From NCBI RefSeq assembly GCF_000021745.1, contig NC_011666.1:3251001-3315000 (forward strand): a stretch of 64,000 nucleotides of DNA, written 5' to 3'. The DNA is from Methylocella silvestris BL2. Its GTDB lineage: Bacteria; Pseudomonadota; Alphaproteobacteria; Rhizobiales; Beijerinckiaceae. This document shows positions 1 through 64,000 of the stretch, piece after piece. The notes below the pieces were generated by a model that worked only from the letters and a program-made list of their open reading frames with translations, made no database searches and was not told the DNA's origin. How positions within the stretch are numbered: the first letter of the stretch is position 1; every line of letters begins with the position of its first letter. The position numbers were made by a program, and so were the translations under genes.

Positions 1-226
1 TGAAGTAGGGGGGCAGTAGGGCGGCGATCATACGGCGCGACAATGCGGAATGGTCCTCATCCACCACGCCGACCGAAGCATTGTGCAGCTCCTGGGCGTT
101 GCTGTGTCCCTGCACATAGATCGCAAATGAAAATGTGTAGACGACGAGACCGAGAAGCACGAAATCGCGAAAGAAGCTCCGCAGCTCTTTCGTTCCAAGC
201 CAGAAAATATTGCTGAGCGCGTTCAT
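1..226 (-). CDS. ABC-2 type transporter permease, N-terminal part (cut by window edge)
   Basis: Partial gene; about 75 residues are visible before the left edge. It begins MNALSNIFWLGTKELRSFFR, followed by one hydrophobic segment (about residues 22-38) and a soluble stretch with GVVDEDHSALSRRM, the usual start of an ABC-2 permease with its large extracytoplasmic loop. The start lies 15 bases after the stop of the upstream ATPase/permease fusion, so it is the third gene of the HlyD-ATPase-permease export operon. By analogy with the E. coli yhiI-rbbA-yhhJ arrangement it should be the partner permease. The substrate is unknown. Confidence 0.85.
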   Translation of the reverse strand, partial: MNALSNIFWLGTKELRSFFRDFVLLGLVVYTFSFAIYVQGHSNAQELHNASVGVVDEDHSALSRRMIAALLPPYF

Positions 227-241
227 GCTGGAATGGTCTCG

Positions 242-3073
242 CTAGCTTTCTTGCTTGCGCAGAAAGATGAGGCTGAGCAGGGTCAGGATGGGAATGAAGG
301 CGGCGAGCTGAAGCAGGGTCATGGAGAGATCCTGAAAGCCCAGCGCCTTGGTGAACGTCCCGACGCTGATCTTCAGAAAATACGTCATCGGGAAGCCTCG
401 CCCGAGCATGGCCGGAGCTCCGACCAGAGACGAAACCGGCGTGAGCATCCCAGAAAATTGCGTGGCGGGCAGCATGGTAAGGATCGTAGCCCCGAAAAGA
501 GCCGCGATCTGCGTCTGGCAGAATGTCGAAATCAACATGCCGATGCCGGTCGTCGCTGTCACATAAAGCAGGGCGCCCAACAGCAACACGGGAAAGCTGC
601 CCCTGATCGGCACGCCGAAGACGAGGAGCCCCATCAGGCATAAAATGGCAAAATTGACCATAGCGATGACGATATAGGGAATCTGCTTGCCGAGCAGGAA
701 CTCAATGCGGGTGACGGGGGTCACGTAGAGATTGGTGATCGAGCCCAGTTCCTTCTCGCGCACGATGGCGAGCGCCATCAGAATCGCGGGGATCTCGACG
801 AGCAGGAGCGCGATGCTGCCCGGCACCTGCGCATAAATGCTCTCGAAATCCTGATTGTAGAGAAACCTCGTTTCGATCCGCGCCTGCACCGCGGGGTTTG
901 AATGCGCGTAGCCGAGCATGGCGACGTCCTTGTTGCGCAAGGCCTGGCGCACATCGTCCGGGGTGTTATCGGCGGCCTGGCCCTCGCGCACCGCGTAATC
1001 TGAAAGAAATTGCTGGTGCGCGCTCTGGAGATATCCCCGGATCGTCTCCGCCCGGAACGGCATGGCGCCGTCCACCCATGCGCCGACAGAGGTTGGCAGG
1101 TTCTTCTTGATGTCGCGGCCGAAGTCCGGAGGGATCTCGATGGCCGCCTTGATGTCTCCCGATTGGAGCCGCCTTTCGAGATCCGCCTGATCGACGATTG
1201 GCTTTTTCTCGATGAAGTAGGTCGAGCCGCGCAGTTCTTCGAGATAGGTCCGGCTGTCGTGTGAATTGTCGCGGTCGAGCGCAGCAAACGTCAGATTGTT
1301 CACGTCGGTTGAAATGCCCGCGCCGAAAACGGACATCAGGAAAGCCGTCCCAAGCAGCGCGAACCCCAGGCGGATGGGATCGCGCAACAGCTCGAGTCCC
1401 TCGCGAATCGTGTAGGCAAACAATCTACGCGGGCTGAACCATCGGTTCGGGGCCCGGCGCTCCCGTTCCATCCCCGGCTTTTCCGCAGGCCGCGCGGCAG
1501 TTTCCGGACGCGGACCGCTCCTGCGCGCCTCGGCGGCGTTCGCCTCCTCGAGATAGTCGATGAAAGCGTCTTCCAGATTTGTGCGCTGGCGCGCCTTGAC
1601 GAGTTCAGCCGGCGTTCCCGTCGCGAGAACCCGCCCCGCGTCCATGAGCGCGATGCGGTCGCAGCGGGCGGCCTCGTTCATGAAATGCGTCGAGATGAAA
1701 ATGGTGACGCCTTCCCCGCGGGAGAGGTCGGCGAGAAGGTCCCAGAACCGGTCGCGCGCGAGCGGATCGACGCCCGAAGTCGGCTCGTCGAGAATGAGAA
1801 TTTCGGGCTCATGCACGATGGCGACGGCGAGCGACAGGCGCTGGCGAATGCCGAGCGGCAAATCGGCGGTCCGCTGGTCGAGAAAATCCTCGAGCCCGAA
1901 GCGGGCGGTGAGATCGGCGATCCGGGCGCGGGCCTTCTCGCGCGCGATGTGGAACAGATGCGCGTGCAAATCGAGGTTCTGGCGGACTGTGAGCTCGGAG
2001 TAGAGCGAGAAAGATTGCGACATGTAGCCGACGCGAAAGCGGGCTTTCATGTCCGAAGCGTCGACCGCCTCGCCAAACAAAAAGGCCTCGCCAGCGCTCG
2101 CCGGCAAAAGCCCCGTCAGCATCTTCATCGTCGTCGATTTGCCGCAGCCGTTCGAGCCGAGGAAGCCGAATATCTCCCCGCGCTTGATCGAAAAGCTCAC
2201 GCGGTCGACCGCGACAAACTCGCCGAAGCGGCGCGTCAGGTCGCGCGCCACGATCACCGGCTCGCCGTCGTCGCCCGGCGGACGCGGACCAATGGTGAAA
2301 GCCTTATGTCCGCGGCGGCGCTCCTCCGGCAAAAGCGCGATGAAGCTTTCCTCGAGAGAAGACGAGTTTGTCTTTGCTTTCAGATCGGACGGCGACCCGG
2401 CGGCGAGAATCCGGCCGGCGTCCATCGCCACCAGCCAGTGGAATTGATCGGCCTCCTCCATATAGGCGGTGGCGACGATCACGCTCATGCCGCGACGCTC
2501 TGCGCGCATGCGGGAAATAAGGCTCCAGAATTGCCGACGCGACAGCGGGTCGACGCCGGTCGTCGGCTCGTCGAGGATCAAAAGGTCCGGGTCGTGGATC
2601 AAAGCGCAGCAAAGGCCGAGCTTCTGGCGCATGCCGCCCGAGAGCTTGCTCGCCGGGCGATCGGGAAAGGGATCGAGCCCGGTCGCCGTCAGGAGCGCGG
2701 CGATTCGACGGTCCCGCTCATCCTTCGACTGGCCGAAAAGTCGTCCGAAAAATTCGATGTTCTCGCGCACGCTGAGGTCAGGATAAAGGTTTTTTCCGAG
2801 TCCCTGCGGCATATAGGCGATTTGCGGACAGACGTCGGCGCGATGGCGGGGATCGCCGAGATCGCCGCCGAGCACATGCACCTGTCCGGATTGAATGCGC
2901 CGCGCGCCGGCGATCAGGCTAAGCAGCGACGATTTGCCGACGCCGTCCGGACCGATCAAGCCGACCATGCGGCCGGCGGGAAGGGAGATCGTCACATCAT
3001 CGAGCGCAACCCGGGCGCCGTAGCGGAGGGAAACCCCATAAAGCTCCCCGACCGCGTCCTGGGGCCTGATCAT
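242..3073 (-). CDS. Double ABC ATPase fused to ABC-2 permease (RbbA-type exporter)
   Basis: A 943-residue fusion. The first nucleotide-binding domain has Walker [10 protein letters not shown] (about 41-49), signature LSGGMRQ (about 144-150) and Walker B LLILDEP (about 164-170). The second has Walker [10 protein letters not shown] (about 306-314), a degenerate signature LPLGIRQ (about 406-412) and Walker B ILILDEP. A linker leads to an ABC-2 membrane domain from about residue 560, with one early TM helix, a large periplasmic loop and about five C-terminal helices. The ATG at 3073 is chosen because it forms an ATGA overlap with the stop of the HlyD gene; an in-frame ATG at 3106 would overlap that gene by 37 bases. 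The family exports unidentified substrates together with a HlyD-type adaptor. The name RbbA comes from a ribosome-associated E. coli homologue, and a ribosomal role should not be assumed. Confidence 0.93.
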
Positions 3074-4209
3074 GAAGAGGGAGACCCTCGCAGCTGGGTC
3101 GGCCACTCCACCTTGGGATCGACGCGGACATAGGCTCTGCCGGGCAGTCCGGTCCGCACTTCGGCCGGGTGCGCCAGCAAGAGCGCAGGATCGACCCGCA
3201 CCTTGACGCGAAACATCAGCTTCTCGCGCTCGCTCTCGGTCTCGACCGCCTTGGGGGTAAACTGAGCCTGCGTGGCGATGAAGGAGACATGGGCCGGCAC
3301 AATGAAGTTCGGATAGGCGTCAAGCACGATTCGCGCCTCCGATCCGACCCGCGCGCGGCCGGCGTAAGCCGTCGGCAGATAGACGTCCATATAGACGTCT
3401 GAAATGTCGAGAAGCGTGAACACCTTGCCGCCGGCAGGCAGCACCTCGCCGACATTGGCGACGCGATACTGAATGCGGCCGACCGTCGGCGACACCAGCG
3501 TATTATCGGCGATATTGACCTTATAGAGCTCGACGTCGTGGGTGGCCGCGTCGAGCGCGCGCTCGGCCTGCGCGACCCGGGCGTTGGCGGCGCTCAATGC
3601 GAAGCTCGCTCCGCTCAAGGTTTGCCGGCGCTGATCGAGCAGTTCGTAAGTGGCGTTGCCGCGGTTGACAAGGGCAGCGGTGCGGTCGAACTGCTGCTGA
3701 GCGAGAAGCAGCTGCGTTTTCTGCTGCTCGACGTTGGCGCGAGACTCATCGAGAGCGTGCTGCTCCAGCTGAACCTGCGCCTCGGCCTTTTTGAGCGACG
3801 CTTCAAGGTCGCGAGTGTCCATGCGCGCCACGACCTGGCCGGCCGTGACCATATCGCCTTCGTCGACGAGCCGCTCAATGAGGCGCCCCGCAAATTTGGC
3901 GTCGATGTCGATTTCCTCCGCCTCGATCCGGCCATTGCCCGAGACGATTCCAGCGGGAAGGCCGGGCTGACGCCGAAGCCACCAATAGGCGCCGCCGCCT
4001 ATCATGCCGGCGGCAAGCAGAACGAAGATTACGAAGGTCCGCCAGCGCGGCCCTCGGCGGGCAGGCAGATGCTCAACAGGCGCGACCAGATGCGTTTCAG
4101 GCGCAGGGACGAGCGCCGTGGAGCCGGACGTCGGGGCCTCGCCCAGCTCAATCAGATCGTGCTTCACGGGTCCGGGCGCGTCCGGCCTGTCAATCGGTTC
4201 CGCAGACAT
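3070..4209 (-). CDS. HlyD-family membrane fusion (periplasmic adaptor) protein
   Basis: 379 residues. A cytoplasmic N-terminus (about 1-55) is followed by one TM helix (about 58-78, [20 protein letters not shown]), a first lipoyl half-motif ([18 protein letters not shown]), a long Gln/Ala-rich coiled coil (about 125-215), the second lipoyl half ([20 protein letters not shown]) and a beta-barrel domain. This is the standard inner-membrane adaptor that links an ABC exporter to the outer membrane. It is first in the operon, ends in an ATGA overlap with the ATPase/permease fusion, and is probably driven by the FixK/FNR-type promoter about 150 bases upstream. Confidence 0.94.
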
Positions 4210-4325
4210 ACGTTTTCCTGCTTGACACGGGTTGGCGCAGCTTGCGCCCTTTATGATAGGCGCGCCAGCACAGCGCCGGCCGCCTCGCGGGCGTCGCGCT
4301 GAAGCTCAAGCCTTAGCTGGCGTTT

Positions 4326-4367
4326 ATTTTGGCTTGCGGGTCGCGCCGGCGGTTTGATTTGGATCAA
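4326..4367 (-). promoter_or_regulatory. FNR/FixK-type box with matching -10 ahead of the exporter operon
   Basis: TTGATTTGGATCAA at 4354-4367 is a perfect match to TTGAT-N4-ATCAA, the consensus for FNR/FixK/Anr proteins. On the minus strand a CAAAAT hexamer (4331 to 4326) stands where a -10 would be if the box were centred at -41.5, which puts the predicted start near 4319, about 110 bases before the HlyD ATG. This is class II activator geometry. The box is symmetric and could also act on the plus strand, but no convincing gene follows there. Box seen directly; regulation inferred. Confidence 0.6.
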
Positions 4368-5034
4368 CGCCGGCGAGCCTTGCGATATATCATGCCAGGC
4401 CACCAGAGCGACGAACGGGCGCTGTCTGGGCACTCAAGAACGCGTGATCGCGTTTCGCGCTCTCCCGCCGCGCGGCGTCGCGCATCGCTGTTCCGCCGGG
4501 GATTTTTATCACTGGCGACCCGCGACGCTTCGCGTGGCCGTGTCGATGACGCCGCGGATCGGCTCTGTCTTCTTGGTCTGCTTGCGCGTCACGCGCGCGC
4601 AGAGCGTTAGCAAAGAGTGGGATAAAATGCTGCCGGGCTTGGCGATGTTGGCGCCGCCGCCCCGGTCCCACTTGGAATGGTATTATGATCATCAGATTGA
4701 CGGCGCCGCTGCTGCGAAATTGAACAGAAGGGGCGATGCGCGAAGCGGACGGCTCGCGCCGTTGCGGCAGGGATGGCTGGACGGGGAGCCGGTTCGCCTT
4801 GGCTCGGGCTGAATGCCGGGCCGCAGGGCTCTTGGTCCGGCAAATCAGAATTGAATGGCGAAGATAAGCTCAACATTTCTTGCCGTCAGAAAAGCGCGAT
4901 TCCGCGCGCTGAGCGACGCAACGTCTCTGCGTCACCGCAACAGCGAGGCGCAACCTCACGACGGGCCGAAGAGCTAGCTCGTCAATTCCGCAGAGCAAAG
5001 AACATTGGGCCTAGCTTGAATATTTGGCTGATCC
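4368..5034. other. Intergenic stretch, no gene recognised
   Basis: About 670 bases between the exporter promoter and the small gene at 5035. Open frames exist on both strands (for example 4354-4812 on plus), but they are Arg/Pro/Ala-rich, have no convincing ribosome site and match no family I recognise. No strong terminator or repeat was seen. Confidence 0.5.
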
Positions 5035-5247
5035 TTACGCCAAGGGCTTTTCGCCACCGCCGCCAACTTTGACTTGGTGCGCCTTGATCTCGTCGTCGAT
5101 CGCCTGCAAGGCGCCTTGGATAATCGCAAGTTTCTGAAGAGAGTCGAGCGTCGGAGCGCCGCCTTTTGCGGCCAGCTCTTCAATGGCCGTTAGTCGTTGC
5201 GCCTCCAGGGCGGACCTTAAGTGGTGGATGGGCAGTGGATCGGTCAT
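5035..5247 (-). CDS. Small hypothetical protein, predicted helical
   Basis: About 70 residues from an ATG at 5247 (MTDPLPIHHLRSALEAQRLT). AAAGGG about 7 bases upstream serves as ribosome site; a TTG at 5262 would add five residues but has weaker support. The sequence is almost entirely heptad-compatible helix (ALEAQRLTAIEELAAK, LDSLQKLAIIQGALQAIDDE) ending in a Gly/Lys tail, so a small coiled-coil protein is likely. No Cys, signal or TM segment. I do not recognise the family; composition and start site argue that it is real. Confidence 0.55.
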   Translation of the reverse strand: MTDPLPIHHLRSALEAQRLTAIEELAAKGGAPTLDSLQKLAIIQGALQAIDDEIKAHQVKVGGGGEKPLA

Positions 5248-5599
5248 CAAATACCCTTTCAAGCGGCTCGCGCCATTATCCTAGCATTGACGCCGGTGAA
5301 AACCAGCCCCGAAATCGTTTGCGCCAATGGCGCGCGCCGGCTCGCGCTCATCCCTTCGTGGCGGCGGAAGGGCAGTGTTGAGGTCACAGGCCCATGCTGC
5401 GGCGCACCAGACATGGGCGCCTTTTCGAGCCCGAGCCAGAACACGAAGAAAGGCGAAGCTTCGTCCGACTGGGGCCCTTGCCCCGCGTCGGTTGCGCTGC
5501 AACGGAAAGGCCAGTCTTTCCCAAAATACGAATCCCGCCTAATCTTGCGCAGGCGCTCGCTAAAAAGCACGGCTCAAGCTTTAGCGCCGGGAGGAAAAG
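5248..5599. other. Intergenic stretch between divergent genes
   Basis: About 350 bases separating the small minus-strand gene from the molybdopterin oxidoreductase. It must hold both promoters, but I see no clear hexamers. The overlapping frames are Ser/Arg-rich with no recognisable product. The last 15 bases carry a strong ribosome site (GGGAGGAAAAG) for the downstream gene. Confidence 0.5.
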
Positions 5600-7732
5600 A
5601 TGAACGAACAGTCCGGCTCGCAGTTTTTCCACGGCGCCTGTCCGCATGATTGTCCCGATACTTGCGCGATGGTCTATGAGGCGAAGGATGGGGCGCTCGT
5701 CGGCGTCGCCGGCAACAAGGAGCATCCGTTCACGCGCGGCGGCCTTTGCGTGAAACTCAAGGATTTTCACGCCCATCATTACAATCCCGAGCGCTTGCTT
5801 TACCCGCTGCGCCGCTCCGGTCCAAAGGGGTCCGGAGAATTTGAGCGCATCGGTTGGGATGAAGCGATCGCGACGATTGGCGCGCGTTGGCGCAACATCA
5901 TCGCCGAATTCGGCTCGCAGGCGATCATGCCCTACAGCTATCTCGGCAATATGGGGCTCGTGCAGGGCATCAACTCGGGCGATCCCTTCTTCAACCGGCT
6001 CGGCTCGACCGTCAATGAAAAGACCTTTTGCGCCTCCGGATCCTCAACCGCCTGGCTGCTCTCGGTCGGCCCGACCGGCGGCGTCGATCCGGAAAGCTTC
6101 GTCCACGCCAAATATATCGTCATCTGGGCGGCGAATTCCATCTCCACCAATCTGCACCATTGGCCCTTCGTGCTCGAGGCGAGGAGGCGCGGCGCGAAGA
6201 TCGTCGTGATCGATTCCTGCCGCTCGCGGACGGCGAAGGCGGCCGATTGGCACATCGCGCCAAAGCCCGGATCCGACGGCGCGCTGGCGCTCGGATTCAT
6301 CAACGCCATCATCGAACAGGGCCTAGTCGACGAAGATTATGTCGGCAAGCATGCGTATGGTTTCGAGGAGCTGAAGCAGCGCGCCGCGGATTTTACGCCC
6401 GACTATGTCGAGGGGCTGACCGGGGTGAAGGCGGCGGACATCAAGCGGTTCGCGACGGAATTCGCCACCATCCAGCCGTCCGTCATTCGCATCGGCGTCG
6501 CGCTCGAGCGAAGCGCCGGCGGCGCGCAGGCGATCCGCGCGGTATGCGCCCTGCCGGCATTGGTCGGCTCATGGCGCCATGTCGGCGGCGGTTTGTTGCA
6601 GATGCCGCTGTGGGAATTTCCAATCGATTGGGTCAAGGCGTCGCGGCCCGACTGGATTAGGCCCGGCACCCGCGTCGTCAACAATCTCAAGCTGGGCGCC
6701 GCGCTGACTGGCGGCATGCCGCTCGATCCGCCGATCAAGAGCCTGTTCGTCTACTGCACCAATCCGGTGAGTCAGGCGCCGGAAACCAACAGGATCGTCG
6801 AAGGTCTGAAGCGCGAAGATCTGTTTACTGTGGTCTCCGAGCATTTTCTGACCGACACCGCAAAATATGCCGACATCGTCCTGCCCGCCACCATGGCCGG
6901 CGAGCATGAAGACATGATGTGGTCCTGGGGTCATTTCTATTTGACCTATAATCAGAAGGCGATCGAGCCGCGCGGCGAATGCAAGCCGTCCTCCGAGATG
7001 TGGCGGCTACTTGCGCGCGAAATGGGCTTTGACGATGAAATCTTCTCGAAGACCGATGAAGAGCTCTGCGCCGCATATATCAATTGGGATGCGCCGCAGT
7101 TGGGCGGGGCCGACTTCGCCCACCTTAAAGAGCGGGGCTTTTTGCGGATCAACGTCGGCACTCCGGACGAGCGGGCGCCGCATGCGCATGGCAATTTCCC
7201 GACGCCGTCCGGCAAGGTCGAATTCCTGTTGCATGAGGCGAAAAACTTCGTCGCGCCGCCGTTCCGCATGATGTATGAGGCCGAGCAATCCGGCGAGCCG
7301 ATCGATCCGCTGCCGGGCTATGCGGCGCCGCGCGAGACGCCGCAAACCAATCCGGTCCGCGCGCAGCTTTTCCCGCTGAATATCATCTCGCCGAAAAGCC
7401 ACGGCTTCCTCAACTCCTGCTACGCCAATGAGCCGCACAAGATCAAAGGGCAGGGCGAGCAATTCGTCATCATCAATCCGGGCGACGCGCAAAATCGCGA
7501 CATCCGCGATGGCGACCCGGTCCGCGTGTTCAACGATCGGGGCGATTTCCAGGGAGTCGCCCGCGTCAGCGAAGATTCACCTCTAGGCGTCGTCGTCGCG
7601 ACGCTCGGCTATTGGCGCTCGCTCAATCGTTCGGATGGATCGGTGAACTGCATTTCGTCCGACGCCTGGAGCGGGCTTGGGCGGGCGCCGACGTTTTCGG
7701 ACAATCTCGTCGAGGTGAGGCGGGCGAACTGA
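5600..7732 (+). CDS. Molybdopterin oxidoreductase (DMSO reductase superfamily)
   Basis: 710 residues starting 6 bases after GGAGG. The N-terminal [4Fe-4S] site is CPHDCPDTC (C14, C18, C22) plus C50 in GGLCVK. The segment NEKTFCASGSS aligns with the place where nitrate reductases and formate dehydrogenases carry the Mo ligand, suggesting Cys ligation. The molybdopterin domain spans about 55-540 and the C-terminal dinucleotide-binding domain (about 585-705) has NPGDAQNRDIRDGDPVRV. No Tat signal is present, so it is predicted cytoplasmic. No small iron-sulfur subunit, membrane anchor, FAD subunit or cofactor gene is adjacent, so electron partner and substrate are unknown. Formate-dehydrogenase-like or thiosulfate/polysulfide-reductase-like annotations would both be guesses. 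Confidence 0.9.
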   Translation: MNEQSGSQFFHGACPHDCPDTCAMVYEAKDGALVGVAGNKEHPFTRGGLCVKLKDFHAHHYNPERLLYPLRRSGPKGSGEFERIGWDEAIATIGARWRNIIAEFGSQAIMPYSYLGNMGLVQGINSGDPFFNRLGSTVNEKTFCASGSSTAWLLSVGPTGGVDPESFVHAKYIVIWAANSISTNLHHWPFVLEARRRGAKIVVIDSCRSRTAKAADWHIAPKPGSDGALALGFINAIIEQGLVDEDYVGKHAYGFEELKQRAADFTPDYVEGLTGVKAADIKRFATEFATIQPSVIRIGVALERSAGGAQAIRAVCALPALVGSWRHVGGGLLQMPLWEFPIDWVKASRPDWIRPGTRVVNNLKLGAALTGGMPLDPPIKSLFVYCTNPVSQAPETNRIVEGLKREDLFTVVSEHFLTDTAKYADIVLPATMAGEHEDMMWSWGHFYLTYNQKAIEPRGECKPSSEMWRLLAREMGFDDEIFSKTDEELCAAYINWDAPQLGGADFAHLKERGFLRINVGTPDERAPHAHGNFPTPSGKVEFLLHEAKNFVAPPFRMMYEAEQSGEPIDPLPGYAAPRETPQTNPVRAQLFPLNIISPKSHGFLNSCYANEPHKIKGQGEQFVIINPGDAQNRDIRDGDPVRVFNDRGDFQGVARVSEDSPLGVVVATLGYWRSLNRSDGSVNCISSDAWSGLGRAPTFSDNLVEVRRAN

Positions 7733-7882
7733 ATCTTTTTGACCGGCCCAGCGGCGCGGCGTCGAACGCTGCGCCGCGAGCAACAATCCCTGCGCGGCGG
7801 GGTTCACGCCTTGTCGCGCGGAGGCATAGCGTCTTCCCAGGCCGCCGTCGGCGGGCGGTCCGCCGCGCAAGCCATCCGACGA

Positions 7883-8767
7883 CTACTGAAGTTTCGGCTC
7901 CTTTGCCGCGTCGACGCGCGCGCTCTTGCCCTTCCTGCCCGGACCCGCAGCCTTGCCGGCGTCCTGCAATTCGGCCTTGAGCGCGAAGGCGCGCCCTTGC
8001 GTCATTTTGAGAGCGCAGAACCCGTGCGTCTCCTCCTTGGCATAAGTGCGGCAGACGACTTCCCGCTCCGATGAAAAGCCCGCCTGTTCGGCGGCGATTT
8101 TCTTCACCGCGTCCTTATCCTTGCCGGGGCTTGAAAGCAGCGCGCGAAAATTATCCCGCATGGTGGATTCAGCGCGTCCGCGCGCCTTCTCGAACAGCTT
8201 GATCTGTTTGTCGTCGATCGTGGCGCCGGCGGGCCCCCAGAGGCCAGCGGGATTGACCCGGCAGTCGGCGGCCGTGAACGTGCAGGATGCGGCTCCGCCG
8301 GTGACGAGAATGGCGCCGTCGAGCACGTCGAAGGAAAAAGGGCACGCCTCGACGCCAACCTCGAAGCGAAGCAGCCCGCGCGTCTTGACGGCCGGCGTCG
8401 CCTCGATCGGCGCGCCGGCGACGACGTCGACGCGGCAGGTTTCGCCGCGATGGGAGATCTGCTCGCCTTCGAGCGACAGGGCGGTGATTTCAAGCGGGCC
8501 GCCGCCGGGGCCGCGCCGCAGGGCGATCCGCCCCTGCGATCCGTCGCGCAGGAGGTCGCGGTCGACGATCGACTCTTCCGAGGGCGGCTTTTCGATCACG
8601 GGTTTTGGCTTTGCCGGCGCCAAAGTCCCCTCTGCTGGCGGCGCGCCCGTGGGCTTCGCCGCGCCTTCCGGCGTCGCCTGCAAGGCGCCGGGCAGCATCA
8701 TTTGCGCGCGCGCCTGCGAGCCGGCCAGAAGCGCGGCGAGCAGGGCGGCCGGTAAATGGAGTTTCAA
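7883..8767 (-). CDS. Secreted/periplasmic protein of unknown function
   Basis: 294 residues. A clear signal peptide (MKLHLPAALLAALLAGSQARA, cut after ARA) is followed by a Pro/Ala-rich linker (about 25-70) and a conserved-looking domain with several Cys (CRVDVV, EACPFSF, ASCTFTAADC, VVCRTY, GFCALK) that could pair as periplasmic disulfides. The C-terminal tail is Lys/Ala-rich. It is convergent with the molybdopterin oxidoreductase and divergent from dnaK. I recognise no named domain; an outer-envelope or cell-wall associated role is only a guess. Confidence 0.8.
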   Translation of the reverse strand: MKLHLPAALLAALLAGSQARAQMMLPGALQATPEGAAKPTGAPPAEGTLAPAKPKPVIEKPPSEESIVDRDLLRDGSQGRIALRRGPGGGPLEITALSLEGEQISHRGETCRVDVVAGAPIEATPAVKTRGLLRFEVGVEACPFSFDVLDGAILVTGGAASCTFTAADCRVNPAGLWGPAGATIDDKQIKLFEKARGRAESTMRDNFRALLSSPGKDKDAVKKIAAEQAGFSSEREVVCRTYAKEETHGFCALKMTQGRAFALKAELQDAGKAAGPGRKGKSARVDAAKEPKLQ

Positions 8768-9183
8768 AGAGGGCCTCGAGGCAAGGGCAGGGGCGGTGGA
8801 CTGGGGGTTCAGTCTAGCGGCTCGCGCGCCCGAAGGAAATCGCTGCCGGAGGCGGGGTCCCGGCGGAGCGGAAAAAGCTGACGCCTGGTCCCGGGCGTCG
8901 GGATCGTTTTATCCGCAAGATCAGAACCTTGCAGATCCGTTCCTTCTGATGTCACTGGAAGCCGATGTCACGGCTATGCCGGCACGGCGTGACTATAGCG
9001 CGGCTGCTTCGTCTTGCGCGCGCCAAGGCTCCTCTTATATACGGGCGATCTCGTGCGCCATCTTGCGCTCCTGCTTTGTAATGCCAATTTGTTGACTATC
9101 GGGGACCGGGCGGAAAGCCGTCCGCCCATAAGCTGGATCGCTTCGGGGTCCGCTGGTCTTGCGTATCGAAGGGAAGAAAAAAC
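8768..9183. other. Divergent intergenic region holding the dnaK promoter
   Basis: About 415 bases between the secreted protein gene and dnaK. The right half carries the RpoH-type promoter listed separately and a leader of about 135 bases. The leader contains an inverted pair GGGCGGA / TCCGCCC (about 9106-9126) that could form a hairpin. Nothing else recognised. Confidence 0.5.
9013..9040 (+). promoter_or_regulatory. RpoH (sigma-32) type promoter of dnaK
   Basis: CTTG at 9013-9016, a 17-base spacer, then CTTATAT at 9034-9040 followed by ACG. This fits the alphaproteobacterial heat-shock promoter pattern CTTG-N17/18-CYTATNTNNG. Predicted transcription start is near 9048, leaving a leader of about 135 bases before dnaK. 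Match seen directly; use by RpoH inferred from the gene it precedes. Confidence 0.75.
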
Positions 9184-11088
<1,905 letters not shown>

Positions 11089-11122
11089 CCGGACAAGCCG
11101 GAGGCAGGCTAGTGTGACGACG

Positions 11123-11176
11123 CGCCTCCGGACCTCGAGGGATCTTGAAATCTCGCGGTCTGGAGGCGGTCTTTTT
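11123..11176 (+). terminator. Rho-independent terminator after dnaK
   Basis: Arms CGCCTCCGGACC (11123-11134) and GGTCTGGAGGCG (11157-11168) pair over 12 positions with one G-T wobble, separated by a 22-base loop and followed by a T run (11172-11176). It starts 35 bases after the dnaK stop. Confidence 0.85.
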
Positions 11177-11323
11177 GGGCTAAAGCGAATTGCCGCGGCA
11201 GGTTGCCTCGCAGCACATATTTTGCTTTAGCCTTGTCTGACAAAAGCGGGGGCTTGGTTTCAGACAACTTCGAGAGCGGAATGAGGCGGCGGCGCGCTCC
11301 GAACGCTCGGATCGATCCCATTC

Positions 11324-11352
11324 ATGATTTTGGATTTTCAATCCAAAATCAT
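11324..11352. repeat. Perfect AT-rich palindrome between dnaK and dnaJ
   Basis: Arms of 13 bases, ATGATTTTGGATT (11324-11336) and its exact reverse complement (11340-11352), around a 3-base loop TTC. The element is AT-rich in a GC-rich setting, about 110 bases before dnaJ. TTTTGAT follows, so a weak terminator is possible; a protein binding site or dispersed palindromic repeat are alternatives. The rest of 11177-11463 holds no gene I can support. Confidence 0.7.
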
Positions 11353-11463
11353 TTTGATCTGGAGGCGGCGTTGGCCCGGCCGCGCGAGCGAGCCGGCCTT
11401 GGCGCGAAGCGCGGGCCCCGCGCCTGAAGGCAAGACAAAGCAATGAACTGGAACGAAGCGGAA

Positions 11464-12591
11464 ATGGCGAAACGCGACTATTATGAGGTGTTGGGCGTTT
11501 CCAGAAGTTGCACGGAAATCGACCTGAAGGCCGCCTTCCGCAAAGCCGCGATGGAGCATCATCCGGATCGCAATCCGGGCGACCACACAGCGGAGCTCAA
11601 ATTTAAGGAAGTCAACGAAGCCTATCAGACGCTGTCCGACCAGCAGAAGCGCGCGAGCTACGACCGTTACGGCCATGCCGCCTTCGAGCAGGGCGGCTTT
11701 GGCTCGGGCGACGGCTTTGCCGCCTCGATGTCGGATATTTTCGACGATCTGTTCGGCGACGTCATGAATCGCCGCGGCGGCGGCGGCCGCAGCGGCGCGG
11801 TGCGCGGCTCGGATCTGCGCTATAATATGGAAATTACGCTGGAGGAGGCGTTCCAGGGCAAGGTCGCGACCCTGACTTTGCCGGCCTCCGTCACCTGCGA
11901 TGTCTGCTCCGGCTCGGGCGCAAAGTCCGGGGCGAAGCCCCGCGGCTGCCCGACTTGCGGGGGCCATGGCCGCGTGCGCGCGCAGCAGGGATTTTTCGCG
12001 ATTGAGCGCACCTGCCCGAATTGCCACGGCCGCGGCGAGATCATCGACGATCCTTGCCAGCCCTGCGGCGGGACCGGCCGCGTGACGCGCGAGCGCAGTC
12101 TTTCGGTGAATGTGCCGCCGGGCGTCGAGGACGGCACCCGCATTCGCCTCAGCGGCGAGGGCGAGGCGGGACAGCGCGGTGGCCCTGCGGGCGATCTTTA
12201 TATTTTCATCTCGACGCAGCCGCATCCCTTCTTCAAGCGCGACGGCGCCGATCTGTTCTGCCGCGTGCCGATCTCGATGGTGCAGGCGACGGTCGGCGGC
12301 GACGTCGAGGTTCATACGCTCGGCGGCGGGTCGGCCAAGGTCAAAATTCCGGAAGGGACGCAGTCCGGCCGGCAGTTCAAGCTGCGGCATAAGGGCATGC
12401 CGGTGTTGCGCTCACGCGACATGGGCGATCTTTATATTCAGGTCGACGTCGAAACGCCGCAAAATCTGACCAAGCGCCAGCGCGAGCTTCTGGCCGAGTT
12501 TGAGGCTGAATCATCGAACAAGACCCATCCGGAAGCCTCCGGTTTCTTCGCCAAGATGAAAGATTTCTTCGAAAATCTCGGCGGACAGTAG
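11464..12591 (+). CDS. dnaJ: Co-chaperone DnaJ (Hsp40)
   Basis: About 375 residues. J domain [13 protein letters not shown] to about residue 70 with the HPD motif (HHPDRN), then a Gly/Phe-rich linker ([18 protein letters not shown]), four zinc repeats ([32 protein letters not shown]) and the C-terminal substrate-binding domains. The ATG at 11464 gives the usual DnaJ N-terminus; an in-frame ATG at 11443 would add seven residues (MNWNEAE) and cannot be excluded. It stimulates DnaK ATPase and delivers clients. Confidence 0.98.
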
Positions 12592-12734
12592 ATTTAGGCA
12601 AAATCCCCGGCGGCGGCGACGCGGCCATCGCCGCACGCAGCTTCCTTGACGGACCGCCGATTGTCGCTATTTTCGCGCCGAACCTCGCGTGCGGCTTCTC
12701 GGCGCGCTTAATTTCGAATTCGGGGAGAATTCAT

Positions 12735-13589
12735 GTGCTAGGCGATCTCTCGCGTGGGCCAAAGCATCCCTCTCCCAAAAAACGCAAGCCGATTGAGACG
12801 GGCCTCGCCGACGAGGCCCGGTTCATCAAATCCTGGTTCGAGAATCCGCTGCGCGCTGGCGCGGTGTCGCCTTCGGGGCGCTTTCTCGCGCGCATGATGG
12901 CGCGCTACGTCGATCCGCATCAGACCGGGCCTGTCATCGAACTCGGGCCGGGCACGGGCGCGATCACCGAAGCGCTGCTCGCGCGGGGCGTCGCCCCGGA
13001 CCGGCTTTACCTGATTGAATTCGACCCGAATTTCTGCCGCCATCTGCGCCGCCGCTTTCCCGGCGTGCATGTCATCGAGGGCGACGCCTACCGTTTTCGC
13101 GAACTGCTCGCGGGGCGTTTCGATGAGGCCGTGACCGCTGTCGTCTCGAGCCTGCCGCTGCTCGTCAAATCCGAGAAGCAGCGGTTCGGTTTGCTTGGCG
13201 ACGCCTTCGACTGCATGGCGGAGGATGGCGCATTCATTCAGTTCACTTATGGGGTGGTCTCGCCGATCCCGCGCGATTCCGCGCAGGGGCCGGCGTTTCG
13301 CGCCGAACCGTCGCCGCCTGTCTGGCTCAACCTGCCGCCCGCGCGCGTCTGGGTTTACCGGCAGGGTCGGTCGCTTGAAAGCCGGGGGCGTCCCAATCCG
13401 GCGCAGGAGTTTTTCGAGCGGTTGAGGAGCGGCGCCGAGCGGATCCAGATCGACCTCAAGCGTGAATTCGACGGCGCGCGCGCGCGCCTGTCGCCCAAGG
13501 CGCGGCTCACGGAGGCCGCCCGCAAGACGGGGCGTCCGTGCGCGCCGTCATCCCATACAGGCAGGGGCGGCAAATCCCTGCGGCCATGA
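12735..13589 (+). CDS. pmtA: Class I SAM methyltransferase, probable phospholipid N-methyltransferase
   Basis: 284 residues. The SAM-binding motif is [15 protein letters not shown] (about 74-88), followed by [18 protein letters not shown] and VIEGDAYRF, a Rossmann methyltransferase pattern close to bacterial PmtA, which methylates phosphatidylethanolamine toward phosphatidylcholine. The N-terminus contains [21 protein letters not shown], typical of this family. The start is taken as GTG at 12735, 7 bases after GGGGAG; the ATG two bases earlier is out of frame and closes at once. It ends in an ATGA overlap with pyrF. The position beside dnaKJ and pyrF resembles other rhizobial-type genomes. 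The C-terminal 40 residues are Arg-rich and probably disordered. Confidence 0.8.
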
Positions 13590-14320
13590 AGCCCGGGAAG
13601 CTTGCCGAGCAGGACCGCGGCGAAGCTCTTATTGTCGCGCTTGATTTTGCGACGCCCGAAGAGGCGCGGCGGATGATCGCGACGCTGGGTGAAAGCGTCT
13701 CATTCTACAAGATCGGCATGGAGCTCGCCTATGGAGGAGGTCTTCCGCTTGCGCGCGACCTGATCGACGCGGGTAAGAAGCTTTTTCTCGACCTCAAGCT
13801 GCACGACATTCCCACCACGGTCGAAAAAGCTTGCGCCAATGTGGCGCGGCTCGGCGCGGCTTTTCTGACCGTCCACGCCTATCCGCAGACCATGGCGGCG
13901 GCCGTCCGCGGCGCCTCGAGCTCGGGATTGCGCATTCTCGGCGTCACTGTGATGACCTCTTACGACGACGACGATCTCACTGAGGCCGGATACGCTTTTG
14001 GCGTCAGCGAGCTTGTGGCGCTCCGCGCGCGGCAGGCGCGGCTGGCCGGCGTCGATGGCTTGATCCTCTCGGCGCGCGAGCTGGAAGCGACGCGGCGCGA
14101 AGTCGGGCCGGACTTCCTTTTGGTGACGCCCGGCATCCGGCCGGAGGGCGCGCCAGCCGGCGACCAGAAACGGACGATGACGCCGCGCGAAGCCATCGGC
14201 GCCGGCGCCGATTATCTTGTGGTCGGGCGCCCGATCACCGGCGCGGCCGATCCGCGCGCGGCGGCGGAGGCGATCCTTGCCGATATCGCGGCGGCGCAAG
14301 GCCGCGCCATCGTGATCTAA
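13586..14320 (+). CDS. pyrF: Orotidine 5'-phosphate decarboxylase
   Basis: 244 residues. Decarboxylates OMP to UMP, the last de novo step of UMP synthesis. The catalytic DxKxxD array is visible in [20 protein letters not shown] near the start and VTPGIRP plus [10 protein letters not shown] near the end bind the phosphate. The ATG at 13586 forms ATGA with the pmtA stop; an in-frame ATG at 13538 would overlap pmtA by 52 bases. Homodimeric cytoplasmic enzyme, probably translationally coupled to pmtA. Confidence 0.97.
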
Positions 14321-14332
14321 AGGAGACTTGGA

Positions 14333-15151
14333 ATGGGCGACATGCGCCTCGTGGTCGCCGGGGCGGCCGGCCGGATGGGCCGGGTCCTCGTTCAAATCGT
14401 CCAGCAAACGCCCGGCGCCATGGTTTCGGGCGCGCTCGCGCGGGCCGATTCGCCTGCGATCGGTCAGGACGCCGGGGTTCTGGCAGGCTGCGGCGAAATC
14501 GGCGTCAAAATCAGCACAGATCCCTTGCGCGCCGTCGCCGATTGCGACGGCGTGCTCGATTTCACCTCGCCGGCCTCGACCATGGTCCTTGCGACCCTCG
14601 CCGCCCAGGCGCGCGTCGTTCACGTGATCGGCACGACGGGACTTTCACCGGAGCATCTGGCAAGGCTCGACGCCGCGGCGCGGCATGCTGTCATCGTGCA
14701 ATCCGGCAATATGAGTCTCGGCGTCAATCTCCTCGCGGCGCTGGTCGAGAAAGCGGCGCGAACGCTCGGACCCGAATTCGACATTGAAATCGCCGAAATG
14801 CATCACCGCGCCAAAGTCGATGCGCCGTCCGGGACGGCGCTCCTTCTCGGCGAGGCGGCGGCGAAGGGCCGGAACATCGATCTCCCCTCCCACTCCTTGC
14901 GCGCGCGCGATGGACACACCGGCGCGCGACCGGAGGGCGCGATCGGCTTCGCCTCGCTGCGCGGCGGCGGCGTCGTCGGCGAGCACAAAGTGTATTTCGC
15001 GGGGGCGGGGGAGCGGCTCGAACTCGCGCATGTGGCGGAGGACCGCAGCATTTTTGCGCGGGGCGCCGTCAAGGCGGCGCTGTGGGGGCGGGGCCGCAAA
15101 TCCGGCCTCTATTCGATGGCCGACGTGCTGGGCCTTGGGGATAAAATCTGA
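14333..15151 (+). CDS. dapB: 4-hydroxy-tetrahydrodipicolinate reductase
   Basis: 272 residues, normal length. NAD(P)-binding loop [14 protein letters not shown] at the N-terminus, [11 protein letters not shown] in the middle and the substrate/catalytic signature [16 protein letters not shown]. Reduces the DapA product in the lysine and meso-diaminopimelate pathway, thus feeding peptidoglycan synthesis. Lies 12 bases after pyrF with ribosome site AAGGAGA, so pmtA-pyrF-dapB is one plus-strand unit. Confidence 0.97.
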
Positions 15152-15306
15152 CGCCCACGACCGCAGCGTCCGTTCCCGCCGACCTATATTTTTAAATATA
15201 TAGCAAGATGAGGGGCGCCGCAGCCAAGTCTACTAAAAGATAGGCCGCGCCACAGCGGAGCTGAAGCGCGGCCATCATGCGAGCTTCCCGGGGGCCTCTG
15301 GGAAGT

Positions 15307-15567
15307 TCAGATGACAATCTGATGACTTTCGTTTCTTTTGTCCAGTAACGATTGAGCGACAAGCGAGGTTCCGCCGCGCAATGCTGCGGGATGTTGCGGA
15401 TTGGCGCCTGTTTCAAGACGAGACATCACAGCCAGCGCAATGGCCGCGCAGCCCAATACTACGACCAGAAACAGGGAGACCTGAAGCTGCCGCCGCGCCG
15501 CCTGCAGATCGTAGCTGCGGACGAAGCCGGCGTCGGGCCTCGGGTCGAAATGATCGGCGATCGACAT
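15307..15567 (-). CDS. Small single-span membrane protein, unknown
   Basis: 86 residues. Soluble N-terminus MSIADHFDPRPDAGFVRSYD, then one TM helix (about residues 29-49, QVSLFLVVVLGCAAIALAVM) and a polar C-terminal tail. GAGGGAG lies 8 bases before the ATG, a better ribosome site than most genes here, which supports it as real. Convergent with dapB. No family recognised. The N-in positive charges suggest an extracytoplasmic C-terminus. Confidence 0.6.
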   Translation of the reverse strand: MSIADHFDPRPDAGFVRSYDLQAARRQLQVSLFLVVVLGCAAIALAVMSRLETGANPQHPAALRGGTSLVAQSLLDKRNESHQIVI

Positions 15568-17102
<1,535 letters not shown>

Positions 17103-17221
17103 GTGGATGCCTCAGGCCGTTTCGGCGCAGGGGAATGGGCAGGGGCTGCGCATTGCTGGCGGCGCGAAACTCTGATTTCATCGGCGGCGGCGGCTTGCCT
17201 CTCTCCATCGCGGAGAATGTC

Positions 17222-17623
17222 ATGTTGAGGGACGATACGGGCGGCGGCGGACGGCGCCCGTCACGCAATGTTCTGGGACAGCCGCTTGCCGGCTGCTCCG
17301 ATGATCCCCTGACCGGCTTCTTCCGCAACGGCTGCTGCGACACCGCCGCCGAGGATGTCGGCAGCCACACGGTCTGCATCGTCGTCGACGCGGAATTTCT
17401 GCGCTTCTCGAAGTCGCGCGGCAATGATCTCTCGACGCCGCTGCCCCAATATGGCTTTCCGGGGCTTACGCCCGGCGATCGCTGGTGCCTCTGCGCGCCG
17501 CGCTGGGCCGAGGCGCTGGAGGCCGACGCCGCCCCGCGTGTGGTGCTGCAGGCGACGCATGAAGGCGCGCTCGAATCCTGCGCGCTGGCGGATCTGAAGC
17601 GCTACGCGGTCGATTTGTCCTGA
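17222..17623 (+). CDS. DUF2237 family protein
   Basis: 133 residues from ATG 17222, which follows GGAGA and gives the family-typical N-terminus; an upstream ATG at 17135 would add 29 unlike residues. The conserved DUF2237 pattern is clear: NVLGQPLAGCSDDPLTGFFR, GCCDT, GSHTVCIVVDAEFL, SKSRGNDLSTP, YGFPGLTPGDRWCLCA. The several conserved Cys and the GDRWCLC motif are family features. Function unknown. Its last 22 bases overlap the end of the convergent chorismate-lyase-like gene. Confidence 0.92.
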   Translation: MLRDDTGGGGRRPSRNVLGQPLAGCSDDPLTGFFRNGCCDTAAEDVGSHTVCIVVDAEFLRFSKSRGNDLSTPLPQYGFPGLTPGDRWCLCAPRWAEALEADAAPRVVLQATHEGALESCALADLKRYAVDLS

Positions 17624-18243
17624 GGCAGCTCATCCTCGCCCAAGGCCAGAATCTCGCGCGTGTAAAATTCATTCACCTCGGAAAAGGGCCGCCCGTCGGG
17701 GCCATGGACGAGCGCGCGATGCTGCAGCACCCGCCAGGGAATTGCCGATATCGCGGGCTGCGCATCCTCCGCAGGGGGCCAGAACATTTCGACGGCGAAG
17801 GTCTTTCGCACCGGATGGAGCGGGATGATCGCGCGGCCGAACGGCGTATCGCTCGCCTCCAGCAACGCTCGGATGCTGGGACTGAGGCGGCTCGGCACAT
17901 ACCAGTTCTCGGCTTCCGAGAGAACGGCGCCGCCGCAGCCAAGTTCGACGCGACGGTAAAGCACGATCTCGTCGCGGCCGACTTCGAGCCGCTCGCGCTG
18001 CTCGCGGGTCGGGGCCTTGTCCGGGCCCGCGATCCGCCGCGCGCGGATCGGGCCGCCCGCTGCGGCGCCGCGGCGCCACTGCTCAAGCGTCGCAGTGGCG
18101 CTATGGGAGGCGAGGAGCGCGGCGTTGAAGCCTTGCAGCCGCGCGCGGGCCTCGGCCGGCAGAAGGCGCAATTGCGCCGGCGCGCGCGCATCCTCTTCGG
18201 CAGCCGCCGTCCCCGATCGTCCAAAACTGTCGCGGCGCGGCAT
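17602..18243 (-). CDS. Chorismate lyase-like protein
   Basis: About 213 residues from ATG 18243, which has AGAGGA 7 bases upstream; the longer frame to 18378 lacks such a site. The core resembles the UbiC/chorismate-lyase and UTRA fold: EIVLYRRVELGCGGAVLSEAENWYVPSRL then SDTPFGRAIIPLHPVRKTF. In that family the Arg and Glu of such segments bind chorismate to release pyruvate and 4-hydroxybenzoate, but I cannot confirm catalysis from sequence alone. N-terminal 60 residues are low-complexity Ala/Arg. The 3' end overlaps the DUF2237 gene tail to tail. Confidence 0.7.
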   Translation of the reverse strand: MPRRDSFGRSGTAAAEEDARAPAQLRLLPAEARARLQGFNAALLASHSATATLEQWRRGAAAGGPIRARRIAGPDKAPTREQRERLEVGRDEIVLYRRVELGCGGAVLSEAENWYVPSRLSPSIRALLEASDTPFGRAIIPLHPVRKTFAVEMFWPPAEDAQPAISAIPWRVLQHRALVHGPDGRPFSEVNEFYTREILALGEDELPQDKSTA

Positions 18244-18517
18244 CAAATCCTCTTCGAGAGCCTTCCGGCGGGCAAGCGGCGGCACGCATCGGCCGCGCGG
18301 CCAGCATAGCCGATCGCCGCGGCAAATCCCAAAAGGGGACCATCCGCCGCGGCGCGGTTTGTGGACATCGCCGCGCAAAAGAGGCTAAACCTCAGCTGGC
18401 CCCTGGAGCATGACGCCGACAAGCGGCAGCCTCGCTTCGACCGCGTCACGGGCGGCCGCATCTTCCGACAGCCGTAGCCGCGACCTTTCGCGCCCGGCGC
18501 TTTCGGCCAGGGGAACG

Positions 18518-19099
18518 ATGTTTCAAAAACTGTATCGATGGACCCTGCAGCTCGCCGAGAGCCGGCATGCGCCCCTCGCGCTCGGCCTCATCGCCTTCGC
18601 CGAGAGTTCGTTCTTTCCCGTACCGCCCGACGCGATCCTGGTGCCGATGTCGATCGCCCAGCCGAAACGGGCCTGGACCTATGCGTTGATCTGCACGGTC
18701 GGCTCCGTGCTCGGCGCCCTGCTTGGCTACGCCATTGGCGCGCTGCTTTATGAGACGGTCGGCAAATGGCTGATCGATCTTTACGGCTATGGCGCGCGCG
18801 TTGATGAAATGCGAGCGCTTTACGCCAAATGGGGTTGGGCGGTCATTCTGATCAAAGGATTTACGCCGATCCCGTTCAAGCTTGTGACGATCGTCAGCGG
18901 CCTCCTCGCCTATAATTTGCCCCTGTTCGTCCTGCTGTGCATGATCACGCGCGGCGCCCGCTTTTTCGCCCTCGCGCTGGTCCTCAAATATTATGGCGAG
19001 CCGATCAAGAAGCTGCTCGACCGCTACTTCGGCTGGTTCATCCTGATCCTCGCCGTCATTATCGTGCTCGGCTTCTGGATCGCCGGCCATTCCCTTTGA
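18518..19099 (+). CDS. YqaA-type DedA/SNARE-associated membrane protein
   Basis: 193 residues from ATG 18518 (MFQKLYRWTLQLAESRHAPL), preceded by GGGGAACG; an upstream in-frame ATG at 18410 would add a Ser/Arg-rich leader foreign to the family. The DedA motif region ESSFFPVPPDAILVP and the later FIP-like KGFTPIPFKLVTIVSGLLAY are visible, with about five TM segments. Related proteins are implicated in lipid flipping and membrane homeostasis. The next gene, dsbB, starts only 7 bases after its stop, so the two are co-transcribed. Confidence 0.88.
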   Translation: MFQKLYRWTLQLAESRHAPLALGLIAFAESSFFPVPPDAILVPMSIAQPKRAWTYALICTVGSVLGALLGYAIGALLYETVGKWLIDLYGYGARVDEMRALYAKWGWAVILIKGFTPIPFKLVTIVSGLLAYNLPLFVLLCMITRGARFFALALVLKYYGEPIKKLLDRYFGWFILILAVIIVLGFWIAGHSL

Positions 19100-19106
19100 G
19101 AGCGCT

Positions 19107-19622
19107 ATGTCAGAGTTTCTGACGCCCTTGCGGCTCGCCGCCGTCATTTTCCTTGTAGCCGCGGGGTCGATTGGCGGAGCGTGGATGTTCCAGACGCTGG
19201 GCTATGCGCCTTGCGAGCTCTGTCTCAAGGAGCGCATCCCTTATTATGTCGCAATGCCGCTTGCGGCTCTCGCCGCGTGGCTTGCCGGGCGCAGCCGGCC
19301 GGGGCTGCTGGCCGCCTGCTTTGCCGCGATCGCCCTCATCTTCGCGGTGGGGGCCGCGCTTGGCGTCTATCACGCCGGCGTCGAGTGGCGCTTTTGGCCG
19401 GGGCCGAGTGATTGCACAGGCCCGCTCGATCACGCCAGCTCGGTGAATGATTTTCTAAAGCAGCTGCAAACCGTCAAGGTGGTGCGCTGCGATGAGGTAT
19501 CGTTGCGCGTCCTCGGCTTCTCGCTCGCGGTCTGGAACGCAGTGATCTCCGTGGGGCTTACGGCGCTGGCGGCAATGGGCCTCGCGCTCAGTCTCCGGCG
19601 ACCAGAAGCGCGCGGGCCCTGA
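19107..19622 (+). CDS. dsbB: Disulfide bond formation protein DsbB
   Basis: 171 residues with four TM helices. The first periplasmic CxxC is C36/C39 in [14 protein letters not shown] and the second pair is C103 (SDCTGP) and C128 (VVRCDE), the spacing expected for DsbB. It re-oxidises DsbA using membrane quinone. Second in a two-gene unit after the YqaA-like gene. Its 3' 35 bases lie antisense to the 3' end of rlmN. Confidence 0.92.
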
Positions 19623-20787
19623 GTTTTTCGGTCTCGCTTTTCAGCTGGCCGCAGGCGGCGAGAATGTCGCGCCCGCGCGGCGTGCGTACGGGGCTCGCAT
19701 AGCCGGCGTTGAAGACGATATCCGAAAATTTCTCGATCACGGCGTCGTCCGAACATTCATAGGCCGTTCCGGGCCATGGATTGAACGGGATCAAATTGAT
19801 CTTGGCCGGGATGCCTTTCAATAGGCGCACCAGCTCGCGCGCGTCGGACGGAGAATCATTGATCCCCTTCAGCATGACATATTCGAAGGTGATCCGCCGC
19901 GCATTGGAGGCGCCGGGATAATCGCGGCAGGCTTGCAGAAGCGCGGCGATCGGATATTTCTTGTTGAGCGGCACAAGCGTGTTGCGCAATTCGTCGCGCA
20001 CGGCGTGCAGCGAGATCGCCAGCATGGCCCCGGTCTTTTCACCAAGCTCCGGAAGCTTTGGGACGACCCCGGCGGTCGAAACCGTGATTCGCCGCCGCGA
20101 CAGGGACAGCCCGTCGCCGTCGGACAGGACGGATACCGCGTCGACGACATTGTCGAGATTGTAGAGCGGTTCGCCCATGCCCATGAAAACGATATTGGTG
20201 ACAAGGCGCGAGCCGCTGTTCGAGCCCTTGCCGTCCCGCGGCGCCAGCCCCGGGAAATCGCCAATCCTGTCGCGGGCTATAATCAATTGAGCGATAATCT
20301 CTTGCGCTGTTAAATTGCGCACAAATTTCTGTGTGCCTGTGTGGCAGAAGGAGCAGGTCAGCGTGCAGCCGACCTGGCTCGAGACGCAGAGCGTGCCGCG
20401 GTCCACATCCGGGATATAGACGCATTCGACTTCGGCGAGGCGATCGCTCTCGGCAGATGGCGCAAAGCGGATCAGCCATTTGCGCGTGCCGTCTGTTGAA
20501 ACTTGCTCGGTCACGATCTGCGGCCGCGCCAGCGTGAACTTTTCTGCGAGTTGCGTGCGTAAAACCTTGCTGACGTTCAGCATGTCGTCGAAGGAGCCGG
20601 CGCCGCGATGATAGATCCAGTGCCAGAGCTGCGCCGTGCGCATGCGCAGCTCCCGCTCGGGGGCGCCGATCTCCAGAAGTGCGGCGGCGAGCCCGTCTCG
20701 GGTCAGTCCGGCGAGCGAGCGCGGCGCGCTGGCGCAATCGTGATCGGCCGCGGCGGCCGGCGTTTCAAGCAAAGTGGACGAGGTCAT
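19588..20787 (-). CDS. rlmN: 23S rRNA (adenine-2503-C2)/tRNA methyltransferase RlmN
   Basis: 399 residues. Radical SAM cluster C141-x3-C145-x2-C148 in [11 protein letters not shown], the SAM region [23 protein letters not shown] and the C-terminal methyl-carrying Cys C379 (DILAACGQL). The other reactive Cys site aligns with the segment before the cluster ([10 protein letters not shown]). Methylates A2503 of 23S rRNA and A37 of some tRNAs. It overlaps dsbB tail to tail by 35 bases, unusual in a genome with room elsewhere. Confidence 0.97.
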
Positions 20788-20908
20788 CCGCGCCTCTTAC
20801 CATGGAAGGCGGGATTTCTCCACAATCCCGACGCGTTGATCACCCGTTCACAAAGCAAGGCGCATGAAAGGCGCATGATCGGCGCTCGACCTGAATCCGG
20901 GACACAAC

Positions 20909-21661
20909 ATGCCAATTTTTCGTTCGCTGCCCACCCGCCTCGCGCTCGCCGCGGTCCTGGCCTCCGGGGCAAGCGCCGCTTCTGCGCAGGAATTTCTCAC
21001 CCTGAAGGACACGGTGCCTTCGATCGCCATGACGGGCGAGGCGACCCTCGAAGTCGCGCCCAACATCGCCATCCTCTCGCTTGGCGTCGAAACCGAGCGG
21101 CCAACCGCAACTGAGGCCGCCAATGAAAACGCCAAAGCGGCGCAGGCGGTGATCGCCGACATCAAGGCCGCGGGGATCGACCCGCGCGACATTCGCACCC
21201 TCGGGGTGACGCTCATGCCCGTCTATGATGAGACGACCGACGCCAATGGCCGCGTGACCAAGCGGACCTTGCGCGGCTATCAGGCCCGCAATGATCTCTC
21301 CGTCCGGGTCCGGCAGATCGAAAAGGCCGGCGCGCTGGCGCGGCAATGGATCGAGAAGGGCGCCAATCAGTTTGGCGGCGTCGAATTCGACGTCGATCAG
21401 AAGGAGGCGAAATACGACGCACTGCGCGGCGAGGCCGTGCGCGACGCGCTGCGCAAGGCGACGTCATTTACGAGCGGCCTCGGAATAAGGCTCGGGCGCG
21501 TGCTCGAAATCTCCCGGCCCGATGGCGGCGAGCGCCCGATGCCAATGGCGATGGCGGCGCGGGCGGCCAAGAGCGACGCGGCCAGCGTTGCGATCCCGAT
21601 CGAGCCCGGCGTGCAGACGCTGCGCGTCGAGGTGCAGGTCGCCTGGGAGCTGGCGCAGTAG
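20909..21661 (+). CDS. Periplasmic SIMPL (DUF541) domain protein
   Basis: 250 residues. Signal peptide MPIFRSLPTRLALAAVLASG with cut near SAASA, then the SIMPL pattern: ISMTGEATLEV-like IAMTGEATLEVAPNIAILSLGV, GIDPRDIRTLGVTLMPVYD, YQARNDLSVRVRQIEKAG, and VEVQVAWEL at the end. Members form large oligomers (BP26 of Brucella is one) and are linked to envelope or oxidative stress; no enzymatic activity is established. Ends 5 bases from the convergent methyltransferase gene. Confidence 0.9.
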   Translation: MPIFRSLPTRLALAAVLASGASAASAQEFLTLKDTVPSIAMTGEATLEVAPNIAILSLGVETERPTATEAANENAKAAQAVIADIKAAGIDPRDIRTLGVTLMPVYDETTDANGRVTKRTLRGYQARNDLSVRVRQIEKAGALARQWIEKGANQFGGVEFDVDQKEAKYDALRGEAVRDALRKATSFTSGLGIRLGRVLEISRPDGGERPMPMAMAARAAKSDAASVAIPIEPGVQTLRVEVQVAWELAQ

Positions 21662-21666
21662 GTCTG

Positions 21667-22566
21667 CTACTGCGTCTCGGGCGGCTTGGCCCCGCCAAGC
21701 GCGTCGGCGAGACGCATTTGCGCCGACCCCGGCCGCAGCGGCTTCTGCTGGCTTTCATGCGGCGCCCAGCCGGAGATGAAGACGAGGTCGAATGTCGCGC
21801 GGATGCGCCCGTCGGCATCGCTGAAGCGTTCGGCGTAAATTTCTGCCGCCCGGTGGAACAGAGCTCGGCGGGCGAGCAGGCGTCGCCGCGCAACCAGCGC
21901 ATTGGTTGCGCCCATGGCGCGCAGATCGGCCATCAGGGCGAATAGATCGCGATAGCGCACGATCGTCGTTTCGCTGTCGGCGACGGGCAGGGCGAAGCCG
22001 GCCCGTTGCAGCAGGCCGCCCATATCGCGAACATCAGCGAAAGGCGCGACGCGCGGGCTGGTCCCGCCGCTGACCTCGGTTTCGGCCACAGCAAGCGCGC
22101 TGCGCAATTCATGCAGGGTGCGCCCGCCAAGGAGGCAGCCGAGGAAAAGTCCGTCGGCTTTGAGCGCGCGGCGGATCTGGATCAGCGCGCCCGGCAGATC
22201 ATTGACGCTTTGCAGATTGAGCGCGGAGACGGCGAGATCGAAGCTCGCCTCCTGAAAGGGCAGCGCCTCCTCATCGCCGACGAGCCGCAGCCCGCAGCCG
22301 CCAAGCGCCGCCGCGATGGGCGCCATGCGCGTCACGACGCGTCCTTCGCCCGCGAGGCGCCGCGCCAGTTCCGGCGAAGGCGTGCCGATGTCGGCGGCGG
22401 TGGGGAATGGCCGCATTACCAGCGTGAGGCGTTCGCAGACGCCGTCGATCACGGCCTGGAGCAAAAAATCCTCGAAGCCGGAGCGCGCCGCGCGCAAAAA
22501 CCTGCGGCGCAGCAAAGCGCGGTCGAAGATGGCGTTCGCGCTCAATGGGGCCGCCATCCCGAGCAT
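21667..22566 (-). CDS. BioC/NDUFAF5-like SAM methyltransferase
   Basis: 299 residues. N-terminal IFDRALLRRRFLRAARSG is typical of the alphaproteobacterial relatives of NDUFAF5, followed by a SAM fold in which the usual glycine loop is eroded (AADIGTPSPELARRLAGEGR), then LPFQEASFDLAVSALNLQSVNDLPGAL and LFLGCLLGGRTLHELR. Mitochondrial NDUFAF5 hydroxylates an Arg of complex I; BioC methylates malonyl-ACP. Which applies here is not decidable, though the genome context with no other biotin gene favours the first. An ATG at 22554 is an alternative start. Confidence 0.78.
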   Translation of the reverse strand: MLGMAAPLSANAIFDRALLRRRFLRAARSGFEDFLLQAVIDGVCERLTLVMRPFPTAADIGTPSPELARRLAGEGRVVTRMAPIAAALGGCGLRLVGDEEALPFQEASFDLAVSALNLQSVNDLPGALIQIRRALKADGLFLGCLLGGRTLHELRSALAVAETEVSGGTSPRVAPFADVRDMGGLLQRAGFALPVADSETTIVRYRDLFALMADLRAMGATNALVARRRLLARRALFHRAAEIYAERFSDADGRIRATFDLVFISGWAPHESQQKPLRPGSAQMRLADALGGAKPPETQ

Positions 22567-22732
22567 GGCGCGACGCCGTAAGGCGCCGCCCTTGGTCCCT
22601 CTGGCGGCGGGCGCAAAACGCTCTTCTGCATTGCGAAAACCTGCTGGATCATTTTTTCGCCTTGGCTATATTGGGCGCGCGGCTGCGTCGAAATGACCCG
22701 CCGCCGAAATCAATCGGAGGCGGGCGCCGCGC

Positions 22733-23440
22733 ATGAATAAGGTTTTTCCAGACGCAAAGTCGGCTCTGGCGGATGCCGTCAAGGACGGCATGATCATGAT
22801 GTGCGGCGGCTTTGGTCTCTGCGGCATTCCGACCGAACTCATTCATGCCCTGCGCGATACTGGCGTCAAGAATTTGACCGTCGTCTCGAACAACGCCGGC
22901 GTCGACGGCGCAGGGCTCGGCCTGCTGCTTGAGACGCGGCAGATCAGAAAGATGGTGTCGTCCTATGTCGGCGAAAACAAGCTGTTCGAACAGCTGTTTT
23001 TATCGGGCGAGCTGGAACTTGAATTCAATCCGCAGGGCACGCTGGCCGAACGCATCAGGGCGGGCGGGGCGGGCATTCCGGCCTTCTTCACCAAGACGGG
23101 CGTCGGCACGGTGATCGCCGACGGCAAGGAAATCCGCGACTTCGACGGCGCGACCTATGTCATGGAGCGCGGCATCGTCGCCGACGTTTCCCTCGTGCAT
23201 GCCTGGAAGGGCGACACGGAGGGAAATCTTGTGTTTCGGAAGACCGCGCGAAATTTCAATCCGATGATGGCGAGCGCCGGCAAAATGACGATCGCCGAGG
23301 TCGAGCATCTCGTGCCCGCTGGCGAGATCGACCCCGACCAGATCCATACCCCCGGCATTTTCGTCCAGCGCATCGTGCATACGCCAAACATCGCCAAGCT
23401 GATCGAGAAGCGGACGACGCGTCCTCGCGCAGCGGCCTGA
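22733..23440 (+). CDS. scoA: 3-oxoacid CoA-transferase subunit A
   Basis: 235 residues. Class I CoA-transferase alpha subunit: MCGGFGLCGIPTELIHAL at the N-terminus, NNAGVDGAGLGLLLETRQI, GTLAERIRAGGAGIPAFFT. With ScoB it moves CoA from succinyl-CoA to acetoacetate, giving acetoacetyl-CoA, the entry for ketone bodies and for depolymerised polyhydroxybutyrate. Followed after 28 bases by scoB with its own ribosome site (AAGGAGA). Confidence 0.95.
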   Translation: MNKVFPDAKSALADAVKDGMIMMCGGFGLCGIPTELIHALRDTGVKNLTVVSNNAGVDGAGLGLLLETRQIRKMVSSYVGENKLFEQLFLSGELELEFNPQGTLAERIRAGGAGIPAFFTKTGVGTVIADGKEIRDFDGATYVMERGIVADVSLVHAWKGDTEGNLVFRKTARNFNPMMASAGKMTIAEVEHLVPAGEIDPDQIHTPGIFVQRIVHTPNIAKLIEKRTTRPRAAA

Positions 23441-23468
23441 GCGACCCCATTCAAGGAGATAGAAATCG

Positions 23469-24131
23469 ATGGCCTGGACGAGGGATCAGATGGCGGCCGA
23501 GGCCGCCAAGGAATTGCGCGACGGTTTTTATGTCAATCTCGGCATCGGCATTCCGACGCTCGTCGCCAATTATATTCCGGCCGGCATGAATGTGCAGTTG
23601 CAGAGCGAAAACGGCATGCTCGGCATGGGACCCTTCCCCTTTGAGGGCGAGGAAGACCCCGATCTTATCAACGCCGGCAAGCAGACCATCACCGAACTGC
23701 CGACAACCAGCTTTTTCTCCTCCGCCGACAGTTTTGGCATGATCCGCGGCGGCCACATCGATCTCGCCATCCTTGGCGCGATGGAGGTCACCGAAAAGGG
23801 CGATCTCGCCAATTGGATGATCCCCGGCAAAATGGTCAAGGGGATGGGCGGCGCGATGGATCTTGTCGCCGGCGTCAAGCGCGTCGTCGTCGTCATGGAG
23901 CATACCGCCAAGGGGCAATCGAAGCTGCTGCATCATTGCACGCTGCCGCTGACGGGCTCGGCGGTCGTCGACCGCGTGATTAGCGATCTCGCCGTGTTCG
24001 ACATCGACAAGGCGGGTGGGACCGGCATGGTTCTGGTGCGGCTCGCCGATGGCGTCACGGTCGACGAAATCAAGGCCAAGACGGAAGCGAAATTCACGGT
24101 CGCGCCCGACCTGGAGGTCAAGGCGGCGTAG
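23469..24131 (+). CDS. scoB: 3-oxoacid CoA-transferase subunit B
   Basis: 220 residues. Beta subunit with the catalytic glutamate E47 in [15 protein letters not shown], which forms the acyl-glutamate and CoA-thioester intermediates. Other family marks are [38 protein letters not shown] and [15 protein letters not shown]. Forms the active complex with ScoA. Functionally it complements phaA/phaB further along the window by returning acetoacetate to the CoA pool. Ends 6 bases from the convergent comF gene. Confidence 0.96.
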
Positions 24132-24137
24132 GCTTTC

Positions 24138-24944
24138 CTAGATAACGCGCGCAAACACCAGAACGTCGACGCGCTCCGCCTTGGCGCGTAGCAGCGCGCG
24201 GGCGGCCGCGTTCACCGTCGCGCCCGAGGTCATGACGTCGTCGACCAGCACGATGGCGCGGCCTTCAACCTGCGCGATCGTCTCTTCCTTGACGCGAAAG
24301 GCGCCCTGCATGTTGAGGGCGCGCTGCGACTTCGTGAGGCGCACCTGCGATTGCGTCGGCTTTACTCGCTCGAGACAAAGCGGATCGACCGGGACGCCGC
24401 TCGCGGCCGAGACCGCCTGCGCCATCGCCTGCGCCTGATTGAAGCGGCGTGAAAACAGCCGCCCGCGGTGGAGCGGGATCGGCATCAGGCAGTCGGCGTC
24501 GTTGAGGATATCGGCGCCGGCGCGCGCCATCCAGGCCCCGAGCGGCTTTGCGAGCTCCATCCGGTCGCCATATTTCAACCGGTGGATGAGGTGGCGGACG
24601 GGCCCGTCCTCGAACTGCGCGACGGCGCGGGCGCGTTCATAGACGGGCGGGTTCGCCACTGCGTCGGGCGAGAGCAGGCCTTCGTCGCCGAGATCGACGG
24701 CAAAGGGGACGCCGAGACGTTCGCAGAACGGCCGTTCGATGAAGCGCACTTTCGACCAGCAGGCGGCGCAGAGCGAGCCATGCGCGGCGGTCGCCTGCCG
24801 GCAGCTGAGGCAGGAGGGCGGAAAGACGAGGTCGGCGGCGGCGCGCCCGGCGAGGCGCAACGGCGGCGCGATCGAGCCGAAGGCCGAGCGCAGCATGGCG
24901 CCCGCGACAGTGAAGGGATCGCTGGCGCGGCGCGCGCGAATCAT
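24138..24944 (-). CDS. ComF-family phosphoribosyltransferase-like protein
   Basis: 268 residues. An N-terminal four-Cys zinc-finger-like segment (FPPSCLSCRQ ... LCAACWSKV) precedes a phosphoribosyltransferase fold with LIHRLKYGDR, MPIPLHRGRLFSRRFNQAQ, KPTQSQVRLTKSQR and the PRPP loop VLVDDVMTSGATV. In naturally competent bacteria ComF has a role in DNA uptake; in others the role is unclear. It starts inside an ATGA overlap with the stop of the class IV aminotransferase gene, so the two are coupled. Confidence 0.9.
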   Translation of the reverse strand: MIRARRASDPFTVAGAMLRSAFGSIAPPLRLAGRAAADLVFPPSCLSCRQATAAHGSLCAACWSKVRFIERPFCERLGVPFAVDLGDEGLLSPDAVANPPVYERARAVAQFEDGPVRHLIHRLKYGDRMELAKPLGAWMARAGADILNDADCLMPIPLHRGRLFSRRFNQAQAMAQAVSAASGVPVDPLCLERVKPTQSQVRLTKSQRALNMQGAFRVKEETIAQVEGRAIVLVDDVMTSGATVNAAARALLRAKAERVDVLVFARVI

Positions 24945-25783
24945 CGGATTTCAACCCCGCATTCGGCGGCGATGGCGCGCCGCAGGAGATCTTGCAGCGC
25001 TTCGACGATCTTGGCGCCTTTCGCGCCGATTGCAACGGCGCCGATCCGCTCGACGGGGGCGATCAGCCGGAGACTGTTGGTCATGAAGGCGGCATCGGCG
25101 GCGCAGAATTCCTCAAGGGTCAGCGCGCGTTCCCGGCAGTGGAGGCCGAGCGCCGGCCCCTGCTCCAGCAGAAACCCCCGGATGATTCCGGGCAGCGCGC
25201 CGTCTGCAAGCGGCGGGGTCGCGAGTTCGTCGCCATAGAGCGCAAACAGATTGCCGATCGAGGCGCAGGCGACGCGTCCCGCGCCGTTGAGAAACAGCGC
25301 CTCATTGCAGCCGCGCGCGGCTGCCCTCCGCATGGCGAGGATGGCGTCGAGATAGGAAAGCGTTTTCAGGCGCGAGGTCGGCGAGGTTTCATTGCGCCGG
25401 ATTTCCGCGACGTCGATCGCAAGCGGCGGCCCGAAGAAGGCCGGCGTGAAGGGCGAAAGGGCGCCAAAGATCGCCGGCTTCTGAACGCCGGTGGGAACAA
25501 GGCCGCGCAGCCCCGCGCCGCGCGTGACGGTGACGCGCAGCACATGCCGCTCCCCGCCGGCCGCGAGCGCGCCGATACATTGGCGGATGGAGCCTTCGTC
25601 GGCGTCGATCCCAAGTTCGCGCAACGCGTTCATGAGACGCGCAAGATGCGCCTCTGCGAGGAACGCGCGGCCGTTCAACACGAGCGCGGTATCGAACACG
25701 CCGTCGCCGAGCGTCAGCCCCCGGTCGCCAAGATCGAACGGCGCGCGGGCGTCCGGGTAGAGGGCGCCGTCAAGCCAGTACAT
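24941..25783 (-). CDS. pabC: Class IV aminotransferase, 4-amino-4-deoxychorismate lyase-like
   Basis: About 280 residues. Fold type IV PLP enzyme: LGDRGLTLGDGVFDT near the N-terminus, the lysine region SRLKTLSYLDAILAMRRA and the cofactor loop NEALFLNGAGRVACASIGNLF followed by LPGIIRGFLLE. Length and motifs suit aminodeoxychorismate lyase (folate pathway) or a D-amino-acid/branched-chain aminotransferase; the gene symbol is therefore tentative. Two ATG codons (25786, 25783) follow GAAGG; the second has better spacing. A TTG at 25822 is a less likely start. Coupled to comF by ATGA. Confidence 0.78.
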   Translation of the reverse strand: MYWLDGALYPDARAPFDLGDRGLTLGDGVFDTALVLNGRAFLAEAHLARLMNALRELGIDADEGSIRQCIGALAAGGERHVLRVTVTRGAGLRGLVPTGVQKPAIFGALSPFTPAFFGPPLAIDVAEIRRNETSPTSRLKTLSYLDAILAMRRAAARGCNEALFLNGAGRVACASIGNLFALYGDELATPPLADGALPGIIRGFLLEQGPALGLHCRERALTLEEFCAADAAFMTNSLRLIAPVERIGAVAIGAKGAKIVEALQDLLRRAIAAECGVEIR

Positions 25784-25845
25784 CATGCGCCTTCGTTCGA
25801 CGGGCGCCGCGCGCGAACGCAAGTCTCAAAGTATTGCATCAAAAT

Positions 25846-25876
25846 ATGATCCAGATCATTGACAGGGAAAATTATA
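25846..25876 (-). promoter_or_regulatory. Promoter with palindromic operator before the aminotransferase-comF unit
   Basis: On the minus strand a perfect TATAAT (25876 to 25871) with a weak -35 predicts a start near 25864. Just downstream of it lies the palindrome ATGATC-CA-GATCAT (25846-25859), which also reads as an imperfect FNR-like site (ATGAT-N4-ATCAT). A palindrome placed between +5 and +18 is typical of a repressor operator. The TetR-family gene next door, transcribed toward it, is an obvious candidate regulator, but that is inference. Confidence 0.45.
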
Positions 25877-25916
25877 CTCCTGTTGTGTTGGCGTCGAGGC
25901 GCTCGCGACTGCCGGT

Positions 25917-26552
25917 TCAGCGCTTTTTTGAAACTGCCGCCGCCTTTTCTCCTGCGGGCTGTTGTGCGAGGCCGGCGAAAGCGAGCGCGTTGTTGCGGCC
26001 GAGCGCAAGCACCTGATCGGAGAGCGCCTTATCGGCGATCACACGGGCGAGCTGCAGGCTTCCCATCAATTGGGCGAAGATCCCATAGGCCAAACCGAGA
26101 CGATGCTCGGGAGATAATTTTTCCGGCAGGCCTGTCGAAATCCGGGCGATGAGGCGTTGCAGCTCCTTGCCGAATGCGGCGCGGGTGGCTTTTGGACGGC
26201 GCGTCACCTCGGGCGCGAGGGCCGCCATGGCGCAGCTGGTCGCGGGCTTATCGCGATGCGCTGGAGATAGATAAAAATCGACATAGGCGCGCAAATCGAG
26301 AGGCGACGCGGGGTCGGCGGTCACGCCCTTCGCATAGGCGGAGGAGGAGCTGAGCGCGAGAATCAGCGCTTCCTTGACCAAGGCTTCCTTCGAGGCGAAA
26401 TGGGCGTAGAACCCGCCATGGGTCAGCCCTGCGTCGGCCATGAGCGAGGCGACGCCGACGCCGTCAACTCCTTCCGCCCGAAACCGTTGAGCGGCGATCT
26501 CGACGACGCGGCGATGCGTATCAGCCTTATGGCCCTTCTCATATCTTGACAT
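25917..26552 (-). CDS. TetR/AcrR-family transcriptional regulator
   Basis: 211 residues. N-terminal helix-turn-helix at about residues 13-60 (RRVVEIAAQRFRAEGVDGVGVASLMADAGLTHGGFYAHFASKEALVKEAL). The C-terminal ligand domain carries SCAMAALAPEVTRRP, characteristic of a subgroup often beside NAD(P)-dependent or efflux genes. No divergent target gene is present; the nearest genes are the downstream class IV aminotransferase and comF. Starts MSRYEKGHKADTHRRV. Confidence 0.92.
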   Translation of the reverse strand: MSRYEKGHKADTHRRVVEIAAQRFRAEGVDGVGVASLMADAGLTHGGFYAHFASKEALVKEALILALSSSSAYAKGVTADPASPLDLRAYVDFYLSPAHRDKPATSCAMAALAPEVTRRPKATRAAFGKELQRLIARISTGLPEKLSPEHRLGLAYGIFAQLMGSLQLARVIADKALSDQVLALGRNNALAFAGLAQQPAGEKAAAVSKKR

Positions 26553-26740
26553 TCAAGCCTCACAGCAAATCGGTTGCAGCATAATATTCGAATCGAAATT
26601 CACTACATAAAATGATATGAGTAATGTCTGTGCGGGCAAAGCGCAAAGTTGTTCCGCGGCGCAAAAGCGTCCGTTGCGCCAAACCACAGGCGCGGGACGT
26701 TCGTCATATGTGCGGCGCGGAGGAATGGGGCGCGGCGGCT

Positions 26741-27031
26741 CTATTCGTCGTTTTCGCTGGTCAGGTCTTCGACGTCGATCGAGCCGCCGTTTTGTGATCC
26801 GTTCTTCAGGCGGACGCCCGGATAGCCGTCGCCGAGAAACGCGACGCCCGCCGCCTCAAGCGCGCGCTGAACCGCGGCGAGAGCCTCAAGATGACCCGCT
26901 ATCGCGCTGTCCTTGGCGGATTCCATGGTCGTGATCGTCTCTTCGCCGACTTTCGCCAATTTGGCCAAGGTCGTCCGATCCATGCCGATCAGCGCCCGCG
27001 CTGCGGCAAGTTGATAGCCTATTGTCAGCAT
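26741..27031 (-). CDS. Small helix-turn-helix (XRE-like) protein
   Basis: 96 residues from ATG 27031 (a TTG at 27052 would add seven). The pattern LAAARALIGMDRTTLAKLAKVGEETITTMESAK is the two-helix core of the small alphaproteobacterial XRE-like regulators, followed by LEALAAVQRALEAAGVAFLGDGYPGVRLK, also characteristic of them. Such proteins are usually single-domain DNA-binding regulators. The role is unknown. It is divergent from the fabI operon, separated by about 360 bases that hold a possible Pho box, so it could bear on that operon. Confidence 0.75.
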   Translation of the reverse strand: MLTIGYQLAAARALIGMDRTTLAKLAKVGEETITTMESAKDSAIAGHLEALAAVQRALEAAGVAFLGDGYPGVRLKNGSQNGGSIDVEDLTSENDE

Positions 27032-27388
27032 TGTCTGCACCCGGAAACCCAAGGATTCCCGCTATCATAACCAGAAGCCGATCCGGCGCCACCCCGCCTT
27101 GCAGCGGTGTGAAATCAGGCCCGGTCCGATGCCGGCCGGCGGGTCAATCAACTTCGCCCGGCGGCCGGATCGAGGGCGAGAGGAAGGCTTCCTCGGCGGT
27201 CTGGCCTATGAATTCGCGGTCAAGAACCGCTCGCCCCGATTCCTTTTTCGACGTGCCTGGCTTCGGTTTTTTAGGAGTTCCCCTGCGCCGCGATCCGACC
27301 GATCAGGCGGTTTATGTTGCGCTGCGTCATAATTCTGCGATAAGATTTATTTATGAACAACTGAAGCGGCGCTTCTGGCGTTGCACAT
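27032..27388. other. Divergent intergenic region before the fabI-ackA operon
   Basis: About 357 bases. It holds the Pho-box-like repeat and AT-rich -10 region listed separately at its right end. The left part is GC-rich; plus-strand frames there give no recognisable protein. A T-rich stretch GGTTTTTTAGG (about 27265-27275) is not preceded by a stem. Confidence 0.45.
27324..27353 (+). promoter_or_regulatory. Possible Pho box and -10 of the fabI-ackA operon
   Basis: Two 7-mers GCGTCAT (27324-27330) and CTGCGAT (27335-27341) separated by 4 bases match the PhoB half-site CTGTCAT at 5 of 7 positions each, with the canonical 11-base period. An AT-rich -10-like TATTTA (27348-27353) follows. The match is imperfect; it gains weight because, as I recall, a homologous pta-ackA-fabI operon in Sinorhizobium meliloti is induced by phosphate starvation. 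Confidence 0.35.
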
Positions 27389-28234
27389 ATGTTCCCAGAG
27401 GCGTTTGTGTCGGAGCAGCCCGCAAGCCGTGATTTCCCTGCGCCAATCTGGGACCCCTCGATGCGCATCGGCGACATGTTGCGCGGGCGCAAGGGGCTGA
27501 TCGTTGGCGTCGCCAATGCGGACAGCATCGCTTTTGGCTCGGCCGCCACGTTGCGCGAGCTAGGGGCCGATCTCGCCGTCACCTATCTCAATGAAAAGGC
27601 GGAGCCTTTCGTCCGGCCGCTGGCGGAGGCGCTGGGCGCTGAGCTGATCCTTCCGCTCGACGTCGAGACGCCCGGGCAGATGGAGGCCGTGTTCGACGCG
27701 GTCCGGGCCAAATGGGGCCGGCTCGACTTCCTCGTTCATTCGATCGCCTTCGCCCCGCGCGATGATCTGCACGGCCGCGTCGTCGACTGCTCGCTTGCCG
27801 GCTTCCAGCAGGCGATGGCGGTGTCGTGCCATTCCTTTATCGCGATGGCCCGGCTTGCCGAGCCGCTGATGACCGACGGCGGCGCGCTTCTGACCATGAC
27901 CTATCATGGCGCCGACAAGGTCGTTCAGAATTACAACATGATGGGGCCGGTCAAGGCGGCGCTGGAGGCGAGCGTGCGCTATCTGGCGGCCGAACTCGGG
28001 CCGCAGCGCATCCGCGTCCATGCGGTTTCGCCGGGGCCTCTGCTGACGCGCGCCTCGAGCGGCATCGCCGAATTCAAGGACCTGATCGACGACGCCATCG
28101 AACGCGCCCCGAGCCGAAGGATCGTCAATATCGCCGAGGTCGGACGCGTTGTCGCCTTTCTTGTAAGCGGCGCTTCGTCGGGCATGACCGGCGACACAAT
28201 CTATGTGGATGCGGGCCTCAATATCGTCGCCTGA
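27389..28234 (+). CDS. fabI: Enoyl-[ACP] reductase (FabI-type, SDR)
   Basis: 281 residues as drawn; ATG 27461 or 27476 (MRIGDMLRGRKGLIVGVAN) gives the usual FabI start, so the first 24 residues may be untranslated. Family marks are the modified nucleotide loop GVANADSIAFGSA, LDFLVHSIAFAPRDDL and the catalytic Tyr-x6-Lys YNMMGPVKAAL, then SPGPLLTRASSGI. It reduces enoyl-ACP with NAD(P)H in fatty acid elongation. Being first in an operon with a PhaC-like protein, Pta and AckA suggests a paralogue specialised for that unit rather than the housekeeping FabI. Confidence 0.93.
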   Translation: MFPEAFVSEQPASRDFPAPIWDPSMRIGDMLRGRKGLIVGVANADSIAFGSAATLRELGADLAVTYLNEKAEPFVRPLAEALGAELILPLDVETPGQMEAVFDAVRAKWGRLDFLVHSIAFAPRDDLHGRVVDCSLAGFQQAMAVSCHSFIAMARLAEPLMTDGGALLTMTYHGADKVVQNYNMMGPVKAALEASVRYLAAELGPQRIRVHAVSPGPLLTRASSGIAEFKDLIDDAIERAPSRRIVNIAEVGRVVAFLVSGASSGMTGDTIYVDAGLNIVA

Positions 28235-28293
28235 GCTGACGTCGGCCCGCCGCCGCGCCCACATATTCCGCTGCAACGATTAAGGACAATCCG

Positions 28294-30672
28294 ATGAAGC
28301 CTATAGCGCAATCCGCTGGGACGCTGGAGCGTTTCGGCCTCGCCCAGAAAAGCGAAAGTCTGAACCGCCGTCTGAGCGATGTCACGGCGCTGTCGCAATC
28401 GCTGCAGAAGCTGCGCTCCGGCCACCTTGCGCGCATCGGGGCGGCGCAAGGGGAGGCGCGCAAGGAAAACGCGGCCAAACTCCGCGAGATCTGGTCGCCG
28501 CGCCGCGACGGCGCTGAGCTGTTGCGCGAGTTTACGGATTATGCGGTCGACTTTGCGCAGCGCTCCGTGTTGTTTCTCGACATCATGCGCGACGTCGGCA
28601 ATGCGTTCAACGAGCAAATGGCGGGCGAGCGCACTCCTGTGCTCGTCTATGATTATGAGATGGCGCTCGACGGCCGCAAGATGAGCCGGCCGGTGAATTA
28701 TGCGCTGGTCCGCATCATTCCGCCGGAGGGAACGCCGGTCGATCCGATGCGCCGGCCCTTCATGATCATTGACCCGCGCGCCGGGCACGGCCCCGGCATC
28801 GGTGGTTTCAAGCTCGACAGCGAAGTTGGCGTCGCCCTCGCGCATGGCCACGCCGTCTATTTCGTGATTTTCTTTCCCGATCCCGAGCCAGGCCAGACTC
28901 TTGCCGATGTCTGCGCGGCGGAAGGCCTCTTCGTGCGGGAAGTGTCGCGGCGTCATCCCGGCGCCGACAAGCCGGCGATCCTTGGCAATTGCCAGGGCGG
29001 CTGGGCCGCTGCGCTCGTCGCCGCCTCGAACCCCTATGTCACCGGCCCGATCGTGCTGAATGGCGCGCCGCTCAGCTATTGGGCCGGCGAACGCGGCAAG
29101 AATCCGCTCCGCTACAAGGGCGGGCTCAAGGGCGGCGCGATGCCGGTTCTGCTTTTGTCGGATCTTGGCAATGGCCGTTTCGACGGCGCCAATCTCGTCT
29201 TCAACTTCGAATCCATGAATCCCGGCAACACATGGTGGAGCAAATATTACAACGTCTTCGCCAATGTCGACAGCGAGGGGCCGCGCTTCAAGGCGTTCGA
29301 AAAATGGTGGTCGTCATTTTATGATTTGAACGAAGCGGAGATCCGCTGGATCGTCGAAAATCTCTTCATCGGCGACAAATTGGAGCGCGGCGACGCCATG
29401 CTCGGCGGTCGTGGCGCGGTGGATTTGCGGAAGATCAAATCGCCCATCATCATTTTCGCCAGCAAGGGCGACGATATCACGCCGCCGCCGCAGGCGCTCG
29501 CCTGGATCGCCAAAGTCTATGGCGACGAACGCGAGATACGCGCGCGCGGCCAGAAGATCCTCTACATCGTGCATGAGGATATCGGCCATCTTGGCATCTT
29601 CGTGTCCGCCAAGGTGGCGCTGAAGGAGCACGACCGCATCGTCTCGACGCTCGACGCGATCGAGGCGCTGGCGCCGGGCCTCTATGAAATGCAGATCGAA
29701 AAGCTCGTCTCGGACGCTACCGAGCCGAGCTATCTCGTCGGTTTCGAGGAGCGCACCCTCGCCGATCTCAATGCGTTCGACGACGGCGCCGAGGACGAGG
29801 CTTTCGAGGCCGTCGCGCGTCTTTCCGAATTTGGCGTTGATCTTTACGAAATGCTGCTGCGGCCGACAATCCAGGCATTGGCGACCCCGGCCTCCGCGCA
29901 GGCAATGGCGCGGGCGCATCCGCTGCGCGCCCGCCGCGTGATTCTGTCGGACCGCAATCCTGTGATGCCGCTTGTCGCGCCGCTCGCCGCCGCGGCGCGG
30001 GAAGCGCGGAAGCCCGTCGCGGCGGGCAATCCCTTCTTCGCCACGGAAAAGCTGACCGCGGCGATGATCGAGCAGTCGATGAATTTCTGGAGCGATCTGC
30101 GCGGCGCGTTCGACGAACTCGCCTTCTTCGCGATCTATTCCAATCCGCTGCTGTCTCGCCTGACGGACCGCGATCGCTCGCCGCCCGCGAGCGATCCGGC
30201 CGATGGGTTGCGCGAACTGCCGCTCGTGAATGAAGCGCTGGCGAATCTGTCGCGCGGCGGCTTCGCCGAGGCGGTGATCCGCATGCTGGTCCTGCTCGCG
30301 CGCTCGCGCGGGGAAGTGCGCCAGACCCGCCTTGAACGATCCAGGGCCACGCTGCAGAATGCAGAGCCGTTCAAAAGCCTTGGCGAGAGCGAGCGCACGC
30401 GGATCATCCATGAGCAAACGCTGATTATCGACTTCGAACCGGAGGCGGCGCTGGCGACCTTGCCCGATCTTTTGCCCATTGACGCGGACCGCCGGCGCGC
30501 GCTCGAACTCGTCAAGGATATCGTTGGCGACGTCAGGGAAATGAGCGAACCGACCATCGCCATGTTCGCGCGGCTGCGCCAACGGCTGGGCGCGCCGGAC
30601 GACGGCGCCCTCGTCCGCAGCGATTCGGCGCGTCAGTTCCGCGAGCACGAAGTGCTTGAGACGCTGCAATGA
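28294..30672 (+). CDS. DUF3141 protein, PhaC-like alpha/beta hydrolase
   Basis: 792 residues. The middle domain looks like a polyhydroxyalkanoate synthase core: a nucleophile elbow with cysteine, GNCQGGW (C233), instead of the serine of lipases; an acid candidate D393 in SKGDDITPP; and the histidine H432 in GHLGIF. Together they form the Cys-Asp-His set used by PhaC. The N-terminal about 110 residues are helical and charged, and the C-terminal about 300 residues are an all-alpha extension absent from PhaC. No signal or TM. Polymer synthesis has not been shown for the family as far as I know. Ends in an ATGA overlap with the Pta gene. Confidence 0.85.
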   Translation: MKPIAQSAGTLERFGLAQKSESLNRRLSDVTALSQSLQKLRSGHLARIGAAQGEARKENAAKLREIWSPRRDGAELLREFTDYAVDFAQRSVLFLDIMRDVGNAFNEQMAGERTPVLVYDYEMALDGRKMSRPVNYALVRIIPPEGTPVDPMRRPFMIIDPRAGHGPGIGGFKLDSEVGVALAHGHAVYFVIFFPDPEPGQTLADVCAAEGLFVREVSRRHPGADKPAILGNCQGGWAAALVAASNPYVTGPIVLNGAPLSYWAGERGKNPLRYKGGLKGGAMPVLLLSDLGNGRFDGANLVFNFESMNPGNTWWSKYYNVFANVDSEGPRFKAFEKWWSSFYDLNEAEIRWIVENLFIGDKLERGDAMLGGRGAVDLRKIKSPIIIFASKGDDITPPPQALAWIAKVYGDEREIRARGQKILYIVHEDIGHLGIFVSAKVALKEHDRIVSTLDAIEALAPGLYEMQIEKLVSDATEPSYLVGFEERTLADLNAFDDGAEDEAFEAVARLSEFGVDLYEMLLRPTIQALATPASAQAMARAHPLRARRVILSDRNPVMPLVAPLAAAAREARKPVAAGNPFFATEKLTAAMIEQSMNFWSDLRGAFDELAFFAIYSNPLLSRLTDRDRSPPASDPADGLRELPLVNEALANLSRGGFAEAVIRMLVLLARSRGEVRQTRLERSRATLQNAEPFKSLGESERTRIIHEQTLIIDFEPEAALATLPDLLPIDADRRRALELVKDIVGDVREMSEPTIAMFARLRQRLGAPDDGALVRSDSARQFREHEVLETLQ

Positions 30673-32081
30673 CGCATTCGAACCGGCTATATTCGGAACT
30701 GGCGGTCGGCGAGGAGGCGTCGATCACCCGTATCGTCACTCCGAACGACCTCTATGTGTTCGCGCATGTGAGCGGCAATCTCAACCCGCTCAATTTGCCG
30801 GCGGCGCCTGGCGAGAACGCGCCCGCCGCGCCGCCGGCGGCGCCTTCCATGTGGGTCGCCTCGCTGTTTTCCGCGGTCCTCGGCAATCTATTGCCCGGCC
30901 CCGGCACGATCTATGAGGCGCAGAACCTGCGCTTCCACGCCAGGGCCCGCGTCGGCGATAAGCTGACGATATCGGTGCGGGTCGAGGCGCTGCGGCCGCC
31001 CGCGACTGTCGTGCTGCAAACCAGGGTCGAGCGCGACGGAGAACTCTTGGTCGACGGGACGGCGGAGGTCCGCGCGCCTGAGACCAAGGAGACATTCGAG
31101 CTCGTCGAGCTCCCGGAACTGCGGGTCGAGCGCCATCGCCATGTGCAGCGTTTGCTGGCCGCCTGCGCCAATCTGCCGGCGATGCCGACAGCGGTCGTCG
31201 CGCCCGAGGAAGAGAATGCGCTGATGGGCGCGCTCGCCGGGGGCAGGGAGCATTTGATCGTCCCGATCCTGATCGGCGACGAGGCGAAGATTCGTGCTAT
31301 TGCGGCCAGCCGCGGCGCCGATCTGACCGGGGTTGAAATCGAAAATCTGCCGAGCCACGACGCGGCTGCGGCGCGAGCGGTCGAACTCGTCCATCTTGGC
31401 AAGGCGCAGGCGGTGATGAAGGGGCATCTGCACAGCGATGAATTGCTGCGCCATGTCGTGAAGTCGCAGGGCGGCCTTCGCACCGGCCGGCGCATCAGCC
31501 ATGTGTTCGTCATGGACGCGCCCTCCCTGTCGCAGCTGATCCTCGTCACCGATGCGGCGATCAACATCGCCCCGACACTCGAAGAAAAAGTCGACATCGT
31601 GCAAAATGCGATCGACCTTGGCCTTGCGCTCGGCTTGGCGAAGCCCAAGGTCGGGATTCTGTCGGCGGTCGAGCTGGTCAACCCCAAGATCCAATCGACG
31701 CTGGATGCGGCGGCGCTCTCGAAAATGAGCGAGCGCGGACAGATCACCGGCGGCGTGGTGGACGGCCCGCTCGCCATGGACAATGCAATCAGCATCTCCG
31801 CCGCGCGGACCAAGGGGCTGACCTCGCTGGTCGCCGGGCGCGCCGACATTCTCGTCGCGCCGAATCTTGAATCCGGCAACATCCTCGCCAAGGAGCTGAC
31901 CTACGCCGCGCAGGCCGAGGGAGCGGGTCTTGTCATTGGCGCGAAGGTTCCCGTGCTGCTCACCAGCCGGGCGGATGATGAAGCCTCGCGGCTATTCTCC
32001 TGCGCTGTGGCCGTGCTCTATGCGCATTGGCTGGCGACCGGCAAGAGCGCGGTCGCGACCACCGAGGAGAGCGGAAGATGA
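30669..32081 (+). CDS. pta: MaoC-like hotdog domain fused to phosphate acetyl/butyryltransferase
   Basis: 470 residues. The N-terminal 140 residues form a MaoC/(R)-enoyl-CoA hydratase-like hotdog (TRIVTPNDLYVFAHVSGNLNPL, SMWVASLFSAVLGNLLPGPG, RFHARARVGDKL). The rest is a PTA/PTB transferase domain (HLIVPILIGDEAKI, KAQAVMKGHLHSDELL, ITGGVVDGPLAMDNA, GRADILVAPNLESGNILAKEL). It should interconvert acetyl-CoA (or another short acyl-CoA) with acyl phosphate for AckA. The hotdog retains the D-x4-H-like spacing only loosely (NPLNLP replaces the usual NPIH), so hydratase activity is doubtful. Overlaps both neighbours by ATGA. Confidence 0.9.
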   Translation: MTHSNRLYSELAVGEEASITRIVTPNDLYVFAHVSGNLNPLNLPAAPGENAPAAPPAAPSMWVASLFSAVLGNLLPGPGTIYEAQNLRFHARARVGDKLTISVRVEALRPPATVVLQTRVERDGELLVDGTAEVRAPETKETFELVELPELRVERHRHVQRLLAACANLPAMPTAVVAPEEENALMGALAGGREHLIVPILIGDEAKIRAIAASRGADLTGVEIENLPSHDAAAARAVELVHLGKAQAVMKGHLHSDELLRHVVKSQGGLRTGRRISHVFVMDAPSLSQLILVTDAAINIAPTLEEKVDIVQNAIDLGLALGLAKPKVGILSAVELVNPKIQSTLDAAALSKMSERGQITGGVVDGPLAMDNAISISAARTKGLTSLVAGRADILVAPNLESGNILAKELTYAAQAEGAGLVIGAKVPVLLTSRADDEASRLFSCAVAVLYAHWLATGKSAVATTEESGR

Positions 32082-33292
32082 GCCGCTGCGTCATAACCCT
32101 CAACGCCGGATCGTCCTCGATCAAATTCGCGCTGTTCCGGGAAGGGTTGACGCAAGAGGGCTCGGCGAAGGAGCTGACGCCGATGGCGATCGGCCTCGCC
32201 GAGATGGTCGGCGAGGAGCGCCGCATCACCGTCCATGACGGCGCCGGCGCCAAAATCTACGAAGTCAAACGAACGGAGCACGTCGACGCGCCGTTCCATG
32301 CCGAGGCGCTGCGGCGCATTCTCGCTTGGCGCCAGAGCGCCTTCCCGGACGCCGAGGTCGTCGCGGCGGGGCACCGCGTCGTCCATGGCGGCGTCCATTA
32401 TTCGGCGCCCGTGATCGTCACCGACGAGGTGCTCAAATATCTCCACACGCTGATCCCGCTCGCGCCATTGCATGAGCCCTATAATATTGCCGGCATTCTG
32501 GGCGCGCGCGAGGCCTGGCCTCATGTTGAACAGGTCGCCTGTTTCGACACGGCCTTCCATCGCACCCATCCATTCGTCAATGACGTCTTCGCGCTGCCGC
32601 GCCGTTTTTACGATGAGGGCGTGCGGCGCTACGGCTTTCACGGGCTTTCCTATGAATATATCGTCCGGCGCCTGCGCGAGATCGCGCCGCTTCACGCTGC
32701 CGGACGCGTCGTTGTCGCCCATCTTGGCAATGGCGCCTCGATGTGCGCGATCCGCGATGGGCTGTCGGTCGCGAGCTCGATGGGTTTTACCGCGCTCGAC
32801 GGCCTGCCGATGGGCACGCGTTGCGGTCAGCTCGACCCCGGCGTCGTGCTCTATCTGATGCAGGAAAAGAAGATGAGCGCGGCGGAGATCACAGATCTCC
32901 TCTATCGCGAGTCAGGCCTTAAAGGGCTCTCCGGCCTTTCGCATGACATGCGCGAACTTGAAGCCGCAGACACATTGGAAGCGCAGCAGGCGATCGAATA
33001 TTTCGTATTCCGCATCCGCCGTGAGCTCGGCGGTCTGGCCGCCGTGCTCAAGGGGATCGACGCCATCGTATTCTGCGGCGGCATCGGCGAAAATTCCCGC
33101 CATGTGCGCGAGCGCGTGCTTGAAGGCATGGAGTGGATCGGCGTCGAACTCGACCGCAGCGCCAACAGCGCCAACGCGGAAGTCATCTCCTCCGAGCGTT
33201 CGCGCACGCGGGTTTTCGTCATCCCGACCGACGAGGAAGGCATGATCGCAAGGCACACCTTGGCGCTGCTCGATCAGATGGCCGCCGCCTGA
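32078..33292 (+). CDS. ackA: Acetate kinase
   Basis: 404 residues from ATG 32078, which forms ATGA with the Pta stop; an ATG at 32027 would overlap Pta by 55 bases. ASKHA fold with NAGSSSIKFALF, HRVVHGG, YGFHGLSYEY, HLGNGASMCAI, MGTRCGQLDPGV and CGGIGENS. Converts acetyl phosphate and ADP to acetate and ATP, or the reverse. Last gene of the fabI-DUF3141-pta-ackA operon, allowing ATP recovery from excess acetyl-CoA or acetate assimilation. Confidence 0.96.
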   Translation: MSRCVITLNAGSSSIKFALFREGLTQEGSAKELTPMAIGLAEMVGEERRITVHDGAGAKIYEVKRTEHVDAPFHAEALRRILAWRQSAFPDAEVVAAGHRVVHGGVHYSAPVIVTDEVLKYLHTLIPLAPLHEPYNIAGILGAREAWPHVEQVACFDTAFHRTHPFVNDVFALPRRFYDEGVRRYGFHGLSYEYIVRRLREIAPLHAAGRVVVAHLGNGASMCAIRDGLSVASSMGFTALDGLPMGTRCGQLDPGVVLYLMQEKKMSAAEITDLLYRESGLKGLSGLSHDMRELEAADTLEAQQAIEYFVFRIRRELGGLAAVLKGIDAIVFCGGIGENSRHVRERVLEGMEWIGVELDRSANSANAEVISSERSRTRVFVIPTDEEGMIARHTLALLDQMAAA

Positions 33293-33325
33293 AAATGGCG
33301 GGAAAGCCGCGCCTCCGCTCGAACT

Positions 33326-33340
33326 GAGCCGCTGCGGCTC
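33326..33340 (+). terminator. Weak hairpin after ackA
   Basis: GAGCCG-CTG-CGGCTC (33326-33340), six-base arms with a three-base loop, 34 bases after the ackA stop. It is followed by GCGTCTTCC rather than a clean T run, so terminator function is uncertain. Confidence 0.35.
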
Positions 33341-33440
33341 GCGTCTTCCTAAGACAACAACCCTACATCTTGAGTTGGAACCCGTGCGACGCGGCCGGGT
33401 TGTGGCGCCATGACAATCCTTTGCGGAAAAGGGAGCAATC

Positions 33441-33965
33441 ATGAAACGCGTCATCATGGTCGGGGCTGCGCTGATCGCCTTCACGAGCTTCGCCAATGCA
33501 GAGTCTTTGGCGGAAAAGACAGGAATCAACTCGGTCTTGGGCGTGAGCCCAAGCACGTCTGATTTTGTTCGTCAGGTCGCGATCAGCGACATGTTTGAAA
33601 TCAAATCCAGCAGGCTCGCCAAAGAAAAGGGCGACGTCGCCGCGACCGCCTTCGCCGATCATATGATCTCTGCTCACGAAAAGACCTCGGACCAGCTTAA
33701 GACTCTGGTCAGCGAGCGCGGCCTGAAAGTGGATTTGCCCGCGGGACTCGACAAATCACACGAGGGCACGCTCGACGACCTCAAAAAGCTTTCGGGCGGC
33801 GATTTTACGAAAAGCTACAAGGACGAACAGATCAAGGCGCATCGGACCGCCGTCGACCTTTTTGAACGCTACGCCAAGAGCGGCGACAATGATTCGGTGA
33901 AGCAATGGGCGGCGACCACGCTGCCGGAATTGCGCGCTCATCTCGATATGGCGGAGAAGCTTTGA
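33441..33965 (+). CDS. DUF4142 periplasmic protein
   Basis: 174 residues. Signal peptide MKRVIMVGAALIAFTSFANA, then the DUF4142 four-helix pattern: DFVRQVAISDMFEIKSSRLAKEK, AFADHMISAHEKTSDQL, SHEGTLDDLKKLSGGDFTKSYKDEQIKAHRTAVDLFERYAK and a final ALPEL-like ATTLPELRAHLDMAEKL. Ferritin-like helical bundle with His at several positions, function not established; family members are often stress-induced. AAAAGGGAG precedes the start. Convergent with the SulP gene. Confidence 0.92.
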   Translation: MKRVIMVGAALIAFTSFANAESLAEKTGINSVLGVSPSTSDFVRQVAISDMFEIKSSRLAKEKGDVAATAFADHMISAHEKTSDQLKTLVSERGLKVDLPAGLDKSHEGTLDDLKKLSGGDFTKSYKDEQIKAHRTAVDLFERYAKSGDNDSVKQWAATTLPELRAHLDMAEKL

Positions 33966-33994
33966 CGCGCGCCCGTGACGGGGCGGCGGCCGAG

Positions 33995-35671
33995 CTATAG
34001 GTTCGAAGGCGGCGGCGGAACGCCGCGCGCGGCCGTCAGCGCCTCGTGCAACGTGCGGAAAAGCCGCCCCTGTCCCAACGCAGCGGTGACGCCATGCCGA
34101 TCGAAATCGGCCTGTAGATAGGAGCGGACGCGACCGAACATCACGGTGACGCCGGATGCGGTCAGATCGCCCAGAAAATCGCGCAGCGTCGTCGCCGCCG
34201 AATAATCGATATCGGTGATGGCGCCAGCGTCGACAATCAGCCAGCGCACCTTGTCGGGCGCGGCGTCGATCAGAGCTTTCACCTCGTCCACGAAAATGTG
34301 GTCATTGGCGTAAAACAAATCGGAGCCGAAGCGGTAGACTATCAGTCCCGGCTCCGTCTGCTCGCCCGGCAGAGCGTCGATCGGCGTCCACCAGCCATTG
34401 GCGTCGGGAGTCAGCACCATCGTGTGCGGCCTGTAGCTGTGACCCACGTGCCGGAACAAAGATAGCGTGATCGCGATCAGAATGCCGGCCTCGACGCCGA
34501 TCGCGACAACAGTCGCCGCCGTCACGACGGCGAGCCAGAATTCGCCCGGACTTTCGCGGCGGATGGCGCGGAGGGTTTGGAGATCGATCATTCCGACCGC
34601 AATGGCGAAGACGACGCCCGCAAGCACGCTACGTGGCAGATATTGCAGCGGGCCCGTCGCAAACAACAGCACCAGAAGGACGATCGCCGCAAAGGTCAGC
34701 TGCGCGAATTGGCTGTGCGCGCCGGCTCTCTCCGCCATGGCGGTTTGCGTCGGACTGCCGTTGACGACAAAAGCGCCGCTGAGGCCGGCGGCGGCGTTCG
34801 CCGCGGCGAGGCCCAAAATATCCGCATTCGCGTCGATACGCTGATGATGCCGCTCCGCGAAGGCGCGCGCGGTGGCGGCGCTTTGCGCGATAATCACGAA
34901 GACGCAGGACACGGCGATCGGCGCGACAGCCAACATGTCGTCGACACTGACCGGAGGCAGAGCGAGCGCCGGCAGTCCGCCGGGCACAGGGCCGATCGAG
35001 GAGACGCCGTGGCCGGCGAAGTCGAATCGCCAACTGGCGCCGATCGCCGCAAGGACCGCGATCATTGCGACGGGAAAGCGGGGCAGGAGGCGGCGGCCGA
35101 TCAGGATCGCGGCGGCGGTCGCGCCGGCAAGCGCGAGGCTCGAACCGTTGATTTCCGCCAGGCGTGGCGCAAGGCGCCAGAGTTGCCGGAGCGCGCCGCC
35201 GGACGGCGCCGCAATCCCGAACATGTCGGGGAGCATGGCGATCGCCACCTGCGCGCCAACGCCCGTCAGAAATCCGACAAGCACGGTTCGCGAGAGGAAA
35301 TCGGCGAGAAACCCCAGCCGGAACAGCCGCGCCGCCAGCAGAAGACCCGCGGCGAGCAGGGCGGTCAGGGCGACCAGCGCCATATATTTTTCGCTCATCG
35401 GCGCGGCGAGGGGGCTGAGCGAATTCGAGAAGATCGCGGCGGTGGCCGAATCCGCCGACACGACGAGCTGCCGCGACGAGCCAAAAATGGCGAAGGCGAC
35501 AAGCGGCAACAGCACGGTGTAAAGGCCGGTGACGACCGGCGTTTGCGCGATGCGCGTATAGCCGAGCACCTGCGGAATATTGATCGTCGCGAGCGAGACG
35601 CCGGCCAACATGTCGCGCGCCGCATCGGCCGCCTTGAACGGCCGCAGGCCTGCAAAAAGCTTCAGCTCCAT
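33995..35671 (-). CDS. SulP/SLC26-family anion transporter with STAS domain
   Basis: 558 residues. N-terminal SulP signature DMLAGVSLATINIPQVLGYTRIAQTPVVTGLYT, about 11-12 TM segments up to residue 415, with VVSADSATAAIF and ATARAFAERHHQRIDANADILGLAAANAAAGLSGAF. The C-terminal cytoplasmic STAS domain (about 445-550) contains VRWLIVDAGAITDIDYSAATTL. Family substrates include sulfate, bicarbonate and dicarboxylates; sequence does not choose among them. The asparaginase gene lies upstream on the same strand, 74 bases away. Confidence 0.93.
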   Translation of the reverse strand: MELKLFAGLRPFKAADAARDMLAGVSLATINIPQVLGYTRIAQTPVVTGLYTVLLPLVAFAIFGSSRQLVVSADSATAAIFSNSLSPLAAPMSEKYMALVALTALLAAGLLLAARLFRLGFLADFLSRTVLVGFLTGVGAQVAIAMLPDMFGIAAPSGGALRQLWRLAPRLAEINGSSLALAGATAAAILIGRRLLPRFPVAMIAVLAAIGASWRFDFAGHGVSSIGPVPGGLPALALPPVSVDDMLAVAPIAVSCVFVIIAQSAATARAFAERHHQRIDANADILGLAAANAAAGLSGAFVVNGSPTQTAMAERAGAHSQFAQLTFAAIVLLVLLFATGPLQYLPRSVLAGVVFAIAVGMIDLQTLRAIRRESPGEFWLAVVTAATVVAIGVEAGILIAITLSLFRHVGHSYRPHTMVLTPDANGWWTPIDALPGEQTEPGLIVYRFGSDLFYANDHIFVDEVKALIDAAPDKVRWLIVDAGAITDIDYSAATTLRDFLGDLTASGVTVMFGRVRSYLQADFDRHGVTAALGQGRLFRTLHEALTAARGVPPPPSNL

Positions 35672-35745
35672 TCGCCAGAACCATTGGCATGCATGGCGTC
35701 GTGTCCTTTATTCCGCCGGCCGCCCGCTTCGGCGCCCCGCCGCGT

Positions 35746-36735
35746 TCAGAACCCGTCAAAGATCGCACGCGTTTGCGCGAGGTCCGCGCCCTGCGCCAGC
35801 GCCAGTTGAAGCGCAATGCGGGATTTTCGCGCGTCGAGCCAGCGCGCGGGGATGAGCCCCCGCGCGATGAGGTCGATCTCGCTTCCTGCATAGGCGTAGG
35901 ACGCGCAGAGGGTCTCGCCGGCGCCCGTGCGGCTTGCGAAGACGACCGGCATGCGCTCGGCGAGGCGGCCGAGATCGGGCGCAGCCTCGGCGGCGACATG
36001 GCCGGCGCCCGGCAGGCTGAGAATGACGCCATCAAAGCCCCCCGCCGCAAGCGCGGCGACGGTTTCGCGCTCGAGGCCGGGGCCGGCCTCCACGATTGGC
36101 ACGATGGGCGGCCGGCCTCCGCCAAAACGCATCAGGGGCGGCGGGGCGGCGGGGACAAGGGCAAAACGCACCCGGTCCTCCGCGACATAGCCGATGGGCC
36201 CGAAGGGCGCCGATGAAAACGCGTGTGTGCGAAAACTATGCGACTTGCGGATCAACGGGCCCGCGTGGATCTCGTCGTCGATCACGACGAGGACGCCGGC
36301 GCCGCGGGCAGCCTTGGACGCCGCGACCCGAACGGCGGCGAGAAGATTGGCTGGGCCGTCCGCGCCGGGCTGGTCCGCGCGCCGCATGGCGGCGGTCAAC
36401 ACGATCGGCGTCTCAATGCGGGTCAGTAGCGCCAGCCCGAAAGCCGTCTCCTCCAGCGTATCGGTGCCATGAGTGATGACGACCCCATCGGCCGTCTGCG
36501 CGGCCGCGACGGCGGCCTCCCCGATCAGCGCCTGATCGGCAAGGGTCAGGCTCGCCGAAGGTTTGGCGAGGATGTCGCGCGTCTCGCAGTCGGCGATGGC
36601 TTCGAGCTGTGGAACGGCGGCGGCAAGCGCCTTCGCTCCCAGCCGCAGCGCGCCCGCGTCCGAGCCGCGCGCGATCATGGCGATGGTGCCGCCGGTGGAC
36701 AGAATGATTACGCGGGGTCGCTGCGGCATCTGCAA
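35746..36735 (-). CDS. Type I/II L-asparaginase
   Basis: 329 residues. Both catalytic threonine motifs are present: STGGTIAM (about residues 13-20) and VVITHGTDTLEETAF (about 85-100), and the family segment VVIDDEIHAGPLIRKSHSF follows. Hydrolyses asparagine to aspartate and ammonia. There is no signal peptide, so the enzyme should be cytoplasmic. It stands where rimM would be expected after rpsP, but a hairpin terminator separates it from rpsP. Confidence 0.93.
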   Translation of the reverse strand: MQMPQRPRVIILSTGGTIAMIARGSDAGALRLGAKALAAAVPQLEAIADCETRDILAKPSASLTLADQALIGEAAVAAAQTADGVVITHGTDTLEETAFGLALLTRIETPIVLTAAMRRADQPGADGPANLLAAVRVAASKAARGAGVLVVIDDEIHAGPLIRKSHSFRTHAFSSAPFGPIGYVAEDRVRFALVPAAPPPLMRFGGGRPPIVPIVEAGPGLERETVAALAAGGFDGVILSLPGAGHVAAEAAPDLGRLAERMPVVFASRTGAGETLCASYAYAGSEIDLIARGLIPARWLDARKSRIALQLALAQGADLAQTRAIFDGF

Positions 36736-36773
36736 AGAGGCGCCTTGCTTGAGACGTCACAGCCGGACCGGCG

Positions 36774-36801
36774 AAAACGAGAGGCGGCTCCAGGGAGCCG
36801 C
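36774..36801 (-). terminator. Terminator after rpsP
   Basis: Inverted repeat with 8-base perfect arms GCGGCTCC (36784-36791) and GGAGCCGC (36794-36801). On the minus strand it is followed by CTCTCGTTTTC, giving a short T run (36777-36774). It ends the ffh-rpsP unit before the asparaginase gene. Confidence 0.6.
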
Positions 36802-36822
36802 TTCCCTCTCCTGCGCCGAGGG

Positions 36823-37191
36823 TCAGGCCTCGGGAGCAGCCGCGGCGGCGGCTTTCTCGGCCGCTGCGGCAGACGCGGCCGCGCGCTCCTGCGCCTTCTT
36901 CTTCGGCAGCGCCTTCTTTGGGTTGCTCTGCGCCTCGCGCGTCAGAACGCCGAGCCCGTCGAGCAGGCGGGCGACGCGATCGGTCGGCTGCGCGCCCTTG
37001 GCGATCCATTCCTTGGCCTTTTCCGCATCGAGCACCACGCGCTCGGCGGAATCCTTGGCCTTCAGCGGATCGAACACGCCGAGGCGCTCGATGAAGCGGC
37101 CGTCGCGCGGCATGCGCGAGTCGGCGACGACCACGCGATAGAACGGGCGCTTCTTGGCGCCGCCGCGCGACAGACGAATTTTCAATGGCAT
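36823..37191 (-). CDS. rpsP: 30S ribosomal protein S16
   Basis: 122 residues. Opens [20 protein letters not shown], followed by [23 protein letters not shown] and [21 protein letters not shown]. The last 35 residues are an Ala/Lys/Glu tail longer than the about 80-residue E. coli protein but common in alphaproteobacteria. Follows ffh by about 70 bases on the same strand. The usual next genes rimM, trmD and rplS are absent. Confidence 0.98.
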
Positions 37192-37263
37192 TTTATTGGT
37201 TCTCCAAAGGTTGGTTCCGTGTGGTTCATCGAAGAGTCAAAGCCGGCTCCCGCCGGCCAAAGC

Positions 37264-38886
37264 TCATTTCTTTTTTCCGAACGGGTTGAGCCCGCTCAAA
37301 AATCCGCCGCTCGCGCCGCCGCCAAGGCCTGGCAGCTTGGCCGGCCCTGCGCCAAGTCCGGGAAGATTTGATCCCGGCGGCTTCGGCGCGCCGGAGGCCG
37401 GAGGCGGCGCAAGCTGCGGCGCCGGCTTGCCGCCCGAAAACGCTCCGGGCGCCGCTCCAAACTGCTTTTGCAGCGAGGCGATCTGCTCCGGCGAGGGCTG
37501 CGGCATGCCGCCCATCGCTCCGCCCATCCCCCCGGCCGGCAAGCCGAACATCGAGGCCATCTTGCCCATCGCGCCGCCGCCGCGCTTTGCGCCGCCCATG
37601 GACTTCATGAGGTCGGCCATCTGGCGATGCTGTTTTAGAAGCTTGTTGACGTCCTCGACCTTCATGCCGGAGCCGGCCGCGATCCGCTTCTTGCGCGAGG
37701 CCTTCAAAATATCCGGGTTGCGCCGCTCCTTCGGCGTCATCGAGGAGATGACGGCGCGCTGGCGCTTGATGATCCGGTCGTCGAGATTGGCGGCGGCGAG
37801 CTGATCCTTGATCTTGCCCATGCCGGGCAGCATGCCCATGATGCCGCCGAGGCCGCCGATCTTTTCCACCTGCGCCAGCTGGTCGGACAAATCCTCGAGG
37901 TCGAACTTGCCCTTGCGCATGCGGTCGGCGATGCGCTGCGCCTTCTCGGCGTCGATGGTCTGCGCCGCCTTCTCGACGAGCGAGACAATGTCGCCCATGC
38001 CGAGAATGCGGTTGGCGATGCGCGAGGGATGGAAATCCTCCAGCGCGTCCATTTTTTCGCCGGAGCCCAGCAGCTTGATCGGCTTGCCGGTTACCGCGCG
38101 CATCGACAGCGCCGCGCCGCCGCGGCCGTCGCCGTCGACGCGGGTCAGGACGATGCCGGTGATGCCGACTCGGTCGTCGAAGTTTTTCGCCAGATGCACG
38201 GCGTCCTGGCCGGTGAGGCTGTCGGCGACGAGCAAAATCTCATGCGGGCGCGAGGCGGCCTTGATCTCGACCATCTCCTGCATCAGCGCTTCGTCGATGT
38301 GGGTGCGGCCGGCCGTGTCGAACAGCACCACGTCATAGCCCTGCAGGCGCCCCGCCTGTTCGGCCCTGACGGCGATCTGCACGGGCGTCTGGCCGGCGAC
38401 GATCGGCAGCGTATCGACTCCGACCTGACGTCCGAGCACGGCGAGCTGCTCTTGCGCGGCCGGCCGCTTGACGTCGAGCGAGGCCATCAGGACCTTGCGG
38501 CCCATCTGCTCCTTGAGCCGCTTGGCGATCTTGGCGGCGGTCGTCGTCTTGCCGGCGCCCTGAAGCCCGACCATCATGATCGCGACGGGGGCCGCGGCGT
38601 CGAGATTGATCGGATCGGCGTCTGAGCCGAGCGTCTCGATCAGCACGTCATTGACGATCTTGACGACCATCTGGCCGGGCGTCACCGACTTGACGACATT
38701 CGCGCCGATCGCCCGCGCGCGCACCTTGTCGACGAAGGAGCGCACGACGTCGAGCGCGACGTCGGCCTCGAGCAGCGCCCGGCGCACCTCGCGCAGCGCG
38801 AGATTGACGTCCTCCTCCGACAGCGCGCCGCGCCGCGTCAGTGAGTCGAAAATGGATGAGAGCTTTTCGGAAAGCCCTTCGAACAT
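37264..38886 (-). CDS. ffh: Signal recognition particle protein Ffh
   Basis: 540 residues. N domain to about 90; G domain with GLQGAGKTTTAAKIAKRL, DVKRPAAQEQL, DTAGRTHIDE and TRVDGDGRGGAALS; GMGDIVSLVEKA starts the M domain (about 300-435), which binds 4.5S RNA and signal sequences with KRIAAGSG and Met-rich helices. A Gly/Pro/Met-rich tail of about 100 residues extends beyond the usual end. It targets nascent membrane proteins to FtsY and the translocon as a GTPase. Confidence 0.98.
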   Translation of the reverse strand: MFEGLSEKLSSIFDSLTRRGALSEEDVNLALREVRRALLEADVALDVVRSFVDKVRARAIGANVVKSVTPGQMVVKIVNDVLIETLGSDADPINLDAAAPVAIMMVGLQGAGKTTTAAKIAKRLKEQMGRKVLMASLDVKRPAAQEQLAVLGRQVGVDTLPIVAGQTPVQIAVRAEQAGRLQGYDVVLFDTAGRTHIDEALMQEMVEIKAASRPHEILLVADSLTGQDAVHLAKNFDDRVGITGIVLTRVDGDGRGGAALSMRAVTGKPIKLLGSGEKMDALEDFHPSRIANRILGMGDIVSLVEKAAQTIDAEKAQRIADRMRKGKFDLEDLSDQLAQVEKIGGLGGIMGMLPGMGKIKDQLAAANLDDRIIKRQRAVISSMTPKERRNPDILKASRKKRIAAGSGMKVEDVNKLLKQHRQMADLMKSMGGAKRGGGAMGKMASMFGLPAGGMGGAMGGMPQPSPEQIASLQKQFGAAPGAFSGGKPAPQLAPPPASGAPKPPGSNLPGLGAGPAKLPGLGGGASGGFLSGLNPFGKKK

Positions 38887-39224
38887 GCGGTCATCCTCAA
38901 AACTTCGCGGCGCCCGTTGCGCCCGAACCGATCATCAAACACGAGGCCGGAGCCAAAGCCCCCGCAAGAAACATCTTTTTCGCGCGCGGCCAACACAAAA
39001 CGCGCCCGGGGGCGCAACGCGCTGCCGGACGTTCGCCGCCCGCGTCCAAGAGCGGCCGGCTGCTGCAAACATGCCTTCGTCGGGAAGACAGAGCGCCTTT
39101 TCTGAAGCGCGCCGCCCCGAAAGTCAAGAATAGGCGGGCGCGGCGCGGTAGCGGGCGCCATTTGCCGGCCGGGCGGAACATGATAAATCGATCTCGCCAA
39201 AGCCCGCGGCAAAGCCGGGCGCGC
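38887..39224. other. Intergenic region between ffh and tRNA-Arg
   Basis: About 338 bases of GC-rich sequence upstream of ffh (minus) and tRNA-Arg (plus). The promoters of both should be here, but no convincing hexamer pair was found. No gene or repeat seen. Confidence 0.45.
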
Positions 39225-39301
<77 letters not shown>

Positions 39302-39522
39302 AATAAAATCAGATCCTTCGATCGCTTTTGCGCCTCCGCGGCTTCTTCAAGGCGGACACATTATCGAGCACGCCGCCTTCCGTCTTGAGCGGAAAGCGGC
39401 AGGCGCCGCATCATCGTAGGCGGGCTTCCAAAGCGTGGGAAAGCCGCTAGGTTCAGGCAAAACAGCCTTCGTCATCCCCGACGCCGATCCGCGCGGAGGG
39501 CTGACCCAAGACCAAGCTCCCC

Positions 39523-41118
39523 ATGCCGCCAGCCGAACGTTTTGAAATCCTTCTTATGCTGATCGCCGCCGTCATCCCGCTTGAGCTCGCGGCGCGGCGG
39601 CTGCGCTTTCCGCCCTCCGCCATGCTGACGCTCGGAGGGATCGCGATCGCCCTCGTCCCGGGCGCGCCGGAGATCAACGTCGATCCCGATCTGATGCTCA
39701 TCCTGTTCCTGCCGCCGCTTCTCTTCTCGAGCGCCTATTTCACCGTATGGCGCGATTTCAAAGCCGATCTGCGCGTCATCCTTCAACTCGCGGTCGGGGC
39801 GGTCGCCTTCACGACGCTCGCCGTTGGCCTCGCCGCCCATGCGATCGTTCCAGGCCTGCCCTGGGCCGCCTGTTTCGCGCTTGGCGCCATCGTGTCGCCG
39901 CCCGATGCGGTGGCGGCGAAGGCGGCGCTGCAGGGCCTTTCCCTGCCGCGCCGGCTTGTCACGCTTCTCGAAGGCGAAAGCCTCGTTAACGATGCGACCG
40001 GACTCGTGCTCTATCGGCTCGCCATCGCGGCCGGACTGACCGGAGCCTTCAATATCTGGTCGGGGGCGGCGGAGTTCGCCTTTCTCGCAGCGGGCGGCGT
40101 CGCCGTCGGCGTCGCTCTCGGGTTTCTGGGATCGAGCCTGCTTGGGCGGCTCGACAACGTCCATTTGAACATCGTGGCCGGATTCCTCGGCGCCTTCGCG
40201 TCCTATATTATCGGCGAGCAACTCCATGTCTCGGGGGTGCTGTCAACGGTCTGTTGCGGCCTCGTCCTCGGCCAGCGCCAGCACAGTGTTTTCCCCGCGC
40301 TCACGCGCCTCCAGGCGACGGCGGTCTGGCAGGTCGCCGTCTTCCTTCTGGAATCGCTGGTCTTCATCCTGATCGGCCTGTCCCTGCGTCCTGTCCTGCA
40401 TCGTCTCGCCGAGGCGGGCGTCGAGGCGAGCCAGTTCGCTCCGGCGATCGGCGTCATTCTGCTCGCCATGACCGCGGCGCGCTTCGCGTGGATCCTGACG
40501 ACGGCCTATGTCCCCCGCTTTCTCATCCCGTCGCTGCGGGCGCGGGACCCTTATCCGCCTCTCGCCGTGCCGATCGTGATGAGCTGGGCCGGCATGCGCG
40601 GCGTCGTCAGCCTCGCCGTCGCCCTCTCGGTGCCGGCAGGCTTTCCGGGTCGCGACTTCATCATGGCCGCCACCATGGCGGCGATCCTCGCCTCGATCCT
40701 GATTCAAGGGACAACTTTGCGGGCGCTCGTCACAGCGCTGCGGCTCGGCGACGGCTTCGCGCTGAAGGGCGACGGCCGCAACCTCTCGCAACATGAGGCT
40801 CACGCGCGAATCATCGCTGCGGAGGCGAATGCGATCGAGGCCATCTCGCGCCAGCCGGACGGGACCGAGCGGCACCCCCGCCTACTCGATCAGTACCGTC
40901 GCCGCGCCTCCGTCGCGCAGCGTCTTGTCGAGGCGGGAGAGACCCTCGCCGCCGATCGGCGGGCGCATTACGAGGCGGTTCTCGAGGCGAACCGCGCCGG
41001 GCGCGCCGAATTGTTGCGGCTTCACCGCGCCGGTGAAATTCACGATTCGACGCTGCATGCGCTCGAGGCCGAGATCGACATCGAGGAACTCGGCGCGCGG
41101 AAAATGCTCGATCGTTGA
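39523..41118 (+). CDS. Na+/H+ antiporter, CPA1/NhaP type
   Basis: 531 residues with about 12 TM helices to residue 400 and a soluble C-terminal domain of about 130 residues. CPA1 marks are LLFLPPLLFSSAYF-like LILFLPPLLFSSAY, the ion site AIVSPPDAVAAKAAL and LLEGESLVNDATGLVLYRLA, with MSWAGMRGVVSLAVALSVP late in the membrane domain. Exchanges cytoplasmic Na+ or K+ for protons. The helical, charged C-terminus (RRASVAQRLVEAGETLAADRR) may be regulatory. It stands alone after the tRNA. Confidence 0.93.
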   Translation: MPPAERFEILLMLIAAVIPLELAARRLRFPPSAMLTLGGIAIALVPGAPEINVDPDLMLILFLPPLLFSSAYFTVWRDFKADLRVILQLAVGAVAFTTLAVGLAAHAIVPGLPWAACFALGAIVSPPDAVAAKAALQGLSLPRRLVTLLEGESLVNDATGLVLYRLAIAAGLTGAFNIWSGAAEFAFLAAGGVAVGVALGFLGSSLLGRLDNVHLNIVAGFLGAFASYIIGEQLHVSGVLSTVCCGLVLGQRQHSVFPALTRLQATAVWQVAVFLLESLVFILIGLSLRPVLHRLAEAGVEASQFAPAIGVILLAMTAARFAWILTTAYVPRFLIPSLRARDPYPPLAVPIVMSWAGMRGVVSLAVALSVPAGFPGRDFIMAATMAAILASILIQGTTLRALVTALRLGDGFALKGDGRNLSQHEAHARIIAAEANAIEAISRQPDGTERHPRLLDQYRRRASVAQRLVEAGETLAADRRAHYEAVLEANRAGRAELLRLHRAGEIHDSTLHALEAEIDIEELGARKMLDR

Positions 41119-41922
41119 GGGCGGGGGACTTCGCTTCCTTTCAGAAACGGACGTTGCGCCAGCGCCGATCTGCGACCTGAATCATCCTCGTCGGCCGTCG
41201 TAGCGCCGCCTGCAGCTAACCGGTCTGCGACTATCCAATCATTCGATCACGCCGGGTTGATCAGGCTTGGCGCAAATCAGGACTCCGCCCGGCCGCGAAT
41301 CGAGGATTGCAGACGCACAACTGAACGTTCCATCGAGCCCCGCCGATGGCCCAAACCTCGCGCCTTGCAGCCGCCGGTTTTCGGCGGCCCTAATCCTCAC
41401 CCTATCCTTGTATTGTAGGTTGGTCGGCAAGCGGAAGCTTGGGCGCCGCTGCTTGCCGAACTGCAATCGCTTTCCTTGCAACATTGCGCCGCGGCCCGGC
41501 GACGCCAGCGACAGCCTCCGCGTATTTGACAAAGAGATGACGCGATCGGGCTTATTCGCCCGTCAGCGCCTCTTTGAGGCCTTCGACCATGTTGGGCCCT
41601 TGGACTTGGTCAGCCTTGCCTTCGGAGTGTAGCTCGGCGCCGCGGCGAAGCTCTGCCGTGGCAGGCGTTGAACCGCTTTCCCGCAAACCACCTAAGTAGT
41701 TTCCGAGCCTATCGCTCCATCTCTCGCCATGGTATCAGGAAAGCGCGCCCGGGATTTAAGGGGCCGGCCGCGCATGAGAGGTCTTGTGGAGCAAAGGCTC
41801 CCTCTCGCCGCCCACACGAATTGACCACAGGAGATTTGGCTCGTGACATCCTTCAGGGGGAGGATACGGCGCGGCTTTGGGCCGGCTGAAAAAAGAGCTG
41901 CGGTCCCCTGGAGGGATCAGCC
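41119..41922. other. 800-base region before the PFOR island, gene content unclear
   Basis: No gene I can support with confidence. A minus-strand frame open from 41734 to a TAA at 41552 has protein-like composition (TAELRRGAELHSEGKADQV then GPNMVEGLKEALTGE) but no plausible start, and may be a gene remnant. The other frames are shadows. Ribosome site TGGAGGGATC precedes the MFS gene. No FNR box, NifA site or sigma-54 element found upstream of the island. Confidence 0.4.
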
Positions 41923-43197
41923 ATGACGGTGATCGCTGCAAGCATCGAGGCGCCCGCCAAACCGGAAGCGTCGCGGACCGCATTCATCATTGCGTGGGCG
42001 CTCTGCCTCATTTTCTACTTCCTGCAATATGCGCTGCGTTCTGCGCCGGGCGTGATGATCCCGGAACTGACGGCCGCATTCGGCCTCACGACGCTGGGCG
42101 TCAGCGCGCTGCTCGGCATGTATTATTATACCTACGCCGCCTTTGCGCTTGTCTCAGGCGCGTCGCTGGATCGATTTGGCGCCAAGCTGCCGATCTTCAT
42201 CGGCGTTCTGTCCACCGCCATCGGCAGCGTGTTGTTCGGCTTCGGCGCAATCACCACAGTGGAAGGCGGACGGCTGCTGCAGGGCGCGGGTTCGGCCTTC
42301 GCCTTCACCGGCGCCGTCTATCTCGCCGTGCATGGCTTTTCGGGGAAATGGCTGGCGACCGCTATCGGCGTCACGCAGCTCTGCGGCATGCTCGGCGGCT
42401 TCGCCGGGCAATTCGCGGTCGGTCCCCTGGTGCATGGCTCGATCGGCTGGCAGTCCTTTTGGTTCTACGCAGGCGCTGCGCTGACGGCGCTAGCGGTTCT
42501 GATGCTGGTAGCGACGCCTGCAAGCCATGACAAAGTTCATGGCTCTCTCTTGACCATGTTCGCGCCTTACAAGGTCGTGCTGACGAACCCGCAATCCTAC
42601 CTCTGCGGAATCATTGGCGGCCTTCTGTTCATGCCGACGACAATCGGCGACATGATCTGGGGAGTCCCGTTGCTGCATCAGGGTTTCGGGATCGCGACGG
42701 AAGAAGCGGTCGCGCGATCATCGATGGTGCCGCTCGGTTGGGTGATCGGGGCCCCGCTTCTCGGCTACCTTGCCGACCGGATTGGCCGCCGCAAGCCCGT
42801 CCTTATCGCGGGCATCGCGCTTATGATGATATCGGGTCTCGGCATTTCATATCTTGAGGCGTTTATCCCTCCCTATTTCGGCGGCCTTCTCTTCGGGATA
42901 GGGTCCGGCGCGGCCATGATCCCTTACTCGATGATCAAGGAAGCCAATCCGGACAACGTCAAAGGCAGCGCGACAGGCGCCATGAATTTCCTGGTCTTCA
43001 GCCTGAGCGCTTTTCTCGCGCCGGTCTTCGGCTTGGCCCTCATGCGATTGTCCGGCGGCAGGCCGCTGACGCTGGATCACTTTCACCACGCTGACTACAT
43101 CTGGGGCGGCGCCATCGTGCTGTCATTCATTCTGACGCTTTTCCTGCGCGAAACCGGGGCCGCCGCCCGGCAGACGCCCGCCGCAAGCGCATCCTAA
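41923..43197 (+). CDS. MFS transporter
   Basis: 424 residues, 12 predicted TM helices. Major facilitator marks are the loop 2-3 motif GASLDRFGAKLPIF (about 74-87), GRLLQGAGSAFAFTGAV and the repeat-2 loop GYLADRIGRRKPVLIAG. The family is broad and the substrate cannot be read from sequence; organic acids or sugar acids are possible given the pyruvate enzyme downstream. The stop is 19 bases before the GltD-like gene, so it is the first gene of the PFOR operon. SD TGGAGGGATC about 8 bases before the ATG. Confidence 0.9.
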   Translation: MTVIAASIEAPAKPEASRTAFIIAWALCLIFYFLQYALRSAPGVMIPELTAAFGLTTLGVSALLGMYYYTYAAFALVSGASLDRFGAKLPIFIGVLSTAIGSVLFGFGAITTVEGGRLLQGAGSAFAFTGAVYLAVHGFSGKWLATAIGVTQLCGMLGGFAGQFAVGPLVHGSIGWQSFWFYAGAALTALAVLMLVATPASHDKVHGSLLTMFAPYKVVLTNPQSYLCGIIGGLLFMPTTIGDMIWGVPLLHQGFGIATEEAVARSSMVPLGWVIGAPLLGYLADRIGRRKPVLIAGIALMMISGLGISYLEAFIPPYFGGLLFGIGSGAAMIPYSMIKEANPDNVKGSATGAMNFLVFSLSAFLAPVFGLALMRLSGGRPLTLDHFHHADYIWGGAIVLSFILTLFLRETGAAARQTPAASAS

Positions 43198-43216
43198 AGA
43201 AGGATCGAGATCGCAC

Positions 43217-44875
43217 ATGACAGCGCTGAAGTCCGATTTCACCCCGGTCGTCGACCTTCTACACGAAAAAGGCGCCGGTCCTGTCCGCACGCGTCAGCCG
43301 CACTACGTCGACCTTATGCCGCCTTGCAACAACGCCTGCCCGGCTGGCGAGAATGTGCAGGCCTGGCTCGATCTGGCGCAGGCTGGAAAATACCGCGACG
43401 CCTGGGAGACGATTTTACGCGAGAATCCGTTCCCCGCCGTCCATGGGCGCGTTTGCTATCATCCCTGCGAGACAGGCTGCAACCGCGCTCAGCTTGACAG
43501 CGCGGTCAGCATTCACGCGGTGGAGCGGTTCCTCGGCGATCTGGCGACGGCGCAGGGCTGGACCCTGCCCGTGACGGCGGCGCCGACCGGCAAGCGCATC
43601 CTCGTGGTCGGCGGCGGCCCGAGCGGATTGTCGGCGAGCTATCATCTTACGCGCTTGGGTCATGAGGTTGAAATTCGTGAAGCGGGGCCGCTGCCCGGCG
43701 GCATGCTGCATTTCGGCATCCCCGCCTATCGGTTGCCACGCGACGTTCTGATGACGGAGATCCGCCGCATCGAATCCATGGGCGTGAGGATCACGCTCAA
43801 TCACAAGGTCGAAGACGTGCTCGCCGAACAGGCCGAGGGTAAATTTCACGCCGTATTCATTGCGATCGGAGCCCAGATCGGAAAGCGCATCGACATCCCG
43901 GCGCGCGACGCGGCGCGCGTGATCGACGCCATCACGCTGCTTCATCAGGTCGAAACAGGCGAGCCGCCGCGCCTTGGCCGTCGCGTTGTGATTTATGGCG
44001 GCGGCAATACGGCGATGGATGCGGCCCGCACCGCGCGCCGGCTTGGCGCCGAGGAGGCGATCATCCTTTACCATCGCGACCGCGCCCACATGGGCGCACA
44101 GGCGTTCGAGACCGACGAGGCGCTCTCGGAAGGCATCAAGATCAAATGGCTCAGTACGATTAAAGATATCGGAGAAGGCGAACTCACCGTCGAAGTGATG
44201 CAGATGGATGAGCAGGGCCATCTGCAACCGAGCGGGCGCCTCGAGACCCTTTCCGCCGATTCCGTCGTCCTGGCCCTGGGTCAGCAGACCGATAGCGGCT
44301 TCCTGCGCAATGTGCCCGGAGTCGCCTTCCTGGCTGGAGGCACAGTCAAGGTGGACGACGCCATGATGACCGGCCGGCCGGGACTTTTCGCCGGCGGCGA
44401 CATGGTGCCGAGCGAACGAACCGTCACAGCAGCGGTAGGCCACGGGAAGAAGGCCGCACGCCACATCGACGCGTGGCTGCGCGGAAAGCCGGTGCAAACC
44501 TCCGCGAAACACCCGATCGTCGACTTCGCTCTGCTCAACTTGCCCATATACGCCGACGCGCCCCGCTCGGTGCAAACTGAAACAGAAGCGGATCAGCGGA
44601 TCAGCCATGGCTTCGAAGAGACAACAGCCGGGTTGAGCGAAACCGAAGCGCGCTATGAGGCGCGGCGCTGTCTCTCTTGCGGCAACTGCTTCGAGTGCGA
44701 CCAATGCTATGCCGCCTGCCCGGAACAGGCGATCGTCAAGCTGGGGCCGGGCTTGCGCTACCGCTATGATTTTGATCGCTGCACGGGCTGCGCCGTCTGC
44801 TACGAGCAGTGTCCCTGCCACGCAATCGAGATGATCCCCGAACCCGCCAAAGCCGCGCCGGAGCAAGTGGCATGA
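43217..44875 (+). CDS. GltD-like NAD(P)H flavoprotein with C-terminal ferredoxin domains
   Basis: 552 residues. N-terminal iron-sulfur domain with C37, C41, C80, C84 and C88 (PPCNNACPAGENVQAW; CYHPCETGCNRAQ). FAD loop LVVGGGPSGLSASYHL (about 129-144) and NAD(P) loop VVIYGGGNTAMDAARTARRLG (about 257-277), as in glutamate synthase small subunits and NfnB. Beyond these, residues 485-535 add CLSCGNCFECDQCYAACPEQ and CTGCAVCYEQCPCHA, enough Cys for two [4Fe-4S] clusters. No large glutamate synthase subunit is nearby, so it probably moves electrons between ferredoxin and NAD(P)H. Ends in ATGA overlap with the PFOR gene. Confidence 0.9.
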   Translation: MTALKSDFTPVVDLLHEKGAGPVRTRQPHYVDLMPPCNNACPAGENVQAWLDLAQAGKYRDAWETILRENPFPAVHGRVCYHPCETGCNRAQLDSAVSIHAVERFLGDLATAQGWTLPVTAAPTGKRILVVGGGPSGLSASYHLTRLGHEVEIREAGPLPGGMLHFGIPAYRLPRDVLMTEIRRIESMGVRITLNHKVEDVLAEQAEGKFHAVFIAIGAQIGKRIDIPARDAARVIDAITLLHQVETGEPPRLGRRVVIYGGGNTAMDAARTARRLGAEEAIILYHRDRAHMGAQAFETDEALSEGIKIKWLSTIKDIGEGELTVEVMQMDEQGHLQPSGRLETLSADSVVLALGQQTDSGFLRNVPGVAFLAGGTVKVDDAMMTGRPGLFAGGDMVPSERTVTAAVGHGKKAARHIDAWLRGKPVQTSAKHPIVDFALLNLPIYADAPRSVQTETEADQRISHGFEETTAGLSETEARYEARRCLSCGNCFECDQCYAACPEQAIVKLGPGLRYRYDFDRCTGCAVCYEQCPCHAIEMIPEPAKAAPEQVA

Positions 44876-47800
44876 ACGTCGCCGTGACACAGCAGACCGC
44901 GATCGACAAGGCCGCGACGCAGAAGACCGCGACCATGGACGGCAATACCGCCGTCGCCTACATCGCCTACCGGGTTAATGAGGTCTGCGCGATCTATCCG
45001 ATCACGCCCTCTTCGACGATGGCGGAACTGGCCGACGAATGGGCCTCGGCCGGGGTCCGCAACATCTGGGGCGACATACCTGTCGTGCAGGAGATGCAGA
45101 GCGAGGGCGGAGCCGCCGGCGCGGTGCATGGCGCGCTCCAGTCCGGCGCGCTGACGACGACTTTCACCTCGTCGCAGGGCCTGCTTCTGATGATCCCCAA
45201 CATGTACAAGATTGCGGGGGAGCTGACGGCGACGGTCTTCAATGTCGCGGCGCGCTCGGTCGCCACGCAGGCGCTGTCGATTTTTGGCGACCATTCGGAC
45301 GTGATGGGCGTCCGCGCCACCGGCTTCGCGCTCCTGTCGTCGGGCTCTGTTCAGGAGGCGCATGATCTGGCGCTGATCGCCCAGGCGGCGACGCTCGAAA
45401 GCCGCGTTCCATTCCTGCATTTTTTCGACGGGTTTCGCACCTCGCACGAGCTGAACAAGCTCACGCTTTTGTCGGATGACGAAATCCGCATGATGGTCCG
45501 CGACGATCTCGTCCGGGCGCACCGCGCCCGCGCTCTGACGCCGGAGCGGCCGGTGATGCGCGGAACGGCGCAAAATCCCGACACGTTTTTTCAGTCGCGC
45601 GAGACGGTGAACCCCTTTTACGCGCGCACGCCCAGCATCGTCGAAAAGGCGATGGCGGATTTCGCCAACATCACCGGGCGAAGCTATCGCCTGTTCGAAT
45701 ATGACGGCGCGCCCGACGCGGAGCATGTGGTCGTGTTGATCGGTTCGGCGGCTGAGACCGCGCGCGACGCCGCCGCCGTGTTGAATCGAACCGACGGGCG
45801 GCGGAAACGGGGCGTGCTGCAGGTGCGCCTCTATCGCCCATTCTCCGCCGATCATTTTCTCTCCGCCCTGCCTGACACGACGCGATCCATCGCCGTTCTG
45901 GAGCGCACAAAGGAGCCGGGCGCGACCGGCGAGCCGCTCTATCTCGACGTCGTCGCCACGCTCGCCCACGCCGTCGGCGCGGGCCGCCGGGCGATCATGC
46001 CGCGCATGATCGGCGGCCGCTATGGGCTGTCGTCGAAAGATTTTACGCCCGCGATGGTGAAGGCCGTCTTCGACGAACTGGAAAATCCTTCGCCGCGCAA
46101 CAGCTTCACCGTCGGCATCACCGACGACGTGTCGGGGACGAGCCTAGATGTTGACCAAGGATTCATGATCGAGCCGGACGAGGTGGTGCGCGCCGTCTTC
46201 TACGGGCTTGGATCGGATGGAACGGTCGGCGCCAACAAGAGCAGCGTCAAGATCCTGGCGGAGGACGCCGACCGCTATGCGCAGGGTTATTTCGTCTATG
46301 ATTCGCACAAGTCCGGCGCCCAGACGGTTTCTCATCTTCGCTTCGGGCCGCGCCCGATCCGCGCGCCCTATCTGATCGCCGCAGCGAGCTTCGTCGCCTG
46401 TCACCAGTTCGTGTTCCTCGACCGCATCGACGTCCTGTCGCTCGCGGCGCCCGGCGCGACCTTTCTCCTCAACTGTCCATATGACGCCGACAAGGCGTGG
46501 GACCGCCTGCCGCGCTCGGTCCAGCAGGAAATCATCGACAAGCGCCTGCGGTTTTTCGTCATCGACGCATCGAAAGTCGCGCGCGACACCGGGCTTGGCG
46601 GCCGGATCAATACGGTGCTGCAGACCTGCTTCTTCGCGATCTCGGGCGTGCTGCCGCGCGATGAAGCGGTGCAGCGCATCAAGCATATGATCGAGGAAAG
46701 CTATGGCGAAAAGGGCGGCGACGTCGTCGCCAAGAACTTCGAGGCCGTCGACCACACCCTCGCCCATTTGAGCGAGGTTGCCGTCCCGACATCGGCGAGC
46801 AGCGCTTTCGAGCGGCCGCCGATCGTGTCGGCGTCGGCGCCGGCCTTTGTGCAAAATTTCACGGCTGCGGTCATGGCGGGGCGAGGCGACGCGCTCCCGG
46901 TCAGCGCCATGCCCATCGACGGTACATTCCCCTTGGGCACAGCCGCCTGGGAAAAGCGCAATATCGCGGACGAAGTTCCAATCTGGGAAACAGATCTCTG
47001 CATCCAGTGCGGCCAGTGTTCGATCGCCTGCCCGCATTCGGTCATCCGCGCGCGATTCTACGATGAAGCGCGGCTCGCCGATCCGAACGAGCCCGCGCCG
47101 CCGACCTTCAAATCGGCGCCGGTCAATGCGCGCGGCTACCCCGACAGCCGCTTCACCCTGCAATTCTACGTCGAGGATTGCACCGGTTGCGGGATCTGCG
47201 TCGAGGTTTGTCCCGCCCACAGTCCGAGCCGGCCCGGGACCAAAGCGATCAACATGGGTCCGAAGGCGCCGCTGCTCGAGGCTGAGCGGAGCAATATCGC
47301 CTTCTTCGAATCGCTCCCGGAAAACAATCGCGCCCTGGTCGATTTCGCCAATGTGCGGGGCATCCAGTTCCTCGAGCCCTTGTTTGAGTTCTCGGGCGCT
47401 TGCGGCGGCTGCGGCGAGACGCCCTATCTTCGACTCCTCTCGCAACTGTTCGGCGATCGGCTGCAGATCGCCAATGCGACTGGCTGTTCTTCGATTTACG
47501 GCGGCAATCTGCCGGTCACGCCTTGGGCCGCCAACCGCGAAGGACGCGGGCCCGCCTGGTCCAACTCGCTATTCGAAGACAACGCCGAATTCGGCCTTGG
47601 CTTTCGGCTGGCCGCTGACATGCACAGCGCAATGGCGGCGAAGATGTTGCGCGATCTCGCGCCGACGCTTGGCCAGCAACTGGTCGATGCGATCCTGGAG
47701 GCGCCGCAGATCCGCGAATCCGAGATCCTCGCGCAGCGCAGCCGCGTCGCCGAATTGAAACGGCGCCTCGCCGAGATGGGCGAGGATCCCCGCGCGCTGG

Positions 47801-48525
47801 ATCTCCTATCTGTGCTGGACCATCTCGTTCGTCGCAGCATCTGGCTGGTCGGTGGCGACGGCTGGGCCTATGACATCGGCTATGGCGGTCTCGACCACGT
47901 GCTCGCGTCCGACCGCGACGTCAATGTGTTGGTGCTCGACACCGAGGTCTATTCAAACACCGGCGGCCAGGCCTCGAAAGCGACGCCGCTCGGCGCTGTC
48001 GCCAAATTCGCCGCCGCGGGCAAGCGCGTGGGGCGCAAGGACCTCGCCCTGCAGGCAATCGCCTATGGGAATGTTTATGTGGCCCAGGTGGCGATGGGCG
48101 CCAATCCGCAACAAACCCTGCTGGCGTTCCGCGAGGCCGAGGCGTGGCCAGGACCGTCGCTGATCCTCGCCTACAGCCACTGCATCGCGCATGGCTTCGA
48201 TCTGCGCCACGGAATGCGCCAGCAGGATCTGGCGGCCGCCTCGGGCTACTGGCCGCTGTTCCGCTTCAATCCGGCGATGCGCAATGCCGACGAAGCGCCG
48301 TTCAGGCTCGATTCGCCGCGCCCGACGATCCCGCTGAAGGACTACGCCTACAATGAACTGCGCTATCGCAGCCTCGCCAACATCAGGCCGCGCGAGGCGG
48401 CCGAGCTGCTCGCCCACGCGCAGACCGCAGCAACCGAAAAATATGCGCAATATGAGGCGCTCGCCAGCCGCGACGGCAGCCGTTTCCACCCCGACGTCAG
48501 CGCGCTCGGCGCAGAGAAAAGCTAG
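44872..48525 (+). CDS. nifJ: Pyruvate:ferredoxin (flavodoxin) oxidoreductase, single-chain
   Basis: 1217 residues from ATG 44872 (ATGA with the previous stop); an ATG at 44809 would add 21 residues inside the upstream gene. All fused domains are present: pyrimidine-binding domain (YPITPSSTMAELADEW), CoA/transketolase-C-like domain (GVLQVRLYRPFSADHFL), EKR/gamma domain (AGTVGANKSSVKILAED-like, about 455), two [4Fe-4S] sites (CIQCGQCSIACP about 709; CTGCGICVEVCP about 769), and the TPP domain (ACGGCGETPYLRL, TGCSSIYGG, GDGWAYDIGYGG, NTGGQASKATPLG). Oxidises pyruvate and CoA to acetyl-CoA, CO2 and reduced ferredoxin or flavodoxin. In diazotrophs NifJ feeds nitrogenase. Confidence 0.97.
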   Translation: MNVAVTQQTAIDKAATQKTATMDGNTAVAYIAYRVNEVCAIYPITPSSTMAELADEWASAGVRNIWGDIPVVQEMQSEGGAAGAVHGALQSGALTTTFTSSQGLLLMIPNMYKIAGELTATVFNVAARSVATQALSIFGDHSDVMGVRATGFALLSSGSVQEAHDLALIAQAATLESRVPFLHFFDGFRTSHELNKLTLLSDDEIRMMVRDDLVRAHRARALTPERPVMRGTAQNPDTFFQSRETVNPFYARTPSIVEKAMADFANITGRSYRLFEYDGAPDAEHVVVLIGSAAETARDAAAVLNRTDGRRKRGVLQVRLYRPFSADHFLSALPDTTRSIAVLERTKEPGATGEPLYLDVVATLAHAVGAGRRAIMPRMIGGRYGLSSKDFTPAMVKAVFDELENPSPRNSFTVGITDDVSGTSLDVDQGFMIEPDEVVRAVFYGLGSDGTVGANKSSVKILAEDADRYAQGYFVYDSHKSGAQTVSHLRFGPRPIRAPYLIAAASFVACHQFVFLDRIDVLSLAAPGATFLLNCPYDADKAWDRLPRSVQQEIIDKRLRFFVIDASKVARDTGLGGRINTVLQTCFFAISGVLPRDEAVQRIKHMIEESYGEKGGDVVAKNFEAVDHTLAHLSEVAVPTSASSAFERPPIVSASAPAFVQNFTAAVMAGRGDALPVSAMPIDGTFPLGTAAWEKRNIADEVPIWETDLCIQCGQCSIACPHSVIRARFYDEARLADPNEPAPPTFKSAPVNARGYPDSRFTLQFYVEDCTGCGICVEVCPAHSPSRPGTKAINMGPKAPLLEAERSNIAFFESLPENNRALVDFANVRGIQFLEPLFEFSGACGGCGETPYLRLLSQLFGDRLQIANATGCSSIYGGNLPVTPWAANREGRGPAWSNSLFEDNAEFGLGFRLAADMHSAMAAKMLRDLAPTLGQQLVDAILEAPQIRESEILAQRSRVAELKRRLAEMGEDPRALDLLSVLDHLVRRSIWLVGGDGWAYDIGYGGLDHVLASDRDVNVLVLDTEVYSNTGGQASKATPLGAVAKFAAAGKRVGRKDLALQAIAYGNVYVAQVAMGANPQQTLLAFREAEAWPGPSLILAYSHCIAHGFDLRHGMRQQDLAAASGYWPLFRFNPAMRNADEAPFRLDSPRPTIPLKDYAYNELRYRSLANIRPREAAELLAHAQTAATEKYAQYEALASRDGSRFHPDVSALGAEKS

Positions 48526-48534
48526 GACAGGCGC

Positions 48535-49548
48535 ATGGATCTCCGCACCCGCTATCTCGGCCTTTCTCTGCGCACCCCGCTGATCGCGTCGGCGTCGCCG
48601 CTCTCGGGCGATGTCGGACTCATTCGACAAATGGAAGATTCGGGCGCAGGCGCCGTAGTGCTGCCATCGCTGTTCCAGGAGCAGATCGAGGAGGAGGCGC
48701 GAGCAGCCGATGAGCTCGCAAGAATCGGCGCCGACAGCTCTCCGGAAGCAAGCTCCTATTTTCCGGCGGTCGTTACGTATAATTCGGGACCGCACGGCTA
48801 CCTCGATCTCGTCGCCCGAGCGCGCGCCGCCGTCGACATCCCCGTTATTGCAAGTCTCAATGGAACAACCGTTGCCGGCTGGGTCGATTATGCAAGGCTG
48901 ATCGAACAGGCCGGAGCGACAGCCCTCGAACTCAACATCTATCGGATCGCGTCCGGGCCCGGCGTGACGGGCGGGCAGGCCGAGGCCGATTGCGTGGCGC
49001 TGCTCGAAGCCGTCCGCAGCCGGGTCAAACTTCCCGTGGCCGTCAAGCTGCATCCCTACTTCTCGGCGTTCGGCGATTTCGCCCAGCAGCTCGATCACGC
49101 AGGCGCCGACGGGCTGGTTCTCTTCAATCGCCTCTACCAGCCCGATATCGACCTCCTTCGCCTGGCCTGGAAAAATGACGCGACGCTGAGCGGCGCGGGC
49201 GAGATCCGGCTTGGCCTGCTCTGGCTCTCCGTTCTCTCGGGCCGGTTGCCGCATGCCTCGCTTGCCGCGGGCACGGGCGTCGATACCGCCGAGGAGGTGA
49301 TTAAATACATTCTTGCGGGCGCGAATGCCGTGATGACGGCCTCGTCGCTACTGCGGCATGGACCCGGGCATCTGCGCACGCTTGTCTCGGGTTTGGAGAC
49401 GTGGCTGAGCACAAGAGGCTTTGCTTCGGTCAGCGCGATCACGGGATTGATGCGGCCTTCTCATCCGGACTCAGAGGCCGAGGCGGACGAGCGCGGCAGC
49501 TACATCGAGAGTTTGTCGAGCTATCAGGGTCCGTATGTTCGCCATTGA
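48535..49548 (+). CDS. Dihydroorotate dehydrogenase-like FMN protein
   Basis: 337 residues, TIM-barrel FMN-binding fold: LRTPLIASASPLSGDVGLIRQM, PVIASLNGTTVAGWVDYARLIEQAGATALELN, PVAVKLHPYFSAFGDFAQQL, GADGLVLFNR, and ANAVMTASSLLRHGP. Where true dihydroorotate dehydrogenases have the active-site loop N-[SC]-P-N, this protein reads LNIYRIASGPG, so the catalytic Ser/Cys base is missing. It sits 9 bases after nifJ, a common pairing for this family, and is more likely an electron-transfer or accessory partner of PFOR than a pyrimidine enzyme. Confidence 0.85.
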   Translation: MDLRTRYLGLSLRTPLIASASPLSGDVGLIRQMEDSGAGAVVLPSLFQEQIEEEARAADELARIGADSSPEASSYFPAVVTYNSGPHGYLDLVARARAAVDIPVIASLNGTTVAGWVDYARLIEQAGATALELNIYRIASGPGVTGGQAEADCVALLEAVRSRVKLPVAVKLHPYFSAFGDFAQQLDHAGADGLVLFNRLYQPDIDLLRLAWKNDATLSGAGEIRLGLLWLSVLSGRLPHASLAAGTGVDTAEEVIKYILAGANAVMTASSLLRHGPGHLRTLVSGLETWLSTRGFASVSAITGLMRPSHPDSEAEADERGSYIESLSSYQGPYVRH

Positions 49549-49725
49549 CGCGTTAAGGGCATCTGGGGCCCCACAGCCCCACGCCTCGAGAAAATCGCCA
49601 AGAGCCTAGAGATTAGGCCCTTCGAAATAATCGGGGCGGTCGCCAACATCGGCGCGGCGAGCAAGGCCCTCAACGCGCTCCACATCCAGTACGAGAAAAA
49701 AAGCGCCGAAACGGCCAGCGCGGGG
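49549..49725 (+). pseudogene. Possible remnant of an XRE helix-turn-helix gene
   Basis: Directly after the dihydroorotate-dehydrogenase-like stop, and in the same frame, the sequence reads VKGIWGPTAPRLEKIAKSLE and then IRPFEIIGAVANIGAASKAL. This resembles the second half of an XRE/Cro DNA-binding domain (the P-x-x-x-L-x-K-I-A-x-x-L pattern). No start or first half is present, so it would be a decayed fragment. The rest of 49726-49900 is not recognisable. Confidence 0.3.
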
Positions 49726-49900
49726 ATGAGCGCGACGGCGGAGACGTCGCATCTCTCGTGCGATTGTGCATCGGCAATCATAACGTCCGGGCTAGCTGCG
49801 ACGCGGTCGACGCCGCGCCGGCCTCGGGGCTCGATCGCGCAGACCGAAGGATCCATCCCCTCAAGCGTCTCGCCAAGAAACAAGCCGGGCAGAGAAAATC

Positions 49901-49975
49901 TGGAGCGGGCGAAGGGATTCGAACCCTCGACCCCAACCTTGGCAAGGTTGTGCTCTACCCCTGAGCTACACCCGC
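49901..49975 (-). tRNA. tRNA-Gly (anticodon GCC)
   Basis: 75 bases including encoded CCA. Read on the minus strand, acceptor GCGGGTG pairs with CGCCCGC; D arm AGCTC/GAGC; anticodon stem CAACC/GGTTG around TTGCCAA, anticodon GCC; T arm GAGGG-TTCGAAT-CCCTT. Located between the PFOR island and the ribosomal operon, transcribed away from rpsM. Confidence 0.97.
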
Positions 49976-50563
49976 ATCCATCCGGCGGCTGCGGAGCCGA
50001 CGGTTTCGGCTATATGGCGCAAACGAATTGCGATTGCAACAGCCGGTTTCGCCAATTCGGCGGCCGCAGCCTGCGCTTTTCCGGCGCGGCCGCCGCGAAA
50101 AGACGTCGCGCCGAGTTAGCGGCGCGGGGCCGCTGTACGCCTCAGGCCCGAGGGGGCGCGCAAAACAGGAGTCTCGCCAAGAAATGCTCCGCCAAGGCCT
50201 CGCCAAGACTACGCCTTGCCAAAAACGCTCGGCCGAGAAACGTTCCGCCAACACAGAAGCGTCAGGAACGCTCGTCGCGCCGCCGCTTTTCAGCGCGTCC
50301 GCCCCAGCCGTCTTGCGGGGACGGCGTCCGCATCCCACCTCACGGACTATCATCGTTGTGCGAGTCATTGTTTGCGCTTGACGGGCTGGCGCAAATCGTC
50401 TATCGCCCCTTCTTCAGCCTGAAACGCATGTTTCCGGGGCCGCTTATTGCGTTTTCGATTGAGTTAGGCGCCCCGCATGGGCCGGCCTCCACCGGACGCG
50501 GGCATTTATTTTATTTCGCCGCTGCGCGCCTTGCCGCCGCCGCGGCCGATATGGAGACAGGTT
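49976..50563. other. Intergenic region upstream of the alpha ribosomal operon
   Basis: About 590 bases. It holds the rpsM promoter candidate and a run of imperfect GCCAAG-containing words (50173-50290). The secY and adk genes normally found here are absent. Plus-strand frames are Arg/Ser/Pro-rich and not convincing. Confidence 0.5.
50378..50406 (+). promoter_or_regulatory. Candidate promoter of the rpsM-rplQ operon
   Basis: TTGACG (50378-50383), 17-base spacer, TATCGC (50401-50406). The CTTGAC -35 is strong for alphaproteobacteria and the -10 is weak. It would give a leader of about 150 bases before rpsM. Needed if the operon has been separated from the upstream spc genes. Confidence 0.4.
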
Positions 50564-50932
50564 TTGGCACGTATAGCTGGCGTTAATATTCCGACCAACA
50601 AGCGCGTCGTGATCGCGCTTCAATATATCCACGGCATCGGCTCCAAGAAAGCCGAAGAAATCTGCGCCAAGGTGAATATTCCGGACGCGCGCCGCGTCTC
50701 CGAGCTCACCGACGCCGAGGTTTTACAGATCCGCGAAACGATCGACCGCGATTATCTCGTCGAGGGCGATTTGCGCCGCGAAGTCGCGATCAACATCAAG
50801 CGCCTCATGGATCTTGGCTGCTACCGGGGCCTCAGGCACCGTCGCCAGCTGCCCGTCCGCGGTCAGCGCACGCATACCAATGCGCGCACCCGCAAGGGCA
50901 AGGCGAAGCCGATCGCCGGCAAGAAGAAGTAG
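50564..50932 (+). CDS. rpsM: 30S ribosomal protein S13 (TTG start)
   Basis: 122 residues. Homology starts at the TTG at 50564, giving [15 protein letters not shown], with GGAGACAG 6 bases upstream; the longer frame from 50477 adds 29 Pro/Arg-rich residues unlike S13. Conserved marks are [41 protein letters not shown] and [13 protein letters not shown]. Contacts tRNA and the 50S subunit in the head of the 30S particle. First gene of the alpha operon here. Confidence 0.97.
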
Positions 50933-51011
50933 CCGAGCGCCTCTGGCGAAACAAAGTCAATAAAGCTCCCGAGCGCCTGGCATTACGGGCGCGCCCGAAG
51001 GATTTGGACCT

Positions 51012-51401
51012 ATGGCAAAAGAAGCTACCCGCGTTCGCCGCCGCGAGCGTAAGAACATCGTTTCCGGCGTCGCCCATGTGAATTCGACGTTCAACAATAC
51101 GATGATCACCATCACGGACGCGCAGGGAAACACCATTTCCTGGTCGTCGGCCGGCACGATGGGATTCAAGGGTTCGCGCAAATCGACGCCCTACGCCGCG
51201 CAGATGGCGGCGGAGGATTGCGCCCGCAAGGCGGCCGAGCACGGCATGCGCACGCTTGAGGTTGAAGTCTCGGGTCCGGGTTCGGGCCGTGAATCGGCCC
51301 TGCGCGCGCTGCAGGCGGCGGGCTTTACCGTCACATCCATCCGCGACGTGACGCCGATCCCGCATAATGGCTGCCGTCCGCGCAAGCGCCGGCGCGTCTG
51401 A
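51012..51401 (+). CDS. rpsK: 30S ribosomal protein S11
   Basis: 129 residues. Family pattern [44 protein letters not shown] and the end [21 protein letters not shown]. Platform protein of the 30S subunit near the 3' end of 16S rRNA. Follows rpsM by 79 bases and precedes rpoA by 143. Confidence 0.98.
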
Positions 51402-51544
51402 GCGCCTCCCGGTCGGCCTGTCGCCAATCCGGAACGCTCTGCTTTGTTACTCGATCTGCGCTGCGCCAGAGTCCGCCGACCGGACCCTCCGCGCGTCGAA
51501 GTCCGGGCGCCATCCGGCGCCGCACCGTCAGAAAGGCTCTGTTC

Positions 51545-52561
51545 GTGATTCAAAAAAACTGGCAAGAGCTCACCAAACCCAACAAGCTTGAAGTCATTTC
51601 GGGCGACGATCCGAAGCGTTTTGCGACCATCGTCGCCGGGCCGCTCGAACTCGGCTTCGGGCTCACGCTTGGCAATTCCCTGCGCCGCATCCTCCTGTCG
51701 TCGTTGCAGGGCGCGGCGATCACCTCCGTCCATATCGACGGCGTGCTGCATGAATTTTCGTCGATTCCCGGCGTGCGCGAGGACGTGACCGACATTGTCC
51801 TCAACATCAAGGACATCGCGATCAAGATGCCGGGCGACGGGCCGAAGCGGCTCGTGCTCAAGAAGCAGGGGCCCGGCAAGGTCACCGCCGGCGACATCCA
51901 GACCAGCGGCGACATTTCGATCCTGAACCCCGGCCTAGTGATCTGCACCCTCGACGAGGGCGCCGAGATCCGCATGGAGTTCACGGTCCACACCGGCAAG
52001 GGCTATGTCGCAGCGGACCGCAACCGGGCCGAGGACGCGCCGATCGGCCTCATTCCGATCGACAGCCTCTATTCGCCGGTAAAGAAGGTCAGCTACCGCG
52101 TCGAAAACACGCGCGAGGGTCAGAACCTCGACCTCGACAAGCTGACGCTGCAGGTCGAGACCAATGGCGCGCTGACGCCGGAAGACGCCGTCGCCTTCGC
52201 CGCCCGCATCCTGCAGGATCAGCTCAACGTCTTCGTCAATTTCGAGGAGCCGCGCCGCGTCGAGGCGACGCCGTCGATCCCGGAGCTCGCCTTCAATCCG
52301 GCGCTCTTGAAAAAGGTCGACGAGCTCGAGCTTTCGGTGCGTTCGGCGAACTGCCTGAAGAACGACAATATCGTCTATATAGGCGACCTCATCCAGAAGA
52401 GCGAAGGCGAGATGCTGCGCACGCCGAATTTCGGCCGCAAATCCTTGAACGAAATCAAGGAAGTGCTCGCGCAGATGGGCCTGCACCTCGGCATGGAGGT
52501 GAATGGCTGGCCGCCGGACAATATCGACGACCTCGCCAAGCGCTTCGAGGAGCATTACTGA
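51545..52561 (+). CDS. rpoA: RNA polymerase subunit alpha
   Basis: 338 residues with a GTG start at 51545 after AAAGG. N-terminal dimerisation and assembly domain ([62 protein letters not shown]) to about residue 235, linker, and C-terminal domain ([48 protein letters not shown]) that contacts UP elements and activators. Confidence 0.98.
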
Positions 52562-52661
52562 GCCCTGGCGGCTCGGCGAGAGCGAAATTACGGCCCCGCA
52601 ACGGGGCGAAGCAGCGGCCGTACCTTGGCACGGCGGCCGCAACAATAACGGAGACAGCCAG

Positions 52662-53090
52662 ATGTATCACGGCAATGCGCACCGCCGCTTCGGCCGCACT
52701 CACGAGCACCGCAAGGCGATGTTCGCCAACATGTGCCAGGCTCTGATCAAGCATGAGCAGATTGTCACCACTCTGCCGAAGGCGAAAGATCTGCGCCCGG
52801 TGGTCGAGAAGCTGGTGACTCTCGGCAAGCGCGGCGATCTGCATGCGCGCCGGCAGGCGATTGCCCAGATCAAGGACGTCGCGCTTGTCGGCAAGCTGTT
52901 TGCCGTGCTCGGCCCGCGCTACAAGGAGCGGCACGGCGGATACACCCGCGTGCTCAAGGCCGGCTTCCGCTACGGCGACAATGCGCCGATGGCGGTGATC
53001 GAATTCGTCGACCGCGACGTCGACGCCAAGGGCAAGGATTCTGGCCCCGTATTCGGCGCCGACCAGGACGAGGCGGCTCTCGCGTCTTAA
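52662..53090 (+). CDS. rplQ: 50S ribosomal protein L17
   Basis: 142 residues from ATG 52662 ([20 protein letters not shown]); the longer frame from 52503 overlaps rpoA and is not family-like. Conserved [29 protein letters not shown] and [23 protein letters not shown] are present; the last 20 residues are a variable acidic tail. Last gene of the alpha operon. Confidence 0.98.
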
Positions 53091-53238
53091 CGCCAGCCGG
53101 GCGCTGCTCTCGGCGGCAGCTTGACGCCAAGTTGGCGGCGGGCCTGCGGGGCTTCAGGACGGCAGCGTGGACGTTGTTTCAACGGACCGCGCGCCATGGC
53201 GCAAACCCATGGCGCCGGTCCCTGCCATGGAGCGGTCC

Positions 53239-54669
53239 ATGACGACGGAATTTTTCGCAAGGGGCGCGTCTCGCCTGCGCCGCGCTTACGGCGTCGCGCT
53301 AGCGCTTGTCTGCTGCCTTGGCCTTCCCGCCCAGGCGGAGACGGCGCGTCAGGCGCCGCAGGCCCCAGCCGAGGTGATGCTCTCTTTCGCGCCCGTGGTG
53401 AAAAAGGCGCAACCTGCGGTCGTCAACGTCTATGCGTCGCGGACGGAGAAGCGGCCGCGCAGCGCACTCTACGACGATCCGATTTTCGAGCGGTTTTTTG
53501 GCGGCGGCGGCCGTCCCGGCGGCTCGACCTCGCGCTCGCTTGGGTCCGGCGTGCTGGTCGATTCCTCGGGCCTCGTCGTCACCAATTACCACGTCATCGA
53601 AGGCATGACGGACGTCAAGATCGCGCTTGCCGACAAGCGCGAGTTTGACGCGGACATTGTGCTGCGCGACCAGCGCACCGATCTTGCTGTGCTGCGGCTG
53701 AAGGGCGGCGCCAATTTTCCGGTGATGGAGCTTGGCGATTCCGACGCGCTCGAAGTCGGCGACTTCGTGCTGGCCATCGGCAATCCGTTTGGAGTCGGCC
53801 AGACCGTGACGCAGGGGATCGTCTCGGCGCTCGCCCGCACCCAGGCGGGCATTTCCGATTCCGGCTTCTTCATCCAGACCGACGCGGCGATTAATCCCGG
53901 CAATTCCGGCGGCGGCCTCGTCGATATGAGGGGCCGTCTCGTCGGCATCAACTCGGCGATCTTCTCGCAGACGGGCAATTCGGTCGGCATCGGCTTCGCC
54001 GTCCCGAGCAATATGGTGCGGGTCGTCATCGCGGCGGCCAAATCCGGCCAGCGGGTGCGGCGGCCCTGGTTAGGGGCAAGCCTGCAGGCGGTCTCGCGTG
54101 AAATCGCCGATTCGCTCGGCCTCGACCGCCCGTCGGGCGCCCTGGTCGCCGAGGTGACGGACGGAGGTCCGGCGGACAAGGCCGGAGTCAAGCGCGGCGA
54201 CATCATCGCCGCTGTCGACGGCCAGACCATCGACGATCCCGAAAGCTTCGGATATCGCCTGTCGACCAAAGCGCTCGGCGGCGAGACCTCGCTTTCGCTG
54301 GTGCGCAACGGCAAGCCGCTGAACGTCAAGCTGGCGCTATCCCCCGCGGCTGAAATCCCGGCGCGCGATCCGGTCAAACTGAAAGGTCCGTCGCCTTTTT
54401 CCGGCGCGACGGTGATCAATCTATCCCCGGCTGTCATCGAGGAAATGTCGGTCCACGGCGTCAACGATGGGGTCGTGATCGGCGATATCGAGGACGGATC
54501 GACCGCTGCGGAGGTCAATTTCCAAAAGGGCGACGTCATTCTTCTCATCAATGACGTCAAGATCCAGACGACCCGCGATCTTGAGAAGGCGGTCAACGGC
54601 CGCCATACCTATTGGAAGCTGACCATTTTACGCGGCGGACAGGTGGAGACGACGGTGCTCGGGGGCTGA
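53239..54669 (+). CDS. Periplasmic Do/HtrA-family serine protease
   Basis: 476 residues from ATG 53239, preceded by GGAG; ATG 53167 or 53209 would only lengthen the leader. Signal peptide RRAYGVALALVCCLGLPAQA. Catalytic triad H118 (TNYHVIEG), D148 (RTDLAVLRL), S223 (NPGNSGGGL), a Gly-rich loop FFGGGGRPGG in the L-loop, then two PDZ domains (about 268-355, GALVAEVTDGGPADKAGVKRGDII; about 385-470, GVVIGDIEDGSTAAEVNFQKGDVI). Degrades or refolds misfolded envelope proteins. Followed by rarA after 48 bases; a HtrA-RarA pair is common in alphaproteobacteria. Confidence 0.96.
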   Translation: MTTEFFARGASRLRRAYGVALALVCCLGLPAQAETARQAPQAPAEVMLSFAPVVKKAQPAVVNVYASRTEKRPRSALYDDPIFERFFGGGGRPGGSTSRSLGSGVLVDSSGLVVTNYHVIEGMTDVKIALADKREFDADIVLRDQRTDLAVLRLKGGANFPVMELGDSDALEVGDFVLAIGNPFGVGQTVTQGIVSALARTQAGISDSGFFIQTDAAINPGNSGGGLVDMRGRLVGINSAIFSQTGNSVGIGFAVPSNMVRVVIAAAKSGQRVRRPWLGASLQAVSREIADSLGLDRPSGALVAEVTDGGPADKAGVKRGDIIAAVDGQTIDDPESFGYRLSTKALGGETSLSLVRNGKPLNVKLALSPAAEIPARDPVKLKGPSPFSGATVINLSPAVIEEMSVHGVNDGVVIGDIEDGSTAAEVNFQKGDVILLINDVKIQTTRDLEKAVNGRHTYWKLTILRGGQVETTVLGG

Positions 54670-54717
54670 GTCCTGCGCCGCGCGGTCTTCGCCCGGCAGA
54701 ATCGGCAAGGTTGAACC

Positions 54718-56031
54718 ATGAGCGATCTCTTCGCGGTTGCGGGGCTTGAGACAACGGCGCCGCATCCGCTCGCCGATCGCCTGCGCCCGAAAACGCTGGC
54801 CGAAGTCGTCGGGCAGGATCATCTCGTCGGTCCCGAGGGCGCGCTGACGCGGCGGATCGCCTCCGGATCGCTCGGCAGCCTGATCTTCTGGGGACCGCCC
54901 GGCACAGGTAAGACCACGGTCGCGCGCCTGCTCGCGCATGAGACGAATTTCGCCTTCGTCCAGGTGTCGGCTATTTTTTCCGGCGTCGCGGAGCTTAAGA
55001 AATTGTTTGAGGAGGCGCGCGGACGGCGCGCGATCGGCCAGGGCACGCTGCTGTTCGTCGACGAGATTCATCGCTTCAACCGGGCGCAGCAGGATAGTTT
55101 CCTACCGGTGATGGAGGACGGCGCCATCACTTTGATCGGCGCGACCACCGAAAATCCGAGTTTTGAGCTCAACGCCGCTCTCCTCTCGCGCGCCAGCGTG
55201 CTGACCTTCCGCGCCCTCGACGAAGAGGCGATCGAAAAAGTTCTGTCGCGCGCGGAAACGCACGAGGCGCGTCCCTTGCCGCTGGAGCCGGCGGCCCGCG
55301 CCGCGATGATCCGCATGGCCGATGGCGACGGCCGCGCGGCCCTGACGCTCGCCGAGGAGGTCTGGCGCGCCGCCTCTCCCGGCGAAATCTTCGGCGCGGA
55401 ACAGCTTGCCGAGATCGTGCAGCGCCGGGCGCCAATCTACGACAAGGCGCAGGAGGGTCATTACAATCTGATCAGCGCGCTGCACAAGGCGGTGCGCGGC
55501 TCGGATCCGGACGCCTCGCTTTATTATCTCGCGCGCATGTTCGACGCCGGCGAGGATCCGCTCTTCCTGGCAAGGCGCGTGGTGCGCATGGCGACAGAGG
55601 ACATCGGGCTCGCCGATCCGCAGGCGCTGGTTATCGCCAACGCCGCCAAGGACGCCTATGATTTTCTCGGCTCCCCGGAGGGCGAACTCGCCATCGCGCA
55701 GGCGGTGATTTATCTGGCGACGGCGCCGAAGTCGAACGCGGCCTATGTCGCCTACCAGCGCGCAATGCGTCTCGCCAAGGAGCATGGCTCTTTGATGCCG
55801 CCGAAAATCATCCTGAACGCGCCGACCAAGCTCATGAAAAGCGAAGGCTATGGCTCCGGCTATGCCTATGACCATGACGAGCCGGACGCTTTCTCAGGCC
55901 AGGACTATTGGCCGGAGGCGCTCGGCCGGCAAAAGCTCTATGCGCCGACGGCGAGAGGTTTTGAGCGCGACTTGCGTGAGCGGCTCGCCTATTGGGCGAA
56001 GCTGCGCAAGGCGCGCGAGCAGGAGCCCTGA
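54718..56031 (+). CDS. rarA: Replication-associated recombination protein RarA (MgsA)
   Basis: 437 residues. Clamp-loader-like AAA+ ATPase: Walker A GPPGTGKTTVAR (about 59-70), Walker B LLFVDEIHRFNRAQQD, sensor 1 LIGATTENPSFELN, and the MgsA C-terminal domains (YNLISALHKAVRGSDPDASLYYLARM, DIGLADPQALVIANAA, AIAQAVIYLATAPKSNAAY). Acts at stalled forks together with single-strand binding protein and DNA polymerase. Convergent with phaR, gap 27 bases. Confidence 0.97.
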   Translation: MSDLFAVAGLETTAPHPLADRLRPKTLAEVVGQDHLVGPEGALTRRIASGSLGSLIFWGPPGTGKTTVARLLAHETNFAFVQVSAIFSGVAELKKLFEEARGRRAIGQGTLLFVDEIHRFNRAQQDSFLPVMEDGAITLIGATTENPSFELNAALLSRASVLTFRALDEEAIEKVLSRAETHEARPLPLEPAARAAMIRMADGDGRAALTLAEEVWRAASPGEIFGAEQLAEIVQRRAPIYDKAQEGHYNLISALHKAVRGSDPDASLYYLARMFDAGEDPLFLARRVVRMATEDIGLADPQALVIANAAKDAYDFLGSPEGELAIAQAVIYLATAPKSNAAYVAYQRAMRLAKEHGSLMPPKIILNAPTKLMKSEGYGSGYAYDHDEPDAFSGQDYWPEALGRQKLYAPTARGFERDLRERLAYWAKLRKAREQEP

Positions 56032-56058
56032 CGGCGTCGCGCTCGCGGCGCGCAAAGA

Positions 56059-56655
56059 TCACTCTTTGTGCGCGATCCCCTCGATGCGCTTTTGCATCTC
56101 GTCGAGCTGGCGCTTCATGTCTTCGATATCGCTTTTCGTCGTGGGCAGCGCCGGCTCCGCTTCGGGCAGGGCTTCCGGCGACGCCAGCGGGGCGACGAAG
56201 GGGGTGAACATGGCCAGCGCCTGGTTGAACAGCGCCATGTTCTTGCGCGCCTGCTCCTCGAGCGAGGCGAAGCTCGGCGCGAGCGCATGGGGACCGATGC
56301 CGCCCGCCATCTTGTCGCGGAACCGGCCCTGCTCGCTGGTCAGCTTGTCGATCGAGAATTCGAGATAGGTCGGCACCAGCATCTGCATGCTGTCGCCGTA
56401 AAAGCGGATGAGCTGGCGCAGGAAAGCAATCGGCAGCAAGCTTTGGCCGCCCTTGCCCTCTTGCTCGAAGATAATCTGCGTCAGCACCGATCGCGTAATG
56501 TCTTCGCCGCTCTTGGCGTCGAAAACGACGAAATCTTCGCCTTTCTTGACCATCCCCGCAAGGTCTTCGAGCGTGACATAGGCGCTTGTGCCGGTGTTAT
56601 AGAGCCGCCGGTTCGCGTATTTCTTGATAGTAATAGGCTGTTTGTCATGTGCCAT
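56059..56655 (-). CDS. phaR: Polyhydroxyalkanoate synthesis repressor PhaR
   Basis: 198 residues from ATG 56655, which follows GGAGGTGG by about 12 bases; in-frame ATGs at 56694, 56712 and 56817 extend the protein beyond family length. The DNA-binding domain is PITIKKYANRRLYNTGTSAYVTLEDLAGMVKKG and FVVFDAKSGEDITRSVLTQIIFEQE; the PHB-accumulation regulatory repeat follows (LLPIAFLRQLIRFYGDSMQMLVPTYLEFSID). The C-terminus has a short coiled coil (DIEDMKRQLDEMQKRIEG). PhaR binds PHB granules and represses phasin and phaB/phaZ-type genes when polymer is absent. Divergent from phaA. Confidence 0.95.
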   Translation of the reverse strand: MAHDKQPITIKKYANRRLYNTGTSAYVTLEDLAGMVKKGEDFVVFDAKSGEDITRSVLTQIIFEQEGKGGQSLLPIAFLRQLIRFYGDSMQMLVPTYLEFSIDKLTSEQGRFRDKMAGGIGPHALAPSFASLEEQARKNMALFNQALAMFTPFVAPLASPEALPEAEPALPTTKSDIEDMKRQLDEMQKRIEGIAHKE

Positions 56656-57043
56656 GGCCGGTCGTCCACCTCCGGAAGTCGCTACGTGAGCCATCTGCTT
56701 CGCTTTCTCCATGGATGTCGCGGCCGACCTCACCTTTTCTTGTTTGGATGAATCGATCCCAAAATGGCGCGGCGCGGTCAAGCCTTCATTCGAGCGAAAC
56801 GTGCGTAAGACCAACAAAAGCGCAGCGGCGCTTAAGCTTTACGCCGGGCAGGCCAGAACGCCTCTCTCCAAAATATGACTTTTGGATGAGGGCGAGAACT
56901 GACTTCTGCGGCGATTTTTTGCTCCCTTTTTCGCTGTGGCCACTATAATTGATTTTGACGGCGGTCTGTTGTCGTAGGAATCACGCGGGCAAGAGCCTTT
57001 GGAGTTTGGACGCTCCGCAACGGCCGCCCCAAGGAGGATGCCC
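56656..57043. other. phaR-phaA divergent intergenic region
   Basis: About 390 bases. Contains a 7-base inverted repeat TCCAAAA-TATGAC-TTTTGGA (56867-56886) and a perfect -10 TATAAT (56944-56949) about 95 bases before phaA; the best -35 is poor (TTGCTC at 56919, spacing 19). GGAGG ribosome site precedes the phaA ATG by 6 bases. No TGC-N-GCA PhaR-like operator was found here. Confidence 0.5.
56944..56949 (+). promoter_or_regulatory. Candidate -10 element of phaA
   Basis: Exact TATAAT in an AT-rich patch in the phaR-phaA gap. The associated -35 is weak, so start-site use is unproven. Confidence 0.4.
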
Positions 57044-58216
57044 ATGTCTGATATTGTTATCGTGAGCGCGGCGCGCACGGCCGTCGGCGCATTCAACGGC
57101 GGCTTTGCCGCGGTCCCGGCCCATGAGCTTGGCGCCGCGGCCATCAAGGGCGCGTTGGAGCGGGCCGGCGTCGAAGGCGGCGAAGTCGACGAAGTCATTC
57201 TCGGTCAGGTGCTGACGGCGGGCCAGGGCCAGAACCCGGCGCGTCAGGCGTCGATCAAAGCCGGCGTGCCGCAGGAACGGACCGCCTTTAACATCAATCA
57301 GTTGTGCGGCTCGGGACTGCGCGCTGTCGCGCTTGGCCTGCAGCAGATCGCCAGCGGAGACGCCAATATCATCGTCGCGGGTGGTCAGGAAAGCATGTCG
57401 CAGGCGCAGCACAGCGCCTATTTGCGCTCGGGCGTCAAGATGGGCGACCTCAAATTCGCCGACACCATGATCACCGACGGGCTGACCGACGCCTTCAACC
57501 ACTACCACATGGGGCAGACGGCCGAGAATATCGCGGCCAAATGGCAGCTGACCCGCGACGAGCAGGATCGTTTCGCCGTCGCCTCGCAGAATAAGGCCGA
57601 GGCGGCGCAGAAGGGCGGCAAGTTCGGCGACGAAATCATCCCCTACACGATCAGCACCAAAAAGGGCGATATCGTCGTCGACAAGGATGAGTTCATCCGC
57701 ATGGGCGCGACGCTTGAGGCGCTCGCCAAGCTGCGCCCGGCCTTCAATAAGGACGGCAGCGTGACCGCCGGCAACGCCTCCGGCATCAATGACGGCGCGG
57801 CGGCGGTGGTGCTGATGACCTCCGCCGAGGCGGCCAAGCGCGGCCTTGAGCCGCTGGGCCGCATCGCCTCCTGGGCGACGGCCGGCGTCGATCCGGCGAT
57901 CATGGGCACCGGCCCCATTCCGGCTTCGCGCCGGGCGCTGGAAAAGGCCGGCTGGAAGGTCGGCGATCTTGATCTGATCGAGGCGAACGAAGCCTTCGCC
58001 GCGCAGTCGCTCGCGGTCTGCAAGGATCTCGCTCTCGATCCCGACAAGGTCAATGTCAATGGCGGCGCGATTGCGATCGGCCATCCGATCGGCGCTTCGG
58101 GAGCCCGCGTCCTCGTCACCCTTCTGTATGAATTGCGCCGGCGCAACGGCAAGAAGGGCCTCGCCACGCTTTGCATTGGCGGCGGCATGGGCATCGCGCT
58201 CACGATCGAACGCTAG
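57044..58216 (+). CDS. phaA: Acetyl-CoA acetyltransferase (beta-ketothiolase)
   Basis: 390 residues from ATG 57044, 6 bases after GGAGG; the ATG six bases earlier would leave no spacing. Nucleophile C88 in [11 protein letters not shown]347 in [14 protein letters not shown] and C377 in LCIGGGMG complete the thiolase active site. Condenses two acetyl-CoA to acetoacetyl-CoA, the first step of polyhydroxybutyrate synthesis. It is separated from phaB by a strong terminator. Confidence 0.97.
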
Positions 58217-58226
58217 GCAAAGTTTC

Positions 58227-58260
58227 GCCGGGCGCTTCAAGGAGCGCCCGGCTCTGTTTT
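58227..58260 (+). terminator. Rho-independent terminator after phaA
   Basis: Perfect 10-base arms GCCGGGCGCT (58227-58236) and AGCGCCCGGC (58243-58252), six-base loop TCAAGG, followed by TCTGTTTT. It lies 10 bases after the phaA stop, so phaB needs its own promoter. Confidence 0.9.
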
Positions 58261-58302
58261 GGATCAGGCCGCGCTTCATCCATGAAAAAGCAGGGCGGCT
58301 TT

Positions 58303-58330
58303 TTGCATTTTGCAATGAGGACGATACAAT
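58303..58330 (+). promoter_or_regulatory. phaB promoter overlapped by a TTGCA palindrome (possible PhaR operator)
   Basis: -35 TTGCAT (58303-58308), 16-base spacer, -10 TACAAT (58325-58330). The palindrome TTGCA-TTT-TGCAA (58303-58315) covers the -35. PhaR proteins of alphaproteobacteria are reported to bind paired TGC/GCA half-sites, so this is a natural operator. Binding itself is inferred. Confidence 0.55.
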
Positions 58331-58401
58331 TAACAGGCGGCGGCTGTTAAAGCGACGCTTTCAAGAAAAACAGCGCGAAAGCTGGATTGGGGAGAACGAA
58401 A

Positions 58402-59127
58402 ATGGCGCGAGTGGCAGTAGTGAGCGGCGGATCGCGGGGCATTGGCGCGGCTATCAGCACGGCTTTGAAGTCGGCCGGTTATTCGGTCGCGGCGACCTAC
58501 GCGGGCAATGACGCCGCCGCCGCGAAATTCAAGGCGGAGACGGGCATCCCCGTCTACAAATGGGACGTCTCAAACTACAAGCAATGCGCCGAGGGATTGA
58601 AGCAGGTGGAAGCGGATCTGGGTCCGGTCGACATCCTTGTCAACAACGCCGGCATCACCCGCGATTCGGCGTTCCACAAAATGACGCCGGAGCAGTGGTT
58701 CGAGGTGATCAACACCAATCTGAACTCGCTGTTCAACATGACCCGTCCGGTCATCGAGGGCATGCGCGATCGCGGCTTCGGACGGATCGTCAATATATCC
58801 TCGATCAACGGCCAGAAGGGTCAGTTCGGCCAGACCAATTATTCCGCGGCGAAGTCCGGCGATATCGGCTTCACCAAGGCGCTGGCGCAGGAAAGCGCCG
58901 GCAAGGGCGTCACGGTCAACGTGATCTGCCCCGGCTACATCGCGACGGAAATGGTCAAGGCCGTGCCGAAGGAAGTGCTGGAAAAATCAATCCTGCCGCA
59001 GATCCCGGTGCGTCGTCTCGGCGAGCCCGAGGAGATCGCGCGCTGCGTCCTGTTCCTCGTGTCGGATGATGCGGGCTTCATCACCGGATCGACGCTGAGC
59101 GCCAACGGCGGCCAGTATATGGCCTGA
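58402..59127 (+). CDS. phaB: Acetoacetyl-CoA reductase
   Basis: 241 residues from ATG 58402 after GGGGAGAACG; a TTG at 58387 is unlikely. Short-chain dehydrogenase: nucleotide loop VVSGGSRGIGAAI (residues 6-18), NNAG at 81-84, catalytic S134, Y147 and K151 (NYSAAKSG), and CPGYIATEMVKAVPKEVLEK typical of PhaB. Reduces acetoacetyl-CoA with NADPH to (R)-3-hydroxybutyryl-CoA, the monomer for PhaC. Own promoter, see the preceding site. No canonical phaC gene is in the window. Confidence 0.96.
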   Translation: MARVAVVSGGSRGIGAAISTALKSAGYSVAATYAGNDAAAAKFKAETGIPVYKWDVSNYKQCAEGLKQVEADLGPVDILVNNAGITRDSAFHKMTPEQWFEVINTNLNSLFNMTRPVIEGMRDRGFGRIVNISSINGQKGQFGQTNYSAAKSGDIGFTKALAQESAGKGVTVNVICPGYIATEMVKAVPKEVLEKSILPQIPVRRLGEPEEIARCVLFLVSDDAGFITGSTLSANGGQYMA

Positions 59128-59251
59128 CATGAAATGACGCCGCCGGGGCGCCGCGACAGGACGGCGCCTGCGGCGGCAGCCGACGAGTTTATTCGGCCGC
59201 AGAGGCGTCGATGCAGCGTGGAAGGCCAGAATTCGCCGTTTTGGCGGCCTG

Positions 59252-61078
59252 ATGAAAGCAGCGGGCCGCAGCCGGGGCCTTGTTGAGCGCCTGTTACTCG
59301 TCGTGCTGACTCTGTATGGCCTGGCGCTGATCGTTCCGGACTATTATCGTCTCGTCCGGCCGCTCGGCGCTTTTGGCTTTTTCGCAAACAACGACGGCCT
59401 GATCTTCGACGTCAAGGGACCCTTTGCCCAGGAGTCCTTGTCGCCCGCGTGGCAGGCGGGATTGCGCGTCGGCGATCGCATCGATTTGCCGAAGATGCGC
59501 TGCGTTCCGGTCGATACGATCACTTGCGCGACGATGCTCGCGGTGCGGGGCGGCCAGCAACGGGTCATGCCCGGCCGCGTCGGCGCGCTCTGGCTCGCGG
59601 AGGGATCTCCCCGATCGGGAGATGAAATCGCACTCGCCGCGCAGGTCCCGCCATCGGACTGGCTGCTCGACCTCATCGTCTTTCTCGACCAGAGCGCCGG
59701 CGTGCTTTTTCTCCTCGGCGCGGCATGGCTGGTATGGATCCGGCCGGGACGCATGACCTGGGGCTTCTTTCTTTATGCGGTCCAGTTCAATCCGGGGCAG
59801 GAATTCGAAATTTACGCCAGGCTGCAACAATGGCCCGCGGCCCTGCTCGCGCAAGAAGCGGCCAACGGCTTGTTTCAGGCGGCAGGATATGCCGGCTTCA
59901 TCCTCTTCGCGCTGCGCGCGCCGACGGGTCGCATCGGGGCGTCGTGGCGTCCGCTTGAGCGCGCGCTGCCGGCGCTGGCGGTCGGCTTCGGCTTAGTCTC
60001 TGTTCTCGCCGTCGGAAGCGCTTTCGGCTACCGGACGGAGGCGCTGTCCCGGACGGTTCTCATCGCGGGTCTTTTTGTAAGCTTTCTCGTGCTCGCCATC
60101 CTGCTTAAACGGCGAAAGGATCTGGAGCCGCAGGAATTTCAGCGCTTGCGCTGGGTGATCTGGGGCTGTCTCATCGGCCTTCCGGCCTGCGTGATCGCGT
60201 CGCTTGCGCAGTCGACGTCATTGATGGAATTTTCCCTCACCGAAGACGCGATCGGCCTGCTTTTCCTGGTCAATGGCGTTCTCGGCATCTTCGTCGTCGA
60301 GGCGATCCGCCGGCCGAGGGTGATCAATGTTTCGATTCCGCTACGGCGCGCCACCGTGCTCGGACTTTTGCTGAGCGCGCCCGCGCTTTTCCTGCACGGC
60401 CAGATCGAAGAGCTGCACGAATGGATCCACTTTCCGGCGTGGGCGTCGGTCGTCATTGCGTCTATTCTGCTGTTTGCGATCTCGCGCCTGCACGAACACG
60501 CCGTGCGCCTCCTCGAAGGCTTGTTCGATCCTGACCGCCGCGGCGCGGAGGCGCGCTTTGCGCAAATCGGAGCCGCGGTCCTCGCCGCAAAAAACGCCGC
60601 GGAAATCGACCGGCTTCTGGTTGAGGGTCCAGCGCGCGCGCTTGGCATTGCGTCGGCCGCCGTGTTTCGCAGCGACGGCGCCCAATTGAGGCGCTATGAG
60701 AACGGCGTCGGGTGGACCCCGGCGATGACGGCCGCGCTCGACCCGGAAGACCCTTTGCTGGCGCAAAAGACGGCCGGATCCTTGTTCGAGATCGACCCCG
60801 CGTTGATGCGGAGGGGAGAATTTCCGGAGGGGCCGCAGCAGCCTACGCTTGCTGCGCCCATCGGCGACGCGCTGCGCTGCTTCGCCGTCGCGCTCTACGG
60901 CGCGCAGACATCCGGCGCCAATCTCGACGGCGCCGACCGCCGCGCTCTCGAAAAGCTCGCCGCGACCGCGGCCGCCGCTTATGCAGGGGTCGAACGCGAG
61001 GCGCTGAGAACGCAAATCGCGGCGCTCGAGGCGCAGGCGCCGATCAATGCAAAACCGGCGTCCCAGGCCGGATGCTGA
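59252..61078 (+). CDS. Multi-TM protein with PDZ-like and GAF domains, no output domain
   Basis: 608 residues. TM helix near residues 11-30; a periplasmic PDZ-like region (about 45-110, SPAWQAGLRVGDRIDLPK); seven or eight TM helices between about 133 and 412; then a cytoplasmic GAF domain (about 430-590: RLLVEGPARALGIASAAVFRSDG and LAAPIGDALRCFAVALYGAQ). The arrangement resembles the input half of sensor kinases with 7TM-GAF architecture, but no kinase, cyclase or HTH follows and the frame stops at GC. Not linked to a response regulator here. Function unknown; I am confident of membrane topology, less of the GAF assignment. Confidence 0.75.
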   Translation: MKAAGRSRGLVERLLLVVLTLYGLALIVPDYYRLVRPLGAFGFFANNDGLIFDVKGPFAQESLSPAWQAGLRVGDRIDLPKMRCVPVDTITCATMLAVRGGQQRVMPGRVGALWLAEGSPRSGDEIALAAQVPPSDWLLDLIVFLDQSAGVLFLLGAAWLVWIRPGRMTWGFFLYAVQFNPGQEFEIYARLQQWPAALLAQEAANGLFQAAGYAGFILFALRAPTGRIGASWRPLERALPALAVGFGLVSVLAVGSAFGYRTEALSRTVLIAGLFVSFLVLAILLKRRKDLEPQEFQRLRWVIWGCLIGLPACVIASLAQSTSLMEFSLTEDAIGLLFLVNGVLGIFVVEAIRRPRVINVSIPLRRATVLGLLLSAPALFLHGQIEELHEWIHFPAWASVVIASILLFAISRLHEHAVRLLEGLFDPDRRGAEARFAQIGAAVLAAKNAAEIDRLLVEGPARALGIASAAVFRSDGAQLRRYENGVGWTPAMTAALDPEDPLLAQKTAGSLFEIDPALMRRGEFPEGPQQPTLAAPIGDALRCFAVALYGAQTSGANLDGADRRALEKLAATAAAAYAGVEREALRTQIAALEAQAPINAKPASQAGC

Positions 61079-61096
61079 TCGCGCGCCGAAATCAAA

Positions 61097-61131
61097 GCGC
61101 GACGCGATGAACCGATCGCGTCGCGCCTTTT
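61097..61131 (+). terminator. Rho-independent terminator after the PDZ/GAF membrane protein
   Basis: Perfect 12-base arms GCGCGACGCGAT (61097-61108) and ATCGCGTCGCGC (61115-61126), six-base loop, then CTTTT (61127-61131). It also lies downstream of thiC on the opposite strand, where the T run is missing. Confidence 0.85.
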
Positions 61132-61190
61132 AGGCATTGTTGCATTGCATGGCGTCGATCCGGAACTTCAGCGGCTTTCGGCGTCGCGCC

Positions 61191-63180
<1,990 letters not shown>

Positions 63181-63358
63181 GGCGAATTGCAAACCTAGCG
63201 CGCCTCGCCGTCCACGGCAAGATGATTTGATCTGGCGCAAAAGTCGTAGGCGGTCGACGGGAACTTTATCGTGATCTATGCAATAGGGCTGATGGCCAAG
63301 GACTCCAGCGGCGGATAAAGCCGAATGAAATTCAAGCATCTGTCGGGAGTGCGAGACG

Positions 63359-64000
63359 TTGAGCGGGTTTGGGCGAATTGAGTGTCAAAAGCTGCGTTCG
63401 AAAATGATGAGCGCTGAGGCCGCGGCGTCTTTGATCCCCTCCGGATCGGTGATCGGCATGAGCGGCTTTACCGGCTCTGGCTATCCCAAGGCCGTTCCGA
63501 CCGCTCTGGCCGAGCGGGCCGCCGCCGCCCGGGGTGCTGGCGATCCGTTTCGCGTGAGCGTCTGGACTGGCGCCTCGACGGGGCCGGAACTGGACGGCGC
63601 CCTCGCCAGAGCTGACGCGATCGAATTCCGCCTGCCGTTCAACTCCGATCCGGTCCTGCGCGAAAAAATAAACCGCGGCGAGATGGACTATATGGACATG
63701 CACCTTAGTCAGGTCGCGCCCATGGCCTGGCAGGGTTTTCTCGGCCCGCTCGATCTCGCCATTATCGAGGTTTCGGGCGTGCGCCCGGATGGTTCGCTGA
63801 TTCCGTCCTCCTCCATCGGCAACAACAAGACATGGCTCGACCGGGCGCAGAAGATCATTCTCGAGGTCAACGCCTGGCAGAATGAAGCGCTCGACGGGAT
63901 GCATGACGTCTATTATGGAACGATGCTGCCGCCGCATCGCGTCCCCATTCCGCTTTTGCGTCCAGACGATCGCATCGGCGAGCCCTATTTCCGCTGCGAT
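63359..64000 (+). CDS. Acetyl-CoA hydrolase / succinyl-CoA:acetate CoA-transferase, N-terminal part
   Basis: Partial; 214 codons before the right edge. Family patterns are clear: SVIGMSGFTGSGYPKAVPTAL, TGASTGPELDGALARADAI, FRLPFNSDPVLREKINRGEM, SSSIGNNKTWLDRAQK and VNAWQNEALDGMHDVYY, as in AarC of Acetobacter and yeast Ach1. The catalytic Glu lies outside the window. Family homology begins upstream of the ATGs at 63404 and 63407 (RIECQKLRSKM aligns), so the start is taken as TTG 63359 with GGGAG 9 bases before it. Transfers CoA between succinyl-CoA and acetate or hydrolyses acetyl-CoA. Confidence 0.88.
   Translation, partial: MSGFGRIECQKLRSKMMSAEAAASLIPSGSVIGMSGFTGSGYPKAVPTALAERAAAARGAGDPFRVSVWTGASTGPELDGALARADAIEFRLPFNSDPVLREKINRGEMDYMDMHLSQVAPMAWQGFLGPLDLAIIEVSGVRPDGSLIPSSSIGNNKTWLDRAQKIILEVNAWQNEALDGMHDVYYGTMLPPHRVPIPLLRPDDRIGEPYFRCD

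Follow-up and report, generated by a model that had tools for sequence, protein, structure and literature searches.

Comparisons of sequence and gene neighbourhood indicate that four adjoining genes of Methylocella silvestris BL2 probably encode a pyruvate:NAD(P)+ oxidoreductase built from parts, in which a GltD-like flavoprotein would most likely serve the pyruvate oxidoreductase as its NAD(P)-facing output subunit. PFOR would convert pyruvate and CoA to acetyl-CoA and CO2, giving single low-potential electrons. The GltD-like protein would dock through a PorD-type dicluster tail, its clusters would carry the PFOR electrons to FAD, and FAD would pass a hydride to NAD(P)+, a direction that may in principle be reversed. 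The adjacent dihydroorotate dehydrogenase-like (DHOD-like) protein would bind FMN and accompany the PFORs of this clade, having given up dihydroorotate chemistry; it probably trades electrons with another partner as well as with PFOR or reduced ferredoxin, the second substrate being a guess. Gene layout, families, co-occurrence, tail homology, permutation and residue conservation were observed directly. PFOR is commonly depicted as a ferredoxin-only enzyme. If the proposed role is correct, a portable NAD(P)-facing subunit serves both the single-chain and the split PORs, which would make POR a pyruvate:NAD(P) oxidoreductase in many bacteria.

Organization of the nifJ unit

Coordinates are positions in the window, the 64,000-nucleotide stretch of NC_011666.1 (3,251,001-3,315,000) that was analysed. 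Four genes follow one another on the + strand: an MFS transporter (P0001, 424 aa, 41923..43197; Pfam MFS_1, 8.5e-42), a GltD-like NAD(P)H/FAD iron-sulfur flavoprotein of the PRK12771 family (P0002, 552 aa, 43217..44875; NF009410), a single-chain NifJ/PFOR (P0003, 1217 aa, 44872..48525; TIGR02176) and a DHOD-like FMN barrel of the PRK07565 family (P0004, 337 aa, 48535..49548; NF005741). The nifJ ATG at 44872 shares a four-base ATGA overlap with the GltD-like gene, and gaps of 19 and 9 bases separate the MFS from the GltD-like gene and nifJ from the DHOD-like gene, respectively. The initial annotation was reproduced in coordinates, strand, overlap and gaps, and its four domain assignments were recovered by HMM searches. 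The spacing suggests that the four genes form one transcription unit. No sigma-70-like promoter was detected in 41100-50000, a stretch for which shuffled sequence averages only 1.4.

P0003 scored 1701 bits against TIGR02176 (cut-off 911.35) and spans positions 2-1166 of 1167, a full-length match over the equivalog cut-off that places it among the single-chain NifJ proteins. Its phmmer matches among solved PFORs are 6cin_A, 7plm_A and 1b0p_A, and it is a predicted pyruvate:ferredoxin oxidoreductase.

The permuted GltD-like flavoprotein and its PorD-type tail

P0002 belongs to the PRK12771 family with its C-terminal dicluster, scoring 771 bits against NF009410 (cut-off 516), and HMM searches delineated Fer4_20, Pyr_redox_2 and C-terminal 4Fe-4S dicluster regions, all encoded on the + strand. 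All 29 aligned relatives keep 15 of its 16 cysteines, and 28 keep Cys534. The second part of the N-terminal GltD cluster domain lies at residues 28-115 (43298..43561), with Cys37, 41, 80, 84 and 88 and Glu103; Fer4_20 covers residues 35-114 from profile position 30 onward, and the segment matches 19 of 19 canonical PreT-type proteins just past their CxxC. The FAD and NAD(P) Rossmann domains, including Arg172, occupy residues 127-410 (43595..44446; Pyr_redox_2, 6.1e-34). The first part of the GltD domain, with Cys485 and Cys488, lies at residues 455-489 (44579..44683), which match inside residues 10-74 of the same PreT-type proteins (19/19). In separate HMMER segments this stretch also aligns with the N-terminal ends of 5jca_L and 4ylf_B. 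The GltD domain of P0002 is circularly permuted.

The closest solved chains are the StnC-type 9bov_A and 8oh5_C. The GltD domain of StnC (PDB 8oh5) is colinear with P0002 residues 28-495, the permuted RCLxC segment among them, and the two proteins are alike in FAD, NADPH and Fe-S wire. StnC differs in carrying a NuoG-like domain where P0002 has the PorD-like tail, and Lys at a cluster ligand position where P0002 has Glu. A passage of PMC10482914 describes the StnC GltD domain as moving electrons among NADPH, FAD and [4Fe4S] clusters.

The tail itself (residues 490-542, 44684..44842) contains two CX2CX2CX3C sites and resembles PorD-type dicluster ferredoxins. It matches PorD_Arch (3.3e-12) and TIGR02179 (2.2e-11), both under their cut-offs (for TIGR02179, 43.7 vs 60.05), which counts against the pyruvate:NAD(P)+ reading; the relative in L113 exceeds the TIGR02179 cut-off (62.5 vs 60.05), and PorD_KorD was found in the tails of 26 of the 29 relatives. 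The AlphaFold model of P0002 is poor, with a mean pLDDT of 68 and a tail mostly below 50.

A survey of 190 genomes returned 14 places, in 13 genomes, over the NF009410 cut-off. Six adjoin a single-chain PFOR and six adjoin split alpha/beta POR genes; the other two (G001:C77 and G044:C1) have no POR alongside, which argues against a POR-output role. In the three split operons examined at the ORF level the order is gamma-alpha-beta-GltD-like, the subunits being HMM-named in two. Since the CX2CX2CX3C motifs of these operons, read in each operon's own frames, fall in the tail of the GltD-like protein, no separate PorD gene was seen beside the GltD-like gene in the stretches examined. This absence and the PorD-type tail together point to the GltD-like protein as the NAD(P)-facing output subunit. 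Single-chain PFOR already has an internal dicluster, so that the PorD-like tail would be an addition rather than a substitute, a point against docking through it.

An identity as GltD itself was rejected, with scores of 181 against TIGR01317 (cut-off 447.7) and 209 against TIGR01318 (483) and no adjoining GltB partner. The absence of an adjacent gltB, noted initially, was confirmed genome-wide: GltB-type matches come no closer than ~412 kb, and the top one is ~949 kb off.

The DHOD-like barrel and the conserved trio

P0004 scored 393 bits against NF005741 (cut-off 303), within the PRK07565 family. Its structure model (pLDDT 86.3) has dihydropyrimidine dehydrogenase as top fold match, with class 1 DHODH also among the best, and the protein begins right at the barrel, having no Fe-S domain. 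The initial description of an FMN barrel without the DHODH base proved correct. The catalytic Cys of DHODH, which we take to be its base, lies opposite Arg137 (codon 48943-48945, + strand) in two of three HMMER alignments and in a gap in the third; none of 84 relatives has Cys at positions 135-141, and at position 137 Tyr occurs in 43 of them, Phe in 16 and Ser in five. Dihydroorotate dehydrogenase was rejected as the identity of P0004, with the base missing and DHOD models far under their cut-offs. A quinone or quinol-oxidising role also fits badly: the class 1 model TIGR01037 is matched by 84/84 relatives, any single quinone-dependent model by at most seven (E 1e-8), and P0004 starts at the barrel. 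No experimentally established function of a DHOD-like nifJ neighbour was found in the literature. P0004 is a PFOR companion predicted to bind FMN.

The association of PFOR, DHOD-like and GltD-like genes is beyond chance. Among 80 DHOD-like loci from many phyla, 72 have PFOR as the gene directly upstream, and PFOR is adjacent in 20 of 23 cyanobacterial genomes with a DHOD-like gene. PFOR is present in 22 of these 23, the single exception being G263. In a Synechocystis table (PMC11368403) nifJ is listed with sll0744, a dihydroorotate dehydrogenase, and the nifJ operon (sll0741, sll0743, sll0744) is among transiently up-regulated microoxic genes; a GltD-like gene, present in Methylocella, does not figure with them in that passage. 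Some loci count against the pyruvate:NAD(P)+ reading: eight of the 80 showed no PFOR within the stretch examined (one of the eight is incomplete); among seven PFOR-less loci checked, one genome, G253, has no PFOR genome-wide at E 1e-30. In the PFOR tree, GltD-bearing PFORs nest inside the DHOD-bearing clade. Of the 89 tree rows, 36 are PFOR-DHOD loci without a GltD-like gene (incomplete upstream sequence in two). G026 and G158 have a GltD-PFOR pair but no DHOD-like match that passes the family cut-off, a point in favour of the pyruvate:NAD(P)+ reading. The DHOD-like companion probably preceded the GltD-like subunit in this PFOR clade.

The MFS gene holds the same position in G197 (98%), G035 (75%) and L150 (61%) and is divergent in G211 (63%). 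Only a few alphaproteobacteria were found to have it next to the trio, and it is an optional, accessory neighbour. None of the NCBIfam or MFS subfamily models passes its cut-off for P0001; the initially proposed import of the carbon substrate is a guess, and so is a cargo of pyruvate or another organic acid. The neighbourhood counts and the PFOR tree thus uphold a conserved module of PFOR, GltD-like and DHOD-like proteins. The small number of neighbourhoods with the MFS gene and the loci that lack a GltD-like or DHOD-like gene speak against a fixed four-part complex.

Alternative readings of the trio

The initial proposal of electron exchange between ferredoxin and NAD(P)H stands best as a flavoprotein linking PFOR to NAD(P)H, and less well in its bifurcating form. 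In that form, FAD would split NAD(P)H electrons between a PFOR/ferredoxin path and a higher-potential FMN path, or the reverse, which we consider possible but unlikely. Bifurcation is made more plausible by the NfnB-type FAD site, as the Glu103/Arg172 pair occurs in 29 of 29 GltD-like relatives and, read from alignments, in 5jca_L (NfnI) and 4ylf_B. The latter, deposited as dihydropyrimidine dehydrogenase subunit A, is presumably NfnB-type. The equivalent pair is Lys/Arg in 8oh5_C, 9bov_A and 9n5u_A (also from alignments), Gln/Lys in 19/19 PreT-type proteins and Glu/Lys in 5/5 other GltD-like ORFs. According to a passage of PMC10482914, R201 of NfnB bonds FAD N5, and NfnB carries Glu at the position of the StnC Lys. 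NfnB/NfnL (PDB 5jca) resembles P0002 in its GltD fold and in both FAD-site residues, but it is non-permuted, lacks a PorD-like tail and partners NfnA rather than PFOR. HMM searches found no NfnA homologue encoded in the unit, where the DHOD barrel is the sole other flavin-type protein, and this barrel lacks an Fe-S domain that could connect it to FAD. The tree rows without a GltD-like gene, and G026 and G158, weigh against bifurcation as well.

A bifurcation idea for such a trio is already published and biochemically unproven: in Propionibacterium a PFOR/GltD-like/DHOD-like trio was postulated as a bifurcating complex (PMC7650540, section 3.4.3), with co-transcription and severely crippled growth on nifJ knock-out in its favour. 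"Incompletely described", as the system was first called, is apt, and "undescribed" would be wrong. The same three protein types, likened by domain description, surround nifJ there, including a DHOD-like neighbour and a GltD-like protein that bears an additional ferredoxin-type site, and the three genes are likewise contiguous in Methylocella. The present locus differs in its alphaproteobacterial host and the MFS gene in front. The Propionibacterium DHOD-like protein was assigned as quinol-oxidising (PMC7650540), a version of the postulate that the family scores here do not support. Rather doubtful is the fuller proposal of a PFOR-linked bifurcation/confurcation machine of new architecture, in which a permuted GltD with an NfnB-type FAD site and PorD-type wire would be coupled to PFOR on one side and to a base-less DHOD-fold FMN protein on the other, built stepwise from PFOR through FMN barrel to flavoprotein. 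With such a machine, cells could oxidise pyruvate, or make it using NAD(P)H, and need no separate Nfn or Rnf.

It is improbable that PFOR is an ordinary ferredoxin/flavodoxin reductase, for example for nitrogenase, merely co-expressed with two separate ferredoxin-linked flavoenzymes. In some bacteria nifJ enzymes do supply nitrogenase, nifH is present in this genome, and some lone DHOD-like genes occur in genomes with PFOR elsewhere. However, nifH lies ~0.7 Mb away, 41120-41923 contains only loose and no strict NifA, FNR or sigma-54 patterns, the tight spacing and order are conserved across phyla, and in split-POR operons it is the GltD-like protein that bears the PorD-like tail.

A dihydropyrimidine dehydrogenase (PreT/PreA type) or dihydroorotate dehydrogenase formed by the two flavoproteins is scarcely credible: together they resemble the dihydropyrimidine dehydrogenase domain set (PDB 1gte, 1h7w; PreT/PreA), which is also the top fold of P0004, but P0004 has lost the base, its scores are low (PreA model 58.6 vs 335, DHOD model 86.4 vs 269), the PreT FAD site is Gln/Lys rather than Glu/Arg, and the genome has a DHO_dh match of full length at another site, presumably PyrD. 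The dicluster is presumably on PreA in PreT/PreA, and here it is on the opposite, GltD-like chain. The DHOD-like protein, a neighbour of nifJ in many phyla, is prone to mis-annotation as a pyrimidine enzyme.

Composition of the unit and association of its genes

The window covers positions 3251001-3315000 in a genome of 4,305,430 bases that forms a single contig. The initial annotation placed the four genes exactly: an MFS transporter (41923-43197), a GltD-like flavoprotein (43217-44875), a single-chain pyruvate:ferredoxin oxidoreductase (PFOR, nifJ; 44872-48525) and a DHOD-like FMN barrel (48535-49548) follow one another on the plus strand, with gaps of 19 and 9 bases and an ATGA overlap. Comparison with curated HMMs puts the GltD-like gene over the cut-off of NF009410/PRK12771 'NAD(P)-binding protein', the PFOR over that of TIGR02176, and the FMN barrel over that of NF005741/PRK07565 'dihydroorotate dehydrogenase-like protein'. 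The unit most likely encodes a pyruvate:NAD(P)+ oxidoreductase accompanied by an FMN protein. Electron bifurcation by the GltD-like/PFOR/DHOD-like trio, already postulated in print, is possible.

Among 190 genomes of Alphaproteobacteria, 22 contain a PFOR over the cut-off and three a DHOD-like gene over the cut-off. A fourth genome, G035, carries a frame-broken DHOD-like copy (L103:7723-8689), split over two frames of a draft contig, that ends an otherwise complete four-gene unit. Counting this copy, a DHOD-like gene is present in 4/22 genomes with PFOR, the order GltD-like, PFOR, DHOD-like is found in all four genomes that have it, and the association of PFOR with the DHOD-like gene has a Fisher p of 0.00014 (0.0014 without G035). 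A close DHOD-like match occurs in 6 of 60 relatives, the genome itself included. Two of these, G191 and G203, belong to the same genus and possess a second copy besides that of the PFOR unit (L106:8443-9387 and L108:8314-9258, respectively), with no PFOR in the stretch covered around either.

Wider sampling covered named genomes, which contain at least 587 DHOD-like loci; the best 80 were taken and, having been picked by DHOD-like similarity, are silent on how frequently PFOR occurs without the DHOD-like gene. PFOR is the next gene upstream on the same strand, within about 500 bases, in 72 of these best 80. A GltD-like gene is present in 24 of them, directly upstream of PFOR in 23; the 24th (L192) is a distant 34% match located downstream. 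Only one of the 80 contains an MFS gene. Eight show no PFOR in the stretch covered, including L176, where the contig ends early. For the other seven (L121, L124, L126, L130, L132, L138 and L169), several of which belong to Magnetospirillum-like bacteria, a whole-genome search located PFOR elsewhere in 6/7 genomes, and found none at E 1e-30 in the genome of L138.

In cyanobacteria, a DHOD-like gene is present in 23 of 79 genomes, and 22 of those 23 have a PFOR over the cut-off, compared with 49/79 overall; conversely, 22 of the 49 genomes with PFOR carry the DHOD-like gene. The two genes are 31-713 bases apart in 20 of the 23 genomes. The Fisher p is 3e-5 at the curated PFOR cut-off and 0.00026 at a looser E limit (53/79). 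The locus counts, the cyanobacterial distances and the former p value confirm a conserved, non-chance association of PFOR with the DHOD-like gene, and PFOR, GltD-like and DHOD-like genes together form a conserved module that is probably functionally linked. This part of the earlier interpretation is upheld by the neighbourhood counts; the proposal that the MFS protein imports the carbon substrate is unsupported, its sole family match being the general MFS_1.

According to PMC7650540, the PFOR gene of Propionibacterium lies between a GltD-like gene that encodes an additional ferredoxin-type site and a DHOD-like gene, the three being co-transcribed; knock-out of this PFOR severely crippled growth, and a bifurcating complex of the trio was postulated. 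PMC11368403 groups Synechocystis nifJ with sll0743 and sll0744 (dihydroorotate dehydrogenase) in a list of microoxic genes that are up-regulated transiently. The open-licence papers surveyed yielded no biochemical test of the trio and no paper on the Methylocella silvestris PFOR. KorABC, a 2-oxoglutarate:NADP+ oxidoreductase, may be a precedent and is not counted as evidence.

The GltD-like protein

Scoring of the best few candidates in each genome of the class sample located GltD-like genes over the cut-off at 14 places, of which six are beside a single-chain PFOR, six are beside the subunits of a split pyruvate oxidoreductase (POR), and two have no POR neighbour among the candidates scored. 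At the ORF level, the split operons of L113, L057 and L059 read gamma, alpha, beta, GltD-like; for L113 and L057, HMM matches establish which subunit is which. A motif scan of the split operons, limited to the pattern CX2CX2CX3C, showed that, within the coding frames of the operons themselves, it is the GltD-like tail that supplies the motifs (L113, L114, L115, L073 and L074). The remaining motifs belong to a 51-residue frame of L057/L073 and, in L113, to a 1503-residue frame that is separate and divergent. A PorD-like tail was detected in 26 of 29 GltD-like members at E 1e-8 (the L114 row, with a stop codon in the chosen stretch, was left out of alignment A3); the tail of L113 exceeds the TIGR02179 cut-off, and that of the window's protein falls under it (43.7 vs 60.05).

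Profile comparison with 19 canonical PreT-type proteins shows that the GltD domain of the family is circularly permuted. The profile of residues 455-500 matches the N-terminal part of all 19, up to the CxxC pair, with E values of 1e-5 to 0.06 for a search of just this set of 19, and the sequence after the pair corresponds to residues 30-115. The permutation is also seen in HMMER alignments to 5jca_L and 4ylf_B. Because of it, Cys485 and Cys488 can be regarded as stand-ins for the missing N-terminal pair, an assignment that leaves a PorD-like dicluster beside the ligands of a GltD cluster. Fifteen cysteines are invariant in the alignment and, on an inferred ligand count, would together with Glu103 suit four predicted [4Fe-4S] clusters. 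The POR neighbours, the gene order and tail motifs of the split operons, and the circular permutation all point to the GltD-like protein as the output subunit of POR. A main role as partner of a distant GltB was rejected, as GltD scores are far under the cut-off and the protein belongs to its own family, NF009410.

The StnC-type chains 9bov_A and 8oh5_C are among the best phmmer matches of the GltD-like protein and are colinear with it over residues 28-495. The StnC domain is described in PMC10482914 as containing FAD, NADPH and two [4Fe4S] clusters and as passing electrons without bifurcation. In a working model based on StnC, PFOR would replace the NuoG-like domain. One of the two FAD-site residues discussed in PMC10482914 differs between StnC and the GltD-like family: Glu103 and Arg172 are present in 29/29 members, in contrast to the Lys and Arg that alignments place at these positions in the StnC-type chains. 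The Glu/Arg combination is shared with NfnI-type 5jca_L, whereas PreT-type proteins have Gln and Lys (19/19). Glu and Lys are found in five other GltD-like ORFs, from 5 of 12 regions that passed the ORF filter and that may or may not neighbour gltB. The Glu103/Arg172 pair, though only a signature, is the chief new argument in favour of the postulated bifurcation.

On the minus strand of L113, the 1503-residue frame adjoins the split POR operon and contains four cluster motifs (1433-5465) as well as a GltD-like part (35%, 3834-5324).

The DHOD-like protein and the history of the module

The predicted structure of the DHOD-like protein is good (pLDDT 86.3); its best fold matches are chains of dihydropyrimidine dehydrogenase and of class 1 DHODH. 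Asn134, Lys171 and Asn198, which we take to be FMN-site residues by analogy with DHODH, are invariant in 84 relatives, as are Arg199, Trp116 and Trp230. Positions 135-141 are free of Cys throughout the 84; residue 137 is Tyr in 43, Phe in 16 and Ser in 5, and is Arg in the window's protein. The underlying alignment, A2, leaves out 4 of the best 80 of at least 587 loci because of a stop in the stretch, and includes L105 in place of its near copy L107. A role in pyrimidine metabolism was rejected: the base is lost, scores are low, and a full-length DHO_dh match exists elsewhere in the genome. The class 1 model TIGR01037 is matched by 84/84 relatives and any one quinone-dependent model by at most 7 at E 1e-8, which argues against the quinol-oxidising role proposed in PMC7650540. 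Since the DHOD-like gene accompanies GltD-less PFOR in many phyla, its original partner was probably PFOR or reduced ferredoxin.

A FastTree phylogeny of 89 PFORs, from which 8 duplicate rows had been removed beforehand, comprises 36 rows with only the DHOD-like gene, 31 with both genes, 3 with only the GltD-like gene and 19 with neither. Label changes number 2 for GltD and 3 for DHOD; one of the former falls on L118, and the contigs of L118 and L145, both scored as GltD-less, stop 16 and 23 bases before PFOR begins, so that a GltD-like gene could not show. The GltD-bearing PFORs nest within a broader clade; its 68 rows (34 with DHOD-like only, 31 with both and 3 with GltD-like only) come from Bacteroidota, Ignavibacteriota, Acidobacteriota, Chloroflexota, Cyanobacteriota, Pseudomonadota and others. 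The DHOD-only rows L148 and L192 are outside it, beside rows with neither gene. The simplest reading is that PFOR was joined by the DHOD-like gene and then by the GltD-like gene, with some losses and horizontal spread, an order that is tentative given the midpoint root and the DHOD-based sampling. The MFS gene, which looks like a late addition to the unit, is found ahead of its GltD-like neighbour in the window, G197, G035 and L150, and is divergent in G211.

Surrounding genes of the window

About 9 kb upstream of the PFOR unit, an acetate kinase gene (32027-33289) overlaps a phosphate acetyl/butyryltransferase gene (30669-32078), which is preceded by a DUF3141 gene (28294-30669) and, before that, a short-chain dehydrogenase/enoyl reductase gene (27389-28231). 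Together with PFOR, the transferase and the kinase would convert pyruvate to acetate with formation of ATP. A close orthologue (91%) of the antiporter upstream of the unit is found only in G197 among 15 genomes of the genus, its own included.

A tRNA-Gly (gcc) gene is located on the minus strand at 49901-49975, approximately 350 bases past the DHOD-like gene, with its 3' end facing the unit. A tRNA-directed island was rejected, as no stretch of at least 14 bases from 49881-50000 recurs as an exact direct repeat in the rest of the window, and the GC content is window-like. The 608-residue ORF at 59252-61078 has no Pfam match at E 1e-6, and a molybdopterin oxidoreductase of 710 amino acids with an Fe4S4 domain is encoded at 5600-7732.
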